Notes under the pieces: model-generated
Database searches by the model: none
What the model was told of the DNA's origin: nothing
What the model saw: the letters and a program-made list of their open reading frames with translations, nothing else
In this document: in pieces, positions 1 through 64,000 of the stretch
Position numbering within the stretch: position 1 is the stretch's first letter
How the letters are laid out: every line of letters starts with the position of its first letter
Origin: Lycium barbarum
Lineage: Eukaryota; Streptophyta; Magnoliopsida; Solanales; Solanaceae
DNA: 64,000 bases
Reading direction: 5' to 3'
Assembly (NCBI RefSeq): GCF_019175385.1
Contig: NC_083337.1
Span: 43,996,938 to 44,060,937 of the forward strand
Position numbers and translations under genes: made by a program

Positions 1-406
1 TTTGCTTTGTATATATTTGGTATATTTGACTATTTGGGTACGGCGGGGCCCTGTCTCGCCATATGTCTTTGTTTTGAGTTCGTAGAGGCCTGTAGTCATA
101 TATGTGGGGCGAGGGTCCTATGTATGTCTGTCTGATTCCGTTATCTGGTCTTAAGGCGGTCTGTTTGTTATGATGGCCCCAAATGGCCCTTTGTATATAT
201 TTGTATTTTGACCGGCGAGGTCTATTCCGCCGCTTTGTTTGAGTTTGATTTGATATGACCGCTTAAGACATATTTTCGATATAAATTATGTTTGATATAA
301 CTTCTTGAAAATTCTGAAATAAGTTTGGATTCGGAAATGAATATGCGATTTGGTCTGGGTACCCAGGTAGGGTGCCAGTCGCGGCCCACGGGGCTGGGTC
401 GTGACA
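1..406 (+). repeat. 3' end of a plus-strand Ty3/gypsy LTR inserted in E1
   Basis: The sequence ends in GGGCTGGGTCGTGACA at 406, the same terminus as the F1 LTR at 20108, and is clearly homologous over its length to 19640-20108 (shared 'gactatttgggtacggcgg' start and 'ccgcttaaga' middle). Directly after it, at 407, an integrase reading frame begins mid-protein, so this is the right end of an insertion. The left end lies outside the window, so I cannot tell a solo LTR from a full element. The right target duplication would be GTGCT (407-411). Confidence 0.8.
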
Positions 407-1760
407 GTGCTTAAGGGAAAGGCAAGAGAGGCAATTCTTGATGATGAAGGCGTTTTAAGGATCAAGGGTCGCATTTGTGTTCCTCGGGTAGTAGATTTGA
501 CTAGATTGATCATGGAGGAGGCTCACAGTTTTAGATATTCTATTCATCCGGGAGCTACAAAGATGTATCTAGATTTGAAACGACATTATTAGTGGTGCAA
601 CACGAAGAGGGACATTGCGGGATTTGTTTCTTGGTGTTTGAATTTTCAATGGGTGAAATATGGGCACCAAAATCCAGAGGGAATCACTCAAATAACGCCT
701 AAACCTGAGTTGAAATAGGAGCGGATCGATATGGAGTTTGTAATAGGATTAACATGGACTTTAGGGAAATTTGATGCTATTTGGATCATTTTGGACTGTT
801 TGACTAAGTCAGCTCACTTTGTACCGGTTTAGACTACTTACAATTCAGACAAGTTGGCCAGAATCTACATCCGTGAGATAGTTCGTTTGGATGGGGTTCC
901 TATTTCTATCATTTTGGATCAGGGCACTCTGTTTACATCTCAATTCTGGCAATTCATGCAGAACGATTTGGGTACTCGGGTGGAGCTTAGTACAACATTT
1001 CACCCTCAGATGGATGGTCAGTCCGAGCGTACTATTTAGGCCCTTGAGGATATGTTGCGGGCATGTGTGATTGATTTTGGTAGTCACTGGGATCAGTTCT
1101 TGCCTTTGGTAGAGTTTGCTTACAATAACAATTATCAGTCGAGCATTGACACGGCACCGTTCAAGGCACTATATGGTAGGAGGTGTCAGCATCCAGTTGA
1201 TTGGTTTAATGCATTTAAGGTTAGGTCTTGGGTTACATACTTGTTGCGAGATTCTTTGGACAAGGTCAAGTTGATTCAAGAGAGACTTCTCACAGGTCAG
1301 AGTTGGCAAGCCAACAATGCGGATCAGAAGGTTCATGATTTAGAGTTCATGGTTGGTGAGCAGGTTATATTGAAGGTTTCACCTATGAATGGTGTGATGA
1401 GGTTTGGGAAGAAGGGAAAGTTGAGCCCTAGGTATATTGGTCCCTTTGAGATTGTTCAGCGCATTAGTGAGCTAGCGTATGTGTTGGCTTTTCCTCCTGG
1501 TTTGTTGGGTGTTCATCCTGTGGTCCATACTTCTGCTCAAGAAGTATCATTCGGATGGTTCTCAGGTCAGTCAGTGGGACTAGGTGTTGCTCGATCAGAA
1601 CTTGACTTTCGAGGAAGAGCCAGTTACTATTTTAGATGGACCGATCCAGAAATTGAGGTCCAAGGAGATTGCATATATTTAAGTTAAGGCATCGTCCGGT
1701 TGAGGAGGATACTTGGGAGACTGAGTCGTACATGCTAAGTAGATATCCCTAGCTTTTCAG
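407..1760 (+). pseudogene. E1: decayed Ty3/gypsy integrase and chromodomain fragment
   Basis: One frame (codons starting at position 2 mod 3) reads through most of an integrase: the HHCC zinc region ([12 protein letters not shown] near 535-570), the catalytic core with Asp at 917 and Glu at 1025 (35 residues apart, the DD35E spacing), and the C-terminal GPF module (SPRYIGPFEIVQ near 1430). In-frame TAG stops lie near 590, 716, 831 and 1037. Where the ancestral residue can be inferred from R4 they replace Trp or Gln codons, as expected for C-to-T decay of methylated DNA. Past about 1660 the frame is lost, though a chromodomain tail (EEDTWETE, near 1700) is readable in another frame. Everything upstream (gag, protease, RT) was displaced by the LTR at 1-406. 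The closest relative in the window is R4 (shared LKGKAREA/LRGEAKEA, VLRIKGR). Not functional. Confidence 0.85.
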
Positions 1761-1823
1761 CAATTCAGGTACTTTTTTTTTCTTTTATATTCGAGGACGA
1801 ACATGTGTTTACGTGGTGTATTA

Positions 1824-2045
1824 TGTAACGACCAGTTAGGTCGTTTTGGTTGTTTTGCCTATTTTAATCCAAATGACCCTTCCCCTATCTTCTTTATAGT
1901 ATGTTTGACTTGTGGGGATGGTTGGTGCGATTCCCTAGGTTTTTTTGGTGAGTTTTCAGTAAGAACAAGGAGTTTTTAGGAATCCTTAAGGAATGGGTTG
2001 ACCAAAGTCAACTTTGAGGGTAAATGAGGCTTTATGGAAGTTTTC
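1824..2045 (+). repeat. E1 3' LTR, truncated
   Basis: Starts TGTAACGACCAGTTAGG, matching the TGTAACGACC start of R1's LTR read on the minus strand. It follows the decayed PPT-side motif ATTCGAGGACGAAC (about 1789-1802). Only about 220 bp remain before the sequence switches to the oppositely oriented R1 LTR in a run of AATGC repeats near 2045-2060. The first 22 bases can form a stem (AACGACC / GGTCGTT, loop AGTTA). Confidence 0.65.
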
Positions 2046-2371
2046 TCGATTCAATGCAATGCAAGATGTATTTATTGATTCAATGCAATGCAAGATGTAT
2101 GGATGCAATACCATGCCATGCAAATGGGGTGTACACATGTACTCCGGACGGAAATATCGTCGTCTCGGCAACACAACCCTGTGTGACTCGCGAATTCTGA
2201 GTGTCACCCGTCTTGGATCTTTACCAAACAGACAAACGGGACCCTAGCTAATTGCTCACTGGGGGAGTCTCACCGACACCACTCTGGGGGACCTGCGGAG
2301 TCCATGCACTAACAAATGATTTCGGGATAACATCGGAATCAGCCCTGTAACAACGATTCCTGAATATAACC

Positions 2372-2712
2372 ATCAGACATCGGCCTCCTCACAATCACAA
2401 AAAAGAGTTTATCAAAATATCAATTTCACTCAATCAACGATGCCGAATCATCACCGGATATCGTCCATGCATCATGAATATGAGGGAAATGTATGGAATG
2501 CACACATCAACGATTTCGGAATTGAACCTTGGACATCGGCCTCGTTACTAAAAGAGTTTATCAAGTATCCGTTTCGTATAAACAAAGAATCCGGAATGGA
2601 TCTTCGGACATCGGCCTTTTCACAATCACTCAAGTAAAAGAGTTTATCACATATCAGTTTCGCTCAATCAAAGATACTGGATCATCACTGGGTATCGGCT
2701 ATGCATCATGAA
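2372..2712 (-). repeat. Irregular subrepeats inside the R1 LTR
   Basis: The phrases 'acatcggcct' (2377, 2533, 2608), 'aagagtttatca' (three times) and 'catgcatcatgaatatgag' (twice) recur with shared flanking sequence, at spacings of about 75 and 156 bp. The same arrangement is present in the right LTR at about 11250-11620, so it predates R1's insertion. Confidence 0.7.
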
Positions 2713-2755
2713 TATGAGAGAATGCGTGCAATGCATATGTCAATCATTAAAAGTC

Positions 2756-2887
2756 GAGTTCAATATCACAAATACCACAACGGGTATGCCAACAACCTAT
2801 CACATCACAACACCAACAGTGGAGTTTAATATCACAAATACCAGAACGGGTATGCCAAAAACGTATCACATCACAATACTAACAGTG
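2756..2887 (-). repeat. 66-bp tandem duplication in the R1 3' LTR only
   Basis: Two 66-bp units, 2756-2821 and 2822-2887, share 'atatcacaaatacca', 'cgggtatgccaa' and 'tatcacatcacaa'. The matching place in the right LTR (about 11650-11720) has a single unit, so the copy number changed after the two LTRs were made. Confidence 0.75.
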
Positions 2888-5009
2888 GGTATGCCAACAT
2901 ATATCCAAGTACAAATACCAACAACGGGTATGTTAATCCTATCCGAATCAAGACAACAAGTAGAATTCGATATCTACCAACTACACATAGCATCAAGCAA
3001 GCACAATTGAACAATCAAACACACATAACGGCGTGGCTAGTCCCATACACAAAGGTCAACCAATCGATATACATATTTGCTACTTCCTTAAATTAGGAAC
3101 ACGAATCTCACCCTACACTCAAAATCCCTCGTCACAACTCATTTTGGACTCAATCACAATCACAGGTACATTTTATCTTCCCATTGATCCACTAGATTCA
3201 CTATTAATGGTATAACACAATAATCATATATTACAGGAATTTCTCATCATTAGACATACAATAGGTTTCACCCGCTACTTCCAAGTCACATATATCCACC
3301 GATATTAACGAAAAACCACATCAAACAACCTAAGGAATCTACAGGCCACAAGCCCGAACACACAAATCACACAACAATACCATCCTAAGATTCCATCCCA
3401 AATCTCCAATTCCTATACATGCATTCTCTTTTCTTTCTAATACAAGAATATATGAAACTAATCGGAGTCTACTGAAAGGGAAGCCATAACCTACCTGGCA
3501 GCCGAACAGGTGCCACGAACCCACACATTGCCTTGTATTTCGAAGCATTTCCAAATAATAAAACTCTATCACATATGAATTCTATGTAAGAAACCATGAA
3601 TAATGATATCCATATTGGCTACTTTCTATTCGGGTCAGATTCCAACCCTTAATTTAGGGGAAACGGGCCCTAAGGGCAAAACGGGAATTTTATGACCAAA
3701 ATAACAAATTCAATACCAAAAGGGAAAAAACCATTACTTTAATCATAGGAATACTCAATTAATTCTTAAAATCATCATTTATATGAAAACCACCAAATTT
3801 GGGTCTAAGAACCTTAACTTTGATTCAAGAATTTCAACTCTAGAATGGAAGATTATTGGTTAACAAGCCTAGATATATCATTATCTAGCATAAATAGCAA
3901 CATTAACATCATTTATTCACAATCTAGGAAGCCAATTCGTTTTTAGAACTCCTTCATGAAAAACCCCAATTTCGGGTTGAAGAACCCTAGGTTTTGCATA
4001 GAGATATTTTGAAGATGAAGGGTTTTACGAAGCCAAAATGATGGATTAATTAATGGAAACTGTTAAGCATGAGGTTTAGAACTTTCCCATAGGAACAATC
4101 TTGAGAAATAATCAAGAATCAATTCATTCCCAAGCTTCCAAGCGAGAAGGTATCCTAAATGAGATCGAAATCCGACATAGTCTCTGTTTTTACTTGATTT
4201 TCGTGACAATATGACCTCAAAATGAATATCGGATGGCACCATTGGATTCCTTATGAAATTCCTTGAATTTTGGCTTTTGAATCACCTCATTTGGACTTAA
4301 AATGAGGGAGATATGAGGGTTTTAATATTGGGTCCCACATTAGTTTTTAGCCGGACCGCCGCAGCGGAAACCACTACCGCTACAGAGGTCAAACTACTGT
4401 AGCTGTCACGACCCAAACCGATGGTCCATGACTAGTGCCCGAGCTGGGCACCTATATACGACCCGCTAGATTTAATCAGATTGAAACTGAAAACAATATG
4501 GCACTCTGTAAATGCATGCTGTGAACTCATCATATCATATATCAGAAAGAACCTGTCTCCTGAGAAGTCACAGTTAACCAAAACATAACAAATATGCAAG
4601 CCAACAAGGCTGCCACTATACACGGGGACATCAAAGACGAACTACATCGATTTAGCTGACCAAACCGTATATGCACAACCCACATATGTCTACAGACCTC
4701 TAAGAGTATAAAAAAGTCTACGTCAAAAGGATCTGTACCAAAATAACTCAAGCTCTGGAACAATGGAGCTCTCCAAGCGGCTGGGTAGAAGTCCTAAGTC
4801 GGAGGATCACCAAACTGAGTGTCTGTACCAGCGGGCATGAAACACAGCCCCCGAAGAAATGGTTCAGTACGAATAGTGTACTGAGTATGTCAGGCATGAA
4901 ATCAACATATACATAAAATCCTGGAAAACATTTGAGGCATGTCAATGAATGGGCCAAATAAATGCATCAGTATAGCTATATCAAAGAAACACATATATCC
5001 ATAGAAATA

Positions 5010-5323
5010 TCACAACAAAGGCCACAACGTCACCCCCTATCAACTGTGCCATATATATACACATCAAAACAAAGGCCACAGAGTCACCCCCGTCAACTGT
5101 GCCATACATATACACATCACAACAAAGGCCAAAGCACACCCCCTGTCAACTGTGCCATATATATACACATCACAACAAAGGCCACAGCACACCCCCTGTC
5201 AACTGTGCTATATATATACACATCACAACAAGGGCCACAACATCACCCCCTGTCAACTGGACCTTATAATACACAACAAAGGTCACAGCGTCACCCCTTG
5301 TCAATTGTGCCTTACATATACAT
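5010..5323 (-). repeat. About 53-bp minisatellite, six units, inside S1
   Basis: Units contain 'aaaggccac', 'caccccctgtcaactgtgcc' and 'atatatacacatcacaac'. The first four are very alike; the last two are shorter and diverged. It keeps an artefactual reading frame open. Confidence 0.85.
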
Positions 5324-5880
5324 GAAGAATGACAATGAGTGCAATGCATAATCAAAATGAAATAATAAAGCTTTCTGTAATGTCACAAAGTAGCCATATG
5401 CATATATTATACTCATGGCATGCATAGGAGTTCAAATGAAAACTATCGCTCTATCCCACCTTGGAGGAACAATTTATAAGGTGAGATTAACAACAATGAA
5501 ATAAATCGAGAAAATCATGAAATAGCTTAACATTTTCATATCATCGTTGAAATCATATTTGAGACCTTTAAGCAGAAAATCATCCTCAACGTAATCCTCA
5601 TAAAAACATTCTCGTTCTTAACATCATAAGAAGCTTTAAAAGTCATAAACTTCTAGCTTTGAAATCAAGGAGGTTATGAAAACACTTATGGAATCATACC
5701 ATAGGAATCATGCCTTTGAAAGAAAAGGACGAGCCTTAACATACCTGTTCGACTTCCTACTAGTTACGCTTATCCGCCCGAGATCGTAAATCTACATTCG
5801 AGAGAAATTACATTAACGTTAGACTCATCACCGTACACTTGTCCTAAGTTTTCAAATTAAACTATTTTATGTCCTGTCAG

Positions 5881-5908
5881 AAATCGGGCAGCATCTCCCT
5901 TATTTATA
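5881..5908 (-). promoter_or_regulatory. S1 LTR core-promoter box
   Basis: Minus strand reads TATAAATA (5908-5901) followed at once by AGGGAGATGCTGCCCGATTT. The same TATA plus GAGATGCTGCC arrangement occurs in S2, F3, R5 and, with weaker TATA, F1 and F2. Promoter function is inferred from the TATA box and conservation. Confidence 0.55.
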
Positions 5909-7482
5909 TGCCTAGACCGAAATCTCAATTCAGCAACCAACAATAACAACAACCATACCAACATCAATAATATCATTTCCAACACTAATATATACCATAA
6001 AACATCCCACATACACCCACTTACTATACAATTATTTAACCACTCTACCTTCGTGAACGAACCGGTATTAGCGTAAATAGAAAGAGATCCATACCTTACT
6101 CTTGTTGAAGTAGCAATATCTCCGATATCCGCTTTGAATCCACGTCAAAATCCACCGCAAAACAAGCCTACAATCACAACCACGTGCTATCCGGACCTAA
6201 ACTAATATTCCGTCACTTGAAAATTGCTCACTTTTTGGTATCCTCACTCTCCCTACTGATTTCTGAAAATTTATGGGCTAAAATCTGGTGAAAAAGGGGG
6301 TTCTTACCCCTTATATAAGGGTCAAATTCGGGTCAGGTCACTGTAGTCGTACTGTAGCATGCGTTTTTGCTTTGTCAGCCGAACTTGTAACGTCCATAAT
6401 TCTCTACTCCGATGTCCAATCGACGAGAGGTTTGTTGCGTTGGAAACTAGACTTGACGAACTTCATTTTAGGCTTTCGTTTCACTTCACACTTCATATGC
6501 GAAGAGATATTTGTCCCCCAAGTTGGACCAACATTTTCACACAAAACTTAACCCATCCTTTCTCCAAAGTCGTACTACTCCATTTCTTCCACTCATTTTC
6601 TTATAAAACCTTCCGGTATACTTTATGTACATCCTTCACTCATTAAATATACTTAGTAATGCTTGCTCCTTACATTCCAAGGTGATTTTACTTAACCGTA
6701 ACTCAACGTACTTATGTTTCAAATTTGATAAGTGCTTCTTTGAAGATACGGGGTGTAACAGCAACGGTCACAAGGACGCTGTAGTGGTGCCGCCCCAGCG
6801 GTAAAGGGTCCGCTAAAGCGGTCACCAGACACCAGATGCCTCAGTTTTTCGGTTTTTCGCCCTGGAACTCCGAAAGCTTATCCGGAACCCGATTTTGACA
6901 AACCAAATATGCAGATATAGGTAAAAACGCGCTACGAACTCATTCGCACACTCGAAATTCCCACCAGAGATACCGCTGACTAAGTCAACTCCCGAGCGGC
7001 CAAAAACTAACTTTCCAACTCCATTTTCGATAATCATCCGAGGTCCGATTTCAACAAACGAAATATGCATCCACATGTAAAAAGACGCTATGAACGCACT
7101 CGTGACCTCGGATTTCCCAACGGAGATACCGTTGACTAAGTCAACTCCCAAACCTCAATAACCATTCCCAAACCAAGTCCCAAAATGCACCCGTGTGCAT
7201 TTAGAGCCGAACTAGTCCCACCAATGCATCATAAATCAATCTATGAACCTCTCAGAATCGATGGATCTCTGAATGAAATCCGTTCACCCAAAAGTCAACT
7301 CTCGATCAAACTGTTTTCGCTTAAAGCCAAATTTTTCTAGAAAACATTTCAAAGCCCAAAACGATGCCTCGGAAGTCATGCCGACTATCTTCTCGGGTCA
7401 AAATAGTTCTAACGAGGCTTAGGAACTAGTCAACGAGGGCAAAAACAGAAGAATCACGGTAACGACAAAATGGGTCGTTACT

Positions 7483-10057
7483 TCATATACCAATTAAACA
7501 GTCGCTCGTCCTCGAGTGAAGAACGAGAGTAGTAGAATTTACGGTAACAAAGGAAATCATATCACAACTAACATGAAGCTCTTACAACAAGAAGCAAACC
7601 CAAACCGCAATTCGTTCGCACTTAGCCAAAAGACCCAATTACTATGTCTTTAAAACACACAACGAATCTCTCATCGATAAATCAAATTGCACAAACCTTT
7701 AGACATAACTAATCATAAAACATTCACAACTAGTAAGGTATTCTAAGCTAGTCGCTCCTTGAATCACAATTTCTTAGTAGTACACAATACAAACCGAAAC
7801 CAAGACTTACTCTTTCCGAAAGAGAATCCTAAATCTTCCAGAAAACTCTAAGCTATTTCATCGAAACTAGTCTTTTTCGTAGCCGACTTGGTCAGTCTTA
7901 AGTCTCCTTAACTCTTCAAATCACTTATCTAGGAACTTGCTATCGAGTATTGCATAGAGCAAGATCTGCCAACATCCAATGATCAGAACGGAGCCTTATC
8001 ACAATCCTAGAATCTCTTCGAAGCATAACCATTATCATTATAACCCATTATACTAATCGAAAGGCTGACTCTAGTGAAATACCACAATGACTTCTAATAA
8101 CAAACCTAAAAAATCAGGCGTTCCTTATGACATCCGTTTAAAATGATCTACTTGGAACCCATCACCCTCTTACCGTGCATAGCAAACTATAGGTTACCGC
8201 TCTTGGCTCTAAAAGCTGAAACTTACCCAAATTGTTTTAAAAGTACCGGATGACTAAATCTTGTGAATGCGGCCTCAAATTCCTTAACATTACCTAATAC
8301 GCATACCTGGTACAACCCAAATTTTTCTGACACTAAGGACATATGTGCTCATAAATCAATCTTGTAACTATCAAACTTTCCATTGTAATACCTCAATAAC
8401 CCATAATACTTCTGAAAGCATCAAAATCTAACTATCCCTGGCGCTAACAAGCATAATCACTTCGGGCCCATAATATCTGAAGTCATTCTATCAATGTTGT
8501 TCATAACATAAAACACGTACCACAACACGATCCCATCTCGGTAGCACTGATAGCCATAACATACTAAGAATTTCTACAAATCCTTTCTCTTAAACACATA
8601 CTAACTCATTCACTGGTCACCATTTCTTATCACTTACCCATTCTTAATCTTACGTTCTCAATCACACAACAATCACAAGCTCGTCTATTCTATACTAGAC
8701 TACAATACCATCATTCAAATAAATTCAAGTACTCGCAAGGGCACACCTAATTCTTGCCAGTCTCGACTAACACCAACCAATTCTCGAAGCCACCAAATCA
8801 ATTACCGCAAATCCTAAGTCTTGCACACTACTGAACTAACCTTGAAGATAGAATCACACCACACACTTTACACATTAGGGTTACCTTTCAACATATCAGA
8901 GTCTAAATCGACTAAACTCTAAATCCAACGAAGCACATACTTGGTCCACAATGACCCACTTTCCTCCACCAAGGTTCCCTTATTCCATTCCTTATTTTGA
9001 ATTCCAAAATGATCCATATAACTCGAAAAGGTTTAAGCCTCATATCTGATTCACTAAATTAGAATGTCTCCATTGTCAAACCTAAGCACACCTAACCATT
9101 CAAGCGACTATACCATCCACTTCAACTGGATAACAACATCGATAAATAATAAAACTCACCGAAGCCACACAACAAGCACAAAGGCTCTCGGCCTCAATCC
9201 GATACTGGACATAACTCCTAACAGTTGCTTGGTTACTAGAATCTTACTCTCGTAATAGTCACAAACACATTCTCATAATCATGCCAGATATCAATTATTT
9301 CCTTCTTAGTGCTTAAGAATTTTCTATCCAAATCCTCTTTATCTCGACTCAATTCCATGTACACAATAAGTACCAATACCAATCCCCTTAAGAATTCGAA
9401 TTCTCTATGCTCCCTCACAATATCGACCTGTTAGTACTTACTCTCAACTTCTCTTATCTACTATATGCAATCAATATACTCATCGAATCTGGTAATCACT
9501 AGCGAACTCATACTCGTCCTCGCATTCGAAGTCATTTTTTTTAAATCCGATCCTATCCTCAACAGATCGCTCTTACTAAGCCCATATGCATTGACCATTT
9601 CCGAGCAACCGACCACTAGGATCACAGGTATCCTTCGACTCTTATTACCAACTCCACATCTCTCAAAGAACCAACAATGAAACATCTTAACCAAATTCTC
9701 ACAACGGAAACTCATACAATAACTAAAACTGAACTTGGTCAAGTGTCCGAATTTAGACGACACTTTTCATATCATATCGCAACCTGACATACGAAATTGA
9801 TAACACATAATTTAGAACGGGTTTCCGCCATTCGAGGGAGAATACAACAAGAATTCAAAGATACCAACTGGAATCTCCTAGATACCAATTGGACCCTACC
9901 GAGATACCAATTCGACAAAAGTAGCACGAATAGAAAGAATGAAGGGAGTTTTCCTAACATGCCTCATAGCCTCTCGTGGATGGGTACAGACATCTCTGCA
10001 CCATTCCACGAGACTCTACTACACATTTCTCTTGTACCTAGTAGACCGGTAACCTAA
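7483..10057 (-). other. R1 internal region, non-coding
   Basis: About 2.6 kb with stops in all frames and no gag, protease, RT, RNase H or integrase motif. On the minus strand the leader after the PBS resembles R4's, and an ATG at 9831-9829 sits where R4's gag begins (MAETRS against MARTRA), but the frame closes after about 19 codons. Three extra copies of GATACCA, the tRNA-complementary core of the PBS, lie at 9860, 9881 and 9903 on the plus strand. Next to the 3' LTR a CTCG-AGGA-CGAG stem-loop (7503-7514) replaces the usual PPT hairpin. I see no other structure here. Confidence 0.7.
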
Positions 10058-10070
10058 GCTCTGATACCAA
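10058..10070 (-). other. R1 primer-binding site (tRNA-iMet type)
   Basis: Minus strand TTGGTATCAGAGC, two bases inside the 5' LTR end. It is complementary to the 3' end of initiator tRNA-Met, the common plant primer. Confidence 0.85.
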
Positions 10071-13000
10071 CTTGTCACGACCTAATTCTGGGTCACGCGG
10101 GCACCTCTCTTTCCCACCTCGGCAGGCGAACAATATCATTGAATTCACATCAATTAAGTAAAGGCAATTCATTTAAATCAATAGATACTTAGAAATTCGG
10201 CGAAAACTTCATAATATTATTCAATAAACTCAAGAATCAATAAGATTACAACGATTTAACAAATACAGACTCAATCCAACTTCCCATGACCTAGTCTAGA
10301 CTAGTACAAGAGCGACTAATGATTTCAGAATTACCATTACATTCTAAGACTCAACCCCCATCCCGAAATGAAATGGGAGGAGGCCTTCCTGATAGGCACC
10401 GCGTATGTCCACATATGCTTTGGTCAATCACCTAAAATAATCTACACCCCAAAAAGGGTGTAGCAAGCGCAATGTCAGTACAACCACACGTACTGAGTAA
10501 GTATCATAGGCCGACAATGGTTAGTAACACATATCAATAAGAGAATTCACAGATAAACATGATAACAACCCAATAAAGGCATACAGCGATCTACCACACA
10601 CTGTAAATTAATACCCTTAAGCATTAATTTCGCTCTAATAATTCTCTAGTCAAGCTCACGCGATATCGGAACTCACATATCATTAAATCGATCGTTTCAA
10701 TCTAGTAGTCAACTCATCATCAAGACACCCATTATCCTACATGACATAGAGACCAAACATATAACTAATCTTACAGACGGTCTATAGGATACCTCAACAA
10801 ATTCAATCAATAAATCCAGATCCAAGTACACGTCATTGCCTAAGTAAAGCATCTAATCCCAAATGTGCCAAGTCTGAATAAATCAATCTAAATCCAATCA
10901 TCACAGGTAAACACCAAATCATCTCAAACAAGCCATAATGCAATGCAATGCAAGATGTATCAATGCAATGCAATGCAAGATGCATGGGTGCAATGCCATG
11001 CCATGCAAATGAGGTGTACACATGTACTCCAGATGGAAATATCGACATCTCGGTAGCACAACCCAGTTTGACTCGCGAAGTTTGAGTGCCACCCGTCCTG
11101 GATCTTTGCCAAACACACAGACGGGACCCTGGCTAATTGCTCATAGGGGGAGTCTCACCGGCACCACTCTGGGGGACCCGCGGAGTCCATGCATTAACAA
11201 ACGATTTTGGGATAACATCGTAATTGGCCGTGCAACAACGATGCCCGAATATAACCATCGAACATCGGCCTCCTCACAATCACTCAAAAGAGTTTATCAA
11301 AATATCGGTTTCACTCAATTAACGATACCGGATCATCACCGGATATAGGCCATGCATCATGAATATGAGGGAAATGTATGCAATGCACATATCAACGATT
11401 CCGGAATTGAACCTTGGACATCGGCCTCCTCACAATTACTCAAGAAAAAGAGCTTATCAAGTATCAGTTTCATATAAATAACGATTCCGGAATGGATCTT
11501 CAGACATTGATATTTTCACAACCACTCAAGTAAAAGAGTTTATCAAATGTCAGTTTCGCTCAATCAACGATACCGGATCATCACCGGGTATCGGCCATGC
11601 ATCATGAATATGAGAGAATGCGTGCAATGCATAGGTCAATCACCAACAGTCGAGTTCAATATCACAAATACCACAGCAGGTATGCCAACAACGTATCACA
11701 TCACAATACTAACAGTGGGTATGCCAACATATATCCAAGTACAAATACCAACAACGGGTATGTCAATCCTATCCGAATCAAGACAACAAGTAGAATTCGA
11801 TATCTACCAACTACATATGGCATCAAGCCAACACAATTGAACAATCAAACACACATAACGTGGTAGCTAGTCCCACACACAAAGGTCAACCAATCGATAT
11901 ACATATTTGCCACTTCCTTAAATTAGGAACACGAATCTCACCCTACTGTTAAAAACCCTCATCACAACTCATTTTGGACTCAATCACAATCATGGGTACA
12001 TTTTATCCTCCCATTCATCCACTAGATTCACTATTAATGGCATAACACAATAATCATATATTACGGGAATTTTTCATCATCAGACATACAGTAGGTTTCA
12101 CCCGCTACTGCCAAGTCACATATATCCATCGATATTAATGAAAAATCACATCAAACAACCTAAGGAATTTACATGCTACAAGCCCGAACACACAAATCAC
12201 ACAACAATACCATCCCAAGATTCCATCCCAAATCTCCAATTCCTATACATGCATTCTCCGTTTCTTCTAATACACGAATATATGAAACTAACCGGAGTCT
12301 ACCGAAAGGGAAGCCATAACCTATCTGGCAGCCGAACAGGTGCCAGGAACCCACACGTTGCCTCATCTTTTGAAGCATCTCCAAATAATCAATCTCTATC
12401 ACATATGAATTCTATGTAATAAATCATGAATAATGATATCCATATTGGCTACTTTTTATTCGGGTCAAATTCCAACCCTTAATTTAGGAGAAACGGGCCC
12501 TAAGGGCAAAACGGAGATTTTATGACCAAAATAACAAATTCAATTCCAAAAGGGAAAAACCCATTACTTTAATCATAGGAATACTCAATTAGTTCTTAAA
12601 ATCATCATTTATATGAAAACCCCCAAATTTGGGCCTAAGAACCCTAACTTTGACTCAAGAATTTCAACTCTAGAATGGAAGATTATTGGTTAACCAGCCT
12701 AGATATATCGTTATCTAGCATAAATAGCAACATTAACATCATTTATTCACAATCTAGGAAGATGATTCATTTTTAGAACTCTTTCATGGAAAACCCCAAT
12801 TTTGGGTTGAAGAACCCTAGGTTTTGCAAAGAGATTTTTTGAAGATGAAGGGTTTTACAAAGCCAAAATGATGGATTAATTAATGGAAACTGTTAATAAT
12901 GAGGTTTATACCTTTCCCATAGGAACAATATTGATAAATAATCAAGAATCCATTCATCCCCAAGCTTCCAAGCGAGAAGGTATCCTAAATGAGGTCTAAA

Positions 13001-13276
13001 TCCGACATAGTCTCTGTTTTTCCTCCATTTTCGTGACAATATGACCTCAAAATGAATATTGGATGGCACCATTGGATTCCGTATGAAATTTCCTTGAATT
13101 TTGGCTTTTGAATCGCCTCAGTTGGACTTAAAATGCGGGAGATATGAGGGTTTTAATATTGGGCCCGACATCAGTTTTTAGCGGCACCGCCGCAGCGGAA
13201 ACCACTACCGCTACAGAGGTCAAACCACTGCAGCGGTCCCAAGGAAACTGTAGTCGTGCCGCCTCAGCAGTAAAGG

Positions 13277-13565
13277 TGTTACATCCCGTATTTTTGCATA
13301 TTCGGAAAATTCGAAATAATTTTTACTTGTAAGAAATAAGGCCATATTTTGATTTTTCTTAATATATAGATGTGGTTCATGAAATGTTGATGTGGAAATA
13401 TCGAGGAAGGCTAAAGGCAAAAGTTAAAATTTCGGAAATTAGTTTCGCGAATTACAAAATATTGACCATAACCAATTGGGCTAAAAAAAAAAAGGAAACA
13501 AGAGGCCCAATATTTGGGAGGTGGCCGGCCATACCAATAAAAAAAAAAGGCCCAAACCCATTTAT
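13277..13565 (+). repeat. F1 5' LTR fragment
   Basis: Aligns with 17125-17412. Homology stops just after the second A-run ('ggcccaaaccca'). About 40 bp of unplaced filler (about 13566-13600) then leads into protease sequence. Confidence 0.85.
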
Positions 13566-13601
13566 GCATTGGCTAGCCGACAGGATTAGGAGGCATCGCC
13601 A

Positions 13602-16600
13602 AATGTGGTCACAGGTACATTATTGGTCTTCTCTCTAGCCGTATATGCATTGATTGATCCAGGGTCTACCTTATCATATATTTCTCCCCTCGTTGCTAGT
13701 AAAATTGGGATAACGCCTGAACCCATAGAACCGTTCGAGGTAGCTACGCCGGTTGGGGATTTTATTATAGCGAGACAGGTATATAGAGATTGTTCTGTGA
13801 TTATATGTGGCCATTGCACTAAGGCCGATTTGGTAGAATTATATATGATGGAATTCGATGTTATTATGGGTATAGACTGGTTAGCCTCCTGTTATGCTAA
13901 TGTTGATTGCCAGAATAAGGTAGTTCGCTTCCAGTTTCTAAGGGAACCAGTTATAGAATGGGCAGGAAATACAACATCGCTGAGGGGTAAGTTTATTTCA
14001 TACCTCAAGGCTAAGAAGATGATTCAGAAAGGGTATATCTATCATTTGGTTCGAGTGCATGATACTAAAGCAGAAGCACCTACTCTCCAGTCAGTTCCGG
14101 TTGTTAATGAATTTCCAGATGTGTTTCCGGATGAGCTTCCAGGTCTTCCCCCTAAGCGGGAGATAGATTTCACGATAGATGTGCTGCCAGACACTCAGCC
14201 TATATCTATTCCTCCTTACAGAATGGCACCTGCAGAATTGAAAGAGTTGAAAGAGCAGCTGAAAGATCTATTAGAAAAAGGCTTCATCAGACCTAGTACG
14301 TCGCCCTGGGGAGCGCCAGTATTGTTTGTAAGAAAGAAAGATAGGTCGCTGCGGATGTGTATTGATTACAGACAGCTGAATAAGGTGACTATCAAGAATA
14401 AATATCCCCTTCCCCGGATTGATGATTTATTTGATCAGTTGCAGGGTGCTAAATATTTTTCAAAGATAGATTTGCGTTCGGGCTATCATCAGGTGCGGGT
14501 ACGAGAGGAAGACATTCCAAAGACTGCCTTCAGGACCCGATATGGGCATTATGAGTTCAGAGTGATGTATTTTGGGTTAACTAATGCTCCAGCAGTGTTT
14601 ATGGATTTGATGAATCGGGTATTCAGGCCGTTCCTCGACATGTTCGTGATTGTGTTTATTGATGATATTCTGGTTTATTCGCGATCAGCAGAGGAACATT
14701 TAGATCATCTGAGGACCGTACTTGGCACACTGCGGCAACAGAAATTATATGCTAAATTCTCCAAATTTGAATTCTGGTTAACCTCAGTGGCATTCTTGGG
14801 GCATATTGTCGGAGCAGATGGTATTCGGGTCGATACACAGAAGATCGAGGCTGTACAGAATTGGCCTAGGCCCACGACACCGACTGAGGTGCGAAGTTTT
14901 CTGGGATTGGCCGGATATTACAGGAGGTTTGTGGAAAAATTTTCTTCTATTGCGGCACCATTAACAAAATTAACTTAGAAGGTAGCAAAATTTCAGTGGA
15001 CCGATGCTTGTGAATGCAATTTCCAGTTGCTGAAGGAAAAATTAATTACAGCTCCAGTTCTAGCTCTTCCTGAGGGGCCAGACGGGTATGTTATGGTTGT
15101 GTATTAATGCAGCTTGGTCGAGTTATAGCCTATGCTTCCCGGCAGCTCAGACCGCACGAGAGAAATTATCCTACCCACGATTTGGAATTAGCCGCGGTGA
15201 TTCATGCTTTGAAGATATGGCGGTATTACTTATATGGGGTCCATGTTGATATCTATACGGACCACAAAAGCCTTCAGTATATTTTTAAGCAAAAGGAGCT
15301 GAATTTGCGGCAGAGAAGATGGCTTGAATTGTTGAAAGATTATGATGTCAATATTTTGTATCATCCTGGAAAAGCCAACGTTGTAGCAGATGCACTAAGC
15401 CGCAAGTCCATGGGCAGTTTGATCGATGTGCAGCCAGAAAGAAAGGAATTAGTTCGTGCAATTCATCAGCTAGCCAGTCTTGGAGTCCGTTTGGCTGATT
15501 CTGGAAATGTTGGGGTTACTGTCCGAGAAGTTGCTGAATCGTCTATTATGGAAGAAGTGAAACGACGCCAATATGAGGATCCTATTCTGGTACAGTACAG
15601 AGATACAACCCTTGATAAGGAAAAGACCCAGTTCGAGGTTTCACCTGATGGGGTATTATTATACAGAGGCAGATTATGTGTGCCTGACGTTGCAGGGCTG
15701 CGGTGACAGATTATGGGGGAGGCACATTATGCTCGGTATTCGGTTCATCCCGGATCCACTAAAATGTACCATGATCTCAGATGTTTATATTGGTGGGATG
15801 GTATGAAAAGAGATATTGCAGAGTTCGTCGCTCAGTGCCCAAATTGACAGCAAGTTAAGATCGAGCATCAAAAGCCCAGCGGATTGTTGCAGGAAATGGA
15901 AATCCCAGCTTGGAAATGGGAAATAATCAATATGGATTTCATTAAAGGTTTACCGCGCACTCCACGCAGATATGATTCTATATGGGTTATTGTTGATAGA
16001 CTGACGAAATCAACCCATTTTCTTCCGGTCAGGACTACTTATTCGGCTGAGGATTATGCCAGATTGTATATTAAAGAAATAGTAAGGCTTCACGGAGTTC
16101 CTATATCTATTATAACCGACAGAGGTGCTCAGTTTACAGCAAATTTCTGGAGGTCATTTCAGGAGGGATTTGGGACTCAGGTGAGTCTTAGCACAGCATT
16201 CCATCCTCAGTCCGACGGACAGGCCGAGCGTACTATTCAGATGCTGGAAGATATGCTACGGGCCTGTGTTATTGATTTCAGATGTAGTTGAGATGATCAT
16301 TTGCCGCTTATTGAATTTGCTTATAATAATAGTTATCATTCCAGCATCCAGATGGCACCGTATGAAGCCTTATATGGTAGAAAGTGCAGATCTCCGATTG
16401 GTTGGTTCGATGTGGGTGAGACAAAGTTGATCGGGCCAGATATGATCCAGCAAGCAGTCGATAAGGTAAAACTTATTCGGGAACGGTTATTAGCAGCACA
16501 TAGTCGACATAAATCATATGCAGATAAACGACGTCGACCGTTAGAGTTCCAGATTGGCGACTGGGTATTTCTAAAAGTGTCGCCTATGAAAGGTGTAATG

Positions 16601-17012
16601 AGATTCGGTAGAAAAGGAAAGCTCAGTACGCGATATATTGGGCCTTATCAGATTATTCGGAAGATAGGCGAGGTCGCCTACGAGCTAGACTTACCATCCG
16701 ACCTGGAGGGAGTACATCCGGTATTTCATGTGTCAATGCTCCGTAAATGTATTGGTGATCCTTCCAGAGTATTCCCCCTAGAAGATTTTCAGGTAACGGA
16801 GGAATTGTCTTATGAAGAACAACCTGTAGCTATTCTGGATCGTCAGGTGAGGAGACTACGCACCAAAGATGTACCCTCTGTTAAGGTCTTGTGGCGAAAC
16901 AATAATAGAGAAGAAATGACTTAGGAAGCGGAGGATGAGATGAAGAAGAAGTACCCTCACTTGTTTCCTATGCTTTCAGGTAATCTAAATTCCGTAATTG
17001 GTTATGTTGATT
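13602..17012 (+). pseudogene. F1 pol: protease, RT, RNase H, integrase, chromodomain
   Basis: Open from the start of protease ([12 protein letters not shown], Asp near 13656) through RT ([23 protein letters not shown]; active site FIDDILVYS near 14655-14681) to a TAG near 14976. A deletion of about 30-35 bp near 15105 removes the CDASGVGLG part of RNase H and shifts frame; RNase H then resumes ([19 protein letters not shown]). Integrase follows with HHCC, catalytic core ([29 protein letters not shown]), GPY module and chromodomain (LWRNNNREEMT). Stops lie near 15704, in the zinc region near 15846 (last Cys to TGA), near 16289 (probably Trp) and near 16922 (Trp to TAG). There is no gag and no start codon. 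Closest relatives here are R6 and R3. It cannot make a complete enzyme. Confidence 0.92.
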
Positions 17013-17086
17013 AATGAATGATATATATGTGCTCTCCATATAAAGAACCTCCCCCAAAATACTTTTAAGATCTATAAGGCTAGTCT

Positions 17087-17124
17087 AACATTCGAGGACG
17101 AATGTTCTAAAGGGGGGGGGAGGA
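17087..17124 (+). promoter_or_regulatory. F1 PPT with adjacent stem-loop
   Basis: AACATTCG-AGGA-CGAATGTT (17087-17106) can form an 8-bp stem. The purine tract AAAGGGGGGGGGGAGGA follows and abuts the 3' LTR. The tract primes plus-strand DNA synthesis; the role of the stem is unknown. Confidence 0.8.
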
Positions 17125-18346
17125 TGTTACATCCCGTATTTTTGCATATTCGGAAAATTCGAAATAATTTTGACTTGTAAGAAATAAGGCCATATTTTGA
17201 TTTTGCTTAATATATAGATGTGGGTCATGAAATGTTGATGTGGAAATATCGAGGAAGGCTAAGGGTAAAATTGGAATTTCGAAAATTAGTTTCGCGCATT
17301 ACAAAATATGGACCATAACCAATTGGGCTCAAAAAAAAAAAAGGAAACAAGAGGCCCAATATTTGGGAGGTGGCCAGCCATACCCATCAAAAAAAAAAAA
17401 GGCCCAAGCCCATTATCAAATAAGATCAATTAAATACATAGAAGGGCCATTTTTCTTAGTCATTAACTAGAAAGTTCAAGAACAAAAAAAAAAAAAAAAA
17501 AAAAAAAGATTGAGAGCACCACAAAAGGGGCTTCGGTCGAATTGGAGAAAAAAAATAATCTTGAAGCTCAAATCTTTGGTTCAAAACTCATCTCCTTTGA
17601 ATTCTTACTAAGCCCGGAACCCTCTTCAACGTGGTATAAACTTTGAGGCAAGAAAGTACTTTTTTTACAAAGTGAAGAATTTGGAAAAGGTAAGGATTCT
17701 ACTCTTTTTAGCTTGGAAGAATTATATATATATGTTGTAGTATGTGGGAATGAATGTAGAGTATGAAAATTTTGTGTCATGGGTATGTGTGTGTGTGGCC
17801 GAAAATGGGTGTTGATGGAGAGGAATGATCAAAATTTATTTATTATGTTAATTGTGTTGTAATGGCCTTTTTATGCAAATGGAAGAATTCTAGTTTAAGT
17901 TTGCATGAAAATTGTTGTTAAGTTGTTATAGGAAATTTTGTGATTTTATTGTATATTTATGTAATTATGGAAATGGAATTGTTAAGGTGTAAATTGTGGT
18001 TGTTGTTGATGAAATGGGAAGTTGAAAAATATGTTGTGAATCTTGTGTCGAAGGTTGGAGATTTCGGATGAATTCTAGTCTTGGAGGATTTTTTTGTATA
18101 CTTTGTAAAATGGTATGAAATGCGTTTGAATTGCACTTGAATGATCTTGAATTGGTAGTGGATATGTAAGAATCGATATCGGCTTGAAAATTCGTGATTG
18201 AATTGAATGTTGATGAATTATGTTGGAAAGGAAGGTTACTAATGTGGAATGCGTTTTAAATTGGTTTTTGATGTTATTGGTTTGGTTGTTGGTATTGTTG
18301 GTATGGTTGTTGATGAATTTGGCCGAGTTAAATTCTCGGGGATGTT

Positions 18347-18382
18347 GAATTTACAGGGGAGATGCTGCCAAAATTTCGGTAG
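18347..18382 (+). promoter_or_regulatory. F1 LTR core-promoter box
   Basis: GAATTTACAGGGGAGATGCTGCC followed by AAAATTTCGGTAG. The AGATGCTGCC block is shared with S1, S2, F2, F3, R5 and, degraded, R3. The TATA element here is weak (GAATTTACA). Confidence 0.4.
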
Positions 18383-19466
18383 ACAAATACTAATTAGAAT
18401 TAAAAATTCTAAGTACTAGTAGCTAATTTTTGGGTAATTGATAATATTATTGTAGATATTGGGGAGCCCGAGACTTGAGTCGGGATTTGTTTGGAGAGGG
18501 ATCGAGATCTGGTAGTGAGCGATCGAGGTATGTAAAGCTTACCGTTCTTCCTTTTTGGCATGACCTTTATGCAATAAACGAATGACATATATGTATGCTC
18601 CAAAGAAATATTCTACTCCTAGAGCCACTAGGATGGCCTATGTCCTTGATTTCCATAAACTATTCCATATGACTTGTCACATGCCCATGATGTTTGAAGT
18701 ATTAGTCGATACGTTCCGGATGTGATTTGAAAAATACTTGATATGGTCTAAGTTTGGATATGTATATTTCGGATATGTGCATATGTTTCTAATGCTCCGT
18801 TTGAAGTACCCTATAATGTCATTTGAAAGTTCCTCAATATGAATGATACTAAATTTTCAGAAAATAACCTATGATGTGTCTTTCGAAAGTTTTGTAATTT
18901 GAAAGTTCGCAACTTTTGTATACTAATTCCGATGGACTCGATGCTTAACTTTGAGCCTTCTAATATCAGTATGTATATGTATTTATTCGTCGAGTCTTGG
19001 AATTCATTTAAATATGTATATGCATATGGTTTCCGCACTACTCCGCTCGTACTTACTACTATGATATCGTTCACCGGATCCCGGGCCGGTTTTGTGATCG
19101 TGCGCACTATGTGATATTCGGCAGTATGATGTGTTACGATTCCCGAGACCTCGCCATAGGGTCGGGTACCGCCTATATACGGCGTTATGATGTGATATGG
19201 CATATGGTATGTTCTGGTGTTGTGATATGTACGATGATACGATATGTTCGGGGATTTTACAGAGATATGAAATCTTCTGGAGTATGATGTGTTGTGGCGC
19301 CAGCGTCGGAGTGGCGGCCACGTTCCTGAGCCTTATGCATGATTTTTATTTGCATGATATATATACATATATTTTCTGCACAGATTTTGATATACTCATT
19401 CTGTATCCATAATCTGTACTCCCCACTTCGGTTATGATTCGGATTTCTATATTTCATGCTCTGCAT

Positions 19467-19532
19467 ACTCAGTACATATTTCGTATTGACCCCCTTTTCC
19501 TCGGGGGCTGCGTTTCATGCCCGCAGGTACGG
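19467..19532 (+). promoter_or_regulatory. F1 LTR three-hairpin module
   Basis: CAGTAC / GTATTG, then CCCCC / GGGGG (loop of T/C), then CTGCG / CGCAG around 'tttcatgcc'. The same order occurs in F2, S2, R3, R5 and R6, with different stem bases in R5 and R6. Confidence 0.6.
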
Positions 19533-19639
19533 ACGTTCGTTTTGGTGATCCTCCAGTATAGGATACATATTCTGCCACTTGGAGTACTCTTTTTTGATCC
19601 GAAGCTCATATTTTTGGTACATATCTTCTGTTATGCATG

Positions 19640-19645
<6 letters not shown>

Positions 19646-19715
<70 letters not shown>
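19646..19715. repeat. (AT)n microsatellite
   Basis: About 35 uninterrupted TA units in the F1 3' LTR. It produces spurious Tyr-Ile repeat frames on both strands. Confidence 0.95.
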
Positions 19716-19717
<2 letters not shown>

Positions 19718-20789
19718 CTATTTGGGTACGGCGGGGCCCTGTCCCGTCATATGTTTCTGTCATGGTTTGTACAGGCCTGTAGTCATATTTATGGGTCATG
19801 GGTCATGTTTGTTCGTTTGTGATTATGATCTGCGTCTTAATGCGGTCCCGGTTGCTATTATGGCCAAAACGGCCCATTTGTTTGTATATGTGTGTATATA
19901 TCTGGCGATGTGTATTCCGCCAATCTATCGGATTTGGATATGATGTTTCTGTACGGGCGACCGCTTAAGATGATATTTGTTTTCAGTATTTGCTTAAAAT
20001 GACGTATGTTAAGTTTGAATAAACTTTTGATATGTCGATCTGGTACGTAAGTCTGTTTGAGTGTCCAAATAGGGCACCAGTCGCGGCCCACGGGGCTGGG
20101 TCGTGACAAAAGGGTCCGCTGAAGTGGTCACCAGACACCAGATGCCCTGATTTTTCGCCCCGAAACTCTGAAAGCTTATCCGCAACCCGATTTTGACAAA
20201 CCAAATATGCAAATATAGGTGAAGACGAGCTACGAACTCATTCGTGCACTCGAGATTCCCAACAGAGATACCGCTGACTAAGTCAACCCCCGAGCGGCTA
20301 AAAACTAATTTTCCAACTTGATTTGCGATAATTATCTGAGGTCCGATTTCAACAAACGAAATATGCATCCACATGTAAAAACACACTACGAACGTACCCG
20401 TGACCTCGGATTTCCCAACGGAGATACCGTTGACTAAGTCAACTCCCAAACCTCAATAACCATTCCCAAACCAAGTCCCAAAATGCACCCATGTGCATTG
20501 GGAGCCGAACCAGTCCCACCAATGCATCATAAATCAATCTATGAACCTCTCGGAATCGATGGATCTCCGAATGAAATACGTTCACCCAAAAGTCAACTCC
20601 CAGTCAAACTGTTTTCGCTTAAAGCTAATTTTTTCTAGAAAACATTCCAAAGCCTAAAATGATGCCTAGGAAGTCATGCCAACTATCTTCTCGAGTCAAA
20701 ATAGTTCTAATGAGACTTAGGAATTAGTCAACGAGGGAAAAAACGAAAGAATCAGGGTAACGACAAAACGGGTCGTTACATTGAGTGAG

Positions 20790-21099
20790 AGGAAGTTATC
20801 CTTTTCACTGGTCATGTCTTTGAGCAGCCGGTATCCTTGTACCACTTTTGACCCCCTCCATCTGTTTCATTCTTGAATTTCTCATCTTCATCATCTGGAT
20901 CTGACTTGGCCATGAGTGCGACGATTGACTCATATTCATCGTATACTTGCGTAGGAATGAAGTTCTTTTTGCTGGATCTTTTGTTCCTTCTAATCATCCT
21001 TTAAAACTTGTGGGTGAAACGATCCAGGTCGAACTCATCATTTACCCGTGGTGGTGTTGTCATCGAGTATCCTTCTTCTGAGTTTGGAGGAGCAACCAT
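20790..21099 (-). pseudogene. C1: Ty1/copia (SIRE-like) gag start fused to protease remnant
   Basis: From ATG at 21099 the minus strand reads MVAPPNSEEG...PPRVNDEFD, like the N-terminus of SIRE/Maximus gag, then an in-frame TAA at 21003-21001. Past it, in the same frame, come a basic stretch, an acidic stretch (SDPDDEDEKF) and KWYKDTGCSKT. The last resembles the D-S/T-GCSKHMT block between protease and integrase of copia elements, and shifting the frame by one base gives MTSEKDNFLSL. Most of gag and the CCHC knuckle are therefore deleted and the two ends joined. R1 inserted just downstream at 20780. SIRE assignment is by motif resemblance only. Confidence 0.6.
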
Positions 21100-21140
21100 T
21101 AGACTGAGTATCCTTTCTTAGTGTTTGCCTTTTAGAAAGG

Positions 21141-21157
21141 GCCTACTCTGATACTAA
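21141..21157 (-). other. C1 primer-binding site
   Basis: Minus strand TTAGTATCAGAGTAGGC, a tRNA-iMet-type PBS with two changes, immediately inside the C1 LTR end (TATATCA). Confidence 0.6.
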
Positions 21158-21158
21158 C

Positions 21159-21795
21159 TGATATAGGCTGTGCATTCACCAAACAGTATGGACGGACCTG
21201 GTTATCTGCCAGTTCGCTTATGCAATGCAGTATGTAAAAGACACAAGATTTTACCGTGGAAAACTCCTTGCTCAAGGGATTAAAAACCATTACCTTCCCC
21301 AGTAGGATTTCAACTCCACTACACGAGCTACTCAGGTTACAAATCTATCGTAAGCTAGGAACTAACTCTCATAATCCCTCACCCTAATAATAACGCTTAT
21401 GCAACCTAGGAACTAACCCCTTTAGTCCCTCAACACTTGCAATACTCCGATTGCAAGCCACTCCATTTAGCTAACTCTAGCCAAGGACCACTAATACACC
21501 TAGACTAACTCTAGCCTAGTGTACCACTGAAGAGCTTGTGGAAACACACTTCCAACAAGCTGACTTTGAGACTTTTAAGTACCTACAAATAGCTTCTCAA
21601 ACAAGCGGAGTAGGTTTACAATTTAAGCACAAATGAAACAGAGCTTAAGACAAACTAAGAGACTTGGATATCTTCAGAGTCAACATATGGTCCTTCAGTT
21701 TGTTTTCGGCTCTGTTGGTTGAACACTTGGGAGTCTTGTGATGGCTACACTTTTTCAAGTGATTTTAGGTTTTTCAAGTGATACCTAATATGTTG
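21159..21795 (-). repeat. C1 LTR, partial
   Basis: About 640 bp between the PBS and the start of S3. The inner terminus on the minus strand is CCTATATCA. The outer end is cut by S3, so full length is unknown. No coding potential. Confidence 0.5.
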
Positions 21796-21962
21796 TGTCA
21801 CGGCCCAAACTGATAAGTCATGACGAGTGCCGACCACTATTGGCCAAGTGCCCCTAAACTCGTACTTGCATCTCACTGAGCAACCTGGTGGCCTATAAAT
21901 AACTGAACTATACCATCTCATGTAAGATTAATACAATAGACTCTGCATTGAAAACTCAAAAC
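21796..21962 (-). repeat. S3: short remnant of a Ty3-type LTR
   Basis: Starts TGTCACGGCCCAAACTG, the same LTR terminus as S1 (TGTCACGACCCAAACCG) in the same orientation, then enters a microsatellite and is cut off by F3. The remainder may lie in or past the gap. Confidence 0.55.
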
Positions 21963-21963
21963 C

Positions 21964-22058
<95 letters not shown>
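21963..22058. repeat. (AC)n(AT)n compound microsatellite
   Basis: About 13 AC units pass into about 34 AT units directly before the F3 LTR start. Confidence 0.95.
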
Positions 22059-22062
<4 letters not shown>

Positions 22063-23263
22063 ATATCCCATATTTTTGCACGTCGGATTATTCGAAAGCT
22101 AATCGACGTAAGTTTAAGGACGAGATTATTCTTGGGATATGAGACAAGGGCTTTTAAATCCCCGATTTTAATGAGTGCGATTGCTTGTAAATTTAATTGG
22201 TGTAGAAATATCAGTGGAAATTAGGGACTAATTAACTATGATTAGATTATTAAGTAGGGATTAGTGATTAATTAAAATTAATTAAGTTAATTATAACTTG
22301 TGGGCCCCACCCATTTAAAAAAAATAATAAATAAATAGAATAAAATAAATAAAACAAAATAATTATAAAGTAAAATAAGGTGGATGATTCACTGGGGGGG
22401 GGGGGGGGTACGTGTCCAATAAATGGACAAAGTATATATACCCAAATTATGACTAATCTTGCCATTCATTTTCATTTACAAATTTCACTCTATTGTGAAG
22501 TAAAAAAAAATACCTAGCCATGGCTGTCTAGCTTCGGCCATGGCAACCCCCTTTAATTGTTTTTGTTTTTGTTCTTGTTAGATTAATTCTAAGGTGATTT
22601 GCAAGTCCAAGGAGGTGATAGCAACATTGGGTATTGAATTGAGGGAAGAAGAAATAGTGAAATTGGTGCAAACGAGTGTAGAAATTGCTCCGATTAAATT
22701 AAGGTAAGATTTTCTTATTTTATGGTATAATTGGATTAATGGTGTTGTAGTGGAAAGATTAAAATTGTATTATATGAAATTGGAAGTAAGAAAATTGCAT
22801 GAATTCGTTGATATTAGGAGTTGTGGTTGTTATATAGAATTGTTGAGTTGAAAGAATAAAAGTGTGGTTATGTTCATATGTTATTGTCGTGTTGTCGTTG
22901 ATGTGGATTCTAAATTTGGAAGAAAGAAGTGTATAAAGTATCGTATACAAAGCGTATGTTGGTTTGTTTGGCGTATGATCTTAAACGTTAATGATTTGGA
23001 TTGGAAAAGGATTAAGAAGAGTTATTGGATTGTTTGAATTGTTTATGGGCTGAATTGTAAGGGTTTTTATACGAAAATTTATATTACTGTCATTGTTGGT
23101 ATTGCTGTGATAACAGGAGGTTAATTGGAAGTTTGGGTTAGGCGAGTTATATAGGGGAGATGCTGCCCGATTTCCGTTAAGTTCTTAACTAATGAAAATC
23201 CTAATCAAGGAAGTATGAACTAAAGAATAATTCCTATAAGTGATTGGTTGCAGATTTATAAGC
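22059..23263 (+). repeat. F3: 5' part of a plus-strand LTR, runs into the gap
   Basis: Begins TGTTATATCCCATATTTTTGC, as F1 and F2 do. It holds a G-run (about 22395-22408) and, at 23149-23175, TATATAGGGGAGATGCTGCC. Whether it is a solo or full element cannot be seen. Confidence 0.75.
23149..23175 (+). promoter_or_regulatory. F3 LTR core-promoter box
   Basis: TATATAGGGGAGATGCTGCC then CGATTTCC, the clearest plus-strand example of the TATA plus GAGATGCTGCC arrangement. Confidence 0.55.
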
Positions 23264-23763
23264 NNNNNNNNNNNNNNNNNNNNNNNNNNNNNNNNNNNNN
23301 NNNNNNNNNNNNNNNNNNNNNNNNNNNNNNNNNNNNNNNNNNNNNNNNNNNNNNNNNNNNNNNNNNNNNNNNNNNNNNNNNNNNNNNNNNNNNNNNNNNN
23401 NNNNNNNNNNNNNNNNNNNNNNNNNNNNNNNNNNNNNNNNNNNNNNNNNNNNNNNNNNNNNNNNNNNNNNNNNNNNNNNNNNNNNNNNNNNNNNNNNNNN
23501 NNNNNNNNNNNNNNNNNNNNNNNNNNNNNNNNNNNNNNNNNNNNNNNNNNNNNNNNNNNNNNNNNNNNNNNNNNNNNNNNNNNNNNNNNNNNNNNNNNNN
23601 NNNNNNNNNNNNNNNNNNNNNNNNNNNNNNNNNNNNNNNNNNNNNNNNNNNNNNNNNNNNNNNNNNNNNNNNNNNNNNNNNNNNNNNNNNNNNNNNNNNN
23701 NNNNNNNNNNNNNNNNNNNNNNNNNNNNNNNNNNNNNNNNNNNNNNNNNNNNNNNNNNNNNNN
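23264..23763. other. Assembly gap, exactly 500 N
   Basis: The round number suggests a placeholder of unknown true size. The left side is plus-strand F3; the right side is minus-strand R3 LTR, so at least one element boundary is hidden. The N-filled reading frames across it are meaningless. Confidence 0.98.
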
Positions 23764-25066
23764 GTTAGCCTACATACCTCTTTGTCTTCTTAACTACCTA
23801 ACGTTCATCGCCAAGGCTTGAGAAATCTACATTTAAAAGGATTCATACCATGTTTAAGTCTTAAAGACATTCTTGAATTCAAACTAGAACAACTCATGAG
23901 CTAACAAAAATTGGGTAGCATTTCCCCTATTTCATCGACTTCCACCATATCGTAAAACCATCCCCAAACAACCATAACAACATCCACAATATCACAATCA
24001 AGTGGTAATATTCCATTAAGTCTCAAAATTCATTCTCATATTCAACTTATACGAACAACTTCACACCAACCCTTTGCACAATTTTATATAACACTTCCTT
24101 GTCATCATTAACACCCTTCATAACAAGATTATATCCATAGCATACTAAAAATCATGACACAAGTTAGTTTACTGCTCAAAATATCATAAATTCTACATTT
24201 GAGCTCCATTTTCTACTTTCTTCCCTCACCCAAGTCATTCAATACCAACATGCTTAAAAACATGAAATAGACATGAAAAATAACCTTTTATCTCATAGGA
24301 ATGGGCTTTGGATCAAGTTACCAACTTGTATGAAAACCCTAGCTTCAATACCAAAGAAATTCATAAAGTCTACTAACCCTAGTGAGTCTTCCAACACGTG
24401 GATATCTTGATTCTTGCCTCTTGATCTTTGATTTCTCTTGGGTTTGGTCCAATATATGTATGAGAAGGTTCTAGAGCTCTCAAGGGTTTAGGAGAAGTGG
24501 AAAAACTAAAAATAAGAACAAGGGTCATCTATTTATATCAAAAGAACAAAGCTGCCCGACCAAGTTATACGGACACTTATACGGTCCGTAAAACTTCATA
24601 CGGTCCGTATAAGTGGTAATATAATCCCACCTGGGATTGAACCTTCTCTGGAATGTTATACGGACCATTATATGGACCATATAAAGTTATACGGGCCGTA
24701 TAAGTGGTCGTATAACCCATTTGTTTCCGAACTTGCTGTCGTCGATTCGTTCAACCTCCAATCCTTATGGAACCTTATTAACACTTATATAACACTTCAT
24801 TAGGCATACAAAAGGTCCCATAGCCCCTCCTCAAGACATTACTAAATAAACATCAGCTCAATTATAGCGAAAGCCTTTCCAAACATGACTTACATTTCAC
24901 TTCCTTCAACGAACTTAGTTTCACATATTCATATGACTTCAAAATCTTATGGTTTGCACTTTAAGCTATCTAATACTCTCTTTAATCCCGTAAGGACTTC
25001 ATATTCACCTTAAGCTAGCATTAGTCTACTCACAATGCAACAATCCGAAATCTCAGAGGTGTAACA
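23764..25066 (-). repeat. R3 3' LTR, partial
   Basis: Ends GAGGTGTAACA at 25066 beside a PPT. The outer part (23764-24300) matches R3's right LTR at 34710-35250 closely, including 'ctacctaacgttca' and 'cttttatctcataggaatgg'. The rest of the LTR is in the gap. Confidence 0.88.
24580..24700. promoter_or_regulatory. U3 palindrome array of R3
   Basis: TACGGTCCGTA at 24580 and 24599, TATGGACCATA at 24671 and TACGGGCCGTA at 24690, with half-sites between. Comparable arrays lie at the same relative place in R6 and R5. Confidence 0.65.
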
Positions 25067-25102
25067 TTCTTCCCCCCTTAGAAACATTCGTCCTCGAATG
25101 TT
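25067..25102 (-). promoter_or_regulatory. R3 PPT with adjacent stem-loop
   Basis: Minus strand AACATTCG-AGGA-CGAATGTT (25102-25083), then TAAGGGGGGAAGAA against the LTR start. Confidence 0.8.
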
Positions 25103-25260
25103 AGACTTTTAGGGATTCTACAAAAAAATTGCCAGAGTTTCCCCTATAATATGCCACTACCATCCTGTCACAGCAACCTAAAATATATTACCTCACAGGG
25201 TTACAATAATAACATCAACAACCATGGCCACACACGACGAAGAAAGCTTCAAGGAAAGCA

Positions 25261-28200
25261 TTACATACCTAAGGACAATGGTGTCTCTGTTGGAGTCTCC
25301 TCTTGAGGTAGAAATAAATGCGGGTACCTGAACTTCATGTCTTCTTCTACTTCCCAAGTCATTTCCTCTCTATTATTATTTTTCCATAAGACTTTAATGA
25401 AAGCTACATCTTTGGTTCTGAGTCTCTGTACTTGCCTATCTAGAATGGCAATGGAAACTTCTTCGTAGGATAATTGCTTAGTGACTTGAACACCATCTAC
25501 CGGTACAATTCTAGAAGGATCTCCAATGCACTTACGAAGCATCGATATATGGAAAATCGGATGGACTGACTCCAAATTCGAAGGTAGATCTAATTCATAA
25601 GCCACTTGGTCTACCTTGCGTACAATCTCATAAGGTCCAATATACCGAGGACTAAGCTTTCCCTTTTTGCCAAATCTGATGACGCCCTTTATTGGTGACA
25701 CCTTCAAGAATACCCAATCTTTCACTTGGAACTCTAAGTCCCGTTGACAATTATCTGCATAGGATTTCTGACGACACTGAGCTGTTAATAACCAGTCCTG
25801 TATAAGCTTGACTTTCTCTATAGCTTACTGGACCAAGTCTGGCCCTATCAATTTAGTCTCCCTTACTTCAAACCACCCAATTGGCGATCTGCACTTGCGC
25901 CTATACAAAGCCTCATATGGTGTCATTTGGATGCTAGAATGATAACCGTTATTATAAGCAAATTCAATAAGCGGTAAGTGATCATCCCAACTACCTCCAA
26001 AATCCAATACACATGCCCGTAGCATATCCTCAAGGGTTTGGATGGTATGCTCAGCTTGCCCATCAGTCTGTGGATGAAATGTTGTACTAAGACTTACTTG
26101 AGTCCCCAAACCTTCTTGAAGTGACTTCCAGAAATTTGCAGTAAACTGTGTCCCTCTATTGGAAATAATAGAAACTGGAACACCATGGAGTCGCATTATC
26201 TCTTTGACATAAAGCCTTGCATAATCTTCGGCTACATATGTAGTTCTGACTAGTAGAAAATGAGCTGACTTCATAAGTCTATCCACAATTACCCATATAG
26301 AATCATATTTATGCCTAGAATGAGGCAAGCCTGCAATGAAATCCATATTAATCACTTCCCATTTCCAAGTTAGAATTTTCATAGCTTGTAACAATCCACC
26401 TGGCTTTTGATGGTCAATCTTCACTTGCTGACAGTTAGGATATTGGGCCACGAATTCTGCTATGTCTTTCTTCATTCCATTCCACCAATATATAAATTTA
26501 AGATCATGATACATTTTTGTTGCTCCGGGATGAACAAAATAACGGGAACAATGGGCTTGTTTCAATATTTGATGGCGTAAACCCGCAATATCAGGAGCAC
26601 ACAACCTGCCTCGACATCAGAGAACTCCATCCACAGAAATATCAAATGATGACTTCTTCTTCTTCTTCTGAGGAAGTGTATTTCTGTAATGAACTAGCAT
26701 GGGATCCTCGTTCTGGCACTCTCTTCATTCCATTCAACTACTAGTGACAAGACATCTGAATTCTGAAGGGTAGCTCCTATATCGCCTGAGTCCATTACCC
26801 GGACTCCTAGGCTAGCTAACTGCTGGAGCTCACAAGCTAACTCTCTTTTCTCTGGCTGGACATCACATAAACTTCCCATAGATCTTCGGCTAAGAGCATC
26901 AGCTACAACGTTCGCCTTTCTGGGATGGTATAGGATGTTAACATCATAATCTTTCAACAACTCCAACCATCGCTGTTGTCGTAAATTCAATTTTTTCTGC
27001 TTGAAAATATGCTGAAGGCTCTTATGATCTATATAGATATCCACATGGACACCACAAAAATAATGTCTCCACATCTTTAATGCATGAATCACCGCAGCTA
27101 ACTCAAGATCGTGGGTTGGATAATTTTTCTCATGTTTTTGCAACTGCCTTGAAGCATAAGCAATCACCTTACCATGCTGCATCAACACACATCCTAATCC
27201 AACGCCTGAAGCATCGTAATAGACAACATAGCCTTCCGATCCCTCTGGAAGTGTCAGGACCGGGGCCGAAGTTAATCTATTCTTTAAGTCTTGAAAACTA
27301 TGTTCACAAGCATCCGTCCATTGAAATTTAGCTGATTTCTGAGTTAGCTTTGTCAATGATGCAGAAATAGAAGAAAAGCCCTCTACAAATCTTCTGTAGT
27401 AACCTACTAAGCCCAGAAAACTACGAACCTCCGTAGGTGTTGTAGGGCTTGGCCAAGTCTTCACAGCCTCAATCTTTTGGGTATCTACTCGAATGTCATC
27501 GGCTGAAAAAATGTGCCCCAAAAAGGTCACTGAATTCAACCAAAGCTCGCACTTTGAAAAATTTTCAAATAGCTCTTGAGTCTGAAGAACTCTAAGAACG
27601 GTACGTAAATGATCCGTATGTTCTACCTCGGACTAAGAATATACCAGGATATCGTCAATGAACACAATCACAAATAAATCTAAGAAAGGCCTGAACACAT
27701 TGTTCATCAAATCCATGAATACTACCGGTGCATTAGTTTAGCCCAAATGACATTACCCGGAACTCAAAATGACCATATCTTGTTCTGAAGGTCGTCTTGG
27801 GAATATCTTCCTCCCTAACTCTCACCTGATGATACCCGGATCTCAAATCTATTTTTGAAAACCATTTATCACCCTACAATTGATCAAATAAATCATCAAT
27901 CCTTGGGAGCGGATATTTATTCTTGATCATCACCTTATTCAGTTGCCAATAGTCAATGCACATTCGCAAGGAATCATCTTTCTTCCTCACAAACAACACG
28001 GGTGCTCCCTACGGGGATGAACTATGCCTTATGAAGCCTTTGTCAAACAAGTCCTTCAATTGTTCCTTCAACTCTGCGGGAGCCATTCTATAAGGAGAAA
28101 TAGATATGGGTTTAGTATTCGGTAGCACATGGATAGCAAAATAAATCTCCCGCTCGAGGGAGGCCTGGAAGCTCATCCGGAATACATCCAGAAACTCATT

Positions 28201-30083
28201 CACCACGGGGACAGACTGAAGAGTTGGCGATTCGGCTTCTTTATCTTAAACCCGGACTAAATGATAAATACAGCCTTTAGCAATCATTTTCCTAGCCTTG
28301 AGATAGGAAATAGAGCTAACTCTCAGAGACGCTGTATTTCCTTTCCATTCCAAAACTGGTTCTCCCGGAAACTGGAAGCGAACCATTTTTGTTCTGCAAT
28401 TGACATTAGCATAATAAGAAGCTAACCAATCCATGCCCATAATAACATCAAAGTCCACCATTTTTCAACTCATGTAAATTAGCCATAGTACGATGATCAA
28501 AAATCACAACTACACAATTTATATATACTCAACTAGCTATTACCGGTTCACCAGCGGTTGTCGATACCTCGAAAGGTTTGATTGACTCCGGTTTAACCCC
28601 AAATCGACCCGAAATATATGGAGTAACATATGATAATGTGGAGCCTGGATCTATCAATGCATATAAATCAAGAGAAAATGCTGATAATATACTTGTAACA
28701 ACATTAGGGGAGGACTCAAGATCCTGCCATCCAACCAAAGCATAAATACGGTGCTAAGGACCACTAGAACTGGGAGCACCTCCTTTACCTCTACCACTGC
28801 TGACTGGTGCCTGTGAACCTTGCCCCAGAGGGCGTATGGATGATGAAGACTCGACTGCCAACCTTGAAGGCTGGATCCTACCCCTACCACCAATTGAGGG
28901 GCAGTCACACATGATATGGCCTGGCCGACTGCATGCATAGCAAACATCTGAACCCATTCGGCACTGGCCCCAATGTAACTTCCCGCACTGGGAACATCGT
29001 GGCATGGGTTTCCTCACCTGACCCGAGTCGCCTCTGTAATGAGAACCTGAAGCTCTAAACTCTGACTCGGCCCGGAGTGAGTAGATCTATCAAATCTGTG
29101 GCCCGTAAACTGTGGAGGCGCATTAGTCATAGAATGGCCGAAATGCCTGAAAAACTGCTATCTTTGCCCTCCTCTAAACTCACAAGTCAGACCCGAAGAT
29201 CTAGCCCTCTTGTTATAACCTCTGTCAAGTTCACGCTCGCCTCTTTGCGGTTGTTGGCTTTTCTCAAAATTCTGGGCATGGGCTTGAGTGCGAGAAATAT
29301 CCATATTGTCCTAAAGGGATGCAGTCAAGCACTTGTCCATCAAATGTGGCCCTAAGCCACTCACAAATTGGTGCACTCGATAACCCATATCCACTACCAT
29401 GGCAGGAGCATACCTAGCCAAAGAATTGAAGCGGAGACTATACTCTAAGGCACTTATACTTCCTTGCCTAAGATTCAAGAACTTGTCGGCTCTAGCCCGT
29501 CAAACTTCTGGGGCCAAGTAATATCGAAGGAAAGCATCAACAAATTCTTGCCATACCGGGGGAGGTGTACTGACTCCCCTATAAGACACCCAAACCATAC
29601 ACCAATGGACCGCAACATCCCGCAATCTATATGATGCTAACTCTACCGATTCAACGTCTGAAGCATGCATTAGCCTAAGTGTCCTCAATATTCCATCAAT
29701 AAAGTTTTGAGGGTCCTCATCTGGTTTTGACCTGAAGAACTCCGGAGGGTTTAAGCTAATAAAATCGCGAGCTCTTGCACTAACCGCCCTGTCACCATGA
29801 CCTATACCCTGCCGCTGGGCCTGCGCGGCAACCAATTGAGTCAACAGTTGAATGGCCTTTTTCATCTCTTGGCCCGAAACCTCTGGTGGAGGAGCTGGGG
29901 TGCTGGAGCTGGTGCTGGGACTTCCTCATGCTCCTCATAAATAGGCAACGAGTGAGAGGACTGACATTGAATCGCATTTTGGGACTCACCCTCCTCTATA
30001 TTTTTTGGCGGTGATCTTTCAGCCCGCCTTTCTATCACTGTCTTACCCTTTTGGGCTGCTGGAGCTTTCCTCTTTACAGACAT
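25261..30083 (-). pseudogene. R3 gag-pol, decayed
   Basis: Gag starts at ATG 30083 (MSVKRKAPAAQKG). Order on the minus strand: gag core (ARARDFISLNPPEFF near 29770), CCHC region (CYACSRPGHIMCDC near 28930), protease ([12 protein letters not shown] near 28650), RT (MCIDY..LN near 27960; FIDDILVYS near 27650, followed by a stop), RNase H (YIDHKSLQHIF near 27020, NVVADALS near 26900), integrase ([14 protein letters not shown] near 26530, [10 protein letters not shown] near 26330, [10 protein letters not shown] near 26160, [11 protein letters not shown] near 26050) and chromodomain (LWKNNNREEMTWE near 25370). At least four frame changes and several stops split it. The second integrase Asp is Asn here (SNRG), a catalytic loss in itself. 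The layout matches R6 almost domain for domain. Not functional. Confidence 0.92.
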
Positions 30084-31769
30084 TTCTGAAATACATAGCA
30101 CACGATTAAGTAAAGAGAAGTCCTTATGTAGTAGCTCTATCGCACGATTTATGAAGAAAAAAATCATTCATTCCTAAATGCCTGCAGCCTCCTGTTTATA
30201 AGTGTGGCGCACAACACACCCATAAACAAGAATCTACTGGACACGGCTCGTAGACACACCCAATCGGAGGGCCATGACGGGCACCCGGAGCTAACCCACC
30301 CAGTCACCTCTCGTCGGAAATTCACATTCATATCTAGGTGAGCCACATGGCTTATCGACAAACTCTATGCCTCAATAATACCATTTCCAACGGCTAAAAC
30401 ACTTTTATATCAACGTCAACAACTACGCCCATATACATATACACAAGCTGACGAAGCTAACAAAATAATATACCAAAAATATGAGCCGACAAGGCAAAAG
30501 ACATCTACTATCCATGACTGTCTACGAGCCTCTAAGAAGAGTAGGAAACATCATCATAAGGACGGGACAGGGCCCCGCCATGCTCATATGTATATACATA
30601 AAAGAATAGTACTAACAGCTGCAGCTCCGGATCAAATGGAGCTCCTCTATGCAATCACGGGATATGCAGCCTAAGGATCAAGTCTATCTCTCTATCCACC
30701 TGCGGGCATGACGCAGCGTACACAAACAAAAGGACGTCAGTACGGATAATGTACTGAGTATGTAAGGCATAATCAATAAAATAATAGAAGCATGATCGAT
30801 AACATAAGAACGAAGAGTCATGAGATGATAGAGCCATTTATACCTCTAGCAACGTTCATCATATTTTTCCTTACCCTTTTTCTAATGGGAACCTTCCATT
30901 TCATACATTTATACATATAGTAGTATCATACTTGACCATAGAAGTTCGGTGTCTCATATACCCGGCCATGACAAGGCTAGGTGTTATACATACCTGGCCC
31001 TACCAAGGCTCAGTGTCATTCGTACCCAACTACAGTGGTGTGTGCACAATAGATATCATACCCGGCCATATAAGCTCGGTGTCACGACCCAACCCCGTGG
31101 GCCGCGATTGGTACCCTAACTGGGTACCCATATGTACCTACCTGATCGAATTCGAATCATACAGATTTTTTTTTTTTGTGAAAACAGAAGTTACCGAAGT
31201 AGGCCGATATAGATATGGCACGCGCGCAAACATATATATATATAGCTAAACATGCAGACATTTACAGGTAAGCCGATAAGGCTAACATACAGACGAAACC
31301 CGTAACCCACACATCTATCTACAGGCCTCTACAGACATACAAAATCATATGACGGGACAGGGCCCCGCCGTACCCAGAATTTCCATACATACAGAACATA
31401 CGGAAAACAGAAGATATATATACCAAAAGTGTACGCTCCGGATCAGAGGAGCTCTTCAAAATAGCTGAATCAGAACCCTACGCTGGCGGCGTGTCACCGA
31501 GCGCGCCTGTACTTGCGGGCATGTAACGCAGCCCCCGAGGAAACGGGGGTCAGTACAAAAATGTACCGAGTATGTAAAGCAGAAATATATCAAACATAAT
31601 CATGATCTGGACCGGAAGCACGGAGATATAATAGACAGTCTCATAGGCCGGACAGACAGAGACATAGTCCCGACAAACTGACAGAATCGTGGTCCAGACA
31701 GACAGAATCAGAGTCCATGCAGACATACAGAATCGGGATCCATACGGACATACGGAATCGAAACCCGTC

Positions 31770-32050
31770 GGTCAGATAATCCGGACGGACAGACAGAATC
31801 ACAACCAGTCGGACAGATAATCCGGACGGACAGACAGAATCACAACCAGTCGGACAGATAAGCCAGACGGACATACAGAATCATAACCAGTCGGACAGAT
31901 AAGCCGGACGGACATACAAAATCATAACCAGTCGGACAGATAAGCCGGACGGACATACAGAATCATAACCAGTCGAACAGATAAGCCGGACGGACAGACA
32001 GAATCATAACCAGTCGGACAGATAAGCCGGACGGACAGACAGAATCATAA
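31770..32050 (-). repeat. 41-bp minisatellite in S2, about seven units
   Basis: Units of 'ggacagataagccggacgg' plus 'acagacagaatcataaccag' repeat head to tail with few changes. Looser GACAGACAGAAT-type units extend upstream to about 31650. Confidence 0.88.
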
Positions 32051-33079
32051 GTCATACAGACAGACAAAATCACACATAGGGTACAAGAACGTGGTCGCCA
32101 CTCCTGCCATTAGCACCACAACACGTCAGATATCAGAAATTCTTCTCCGATCTCCATCACTCATCATAACATAACCACGGTACCCGGGGGCGGACAGATA
32201 ACACAGCACCCCGAGCCCGGACTCATCATACTTCGTAATATATCCTCGGTAACCGGGGACGGACATATAACACAGTACCCCGAAACCGGACACATCATAC
32301 TTCAGAATTCACATATGGGGCTCGGCGGCCCACCGCACGATATACGTACCGGCCCGGGATCCGGTGAAAGGAATCATAGCATGTGCACGAACTGATTAAT
32401 GAGGAACCACATACATACAGAATCAACAGAACAGAAGTAGGCCAACTGGCCGATCGAACCAAGTATTCGGATAGTTTTCAAGGTACGTGCCTACACGTCA
32501 CTTGGGGAGGCACGACAGATTATAACCAGAACCAGATTTCCAAATGTCAAAAATTATTTTGTAAGATTTGTATAAAAACAGTCGTATCATGATCAGAATA
32601 GTAGTCCAGGTGTTTTCTGAGAAAATCGGGCAAAACTAAAGTAATTAAGATCATACATAAGGTATCGGGCCTCGTGGGCCCGCCTCGGATCAACTCGAGG
32701 CGACATAGGTAAATTACCGATAGTAGACCTTATAAGGTCATCCAAAATCATCTGGAAGTGTTCCGACTCCGTTTAGGGAAGTTTTGTACAAAAATTCACT
32801 TTAAAGGCAATTTGTAAGAAAATAGCTTCAATTGGATTGAAGGAATTGGAGCGGTTTTCCGTCTCGAATTCCGGGGGACGGAGTCGTACTTAAGGCTCGC
32901 GGCCGAGCCTATCACATCCGGAACATGCCTAGGAACAAAGGGAAATGCTTCACATACCTCGATGGCGCCTTATGCTCGCTTGGCGTCAATCCAAATTTCG
33001 TCCAAAATCTGGAAATGGTCAAGCTTACCATTTGTTAGTTTCAAACTTTCAATATTCCAACTTTACACATACTTGCCTA

Positions 33080-33114
33080 CCGAAATTTCGGCAGCATTTC
33101 CTCTGTATATAAGG
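33080..33114 (-). promoter_or_regulatory. S2 LTR core-promoter box
   Basis: Minus strand CCTTATATACAGAGGAAATG then CTGCC, ending in the perfect palindrome CCGAAATTTCGG (33080-33091). A CCGAG / CTCGG hairpin lies just upstream (about 33117-33136). Confidence 0.55.
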
Positions 33115-35250
33115 CATCCCCGAGACTTAGCTCGGCTCAATTCATCAACACAACAACCCAGAAATGACATCAAAACATCAATAGATATTAAAACATACAC
33201 TATGGCATCATTAGCCATCTTTCGACATAACGGAACGTCTTTCGTTTCAAACTTACATTTCCAAACCAAACTCATTATTTTCATATTCATCATCCATCAA
33301 ATTCATTACGACATACATCGGAGGCATCCATACCATTTTCACACAATATTCATAAGATACGCAAACATTCAAACTTTCCGTTAAGTCACTACTTTTCCAA
33401 TTTTTCCTAACCTTCCACATACAAGTTCATTATACAATTCCATCTTCCAAATTCATCAACAATGATCATAATTTGCCTCTTGATACTTTCATTTCCATTT
33501 TACATAATTCCTAACAAAGTTGCATATTCTCCTACAACAACTTAATAACCATTTTTTTCCAAGATAATAAAGATTGTCATCTTTCCATTCACTTCACCAT
33601 AACACACTTAGCATGAAAACAAGATCAAATTCATATTCCATACTCAACATAGCACCACACGGCCACCTCCTATATTTTCCAATTTTCACTAATCCATTCC
33701 ACTTTCATTTCTAACACAATTTCCATCATGCTACAACTAAATTACAACATGAATTCAAGCCATCAAAATCATGCAATATACATGTATATATTCGGCCAAC
33801 ACACCCTTAGTTCCAACACACAAAATTTCCATGTTTTTCATTCATTCACACATACTACAACATACATATACCATTCAAAACATAACAAAAGCATAAAATC
33901 CTCACCTTTCTTCAAGTCCTTCACTTGGAGATAAAAAATGTTTTCTTGCCCCAACACTTATATCAACTTGTAGAGGGTTTTGCACTTAGTACTATCCTCA
34001 CAACAAAAGAATTTTTTTGAACCAAGATTTGGCTCCAATAATTTTTTCTTCTTTTCTTTCTTTCACCCGAACTCTCTCTCTCTCTTTGTTCTTGATTTCT
34101 TTTGTTTTGTTTTTCTTGATTCATCTAGATCCTTCTTTTAAACTTATCCATATATGGATTTATCACATGAAAAATTTAATATTTCATGGGCCAAGGCCTA
34201 CATGGCCGGTTGGGCCATCCCTTAATGGGCCTTGTTTTTCTTATTTCTTTTAGAGCCCAAAATTGTTGGTTACATATTGTAGTTCACGGGGCAAGTTTCC
34301 AAAATTCCAATTTTTGCCCTTGGCCACCTTTCGTAATTCCACACCATTGAATTCATAACCTACACATTCATACCAAGTATGGTTCAATTGTGGCCTTATC
34401 CATCACAAGTCAATTTACCTTGAATTTTTCGAATAAGCGAAAATGTCGGATGTAACACTCGGTGTCACTTAATAGTTATAAATATATATATAGGAGTGCA
34501 TAAGCATCGTCAACATCATCACCATCATCCTCACTGTCGCTATATCCTTCCTTAGAGGATCATCTATCATGGGATAGAACCAATAGTACCATAAGAACAT
34601 CAAGAACTATGAGCTTTGGTGATTCTAGGAATCAAAGTCATCATAGAAGACATTATGGAATTCACGTGAAGGTATACACGATGGAATGATGCCTTAAGGA
34701 AAGAAGGGTTAGCCTTACATACCTCTTTGTCTTTTTAACTACCTAACGTTCACCGCCAAGGCTTGAGAAATCTACATTTAAATGGATTCATACCATGGTT
34801 AAGTCTTAAAGACATTCTTGAATTCAAACTAGAACAAATCATAAGCTAACAAAAATCGGGCAACATTTTCCCTATTTCATCAACTTTCACCATATCGCAA
34901 AACCATCCCCAAACAACCATAATAACATCCACAATATCACAATCAAGTAGTCATATTCTATTAAGTCTCAATATTCATTCTCATATTCAACTTATATCAA
35001 CAACTTCACACCAACCCTTTGCACAATTTTATACAAAACTTCCTTGTCATCATTAACACCTTTCATAACAAGATTATATCCATAGAATACTAAGAATCAT
35101 GACTCAAGTTAGTTTACTACTCAAAATATCATAAATTCTACATTTGAGCTCCGTTTTCTACTTTATTCCCTCTCCTAAGTCATTCAACAACCAACATGCT
35201 TAAAAACATGAAATAGACATGAAAACTAACCTTTTATCTCATAGGAATGG

Positions 35251-37440
35251 TGTCACGACCCAACCCGCAATGACTGGCACCCATCTAAATCCTAGTTGGC
35301 GAACCAACATACAAACACCTAATCCATTCAATCCGGTTTTTATATAAATCAAGCTAAACAATTATTACTCATTTAACAACAAAAGAACAAGTACATCATG
35401 CCATAAATGTTGTAGTAAGTGCGGAAGTTCTAACTATTACAATCCCCAAAATCCGAGAGTCATTGTACAGGACTCTAAGCCAAAAACATGTCTAAGAATC
35501 TGAAGTCTAACAAGTAAGTAATACATAATGTCTAGAGTATGAAAAGACATCATAGCAAGAAGATCTTCGGGCGGCCTGGCATGGCAAGAAGCTCACCCCA
35601 AAATCCGTCAACAAATATCCTCCACACTAGATGTGAGGACGATCAGCGGTCTCTATATCAAAATCTGCACTCAAAAAATGCAGCAAGGTAGTATTAGTAC
35701 AAACACTATGTGCCGGTAAGCATCATAGGTCGACTACGATTAGTATCATACATATTTCGTAAAATCAATACAATAAAACACGCCAGTCAACAGGCAGGAA
35801 CATCAGTAAATCACCACAATTCAACAAAGAACAATCACAATCAATCACCAAGATATCAAGCATCAAAATCACGTAAGTCAACAACGGAAACAAATTTAGC
35901 ACGATAACAACATGCACTGTACATACAAGCTAGTTGATGTCTTAGCTCAGTAGTCATGACCTGCAGGGAACCCATGGTGTCCATGTATCACTCGTTCCGG
36001 AACACTCCTCAGACTTGAGCGCAAACCTCCGTTCTGGAACGAACCTCGGATGCGAGACAAATCAATGTACCTCTCATTTCCAGAACTATCCTCGGACCAC
36101 AAGCCCATAATCTAGGTCACATGTGTGCCTTTTCATACCTTTTACATAACAGTTTTCTTACATTTCAGTATCAATACTCAACTCATCTTTTCATGTCACA
36201 ATACCATTGAGAAGATTAGATTAGCTTCTCATCACAACCCATCCAATGCAGATTTAATCACACAGGAATAATGGCACGAAGCCTACACAAACACTCAATA
36301 TCGTGCATGAAAACTAGACATGCTTTGTCCTAAGAAAATCACAAACATACAATCAACTAACCAAAGTCTAACTCAAGTAAATCGTAACCTACCTCAAAGT
36401 AGAGCTGGAACAATGCCTGCCACTCTGCTACATCCTTTCCTTTCCTCAAAGCCACAATACATTCGCAGTCTAAAAATAGAAGGCTCAATGAGTCACATTG
36501 CTCAATTTGCAAATACCAAGGCAAGAATTACCCTTCCCTCTCCCCATTCTAAGGGTGGATGATTTTCTAGGTGATCAACAACCTATCAAAGCCCCTAATA
36601 TTCATAAACCATCAATTTATACCATATTCTATCAAACATTCCCATTACAAATAGTTTTCTATGGCAAAGACACCATTTTTATAAAAACCCTAGGTCTCAA
36701 TTACTTTGTTTACTATTCTAAATGTTCAATTTATGACAAATAGCAACTAATCAATCCATTTAAATGATAAATACGCGTTAATTATCCCAAGACATCAAGT
36801 TTAGAAGGTTTATTGATACTCTAGGGTTCCTACTTCACTTTCAACATTAAAGACCCACGAAAACAATTACAATAACAGAGGGAATGGAATCGTAGGATGG
36901 AAAGCAAAGAGACTTACCTCTTAAGGTTAACTTTCCCTAGCTTGAAAATCCTCTCTAAGTGCTTGTTGGGAAGTGTGTTGGTGTGTTATGAATGAAAATA
37001 TAAAACTAAGGCATTAAAAACCCGATTCTGCCTTCCTATCGACCGCTGCAGCGGTCAATACGCCGCTGCAGCGGTCCCGCGATACTGGCCAAGCCACCGC
37101 TATAGCGGACCCAAGATAAATCTGCTCACCGCTATAGCGGTCACCACCCCGCTATAGCGACATCACCGTAGCGGCAAATGGCCCGCCACAGCGGCCCCAA
37201 GAGAAATTACAACGGTCAGCCCACCGCTACAGCTGTACAGCAGCAGCAGTACTCCCACCATTTTGGGCAGTAAGCTTGATTTTCTGTCCAGTTTTCCCCC
37301 TATCACCCCACATTTCATCCAAGGCCTAAAAAACACAACACAAAACATGCATACATACAAAAAGACGCCCTACGAATCCACTCGTGGCCTCGGTATTTCT
37401 AATGGAGTCCTAAATTCCCATAACGACCAGAAAGGTTACA
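35251..37440 (-). repeat. R4 3' LTR, 2,190 bp
   Basis: On the minus strand TGTAACCTTTCTGG...GGGTTGGGTCGTGACA. An 18-bp direct repeat, AAGGTTACACCAGATACC, straddles the inner boundary (37433 and 37451), so the true end could be 37458. No purine-rich PPT is present at the junction. Confidence 0.8.
37041..37210. promoter_or_regulatory. U3 palindrome array of R4
   Basis: GACCGCTGCAGCGGTC (37041-37056, 16-bp perfect palindrome), CCGCTGCAGCGG (37063), CCGCTATAGCGG (37097 and 37129) and near-copies at 37149 and 37183. R1 has decayed versions at 4360-4400, 6761-6820 and 13184-13276. Confidence 0.7.
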
Positions 37441-37499
37441 CCAGATACCAAGGTTACACCAGATACCAATTAAGACACCCTTCGTCCTCGAACGGACAA

Positions 37500-40400
37500 A
37501 GATGAGAATCTAGGGAGGAGTTACCTGACTCAGCGAAAAGCTGAGGGTGTTTGATACGCATATCCAACTCTGTTTTCCAAGTAGCTTCTTCCACTGGTCG
37601 ATTCTTCCACTGAAATTTTACGGAGGCTATTTCCTTGGACCTCAACTTATGGACATCCCTGTCTAAGATAGCAATAGGCTATTCCTCATATGAAAGATTT
37701 TCATCTAACAAAACCGAATCCCAACGGATGATATAGGAACCATCACCGTGGTACCTCTTCAACATCGACACATGGAATATCGAAGAACGCCTGATAAACC
37801 CGGAGGTAAAGCTAACTTGTAAGCCACCTCTCCCACACGTTTGAGAATCTCAAACGGACCAATGAACCTCAGGCTAAGCTTTCCCTTTTTCCCAAACCTC
37901 ATCACACCCTTCATGGGTGAGACCTTCAACAACACTTGCTCTCCTTCCTTAAACTCAAGATCTCGGACCTTGCGGTGTGCATACTCCTTCTGCCTATTCT
38001 ACGCTACCAACAGCTTGGCTTGAATCACCTTCACCTTCTCTAGGGACTCTCTTAGAAGATCAATGCCCCAAGGCCTCACCTCAAACGCATCGAACCATCC
38101 AATAGGAGACCCACACCTCTTCCCATACAACGCCTCAAACAGAGCCATATCAATACTCGAGTGATAGCTATTATTGTAAGCAAATTCGGCTAAGGGCAAG
38201 CATCGATCCTAATAACCACCAAAATTTGTCACACACGCACGAAGCATATCCTCCAGAACTTGAATAGTCCGCTCAGACTGCCTATCAGTCTGAGGATGGA
38301 AAGCAGAGCTAAGATCTAACCTCGTACCCAACTCCTCATGCAGAGACTCCCAAAACCTGGATGTGAACGTGGTACCCTTATCGAACATGATGGAGATAGG
38401 AACCCCGTCGAGTCTAAGTACCTCCCGAATGTAAACTTTAGCCAACTTCTTTGCATCATAAGTTATCTTCATCGGAATAAAGTGGGCAGACTTAGTCAAC
38501 CTATCAATAATAACCCAGATAAAGTCAAATTTCCCTAACGTCTTCGGAAGACCCACTACGAAATCCATGGCTATTATTTCCCACTTCCATTTAGGAATGG
38601 GCATTCTGTGCAATGTACCCCCAGGTTTCTGATGTTCATACTTCACCTGTTGGCAATTTAGACACCGAGCAATAAACTCTACAATATCCTGCTTCATTCT
38701 AGTCCACCAGTAATATTGCCTCAAATCACGATACATCTTAGTGACACCAGGATGGATAGAATACCTCGAACTATGAGCCTCTGTCAGAATGGTGTTAATC
38801 AAGTCGCCCACACGTGGCACACACACCCGCCCTTTGATCCGCAGCACGCCCTCCGCATCAATCACGGCCTCCTTGGCCTCACCACGCAACACCTTATCAC
38901 GTATTTTATATAGCTTAGCATCTTCAAACTGTTTATCTTTAATCTATTCTAAAAATGATGATCTAGCCTCAACACAAGCCAATACCTTGCCTATGTTAGA
39001 AATATCCAGTCTCATAAAACTGTTAGCCAGAGTGTGCACCTCCCTAGCCAACGGACGCTCAGAGGAGATCAAATGAGCCAGACTTCCCATACCAGCCAAC
39101 TTCTGGCTCAATGCATCAGCTACCACATTAGCCTTACCAGGGCGATACAAGATGGTGATGTCATACTCGTTCATCAATTATATCCACCTTCGCTATCTAG
39201 AGTTTAGATCTTTCTGAGTGAACACATGTTGCAAACAACGATGGTCTGTGTACACCTCACAATGAACACCATACAAGTAGTGCCTACAGATTTTCAACGC
39301 AAACACCACCGCTGCCAACTCTATATCATAAGTAGGATAGTTCTTCTCATGAACCTTCAACTGCCGAGAAACATAAGCAATCACCATCCTTTCCTGCATC
39401 AAAACAGCACCCAAACCAGAATGTGAAGCATCATAATAGACAACAAAATCCTTGCCCTCAACGGGCAATGCTAGAATCAGTGTTGTAGTCAACAATGTTT
39501 TGAGCTTTTGAAAGCTCTCCTCACACTCGTCGGACCACTGAAACGGCACCTCTTTCTGGGTCAAACGGGTCATATGAGAAGCAATAGAGGCAAATCCTTT
39601 CACAAACTGACGATAGTAGCTAGCCAGACCCACAAAACTACGGATCTCGGTCACTAATGTGGGCCTAGCCCATTCCTTGACTGCCTGAATTTTCTGAGGA
39701 TCCACCATAATACCCTCTTTTGAAATAACATGCCCCAAGAAAGACACAGACAACAACCAGAATTCACACTTGGAGAATTTAGCGTACAACTCCTTCTCTC
39801 GCAATATTTCAAGAGCGATTCTCAAATGTTTCTTATGCTCTTCCTTACTCCTAGAGTACACCAGGATATCATCAATGAACACTATTACGAATGAGTCTAA
39901 GTAGGGCTTGAACACACTGTTCATCAAATCCGTGAACGTAGTTGGGGAATTTGTAAGCCCAAAAGACATAACCAAGAACTCACAGTGCCCATATCTGGTC
40001 CAAAAAGCAGTTTTAGGAACATCCTCTGCCCGAATCTTCAATTGATGGTACCCTGACCTTAAGTCAATTTTTTAGAACACCGAAGCTCCCTGTAATTGAT
40101 CAAACAAGTCATCAATATGGGGAATGGGATACTTATTTCGGACAATTACCTTATTCAGTTGACGGTAGTCAATACACATACGCATTGACCTATCCTTCTG
40201 CTTAACAAACAACATAGGAGCACCCAACAGATAGGCACTCGGGCGAATAAACCCTTTACTCAGAAGATCTTGCAACTGCTCTTTCAATTCCCTGAGTTTT
40301 GCTGGTGCTATCCTATAAGGTGGGATGGAGATAGGACGAGTCCCTGGGTCTAAGTCAATTCTGAAGTCAATATCATGATCTGGTGGCATACCAGGCAAGT

Positions 40401-42444
40401 CCGCGGGGAACACATCCGCAAGCTCGCATACCACGGGAACTGAATCAAGAGATGGAGTATCTGCACTGGTATCACGAATGTGTGCCAGATAAGCTAAACA
40501 ACCCTTCTCTACTAGCTTCCTAGCATGAACAAAGGATATCACTTTCTTAGGGAGGGGACTAAGGTTACCCTTTCACTCGAGTATGGGTGCCCTGGGCATG
40601 GCTAGTGTAACAGTCTTAGAATAACAATCAAGTATAGCATAATGCGGGGACAACCAACTCATACCCAAAATAACATCGAAGTCTACCATGTCTAAGATCA
40701 TCAAATCTGCCCAAGTACTATACCCCATAAAAGAAATTGCACACGAAGGGTAGATGCTATCCACTACCACAGAATCCCTAACAGAAGTAGACACAGAAAT
40801 AGGAGTATCAAGAGCATCACACATCATATCCAGACCCACAGCAAAACAGGTAGATACATAGAAAAAAATAGAACCCGGATCAAACAAAACAGAAGCCATA
40901 CGGTCGTAAACGGAGATAGTACCTGTGATAATTTCATCGGAGGCCTCAGCCTCGGGTCTACCTGGGAAGGCATACAAATGATCGTGCCCCCCTGTCGTCT
41001 GCGTGCCACCGTGATTACTATTACCAGTTTGAGCGGCCCCTGCCGCGCTGCTATCCGCCTTTACCTGCCTGAGGACCGCCTCGGTTAAGTTGGGCACCAC
41101 CACTACCCGAGGTGTGGCCACCCTGCCCTGCCGGTGCACGATCCTTACCCCCTCGATCTGGTGCAAATGGAGCTCGGGGAGCCTGATACTGAGTCTCCTG
41201 TCTACTCTGTCTAAGTCTGGGGCAATATCTATTAATATGCCCTATCTAACCATACTTGAAGCAAGCACGGTCTAGCATAGGTCGCTGAACAGAAGATGAT
41301 GAAGCAGTGTAGCCTCCATGCTGACTGGAAGCCTAATAATTTACCCTTGATGGGCCCTAGCTGATACCTGCATTGCGGACTGAACCGGACACCCTGAATA
41401 TACCAGTGAACTCTGACTCCTCGAGAAGGAGTTGCTGAAAATCCCGCCCCTACGGGCCTTCTTCTCTACATGCTTCGCATGACTCTCCTACCTAATACCC
41501 TCAATAGTACGGACATGCTCCACTACCTCCTGGAATGAAGCCCCAGTGGCTACAAGTTGAAGACCCGATAACTGAAGCCTAGTGTTCAACCCCTTCACAA
41601 ACCGTTGTATCCTCTCCCCCTCAGTGGACAGCAACTAAAGAGCATATCAGGATAGGGAGTGGAAACGAGACTCATACACAGCAGCCGATGAGTTCTCCTA
41701 ATTAATAGTAGCGAACTCATCCTTCCTTCGGTCCCTCAGAGTACGCGAAATGTACCTGTCCAGAAACACAGAGTAAAACTGGACCCCAAGTCAACAGAGG
41801 AGACCTAGCTGGCCTACACTCCACAAAATCCCTCCACCAAAGCTTAGCATCACCCAAGAACTGGAACGTCACAAACTCTACCCCGTACTTATCCACGGCC
41901 CCCATCTAATGGAGCCGCTTATGACAGTAGATGATGAACTCATATGCGTCCTCCGACTCAGTACCATAAAACACAGGAGGCTTCGTTTTTTTGAACCTCC
42001 AAAACAAATCATGTTCTTCACCAGTCATCACTGGCCCTGCAACAGGCCTCGGGAAGGCCTCAAAACCCGGAACCTCATCCAAGCGAGGTGCCACCCTTAC
42101 TGCGTGCTGAACCCCAGAGCCTGTGCTCTGTCCGGATCTGGAGCCACTACTTCTGCGCCCCTACCTGCTGGACCCACTGGTATAGCTCCGACATGTGCTA
42201 ACCCATGCAACAGATTCAGCACTTGTGCCATCGCGTCTGGTATACCCTGAGCAGCTACAGCTCCTACTGGAACTGGTACTACTGCTGGCTAGGCTGGTAC
42301 AGATGCAACTCCCGCTGCTTCATTAGGGACCACTAGAGGCACGGGGTCAACCATTGGGATGCCATCCCCAGCTGGGGCCGCCCCTCTTCCAGCTCTTCTG
42401 CGTCCTCCTCTTCCTCTAGCTGCTGTCGCGCGTGTTCTCGCCAT
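37500..42444 (-). pseudogene. R4 gag-pol, decayed
   Basis: Gag begins at ATG 42444 (MARTRATAARGRGG, an Arg/Gly-rich head). Gag core readable near 42000-41720 (KPPVFYGTESEDAYEF, GVEFVTFQFLGDAKLWW) after a frame change; a CCHC knuckle near 41270-41225 has lost one Cys and holds a stop. Protease near 40890 (LFDPGS), RT near 40180-39860 ([22 protein letters not shown]), RNase H near 39460-39100 ([32 protein letters not shown]), integrase 38892-38000 (YSIHPGVTKMYRDL, IAMDFVVGLP, IMFDKGTTFT, DRQSERTIQ) and chromodomain near 37640-37560 (EEATWKTELDMRIKHPQLF). From protease to integrase the frame is constant, broken by single stops such as TGA near 40573. Integrase shows D-to-K beside the second Asp (FDKG) but keeps the Asp. 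A separate family from R6/R3/F1; E1 is its nearest relative here. Confidence 0.9.
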
Positions 42445-42620
42445 CTGCAAGAGAATGAAGGATAGTTAGATACCAATTGGAATCAAGTAGCACGAAAGGA
42501 GAAAGAAAAAGGAGTTTTCCTAGTGTCCGGCAGCCTCTCGAAGATAAGTACAGACGTCTCCGCATTGATCTACAAGACTCTGCTAGACATGTCCTGGTAT
42601 GATGAGATCGACGAACCTAA

Positions 42621-42633
42621 GGCTCTGATACTA
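42621..42633 (-). other. R4 primer-binding site
   Basis: Minus strand TAGTATCAGAGCC, iMet-type with one change from TGGTATCAGAGCC, four bases from the LTR end. Confidence 0.75.
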
Positions 42634-42637
42634 ACTT

Positions 42638-43469
42638 TGTCACGACCCAACCCGCCATGACTGGCACCTATCTAAATCCTAGTGGGTGAACCCACATATA
42701 AACACCTAATCCATTCAATCCGTTTTTTATATAAATCAAGCTAAAAAATTATTACTCATTTAACAACAAAAGAATAAGTAAAACATGCCATAAATACTGT
42801 AGTAAGTGCGGAAGTTCTAACTATTACAATCCCCAAAATCCGAAAGTCATCGTACAGGACTCTAAGCCAAAAACATGTCTAAGAATCTGAAGTCTAACAA
42901 GTAATCCATAATGTCTAGAGTACGAAAAGACATCATAGCAAGAAGATCTTCGGGCGGCCTGGCATGCGAAGAAGCTCACCCTAAAATCCATCAACAAATA
43001 TCCTCCACACTAGATGCGAGGACGATCGGCGGTCTCTATATAAAAATCTGCACTCAAAGAATGCAGGAAGGTAGTATCAGTACAAACACTATGTATCGGT
43101 AAGCATCATAGGTCGACAAAGATTAGTATCATGCATATTTCATAAAATCAATAGAATAAAACACGCCAGTCAACAGCCAGGAACATCAATCAATCACAGT
43201 AATTCAACAAAGAACAATTACAATCAATCACCAAGATGTCAAGTATCACAATCACGTAAGTCAACAACAGAAACAAATTTAGCACGGTAACCACACGCAC
43301 TCTACATACATGATAGCTAATGTCTTAGCTAAGTAGTCATGACCTGTAGGGGACCCATGGTGTCGATGTACCACTCATTCTAGAACACTCCTCGAACGCG
43401 AGCGCAAACCTCCGCTCCGAAACGAACCTCGAACGCGGGACAAATCAATGTACCTCTCGTTTCCAAAAC
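42638..43469 (-). repeat. R4 5' LTR, first 832 bp (plus-strand order)
   Basis: Collinear with 35251-36080, with scattered substitutions and small indels. The hairpin CTGCA / TGCAG with a loop of about 9 nt is kept in both LTRs (about 35664-35684 and 43048-43068). Broken off by R5 after 'tttccaaaac'. Confidence 0.88.
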
Positions 43470-44150
43470 TGTCACGACCCGACTAGGGGCCGTGACAGGT
43501 AACCGAGGCTAACCACCGAGCACCACTCATTTCCTTACTCTCCATAGTCATGATACACTTCTTTACCATTCATAAACTCATAATCATAAGACAATCATTT
43601 TTCATTTGAAAGCATAATTGATTTTATATACATACGCCCTTCGGCTATCAAAATAATAGCATATACACCATAGTAGCATCTTAACACCATACTACCCACA
43701 CATACGTATCTACGAGCCTCTACTAGAATACTAGACATATAGACGGGACAAGACCCCGTCGTGCCCAAAATACATATACATATATACATACACAAAAGTA
43801 TAAACCCGATTAGCACCTCCGGAATAATGGAGTGCTCCTGCAAATCTGCTGATAGCTCCTAAAGGTCTGTGCCGTCTCCCTGTCTACCTGTGAGCATGAA
43901 CACAACGTCCAAAGAAAATGGACGTCAGTGCAAATATTGTACTGAGTATGTAAGGCATGAATGAAATAAGCATGATAGAGAAATCATAAGTCATAAGGTG
44001 AAGGCAAAACCAACGCGACCTTTAGGGATGAATACATTTCATGCATATATTATATATACATAATCGTCGTACATGAATCATCATAGAGTATACATCATTA
44101 TGTCATATAATTCATCGTCGTAGTATCGTATCTGCTCATACATATAAAAC

Positions 44151-44292
44151 ATTATCCGTATTCGGCCACAGAGTGGCTCGACATCATCCGTATTCGGCCA
44201 CGTAGTGGCTCGACATTATCCGTATTCGGCCACGTAGTGGCTCGACAATATCACATACATATCTTTCGTATTCGGCCACGTAGTGGCTCGAC
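44151..44292 (-). repeat. About 34-bp tandem repeat with hairpin core, four units
   Basis: Each unit has 'cgtattcggccacgtagtgg' then 'ctcgac'; the core GCCAC-GTA-GTGGC is an inverted repeat. The last unit is separated by about 16 bp. Confidence 0.85.
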
Positions 44293-45490
44293 CATATCAC
44301 ATACATCATAACAAGGATCAGTATATCTCATCATCATCATTGTCATCACATACATCTTATAAGCATATCGTAACCTTTCATTAATGCATACATTTAAATT
44401 TAAAGACAATCTATGAAAATCACATCATATTCGTAGCATGGACTTCGTATGAATATCGTAGGATAGACTACATAATCTCTAGGCTTAAGCTCAACATTAC
44501 CACTATCGTTTATATAGCATATCTCTTACCTTTATCTCATATGAAATCCTCTATGAACATAGACTCGCAACTTTGCGGAACATTGGTCATAAGACGTGCA
44601 ATAAGGCTTATGGACAATCTATAACAATGTCGGGGTGACATAAGGTCGAGAACTCCCGATTACATTATGGAGCATTCATAGGTGTTCCGCCTCACCTTGA
44701 AGGAATTAGTATATAAGGTGAGTGTATACAACAAGTAACACCAATAGATCATAGTTAATGTCGTTAGCTTGCTAGAAACATTATACCATGAACTCTAGGA
44801 TCTTTAGACTTGAGCTTATCATCTTCATTATCGTGCTCATAACATGTCTCTTATCTTTATCTCACATGGCTATTTATGAACATAGGATCTTGGTTTCGGA
44901 ATATAAGGAAGCCATGGAAATGTAGGGAACATAATATCCTAGAAGTTACGTAAGGATCATTAGCTTCATAGACATCGCTCCTTGCTTTAGAATCTCTAGG
45001 CTTCAGTTAATAATCATTATTATCTCATTCATGACATATTCCTCATCTTCATCTTATAAGAAGATCTCTATCAATGTTGACTCATAGTTCCCGGAATGTA
45101 AGAAAGTCATGGAGAGGTAGGGGAATAATATCATAGGAATCGTATAAGGATTGTCATCTTCGTAGGAATGTCGTTCATGAGCTTTAGGACTCCTAGACTT
45201 AGATTCATCATCAATATCGTCATGCTCATAACGTGTCTCTTTTCTTTATCTTGTGATACTCTTTATAATCGTAGACTCATAGTTTTTGAAATGTAGGAAA
45301 ATCATGAAGAAGGAGGGGAAATCATACTATAGGATTCATGCCTTAGAAAGAAGGGAATAGCCTTACATACCTTTTCCGTTAGCTATTCCACCGCTTGATC
45401 GTTCCCCTTCAATATTCGCGTTCCTACCTTCAAGAGAAGTCGTACGAACGTTAGTCAATCGATTACTTAAACGTGCTTACTATTTATAGG

Positions 45491-45520
45491 AAAATTTGGG
45501 CAGCATCTCCTTTGTTTATA
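45491..45520 (-). promoter_or_regulatory. R5 LTR core-promoter box
   Basis: Minus strand TATAAACAAAGGAGATGCTG then CCC. Same arrangement as S1 and F3. Confidence 0.5.
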
Positions 45521-46149
45521 CAACTTTCCTCATATAGTATATCAACTCCCAACCATCTATAATCACATTCACCATATTATAAGCAACAATCATCATTCAT
45601 CCACCTTATCCATATTTCACAATTTCACTTAGATGTCTCCATAATCATGGTCATAGTTCACTATTATGTTCTCTCACATTTAATGCTTAACCCATGTTCT
45701 ACATGTCATTTATAACATACTTATAACTACAACATCTCAATGGTCATGATTCATTTCAACTACAACTCAAGAACTTCATTGCTTTCATCTTTGTGACCCA
45801 TTTCCTATATTTTTCTACAATTCAAGTGTCTTAGCCTTCCAATACCTTAATCAACATGGAATAGTCATAAAACTCACCTTATATGATGGATGAACAACCT
45901 TTGAGTGGAACGTCTCTTCTTGCTCCAAAACCCTAACTCACTTCCCTTGGTTTTCTTGATGTAGATGAACTTTTTGCTAGGTTTCATACACTTGTTTTCA
46001 TGGATTTGGTGTAGTTGATCATGGTTTTTCCCTTGAATTCTTGTAGATGAAGTTTTTGGAACCTTCTAGAGGTCTTGAGAGAAGAAGGAGTGTGTGGGAA
46101 ATGAAATTAATGAAGTAGGATCACAATTATATAATTAGAACAACTCAGC

Positions 46150-46310
46150 CCGTCGGGACTTCCACGGACACATTCACGGTCCGTGGAATATTGTATGGTC
46201 CGTGGAACAGGTCGTGGTTCACCACCAGAAGACCATCATCTCTGCTGGGTATTCCACGGACCAGTATACGATCCGTGGAAGGTTTCATGGTCCATGAAAG
46301 GGGTCGTGGA
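46150..46310. promoter_or_regulatory. U3 palindrome array of R5
   Basis: CACGGTCCGTG (46175-46185, extending to CCGTGGAA) and CATGGTCCATG (46286-46296, within tttcatggtccatgaaa), plus several half-sites (TCCACGGA, ATCCGTGGAA). Confidence 0.65.
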
Positions 46311-47888
46311 ACTCAGCTTTTTCCGAAGTTGTTCTCGTCGCTTCGTTCAGTAAAAAGGTCATAACTCTTGATCCCTATATTGTGTGAGGTCCCACAACAT
46401 ATGATTGGAAAGCCCTTTTAATTATATACAACTTTCATTCTTAGGTTTTTTCCAAATTTCAAACTCATAATGGCATTTTGGCCCCTCAAAGTCAGATCAT
46501 CCGAAAATGTTTCCTTAAATCGCCCTTTTGGATGGCTTATGCCCATATTTGGCTTATGGGTACTTCTTAGGACTTGCTCAACTTTCCATGTACTTCTCAT
46601 ATATCTCTTCAAATTTCCTTTATAAAACTCCGGCGTGTGGGTGTTATATCCCGCATTTTGTACATTCGGATAATTCAAGAAAATTGCGGGAAGTTAAGAG
46701 AAAGGCTATATTTTGATTTTGTCTAACACACAAGCTGCTTATGAAAATTTTTGAAGTGGGAATATTAAGAGAAGCTAGGGGTAAAAAGGGAAATTCTCAA
46801 TATGACTCATGGAAATATGGAGGAAGGCTAAGGGCAAACATGAAATTTGGAGAATAATTTTTCATGAAGTGCAAAACAAAACAAAAATGGGCTTGGAAAT
46901 TAAAGGGGGTCATTTGGGTCGTCCATAATAGATGGGCCAAATCCCATATGGGGACAAAATTAATAAGTCCAAAAGATGACTTATTTTAGTCATCTTATTC
47001 ATTTCATTCCTAGAAATTTCAGGAAGCTTAAAGAACAAAAGAGAAGGAGAAAAGAGCCAAAGGCCATTCGGCCATGTCCAACTCCAACAAGAACCTTGGA
47101 AAATTTTTATCAAAAATTATTTTCTTCTAGCTGAACAATCCATTGAAAGGTCCTTAGCAAAGTGAAGTGGTTATTGGAGCAAGAAAGACATATATTCATA
47201 CAAGTTGGAAATTCTAGCCAAGTGAAGAATCAAGGAAAAAGGTAAGGTTTAATCCTTTTCTTATATGTTATGGATGATTATGTATGTTGTAGTATGTGAA
47301 AGTGGATGAAATTCATGGAAATATGGACACTTGTTGTGGTCGTGCATGTATGTGTGTGTGTGGGATGTGGATGCTATGTTGATAATGAAAGTTGGATGAT
47401 TCTAGTGAGGTTGTGATGGTTGGAGAGTTGTTTTAGAAATTAGTGTGATTTGAAAATAGTCTTCTTGTATTTATGGAAGATAATGTTGTTAGTGTGTAAA
47501 TTGTTGGGTTGTTGTGATTGAATTTGGAAGAAGGAATTAGGTTGTTATTGTTCTTATTGGAGTTGGAAGGTCTTGGGGAAAATAGTATGTTGATTGGGTT
47601 GTTTGGAATGTTATGTGAATTGTTGATGTATTTTTGAATCATGTTAGAAAGATTTCGGATTAATACTTGAATGTGGGATCATTGGTGTTAGTTGGATTAT
47701 ATGTGATTGAATTGAATATAAATGAATTGCCGATGAATTGTGTGACGAAGGTTGCTAATGTTAGAATATATTTTGGATTGATTGTTGAAGTTGTTAGTAT
47801 GATTGTTGGTATTGTTGTTGATAGTTTGGCCGAGTTAAATTCTCGGATTGTTGTTGATAAGAATTGGCCAAGTTAGATTCTCGAGGAT

Positions 47889-47927
47889 GGTGTATTTACA
47901 GGGGAAATGCTGCCGAAAATTCGGTAG
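47889..47927 (+). promoter_or_regulatory. F2 LTR core-promoter box
   Basis: TGTATTTACAGGGGAAATGC then TGCCGAAAATTCGGTAG; the second copy is at 63496-63532 in the 3' LTR. Just upstream GGCCGAGTTAAATTCTCGG and a second, similar GGCCAAGTTAGATTCTCG occur; R6 landed in the second. Confidence 0.45.
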
Positions 47928-48655
47928 ATAAAGTGTTAGTTAGGATGAGATTCTTGGATATCTATAGCTAATGTTTGTATTCATTAACATTGTTATTGGG
48001 AAGGCCAAGAGTTAAGTTGGATTGACTAAGGAAGCGGACAAGGTATGTTAAGGCTCGTCCCTTTCTTTCAAAGGCATGATCCCGATGTTATGATTCCATA
48101 ATTGTTTCCATATTTTCCTTGTTTTCAAAAGTTAGATGTTTATGATTTCAAGGCATGATTCTTTTCCCGATAACCTGTCAATGTTTTCCAAAAATGTCCG
48201 TATTTTTCCAAAACAAAGGTTTATGGTATTGTAAGCTTTTATGACAATAACGATGGATATGTTTTACAACGACATTGATGATGTCGAGGATAAGAATATT
48301 TCTATGATGGCTATGATAAGAATGGTTTCATGTTTGAAAGGTACTTGATGTGATCATTGCTTGATTTTCCAAAAATGGCTTCTGAAAAGTTCGTAGAAAG
48401 TTCTGTACTTCAAACGCCCATAACTTTTTCATACTAACTCGGATTAACTCAAAACATGGTTATGATCTTATTCTATGTCCTCTTAACGCTGTTATTCGTT
48501 GCTAGTCTCATCTTATGGTAATCGTTCCTTCAAGGTGAGACAAAGTCATGATGATTGTTCCATAATATATTCGAAGGTTACCGACCTTACGTCACTCCGA
48601 TAGATACATGACTTTCCTTGGGCTCTCATGCATGCTTTATAATTAAGTATGTATT

Positions 48656-48845
48656 TTAATAACACCGTGCCTACATGGCCGGGCAGTATAACACCGCGCC
48701 GTCCAATAGGCGGCCGGGCAGACACACCACTGCAGTGGGCAGATTATGATTACCCCGGACGCGGGCGGCCTGGACGCGGGCTAATGATGATTACACCGTG
48801 CCTAAATGGCCGGGCAGCATTACACCGTACCTATATGGTCGGGCA
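48656..48845 (+). repeat. GC-rich imperfect repeats in the F2 LTR
   Basis: Five or so units of 'acaccgtgcctacatggccg' then 'ggcag', with inserts holding CGCGGGCGGCC and CACTGCAGTGG. Units can fold (GCC...GGC). Confidence 0.65.
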
Positions 48846-49021
48846 GTTTACTTGCAAATATTTATATGTTTTTCGAAAGAAAGCTAGCATGCATGGTATC
48901 CGCCTTAAGAGGCCCTCATATGTACAGGTTACTCTTTTATCTTATGATACGCTCTATATTTCCCTTCAGCTATTATTCATACATTACATCCCTTATTATG
49001 TTACTATTCATGCCTTACATA

Positions 49022-49084
49022 CTCAGTACATTGCTCGTACTGACCCCCTTTCTTCGGGGGCTGCGTTTCATGCCGCGCAGGTAC
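49022..49084 (+). promoter_or_regulatory. F2 LTR three-hairpin module
   Basis: TCAGTAC-attgctc-GTACTGA, then CCCCC-tttcttc-GGGGG, then CTGCG-tttcatgcCG-CGCAG. It lies about 400 bp before the LTR end and about 1.1 kb after the TATA region, so probably inside the transcript. Function unknown; RNA structure, poly(A) signalling or packaging are options. Confidence 0.65.
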
Positions 49085-49484
49085 ACCCAGATGAGCTGAA
49101 GCTATTATAGAAGATGTTCCAGCGGAGTTGGCAAGCTCCACTTGTCCCTGGAGTGCTGCCGAGTCAGAGTATGTGTGCTATGATGTCCGATTAATGTTAG
49201 AGACTTTGCAGACAGAGTCGTAGAAGTAGTATGTCAGTATTGAAAGCGGTTTCACCAGTCGATGTGTCTATATATATTATGTTACAGATTCCACATGACC
49301 ACAGATTTTGTTTGATTTGAGAACGACGAAAGAAAGATCCTGAAAGCTTAACTATGTTTTTCATTTCTTATTGATGTAAGAGTCTAAAGAGATTAAGTAT
49401 GTAATAAGAGTCAGTGGGTTCGGTCGGCTCCGAATATGGGGTCGGGTGCCCATCACACCCTAGTAAGATCGGGGTGTGACAAAG

Positions 49485-49497
49485 TGGTATCAGGGCA
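49485..49497 (+). other. F2 primer-binding site
   Basis: TGGTATCAGGGCA, iMet-type with one A-to-G change, three bases after the LTR end. Confidence 0.85.
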
Positions 49498-50389
49498 GGT
49501 TTGTCCTAGGGGTTGTCTGCAAAGTCGTGTCCAGTAGAGTCCTTTTTATGGTGTGAAGCGCGCCACATTTATAAACAGGAGGCTACGGGGCATCTAGGGA
49601 TTGTCGACCTTCTTTCTGTCACAGATCGTGCGATAGAGCCAAGTCATAGGAAAATGAAATTCCATATGTGAGCCTTACATACGACGGAAGAAGGCAAGTG
49701 ACGATATGGAAAGGTCATAAGGGTAAGTCTGGATATATTTGTTCTATTACCCGAAACAGAAAGCTCTGGATGGTTGGAATGTGATATATAGCTGTATGAT
49801 CTGTGAGATGTTGTCGATATTTGCTATGTACAGATTTTGAATAGTAGGAATGGTAAAGGAGACCCGGTCAGAATCCTTTCCAAAATCAGGATATTTGATC
49901 TGGAACACCTAACAGGAAGAGCGTGGAAGGAAAATATTGTATATAGACGATAAGTGGGATGTGATACTTTAGAAGAGCTACGAATTTGGGCATGGCATGA
50001 AAGATGATTGTAAGAAAAATGAATAGTAGTCTGAAGGACTAAAATGGATGACGTTCGAGGCTTAGTAGGACCAAGGTCAGTTGAGGGATTCAGAGAAAGT
50101 TGACAATCAGTTTGCCGTAGATTATCATGTAAGGATGCTGAGTGGAAATCTGAATAGGCTGATACCCGAAGCATTCATAAGTAACGGCGATAAAGGTATA
50201 TGTGCTACCATCGGGAATCTGGAAGTCCAGGACAGGCAGTAGTCTTACACACAGGTGGGAGGTGAATACTGAAGATCGAAAAGGGTAAAATAGTAATTGT
50301 AAAAGGAAAGGACGTGTTACAAACATGTCTCGAAATATGTAAGACCTCGACTAGGCACAAATCATGTAATAAAGGTCATGTGAGAAAGC

Positions 50390-50492
50390 GGACGCGATTA
50401 TATCAGCATTAAGGCACCGAATCCCTCCAAAGTTTCGAGGTTAAGCGTGCTAAGGTGGGAGCAATTTCAGGATGGGTAACCCCCTGGGAAGT
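50390..50492 (+). pseudogene. 5S rRNA-derived segment inside F2
   Basis: Aligned from memory to plant 5S rRNA positions 1-103 without a gap, about 79 of 103 bases agree. Best kept are the internal promoter parts: A-box GTTAAGCGTGCT (positions 52-62 nearly exact) and C-box AGGATGGGTAACCCCCTGG (one or two changes), ending CTGGGAAGT. The start GGACGCGATTATATCAGC matches GGATGCGATCATACCAGC with 3 changes in 18. The 3' end (positions 104-119) is not kept. It is sense to the element, midway through the interior. Cassandra TRIM elements carry 5S sequence in their LTRs; here it lies in the interior of a gypsy-type LARD. Probably a captured copy; whether Pol III still binds is unknown. Confidence 0.85.
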
Positions 50493-51935
50493 ATGCCAGA
50501 AGTTCTATATATCCAGACATAAGAGACAAATGAGAAGTTAGAGTAATCTAAGGGAAACTAGAGTATACGGAATGGCGGGAAACCGTAAGAGGTCGCTTAA
50601 GACGAGGTAGGCTAGACTGGAGAAGAGACAGAAAGTGCGTCACAGCTCTGGAAATTTGGATAGGCTTGAATAGCGTTTGGAAGTATTCGTGGGCTAGTTG
50701 ATAGTAATTATATATCTATGAATGCATATGATATGTGATTGTATCGGTGGACATGTGAGCTCCAGAAACCGGCTAAGGAAGGCATTAATCAAGTAAGGGT
50801 ACCGAAGGTTGAGTGATAGCAAGAATAAATGATATAAGTTTACAAGGTAAATTGACGTCATTTTCACTACAGGTTAAGATTGGAAAACTTAAATACAGCG
50901 ATATTTGGAAAAGAGAGAGAGTGAGTAAATAGAAAACAAAGAGATTAAAGTGTCGAAAGAATGTGAAAGGTAAGAAACCTCAGTAAGTGAAGCTCCCGAG
51001 AGAAATTATCGGCAAAGCGCGAGACTATTTGGGTAAGAACTCAAAGTAGCCATGTGAAAAGGCGTAGAGTGTGGTAAAAGGAAACAGGAGAGGAGTGTAT
51101 GAGGTTCGAGAACCGATTTCGATAAGTGGGGCTAAAGAAATAGTGACTAGGATAGGGAATGTGAAGTAAGAGAAAGAATGCTTAGGCTTGCGATGATGTT
51201 GAGGTGAGAGATCTATAAAAGAATAAATGTGTAGCTATATTAATGTAACTAAAGGTTCGATGAACAAGGATAGAGAGAGTGAAAGTTGTAAGGATTCTGT
51301 GCTAAGAACAAAAGTAGCGGGACACTTGAGAAATATGGACAAAATGATGGCATAGGCAGAAAGAAAAAAGGAAAACTTAGGATAAGAAGTTTTCGATATG
51401 ATAGACACAGAGTTGGAAGGAAGATGAGGAATAAGGCATAAACGAAGACTTCATAAAAGGACTGTTGGCATATAATGAGCCCCTTAAAGGGGGGAGACCT
51501 TATTATATTAGGCCAAAAAGGGATCACAACATTTTCAAGTACCAGAAAAAGAAACTTATTAGTTTGGGGAAAAAGTTTAAAATATGTCGGCACATCGGGA
51601 GTAAGTAAAGAATATTTCGAACGACGACGACTATTATAACGAAAGTATCAAAATTGGTAGTTTGAGAATTTGAGAGGAAGAAAGAATGCAGTAATGAAAC
51701 AAAAGAGTTCATCCGACAATAGAAAACAGTTCACGAACCATTAATCGTACGGAGCATGAGAATGTATGCTATGAAATTGTATGAATCATCGACGTGAAGC
51801 GGTATTCAATCATGTATGTAGGGGATCCACACCGAAGAGCCAACAAGAAATAACGATGGACGAAACGAGAGCCAATACAAATAAATCAAAGACAAGTATA
51901 CTTGTGTCAAGAAATGACCTGGGAAGGACAAGGAT

Positions 51936-52020
51936 AATGAGGTGGCGCAGTGGATTAAGAAACTCATGACGTAGAATGAGGACTCGTGTAAAGACCCAGG
52001 AGTTCGAGTATAAGGAAAAT
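51936..52020 (+). pseudogene. tRNA-like (or SINE-head) segment inside F2
   Basis: TGGCGCAGTGGATTAAG (51943-51959) fits the Pol III A-box TRGYNNARNNGG. AGGAGTTCGAGTA (51998-52010) fits the B-box GGTTCGANTCC with a few changes. The spacing and the GACTCGTGTAAAGACCC stretch before the B-box resemble a class II (Leu/Ser) tRNA with a long variable arm. I cannot pair a convincing acceptor stem, so a decayed SINE head is equally possible, and chance is not excluded. Confidence 0.45.
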
Positions 52021-52109
52021 AGGGTAAGGGATAAGGAATGGGCACGAAGAAAAGGACAACTATAGAAGGGACCCTCCCGAAGTACTATAACACCCCATAA
52101 GACCAGTTG

Positions 52110-52145
52110 AACATTCGAGGACGAATGTTCTAAAGGGGGTGAGGA
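52110..52145 (+). promoter_or_regulatory. F2 PPT with adjacent stem-loop
   Basis: AACATTCG-AGGA-CGAATGTT (52110-52129), then AAAGGGGGTGAGGA directly before the 3' LTR. Intact although the element codes for nothing, so it is probably needed in cis. Confidence 0.85.
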
Positions 52146-53419
52146 TGTTATATCCCGCATTTTGTACATTCGGATAATTCAAGAAAATTGCGGGAAGTTA
52201 AGAGCAAGGCTATATTTTGATTTTGTCTAACACACAAGCTGCTTATGAAATTTTTTGAAGTGGGAATATTAAGAGAAGCTAGGGGTAAAAAGGGAAATTC
52301 GCAATATGACTCATGGAAATATGGAGGAAGGCTAAGGGCAAACTTGGAATTTGGAGAATAATTTTTCATGAAGTGCAAAACAAAAAAAAATGGGCTTGGA
52401 AATTAAAGGGGGCCATTTGGGCCGTCCATAATAGATGGGCCAAAGCCCATATGGGGACAAAATTAATAAGTCCAAAAGATGACTTATTAGTCATGTTATT
52501 CATTTCATTCCTAGAAATTTCAAGAAGCTTAAAGAACAAAAGAGAAGGAGAAAAGATCCAAAGGCCATTCGGCCATGTCCAACTCCAACAAGAACCTTGG
52601 AAAATTTTTATCAAAAATTATTTTCTTCTAGCTAAACAATCCATTGAAGGGTCCTTAGCAAAGTGAAGTGGTTATTGGAGCAAGAAAAACATATATTCAT
52701 ACTATTTGGAAATTCTAGCCAAGTGAAGAATCAAGAAAAAAGGTAAGGTTTAATCATTTTCTTATATGTTATGGATGATTATGTATGTTGTAGTATGTGA
52801 AAGTGGATGAAATTCATGGAAATATGGACACTTGTTGTGGCCATGCATGTATGTGTGTGTGTGGGAATAATGATTTAATTATTTTATCTAGTGTTTGGTT
52901 GTTGCTGTTGTGGATTCTATGTTGATAATGAAAGTTGGATGATTCTAGTGAGGTTGTGATGGTTGGAGAGTTGTTTTAGAAATTAGTGTGATTTGAAAAT
53001 AGTCTTCTTGTATTTATGGAAGATAATGTTGTTAGTGTGTAAATTGTTGGGTTGTTGTGATTGAATTTGGAAGAAGGAATTAGGTTGTTATTGTTCTTAT
53101 TGGAGTTGGAAGGTCTTGGGGAAAATAATATGTTGATTGGGTTGTTTGGAATGTTATGTGAATTGTTGAAGTATTTTTGAATCATGTTAGAAAGATTTCG
53201 GATTAATACTTGAATGTGGGATCATTGGTGTTAGTTGGATTATATGTGATTGAATTGAATATAAATGAATTGCCGATGAATTATGTGACGAAGGTTGCTA
53301 ATGTTAGAATGTATTTTGGATTGATTGTTGAAGTTGTTAGTATGATTGTTGGTATTGTTGTTGATAGTTTGGCCGAGTTAAATTCTCGGATTGTTGTTGA
53401 TAATAATTGGCCAAGTTAG

Positions 53420-55843
53420 TGTCACGACCCGGCTAGGGGGCCGCGACGAGCACCCGGTGCTACCCCACCCGAGCACCCCCTTATCGTACATAACATAACA
53501 TCTAGGTGAACCATAAGTCAATTCAGGCTTTTTTTTTATTTTATTATCGGTAATCATATTGATCCCATTAGACGATCATCATCATTTAACGTATCATAGG
53601 CATCTAGGCCACACCATAAGTACAAGGCCGACGTGGCTAACAAAAGATATACAAAACATGGGCCGGCATGGCCGAACATCTCTACCCACATACACATGAC
53701 TACGAGCCTCTAAGAGTATGACATATCGTATGAGCGGGACAGGACCCCGCTATGCCCATAATTATATACACAAAAGAATAAGTACCCAAAAGCTACGGCT
53801 CCGAAAGAAATGGAGCTCTGCTATGCAATCTCTGAATAAGCAGCTATGGATCAAGTCTGTCTCTCTGTGCACCTGCGGGCATGACGCAGCGTCCACAAAC
53901 AAAAGGAGGTCAGTACGAAGAAAGTATTGAGTATGTAAAGCATGATCAACATCAATATAAAAGCATAATAGATAGCATATGAAGATAGCATAGGAGGGGA
54001 GGCAGTAATATCATCATCATCATGTCGCTTACTTGCAAACATCGTCGTTCGTATCACATAATAATACTCGTACCATACTTGTGCTCATATTCGTATACAT
54101 GTCCTTATTCGTATTCTTGTACATAGTCTTATCACATTCATATTCATATTATATACCTAGCCATACACTTATATACATACATAGCGTACCCGACCATAAG
54201 GTTCGGTGTTTCATACGTACTTGGCCAACCAAGGCTCAATGTTATTTCTACCTGGCCCTACCAAGGCTTCAGGGTTATCTGTACCATCTGCAGACGTGCG
54301 CGCGCGTTTCGTAATCGTATACGTACTTCATGCATATTCATATACATATATTCTACCCGGCGTTATAAGCTCGGGGTTCATTATAGCCCTTCATAGGCAC
54401 ATATAAGTATAATAGCCCGTAGGCACCTTTTGCATCATTTTTGATATCATTGTCATTACTATTCTCATCGTTATCGTTATATCTACATTATGGACTTACT
54501 CGTCATACGAGGAACATAGTATAATCATAGTACATATCAAGGGTCGTGAGCTTATGAGCTCGGAATGTCAACCATGTGAAGACAACATACTCATATGGAG
54601 GAATTAGGAATTTGGCCAAGAACCATGCCTTATGAAAGAAGGGTTAGCCTTACATACCTTTCCGTCGAACTATTATACACTTGCACGTTCCCTTCCAATG
54701 CTAGCGTTTATACCTTCATTAATATCATAACTATGGTCATTAGTCATTCACATTATCCACATTATCTAGATTCCTCAATTTGCCTCTAATTCACCCACAT
54801 TCATGATTATAACACCCATCTTCGTCCATTCGTCTAAAGTGTTTAGTTCATGATCTTAATACCATTTATAACACATTCATATCACAACACAACAACATTC
54901 ATAACTCAATTCAAACTATTTCTCAAAATGTCACTATTCATCATTCATGACCTAGTTGACCACATTTTCTACAATCCATGTATTTTAATTCTCCAATACC
55001 TTAAACATCTTGTAAAAATCATGAATCTTACCTTAGAAGTTGTAGGAACAAGCTTTGGTTGATAATACTCTTCTTTGAGCAAAACCCTAGTTTTTCTCCA
55101 TTTGGATTTCTTGACTTGGATGATCCTTGATGATTCCCTTATCCGTGATTCACTTGTCTTAATGTTATTGATGGCTTATAATCCTTGAAACTCATATAAT
55201 AAATGTAGAGAGAAGTTCTAGAGAGAAGTGGTGTAATGTTGTAATAAAATAAAATAAGTCTTGATCCTCATATTTAATGAATTGGAAAATCTGTGTTGGG
55301 TGAACAGTGGTCGTCCATGGAGGTTTACGGACCGTATTCCACTATACGGCTCGTCCTCCATGGGCGTATTTAGCCATTTCCAGAACCAGAAGCTGGGCTG
55401 CCTTCATGGTGGTTTACGGCCATGGTTTACGGGCCGTAAATCACTTTACGGTCCGTCCACCAGGTCGTTTTTAACCATTTCCTCGGCTGGCAGAAAGTTG
55501 AAGTTTGGCATGCCAGTTTACGACCTGGCAGTTTACGGACCGTATACCAGTTTACGGTCCGTATTTGCACTTTACGACCATTGGCAGAAAGCTGAAGCTT
55601 TTGCATGGCAGTTTACGACTGCCAGTTTACGGACCGTATTTCACTTTACGGTCCGTATTTTGCAATATACGACCACTGGGCAGTTTTGCCAACTTTCAAT
55701 TTTTCTCATTTCTCGACTTTTCATTCTAATCATCCACATCCCTTTTCATACATTTCCCATGAAACATTATACACTCGCACTCCTCGCACACATCATTAGT
55801 TCATTTACTTGCGTACCAACGGGAAATTTTCCAAGGTGTAACA
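53420..55843 (-). repeat. R6 3' LTR, 2,424 bp
   Basis: TGTCACGACCCGGC at 53420 to AAGGTGTAACA at 55843. Hairpin II of the conserved module is damaged here ('ggaggtcag'), while the 5' LTR keeps 'ggacgtcag'. U3 palindromes lie at about 55325-55660. Confidence 0.95.
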
Positions 55844-55879
55844 TTCTACCCCCCTTAGGAACATTCGTCCTCGAATGTT
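55844..55879 (-). promoter_or_regulatory. R6 PPT with adjacent stem-loop
   Basis: Minus strand AACATTCG-AGGA-CGAATGTT (55879-55860) then CCTAAGGGGGGTAGAA against the LTR. Confidence 0.85.
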
Positions 55880-56049
55880 AAAGGCTTGGGGAATTCTATA
55901 AAAATTTCGCCAGAGTTTCCTCTGTAATGTGGCACTACCACCCTGTCACAACAACCCACAATAACAATGCCTCACAGGGCAATAATACAACAGCACTAGA
56001 AATTTGGCCACACACGACCTGAATGTATAAAAGGGAAAACATGCATACC

Positions 56050-59000
56050 TTATGATTTTGACGTCTCATCTTGGACTTCTTCCAAGGGCTGAAATAAATG
56101 TGGGTATTTGGATCGCATATTCTCTTCTGCTTCCCATGTCATTTCCTCTCGATTGTCATTTCTCCACAGAACTTTAATTGACGTCACTTCTTTGTTTCTA
56201 AGCCTCCGTACTTGTCTATCTAATATGGCAATGGGTATTTCATCATAAGTTAACTTTTCTGTCACTTGAATATCATTCACTGGGACGATCCTCGTAGGAT
56301 CTCCAACACACTTCCGAAGCATCGAGACATGAAATATTGGATGGACTGACTCCAAATCTGGAGGTAGATCTAGCTCATAGGCCACTTTGCCTATTTTGCG
56401 CACAATTTCGTATGGCCCAATATACCGGGGACTGAGCTTCCCCTTTTTGCCAAATCTCATTACGCCCTTCATCGGCGACACTTTCAAGAATACCCAATCT
56501 TTCACTTCGAACTCTAAGTCTCTTCGACGATTATCCGCATAGGACTTCTGACGACTTTGAGCCGCTAGCAACCGATCTTGTATGAGCTTAACTTTCTCTA
56601 TTGCTTGCTGGACCAAGTCTGGCCCTATCAACTTAGCTTCTCCAATTTCAAACCACCCAACTGGGGATCTACACTTTCGCCCATATAGAGCCTCATACGG
56701 TGCCATTTGAATGCTAGAATGATAACTGTTATTGTAAGCAAACTCAATGAGTGGCAAATGGTCATCCCAATTTCCTCCAAAATCTATCATACATGCCCGT
56801 AACATATCTTTAAGAGTCTGAATAGTACGTTCAGCTTGCCCATCGGTCTGTGGGTGAAACGTCGTGCTTAGGCGCACTTGGGTCCCTAAACCTTCTTGGA
56901 AAGACCCCCAAAACTTGGCTGTAAACTGAGTCCCTCTATCGGAGATAATAGATACCGGAACGCCATGGAGTCTCCCTATCTCTTTAAGATAAAGCTTGGC
57001 ATAATCTTCTGCCATATAGGTCGTTCTGACTGGTAAGAAATGCGCTGAATTTGTGAGCCTATCCACGATCACCCATATAGAATCATATTTACGTCGAGAA
57101 CGGGGTAACCCTGTAATGAAATCCATATTAATCACTTCCCACTTCCAAGTTGGGATTTCTATAGCTTGCAATAAGCCACCCGACTTTTGGTGTTCTATCT
57201 TCACTTGTTGGCAATTAGGACACTGGGCTACGAATTCCGCTACGTCTTTCTTCATCCCATTCCACCAATATATAGTCTTAAGATCATGATACATTTTCGT
57301 CGCTCCGGGGTGAACGGAGTAACGGGAACAATGAGTTTCTCTCAAAATCTAATGGCGTAGACCTACCACATCGGGAACACATAACCTGCGTCGACATCGG
57401 AGAACTCCATTTTCCGAAATGTCAAATGATGACTCCTCCTTCTGAGGGAGTGTATCTCTGTACTGCATTAGCATGGGATCCTCATATTGTCGCTCTTTTA
57501 CTTCCGCTACTAACGATGAAACTGCTGAATTCTGAATAGTATCTCCGCTGCTACCTGAGTCCACCACTCGGACTCCTAGGCTAGCTAACTGCTGAAGATC
57601 ACGGGCCATCTCTTTCTTTTCTGGTCGTACATCACTTAGACTTCCCATCGACCTATGGCTAAGAGCATCAGCCACCACATTTGCCTTTCCGGGGTGGTAC
57701 AGGATTTCAACATCATAGTCTTTTAGCAACTCTAGCCATCGTCGTTGCCGCAAATTCAACTCTTTCTGCTTGAAGATGTACTGGAGACTCTTATGATCTG
57801 TATAAATATCCACGTGGACACCATATAAGTAATGTCTCCATATCTTTAAAGCATGGACCACCGCGGCCAATTCTAAGTCATGGGTAGGATAATTTTGCTC
57901 ATGTTTCCGTAATTGTCTAGAAGCATACGCAATCACCTTACCATTTTGCATCAATACACAGCCTAGCCCGACGCCTGAAGCATCACAATAAATAACATAT
58001 CCTTCCAATCCCTCTGGAAGTGTCAAGACTGGGGCTGAAGTCAGTCGGTCTTTCAACTCTTGGAAACTACACTCGCAAGCATCTGTCCATTGAAACTTAG
58101 CTGACTCCTGAGTCAACTTGGTGAGCGGTGCAGCAATAGAAGAGAAACCCTCAACAAATCTTCTGTAATAACCGGCTAAGCCCAAAAAGCTACGAACCTC
58201 CGTAGGGGTCGTGGGCCTTGGCCAAGTCTTCACTGCCTCAATCTTTTGGCTATCCACTCGAATACTGTCAGTTGCAACAATGTGGCCCAGAAATGCCACT
58301 GAGTTCAACCAAAACTCGCATTTGGAAAACTTCGCGAATAACTCTCGAGCTCGAAGAACTCCAAGGACAATTCGCAAATGATCCACATGCTCTGCCTTGG
58401 ATCTAGAATACACTAGGATGTCATCGATGAATACAATCACGAATCGATCCAGAAAAGGCCTGAATACATTGTTAATTAAGTCCATAAACACTGCCGGTGC
58501 ATTAGTTAGCCCAAACGACATTACCCGGAACTCGAAATGGCCATATCTTGTTCTGAAAGCTGTCTTAGGGATATCTTTCTCCCTAACTCTTACTTGGTGA
58601 TACCCGGACCTCAAATCAATCTTTGAAAACCATTTGGCACCTTCCAATTGATCAAATAAATCATCAATCCTCGGGAGGGGATACTTGTTCTTAATTGTCA
58701 CTTTATTCAATTGTCGATAATCAATGCACATTCTCAAGGAGCCATCCTTCTTCCGGACGAACAATACGGGTGCTCCCCACGGGGATGAACTAGGCCTAAT
58801 GAAGCCTTTTTCAAGCAAGTCTTTTAATTGCTCCTTCAACTCTTTCAACTCTGCGGGTGCCATCCTATAGAGAGGAATAGATATGGGATTAGTGTCTGGC
58901 AGCACATCAATCGCAAAATCGATCTCTCGCTCGGGAGGAAGGACTGGAAGCTCTTCCGAGAACACATCCGGAAATTCGTTCACTACCGGAACTGACTGAA

Positions 59001-60849
59001 GAGTCGGCGACTCAGCTTCTACATCTTGAACTCGTACTAGGTGATAAATGCACCCTTTCGTGATCATTTTCCTTGCCTTTAGATAGGAAATAAACCTACC
59101 TTTTGGTGATGCCGCATTCCCTTTCCATTCTAAGACTGGTTCTCCCGGAAACTGGAAATGAACTATCTTCATTTGGCAATCAACATTGGCATAACAAGAA
59201 GCCAACCAATCCATGCCCATAATAACGTCAAAATCTACCATTTCTAGCTCATGCAAATTAATCATGGTACGACAATCACAAATCACAATCACACAATTCC
59301 TATATACTCGGCTAGCTATTACCGATTCACCCACAGGTGTAGACACCTCGAAAGGTTTGATAGACTCCGGCTCAATTATAAATCGACCCACAATATATGG
59401 AGTAACATATGATAATGTGGAGCCCGGATCAATCAAATCATATACATCATGAGAGAATACCGATAATATACCTGTGACTACATCAGGAGAAGACTCAAGA
59501 TCTTGGCGTCCAGCCAAAGCATAAATACGGTGCTGAGGACCGCTAGTACTGGGAGCTCTGCCTCTACCACTACCATGGCCGACTGGCGCATGTGAACCTG
59601 GCCCCGTAGGGCGTACAGATGCTGATGATCCGGCTGCCGACCCTGCTGGCTGGGTCCTACCTCTACCCTGTACTGAGGGGCAATCACGCATGATATGGCC
59701 TGGTTGACCACATGAATAGCAACCATCCGAGCCCAATCGGCATCGACCCCAGTGCAACTTCCCACACTGGGAACATCGTGGTACAGGTGGCCTTGACTGG
59801 CCTGAATCACCTCTAAACTGAGACCCCGAATAACCCTGACTAGGCTCGAAACGAGTAGATCTGTCAAATCTCTGCCCCGTGAACTGTGGAGGTGTACTGG
59901 TCATAGAATAGCCTGAATGGCTCGGAAACTGTTGTCTGTGTCCGCCCTTGGACTCGCTCCTCGAACCCGAAGGTCTGGCCCTCTTGTTATGGCCCCTATC
60001 CTGCTCACGTTCATTTCTCTGCTGCTGTAGGTGTTCCTCTAATTCCTGAGCATGTGCCTGAATGCGTGCAATATCCATGCCATCCTGAAGGGACGCAGTT
60101 AAACATTTATCCATCAAGTGTGGCCCTAGGACTTTCACAAACCGGTGCACCCGATCGCCCATATCCGCTACCATGGCCGAAGCATACCTAGCCAAGGAAT
60201 TGAAGCGGAGACTATACTCTGTAGCACTCATGCTACCTTGCCTCAAATTCAAGAATTTATCGGCCCTAGGTCGCCGAACTTCCGGAGGCATATAATGACG
60301 GAGAAAAGCATCAACAAACTCTTGCTATACCGGTGGAGGTGCATTGGCTCCCCGCGAAGCCATCCAAACCGTATACCACTGGATTGAGACATCCCTCAAT
60401 CTATATGACTCTAGCTTCAGCGATTCGGTGTCTGAAGCATGTATCAACCGGAGCATCCTTAGCATACCATCAATAAAGTCCTGGGGATCCTCCTCCAGTT
60501 TCGACCCAAAGAATTTCGGGGGTTTCAAAGCAATGAAGTCACGGGCCCTTGCACTAACAGTCCTGTCACCTTGCCCTGCGCTTGGCCTCTGAGTCTGGGC
60601 CGCAACCAACTGAGTCAACAAATTAATGGCCTCTCTCACGTCTTGGCCCGAAGCATTCGGTGGAGGAGCTGGAGCTGGGGCTGAGGCTCCCACGTGCTCC
60701 TCAGTAATAGGCACTGTCTGGGAGGACTGAGATTGAGCCGCACTCTGGGACTCATATTCCTCTACTACCGGTGGCGGTGCTCTTTCAGCCCGCTTTTCTG
60801 CCACCGTCTTGCCCTTTTGGGCTGCTGTAGCCTTTTTCGTTTTAGGCAT
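56050..60849 (-). pseudogene. R6 gag-pol polyprotein, one frame, two nonsense codons
   Basis: A single frame of 1,600 codons runs from ATG 60849 (MPKTKKATAAQKG) to the stop at 56050, with no frameshift. Order: gag core (ARARDFIALKPPKFF); two zinc modules near 59775-59680, the second [14 protein letters not shown]; protease with LIDPGST (Asp codon 59430); RT with MCIDYRQLN and FIDDILVYS (near 58425); RNase H with all four acidic residues (YCDAS, LELAA, YTDHK, VVADAL); integrase with HHCC, INMDF, SDRGTQ and AERTIQ, the last two 35 residues apart; GPY; chromodomain LWRNDNREEMTWE ending near 56100. TAG codons interrupt gag near 60325 (Trp in R3's frame) and the start of integrase at 57349-57351 (Gln in R3). 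Both are C-to-T type changes. Everything else looks functional, so read-through or a sister copy without them could be active. Confidence 0.93.
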
Positions 60850-61042
60850 CTCTGAAAAACACAACACACGATTTAGGAACAAGAATTTCTTACATCATAG
60901 CTCTATCGCACGATTCTTATGAAGAAAGAAGGTCATATATTCCTAAAATGTCCGTAGCTTCTCGTTTATAAGTGTGGCGCGCAACACACCCATAACCAAG
61001 ACTCTACTAGACACGGCTCGTAGACACATCCTAAGACTGAAC

Positions 61043-61055
61043 TGCTCTTATACCA
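61043..61055 (-). other. R6 primer-binding site
   Basis: Minus strand TGGTATAAGAGCA, iMet-type with one C-to-A change, four bases from the LTR. Confidence 0.85.
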
Positions 61056-61059
61056 CTTT

Positions 61060-63476
61060 TATCACGACCCGGCTAGGGGGCCGCGACGAGCACCCGGTGC
61101 TACCCCACCCGAGCACCCCCTTATCGTACATAACATAACATCTAGGTGAACCATAAGTCAATTCGTGCTTTTTTTATTATCGGTAATCATATTGATCCCA
61201 TTAGACGACCATCATCATTTAACATATCATAGGCATCTAGGCCACACCATAAGTACAAGGCCGACGTGGCTAACAAAAGATATACAAAACATGGGCCGGC
61301 ATGGCCGAACATCTCTACCCACATACACATGACTACGAGCCTCTAAGAGTATGACATATCGTATGAGCGGGACAAGACCCCGCTATGCCCATAATTATAT
61401 ACACAAAAGAATAAGTACCCAAAAGCTACGGCTCCGAAAGAAATGGAGCTCTGCTATGCAATCTCTGAATAAGCAGCTATGGATCAAGTCTGTCTCCCTG
61501 TGCACCTGCGGGCATGACGCAGCGTCCACAAACAAAAGGACGTCAGTACGAAGAATGTACTGAGTATGTAAAGCATGATCAACATCAATATAGAAGCATA
61601 ATAGATATCATATGAAGATAGCATAGGAGGGGAGACAGTAATATCATCATCATCATGTCGCTTACTTGCATACATCGTCGTTCGTATCCCATAATAATAC
61701 TCGTACCATACTTGTGCTCATATTCGTATGCATGTCCTTATTCGTATTCTTATACATAGTCTTATCACATTCATATTCATATTATATACCTAGCCATACA
61801 CTTATATACATACATAGCGTACCCGACCATAAGGTTCGGTGTTTCATACGTACTTGGCCAACCAAGGCTCAATGTTATTTCTACCTGGCCCTACCAAGGC
61901 TTCAGGGTTATCCGTACCATCTGCAGACGTGCGCGCGCGTTTCGTAATCGTATACGTACTTCATGCATATTCATATACATATATTCTACCCGGCGTTATA
62001 AGCTCGGGGTTCATTATAGCCCTTCATAGGCAAATATAAGTATAATAGCCCGTAGGCACCTTTTGCATCATTTTTGATATCATTAACATTACTATTCTCA
62101 TCGTTATCGTTACATCTACATTATGGACTTACTCGTCATACGAGGAACATAGTATAATCATAGTACATATCAAGGGTCGTGAGCTTATGAGCTCGGAATG
62201 TCAACCATGTGAAGACAACATACTCATATGGAGGAATTAGGAATTTGGCCAAGAACCATGCCTTATGAAAGAAGGGTTAGCCTTACATACCTTTCCGTCG
62301 AACTATTCTACACTTGCACGTTCCCTTCCAATGCTAGTGTTTATACCTTCATTAATATCATAACTATGGCCATTAGTCATTCACATTATCCACATTATCT
62401 AGATTCCTCAATTTGCCTCTAATTCACCCACATTCATGATTATAACACCCATCTTCGTCCATTCGTCTAAAGTGTTTAGTTCATGATCTTAATACCATTT
62501 ATAACACATTCATAACACAACACAACAACATTCATAACTCAATTCAAACTATTTCTCAAAATGTCACTATTCATCATTCATGACCTAGTTGACCACATTT
62601 TCTACAATCCATGTATTTTAATTCTCCAATACCTTAAACATCTTGTAAAAATCATGAATCTTACCTTAGAAGTTGTAGGAACAAGCTTTGGTTGATAATA
62701 CTCTTCTTTGACCAAAACCCTAGTTTTTCTCCATTTTGATTTCTTGACTTGGATGATCCTTGATGATTCCCTTATCCTTGATTCACTTGTCTTAATGTTA
62801 TTGATTGCTTATAATCCTTGAAACTCATATAATAAATGTAGGGAGAAGTTCTAGAGAGAAGTGGTGTAATGTTGTAATGAAATAAAATAAGTCTTGATCC
62901 TCATATTTAATGAATTGGAAAATCTTGGTTGGGTGAACAGTGGTCGTCCATGGAGGTTTACGGACCGTATTCCACTATACGGCTCGTCCTCCATGGGCGT
63001 ATTTAGCCATTTCCAGAACCATAAGCTGGGCTGCCTTCATGGTGGTTTACGACCATGGTTTACGGGTCGTAAATCACTTTACGGTCCGTCCACCAGGTCG
63101 TTTTTAACCATTTCCTCGGCTGGCAGAAAGTTGAAGTTTGGCATGCCAGTTTACGACCTGGCAGTTTACGGACCGTATACCAGTTTACGGTCCGTATTTG
63201 CACTTTACGACCACTGGCAGAAAGCTGAAGCTTTTGCATGGCAGTTTACGACTGCCAGTTTACGGACCGTATTGCACTTCACGGTCCGTATTTTGCAATA
63301 TACGACCACTGGGCAGTTTTGCCAACTTTCAATTTTTCTCATTTCTCGACTTTTCATTCTAATCATCCACATCCCTTTTCATACATTTCCCATGAAACAT
63401 TATACACTCGCTCTCCTCGCACACATCATTAGTTCATTTACTTGCGTACCAACGGGAAATTTTCCGAGGTGTAACA
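61060..63476 (-). repeat. R6 5' LTR, 2,417 bp
   Basis: Inner terminus TATCACGACCCGG (G-to-A at the second base) and outer terminus GAGGTGTAACA. Hairpin module at 61506-61567, with stems CTGCG / CGCAG, CGTCC / GGACG and TCAGTAC / GTACTGA, all intact. Confidence 0.95.
62959..63290. promoter_or_regulatory. U3 palindrome array of R6
   Basis: TACGGACCGTA at 62959, 63167 and 63261; TACGGTCCGTA at 63186; near-copies at 63061, 63080 and 63280; half-sites TTTACGACC between. The array starts 186 bp from the LTR's 5' end and is repeated in the other LTR. It keeps a long non-genic reading frame open. Confidence 0.75.
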
Positions 63477-64000
63477 GTTAGATTCTCGAGGATGGTGTAT
63501 TTACAGGGGAAATGCTGCCGAAAATTTGGTAGATAAAGTGTTAGTTAGGATGAGATTCTTGGATATCTATAGCTAATGTTTGTATTCATTAACATTGTTA
63601 TAGATTTTGGGAAGGCCAAGAGTTAAGTTGGATTGACTAAGGAAGCAGACAAGGTATGTTAAGGCTCGTCCCTTTCTTTCAAAGGCATGATCCCGATGTT
63701 ATGATTCCATAATTATTTCCATATTTTCCTTGTTTTCAAAAGTTAGATGTTTATGATTTCAAGGCATGATTCTTTTCCCGATAACCTGTCAATGTTTTCC
63801 AAAAATGTCCGTATTTTTCCAAAACAAAGGTTTATGGTATTGTAAGCTTTTATGACAATAACGATGGATATGTTTTACAACGACATTGATGATGTCGAGG
63901 ATAAGAATATTTCTATGATGGCTATGATAAGAATGGTTTCATGTTTGAAAGGTACTTGATGTGATCATTGCTTGATTTTCCAAAAATGGCTTCTGAAAAG

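Follow-up and report, generated by a model that had tools for sequence, protein, structure and literature searches.

The window analysed here, a stretch of 64,000 nucleotides from the genome of Lycium barbarum, contains a non-autonomous LTR retrotransposon that carries in its interior a segment derived from 5S rRNA (Table 1). Counting both LTRs, the full element would measure about 8.3 kb; as it runs on past the 3' edge of the window, its own target-site duplication is invisible. A nested gypsy-type element interrupts the 3' LTR, and the last five bases of the first LTR part, GTTAG, are the target-site copy of that nested insertion. The primer-binding site, which we take to be of the initiator-methionine tRNA type, is in place at 27 of 30 loci as the motif TGGTATCAG[A/G]. 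The longest stop-to-stop frame of the interior spans 132 amino acids in the window copy, none of the 6 frames tested, out of 34 listed, matched Pfam at an E-value of 1 or below, and frames of more than 157 amino acids are absent from four further sister stretches. A complete sister copy, L038, has a 5-bp target-site duplication, GAAAA; its polypurine tract is expanded into a long run of G near 7108-7127. The family thus displays the features of a LARD, namely LTRs, a primer-binding site and polypurine tract (window copy), a target-site duplication (L038) and no long coding frame. The original prediction of a "2.66-kb LARD" stands as regards the non-coding, LARD-type character of the element, and its figure applies to the interior alone.

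Table 1. Parts of the 5S-bearing element and of its 5S-derived segment, in window coordinates
Feature	Position	Strand	Basis or remark
5' LTR (TG...CA)	46642..49481	+	Self-alignment; ends by eye
Non-coding interior, ~2.66 kb	49482..52145	+	Frame listing, Pfam
Primer-binding site TGGTATCAGGGC	49485..49496	+	Sequence reading of window copy
Leader stretch without internal-branch change	49534..49557	+	Windows starting at interior 54-56
Second leader stretch, likewise unchanged on internal branches	49596..49619	+	Interior 116-139
5S rRNA-derived segment, 5S positions 1-103, sense	50390..50492	+	RF00001, gapless and local alignment
A-box, 5S 50-64	50439..50453	+	Internal-branch rate 0.067 per site vs 0.79 and 0.97 in flanks
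Intermediate element, 5S 67-72	50456..50461	+	Family-wide changes at 67 and 69
C-box (80-97) plus bases to 103	50469..50492	+	No internal-branch and no family-wide change vs host 5S
Polypurine tract AAAGGGGG, ahead of 3' LTR	52132..52139	+	Sequence reading
3' LTR, part one	52146..53419	+	Self-alignment; ends by eye
Nested gypsy-type element interrupting 3' LTR	53420..63476	-	GTTAG on both sides; outside the 5S finding
3' LTR, part two	63477..64000	+	Opens with repeated GTTAG; continues beyond window end

The first 159 bases of the interior are 76% identical to the corresponding region of the nested element, which makes the group of the nested element a plausible source of helper functions. The nested element itself, flanked by GTTAG and with LTRs that are 98% identical (K2P 0.017), contains a 991-amino-acid open frame with gag, protease, reverse transcriptase and RNase H domains according to Pfam. 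The proteins most similar to its pol frame come from Solanaceae, and those of Lycium barbarum rank among the top. Three related gypsy-type coding interiors, with 72-79% DNA identity, are found in the window at 13560-16967 (+), 25057-30261 (-) and 55834-61031 (-), and the RF00001 scan of the window gave no 5S match in any of them. When the pol protein of the nested element was compared with viral contigs, no match was confirmed, and among genome contigs it matched four loci in bacterial assemblies; a plant-like gypsy pol also occurs in proteins P0010 and P0083 of Corynebacterium sp. MC-10. These bacterial occurrences are probably contamination. Elsewhere in the window, two simple repeats (19645-19716 and 21986-22066) are near-identical and self-complementary, and account for chance microRNA-like Rfam matches.

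Identity and origin of the 5S-derived segment

The segment begins about 910 bp into the non-coding interior and is identical to the host's own 5S rRNA at 80 of 103 positions, aligned without gaps over positions 1-103 (E = 9e-20 in local alignment). Against a provisional reference sequence of A. thaliana 5S rRNA, the gapless count is 78/103, and it does not exceed 46/103 anywhere else in the window on either strand. These counts bear out the 5S origin first proposed from an identity of about 77% judged by eye, and the earlier placement at 50390..50492 proved exact. The suggested check against RF00001 came out favourably in part: the model matches positions 50390-50506 (+), with an E-value of 2e-4 when 1 kb is searched and of 0.013 over the entire window, and the score of 31.8 bits lies under the 38-bit gathering score, a scan of the window at gathering scores returning nothing at all. 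At E up to 10 the segment gives the sole 5S match of the window, with none in the complete 5' LTR or in the nested element, in agreement with the predicted location in the interior rather than in an LTR. The 5S similarity ends at position 103, only 3 of the 16 bases at 104-119 matching.

The host 5S genes used for comparison were obtained from 47 scored matches among 59,751 first-look candidates, of which 44 form an array at C6:25.569-25.588 Mb and 3 lie on C11; 29 of the 30 genes fetched are identical. The three genes on C11, away from the C6 array, are spaced about 31 kb apart (94.009, 94.040 and 94.071 Mb). Across 40 family copies the identity to host 5S ranges from 77 to 83 of 103 positions, with a median of 81. 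The window copy shares A49 and C93 with host 5S, whereas the provisional Arabidopsis sequence differs at both positions, and it departs from both host and family at position 89 of the C-box (G to A).

Local alignment of the element to the host 5S unit spans base -1 to base 103, with no spacer homology, and the sequence upstream of the segment showed no relation to the host 5S spacer in this alignment. Similarity that starts with the very first base of 5S RNA and does not reach further upstream fits the capture of 5S RNA during reverse transcription, and a mature 5' end paired with a 3' end cut short would be expected if minus-strand synthesis had switched onto 5S RNA, run off its 5' end and returned to the element RNA. 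Capture from DNA instead of 5S RNA is possible. The LTR divergence of the window copy (K2P 0.024 and 0.006, for the two LTR parts compared) is much smaller than the 22% by which the segment differs from host 5S, so capture would long predate the insertion seen here. As to origin alone, the segment might instead have arrived through an inserted Cassandra LTR or a 5S-headed SINE rather than directly from 5S RNA or rDNA, a similar route having been proposed for Cassandra and Ajax in the available text of PMC10886601; a 6-bp direct repeat on both sides of the segment would agree with such an insertion. However, the repeat has only 6 bp and one of its copies lies 39 bp past the segment, the similarity starts exactly at 5S base 1 and covers 1-103 with no poly(A) after it, and A49 and C93 are common to segment and host 5S, all of which makes this indirect route improbable. 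Its SINE variant was marked down further, as the segment occupies the same interior place in 40/40 copies, lacks poly(A) and has a repeat of only 6 bp.

Conservation of the A and C boxes within the family

With the interior as query, the genome of the window gave 10,615 first-look candidates, the best 40 of which were scored and all fetched. These 40 copies, among them that of the window, represent the closest matches to the window and not a random draw. All 40 carry the segment, which answers in the affirmative the question, raised with the original prediction, of its presence in other copies of the genome. Its offset from the interior start is 908-910 bases in four further stretches, and it is retained in sister copies whose LTRs are partly unrelated and whose interiors are in some cases longer. 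A 22-base string from the A-box region that is absent from host 5S occurs 1,095 times in the genome, and a 28-base string joining the C-box to the adjoining element sequence occurs 863 times, with no occurrence of either backward control; these are counts of exact strings, not of element copies. A 231-bp query gave 4,238 first-look candidates, and the 40 of these that were scored show 90-100% identity. Some copies stand in tandem, at steps of about 10 kb (C6:81.777-81.821 Mb) or about 4.4 kb (C1:47.245-47.263 Mb and C1:83.219-83.248 Mb), and resemble the arrays described for Cassandra. Patterns derived from the segment had no match in viral contigs or in the genome contigs searched; a protein search with the 5S-containing frame yielded no candidate, and one with the longest antisense frame yielded 36 candidates, none at E up to 1.

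Pairwise diversity is 0.091 in the segment and 0.164 in the 300-bp flanks, where no window is as low (0/394 windows of 103 bp against the segment, 0/552 windows of 24 bp against 80-103). By part, diversity is 0.063 at 1-25, 0.170 at 26-49, 0.072 in the A-box, 0.133 at 65-79 and 0.029 at 80-103, and just outside, at 104-119, it reaches 0.194. Across the whole interior the segment ranks 299th of 1,818 overlapping windows and fifth among non-overlapping ones (30 copies), with equally low windows in the leader and elsewhere in interior 1-570; interior 1-600 is slow as well.

To separate the two phases in the life of a copy, changes on terminal branches, which represent decay after insertion, were counted apart from those on internal branches, which represent changes during element replication. 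The main tree was built from the interior minus the segment (40 copies, median ultrafast bootstrap 98), the flanks comprised 300 bp upstream and 300 bp downstream (600 sites), and the boxes were fixed in advance as 50-64 and 80-97; we assumed positions 50-64 for the A-box and 67-72 for the intermediate element. On terminal branches the segment changes at 1.02 per site, with 0.82 in the upstream and 1.20 in the downstream flank, and on internal branches at 0.41, against 0.79 and 0.97, respectively (p = 5e-5). The internal rate is distributed unevenly along the segment: 0.27 per site at 1-25, 1.04 at 26-49, 0.067 in the A-box, 0.67 at 65-79 and zero at 80-103. Taken together, the A and C boxes have a single internal change in 33 sites, compared with about 527 over the 600 flank sites (about 0.88 per site; Fisher p = 8e-8), while the terminal rates are 0.97 in the boxes and about 1.0 in the flanks. 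This deficit was unchanged in six further runs (three re-rootings and three deletions of 10 copies), and a tree built from the flanks only gives the same picture (p = 0.0018 for the segment, p = 1.7e-4 for 80-103). The p-values are indicative, since all sites are read on a single tree and the copies were chosen as best matches. A comparison with host 5S agrees. Eighteen positions differ from it in 90% or more of the copies, none of them among the 24 of 80-103 and all among the other 79 (p = 0.011); two belong to the intermediate element (67 and 69), and three lie on the margins of the A-box. While the elements replicate, purifying selection acts on the A and C boxes. The slower change of the internal control region relative to its flanks, anticipated at the outset, is found for these two boxes on internal branches in both trees. 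Neither of the outcomes named beforehand as refuting the original prediction was thus obtained, with the sub-gathering RF00001 score of the window copy as a reservation. The further claim that they are the best conserved parts of the segment is clear across the family and falls short of significance in the window copy, where they match at 28/33 positions against 50/70 in the rest (p = 0.11, or 0.18 with the intermediate element added); box-against-rest tests inside the segment are weak with 30 copies, too (p = 0.034 and 0.09).

An old 5S fragment carried along as a neutral passenger, conserved through a low mutation rate or by chance, would account for the lack of a significant box excess in the window copy alone, and also for the terminal rate of 80-103, which at 0.58 per site is below that of the flanks; part of the slowness at 80-103 could therefore be mutational. 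Yet the overall terminal rates of segment and flanks agree and the internal ones differ, and 80-103 is one of only three places in 1.7 kb of interior with a 24-bp stretch free of internal change, so that we regard the passenger explanation as highly improbable. A mutational cold spot was discounted for the internal-branch deficit in both trees, with the terminal rate at 80-103 as a reservation. The other stretches free of internal change, within 49534-49619 of the leader, are perhaps RNA dimerisation or packaging signals.

A site on DNA or a fold in RNA

The conservation of the boxes suggests that the elements use them for something, and the candidates divide into those acting on DNA and those acting in the element RNA. 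In the latter case a hairpin or partial 5S-like structure would be bound by a 5S protein or by Gag and serve packaging, export or translation. Folding of the copies predicts a possible hairpin at 76-100, positions 1-25 are constrained along with the boxes, which do not account for them, and the other most constrained parts of the interior belong to the leader by the primer-binding site, where RNA signals are expected. Against this, none of the 20 pairs of the 5S structure and none of the 23 pairs of the predicted fold has changed on both sides, and shuffled sequences pair equally well. The pair 15-64 is disrupted in all 29 distinct rows, the columns of helix III vary freely, and the partner strand of helix I (104-119) is missing from the segment. 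The full 5S fold can therefore not be kept, and a conserved 5S rRNA mimic was rejected on account of the fixed 15-64 mismatch, the absent helix I strand and the lack of covarying pairs. Binding of 5S proteins by the element RNA, one of the uses originally envisaged, is likewise weakened by the missing 3' strand of helix I, the variability of 26-49 and the absence of two-sided pair changes. An RNA role of some kind is an unlikely explanation, albeit the most serious competitor among those weighed here.

The freedom of 26-49, together with the absence of covarying pairs and a 5S fold that cannot be closed, favours a DNA-level TFIIIA/Pol III site over an RNA mimic, as does the coincidence of the frozen blocks with the A and C boxes. 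Of the 40 copies, 36 have an intact C-box motif AGGATGGGTG, which PMC10853983 gives as the canonical plant one, and 26 are identical to host 5S over the whole of 80-103. The blocks might also serve a function unrelated to their 5S past, for instance as the site of another DNA- or RNA-binding factor that arose from the captured sequence, which would accommodate the constraint at 1-25 and in the leader as well as the altered intermediate element. But the two most frozen blocks coincide with boxes that were named in advance, and no position of 80-103 has changed family-wide relative to host 5S, which renders such an unrelated function quite unlikely.

The observations themselves show that the segment derives from 5S, holds a constant place in the interior, is carried by every scored copy and has boxes under purifying selection; what follows on the route of capture, on an effect at the DNA level, on the bound factor and on the advantage to the element is interpretation. 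The ancestor of the family, a non-autonomous gypsy-type LTR element of the Solanaceae, would have captured 5S, probably when reverse transcription switched templates onto 5S rRNA, and in the lineages that replicate, selection would since have preserved the A and C boxes as an internal control region acting at the DNA level. Once a copy is integrated, its boxes would attract TFIIIA, and probably TFIIIC and Pol III as well, with one of two results: a short sense transcript, or a site that is occupied and accessible and favours the element's expression. We assign a probability of about 0.5 to this reading of capture followed by selection on the boxes as a TFIIIA/Pol III control region. A Pol III transcript initiated at +1 would start past the primer-binding site and so cannot be the RNA that is copied, whence its role would be auxiliary. 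Several results speak against full use by Pol III: a TTTT within 73-82 (near +76), a possible Pol III stop, occurs in 25 of the 40 copies, family-wide changes affect the intermediate element and the A-box margins, the sequence upstream does not resemble the host 5S spacer, and the boxes leave the constraint at 1-25 unexplained. The window copy has its first TTTT past the segment start at +472. Described more broadly, a Pol II-type LTR family may have domesticated a 5S piece, keeping its boxes and losing its RNA fold, and so become a hybrid Pol II/Pol III transposon, a description that we offer tentatively and with a little less than even confidence. If true, a Pol III factor site would be serving the expression, accessibility or survival of an LTR element.

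Relation to other 5S-bearing mobile elements

LTR elements that bear 5S sequences are known, namely Cassandra in plants and Ajax in nemerteans, each of which has its 5S part in short LTRs (PMC10886601, PMC10853983 and PMC7215508). Cassandra, like the present family, is a non-autonomous LTR element with conserved 5S A and C boxes and divergence between them (PMC10853983, as far as its available text goes). It carries 5S in both of its LTRs, as the original prediction had stated, and measures 565-860 bp according to the accessible part of PMC10886601, unlike the single interior copy in an element of about 8.3 kb described here; this comparison is with published descriptions of Cassandra. Membership in Cassandra/TRIMp3 was rejected, since the 5S sequence lies outside the LTRs and the 5' LTR alone has 2.84 kb and the interior 2.66 kb. 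TRIMs are smaller than about 1.3 kb. With respect to the boxes of TRIMp3, A and C are constrained in the present family and the intermediate element is changed family-wide at 67 and 69. The Ajax TRIMs share the presence of a 5S-derived promoter piece, of independent origin, in a non-autonomous LTR element, and differ in its LTR location, in their size of 421-434 bp, in their animal hosts and in having only the promoter part of 5S (PMC10886601, available text).

The long LTRs, the primer-binding site, the polypurine tract and the long non-coding interior common to many copies are shared with LARDs. The 5S-headed SINEs (SINE3) similarly illustrate the reuse of the 5S internal promoter by a mobile element, but they are short and LINE-driven, and the 5S part heads their own transcript, whereas here it is internal to an LTR element. 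Plant TFIIIA pre-mRNA holds a 5S rRNA mimic with a conserved RNA fold; it resembles the present case as a 5S-derived sequence reused outside the ribosome, and differs in its fold, which is lost in the element segment. Nine unknown repeat families of potato matched known non-coding RNAs, 5S rRNA included, in the accessible text of PMC4524691, and the present family may already be recorded there, unnamed. The open-licence PMC literature searched held, in the text available, no 5S-bearing LARD and no interior 5S piece in an LTR element.

When a mobile element has picked up a piece of a host RNA gene, selection on that piece can rarely be told from chance. Here, many copies in one genome allow two phases to be contrasted: replication, during which the boxes hardly change, and the time after insertion, in which the segment as a whole decays like its flanks. 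The question of whether a Pol II retrotransposon benefits from Pol III factors becomes testable. Surveys of repeats and rDNA in the Solanaceae could also pick up stray 5S signals from such elements. What is new is a selected 5S piece in the interior of a large LARD-type element, of which the selection is the strong part and the mechanism the weak one. It extends the range of 5S-bearing LTR elements from miniature ones with 5S in their LTRs to a large one with 5S in its interior.
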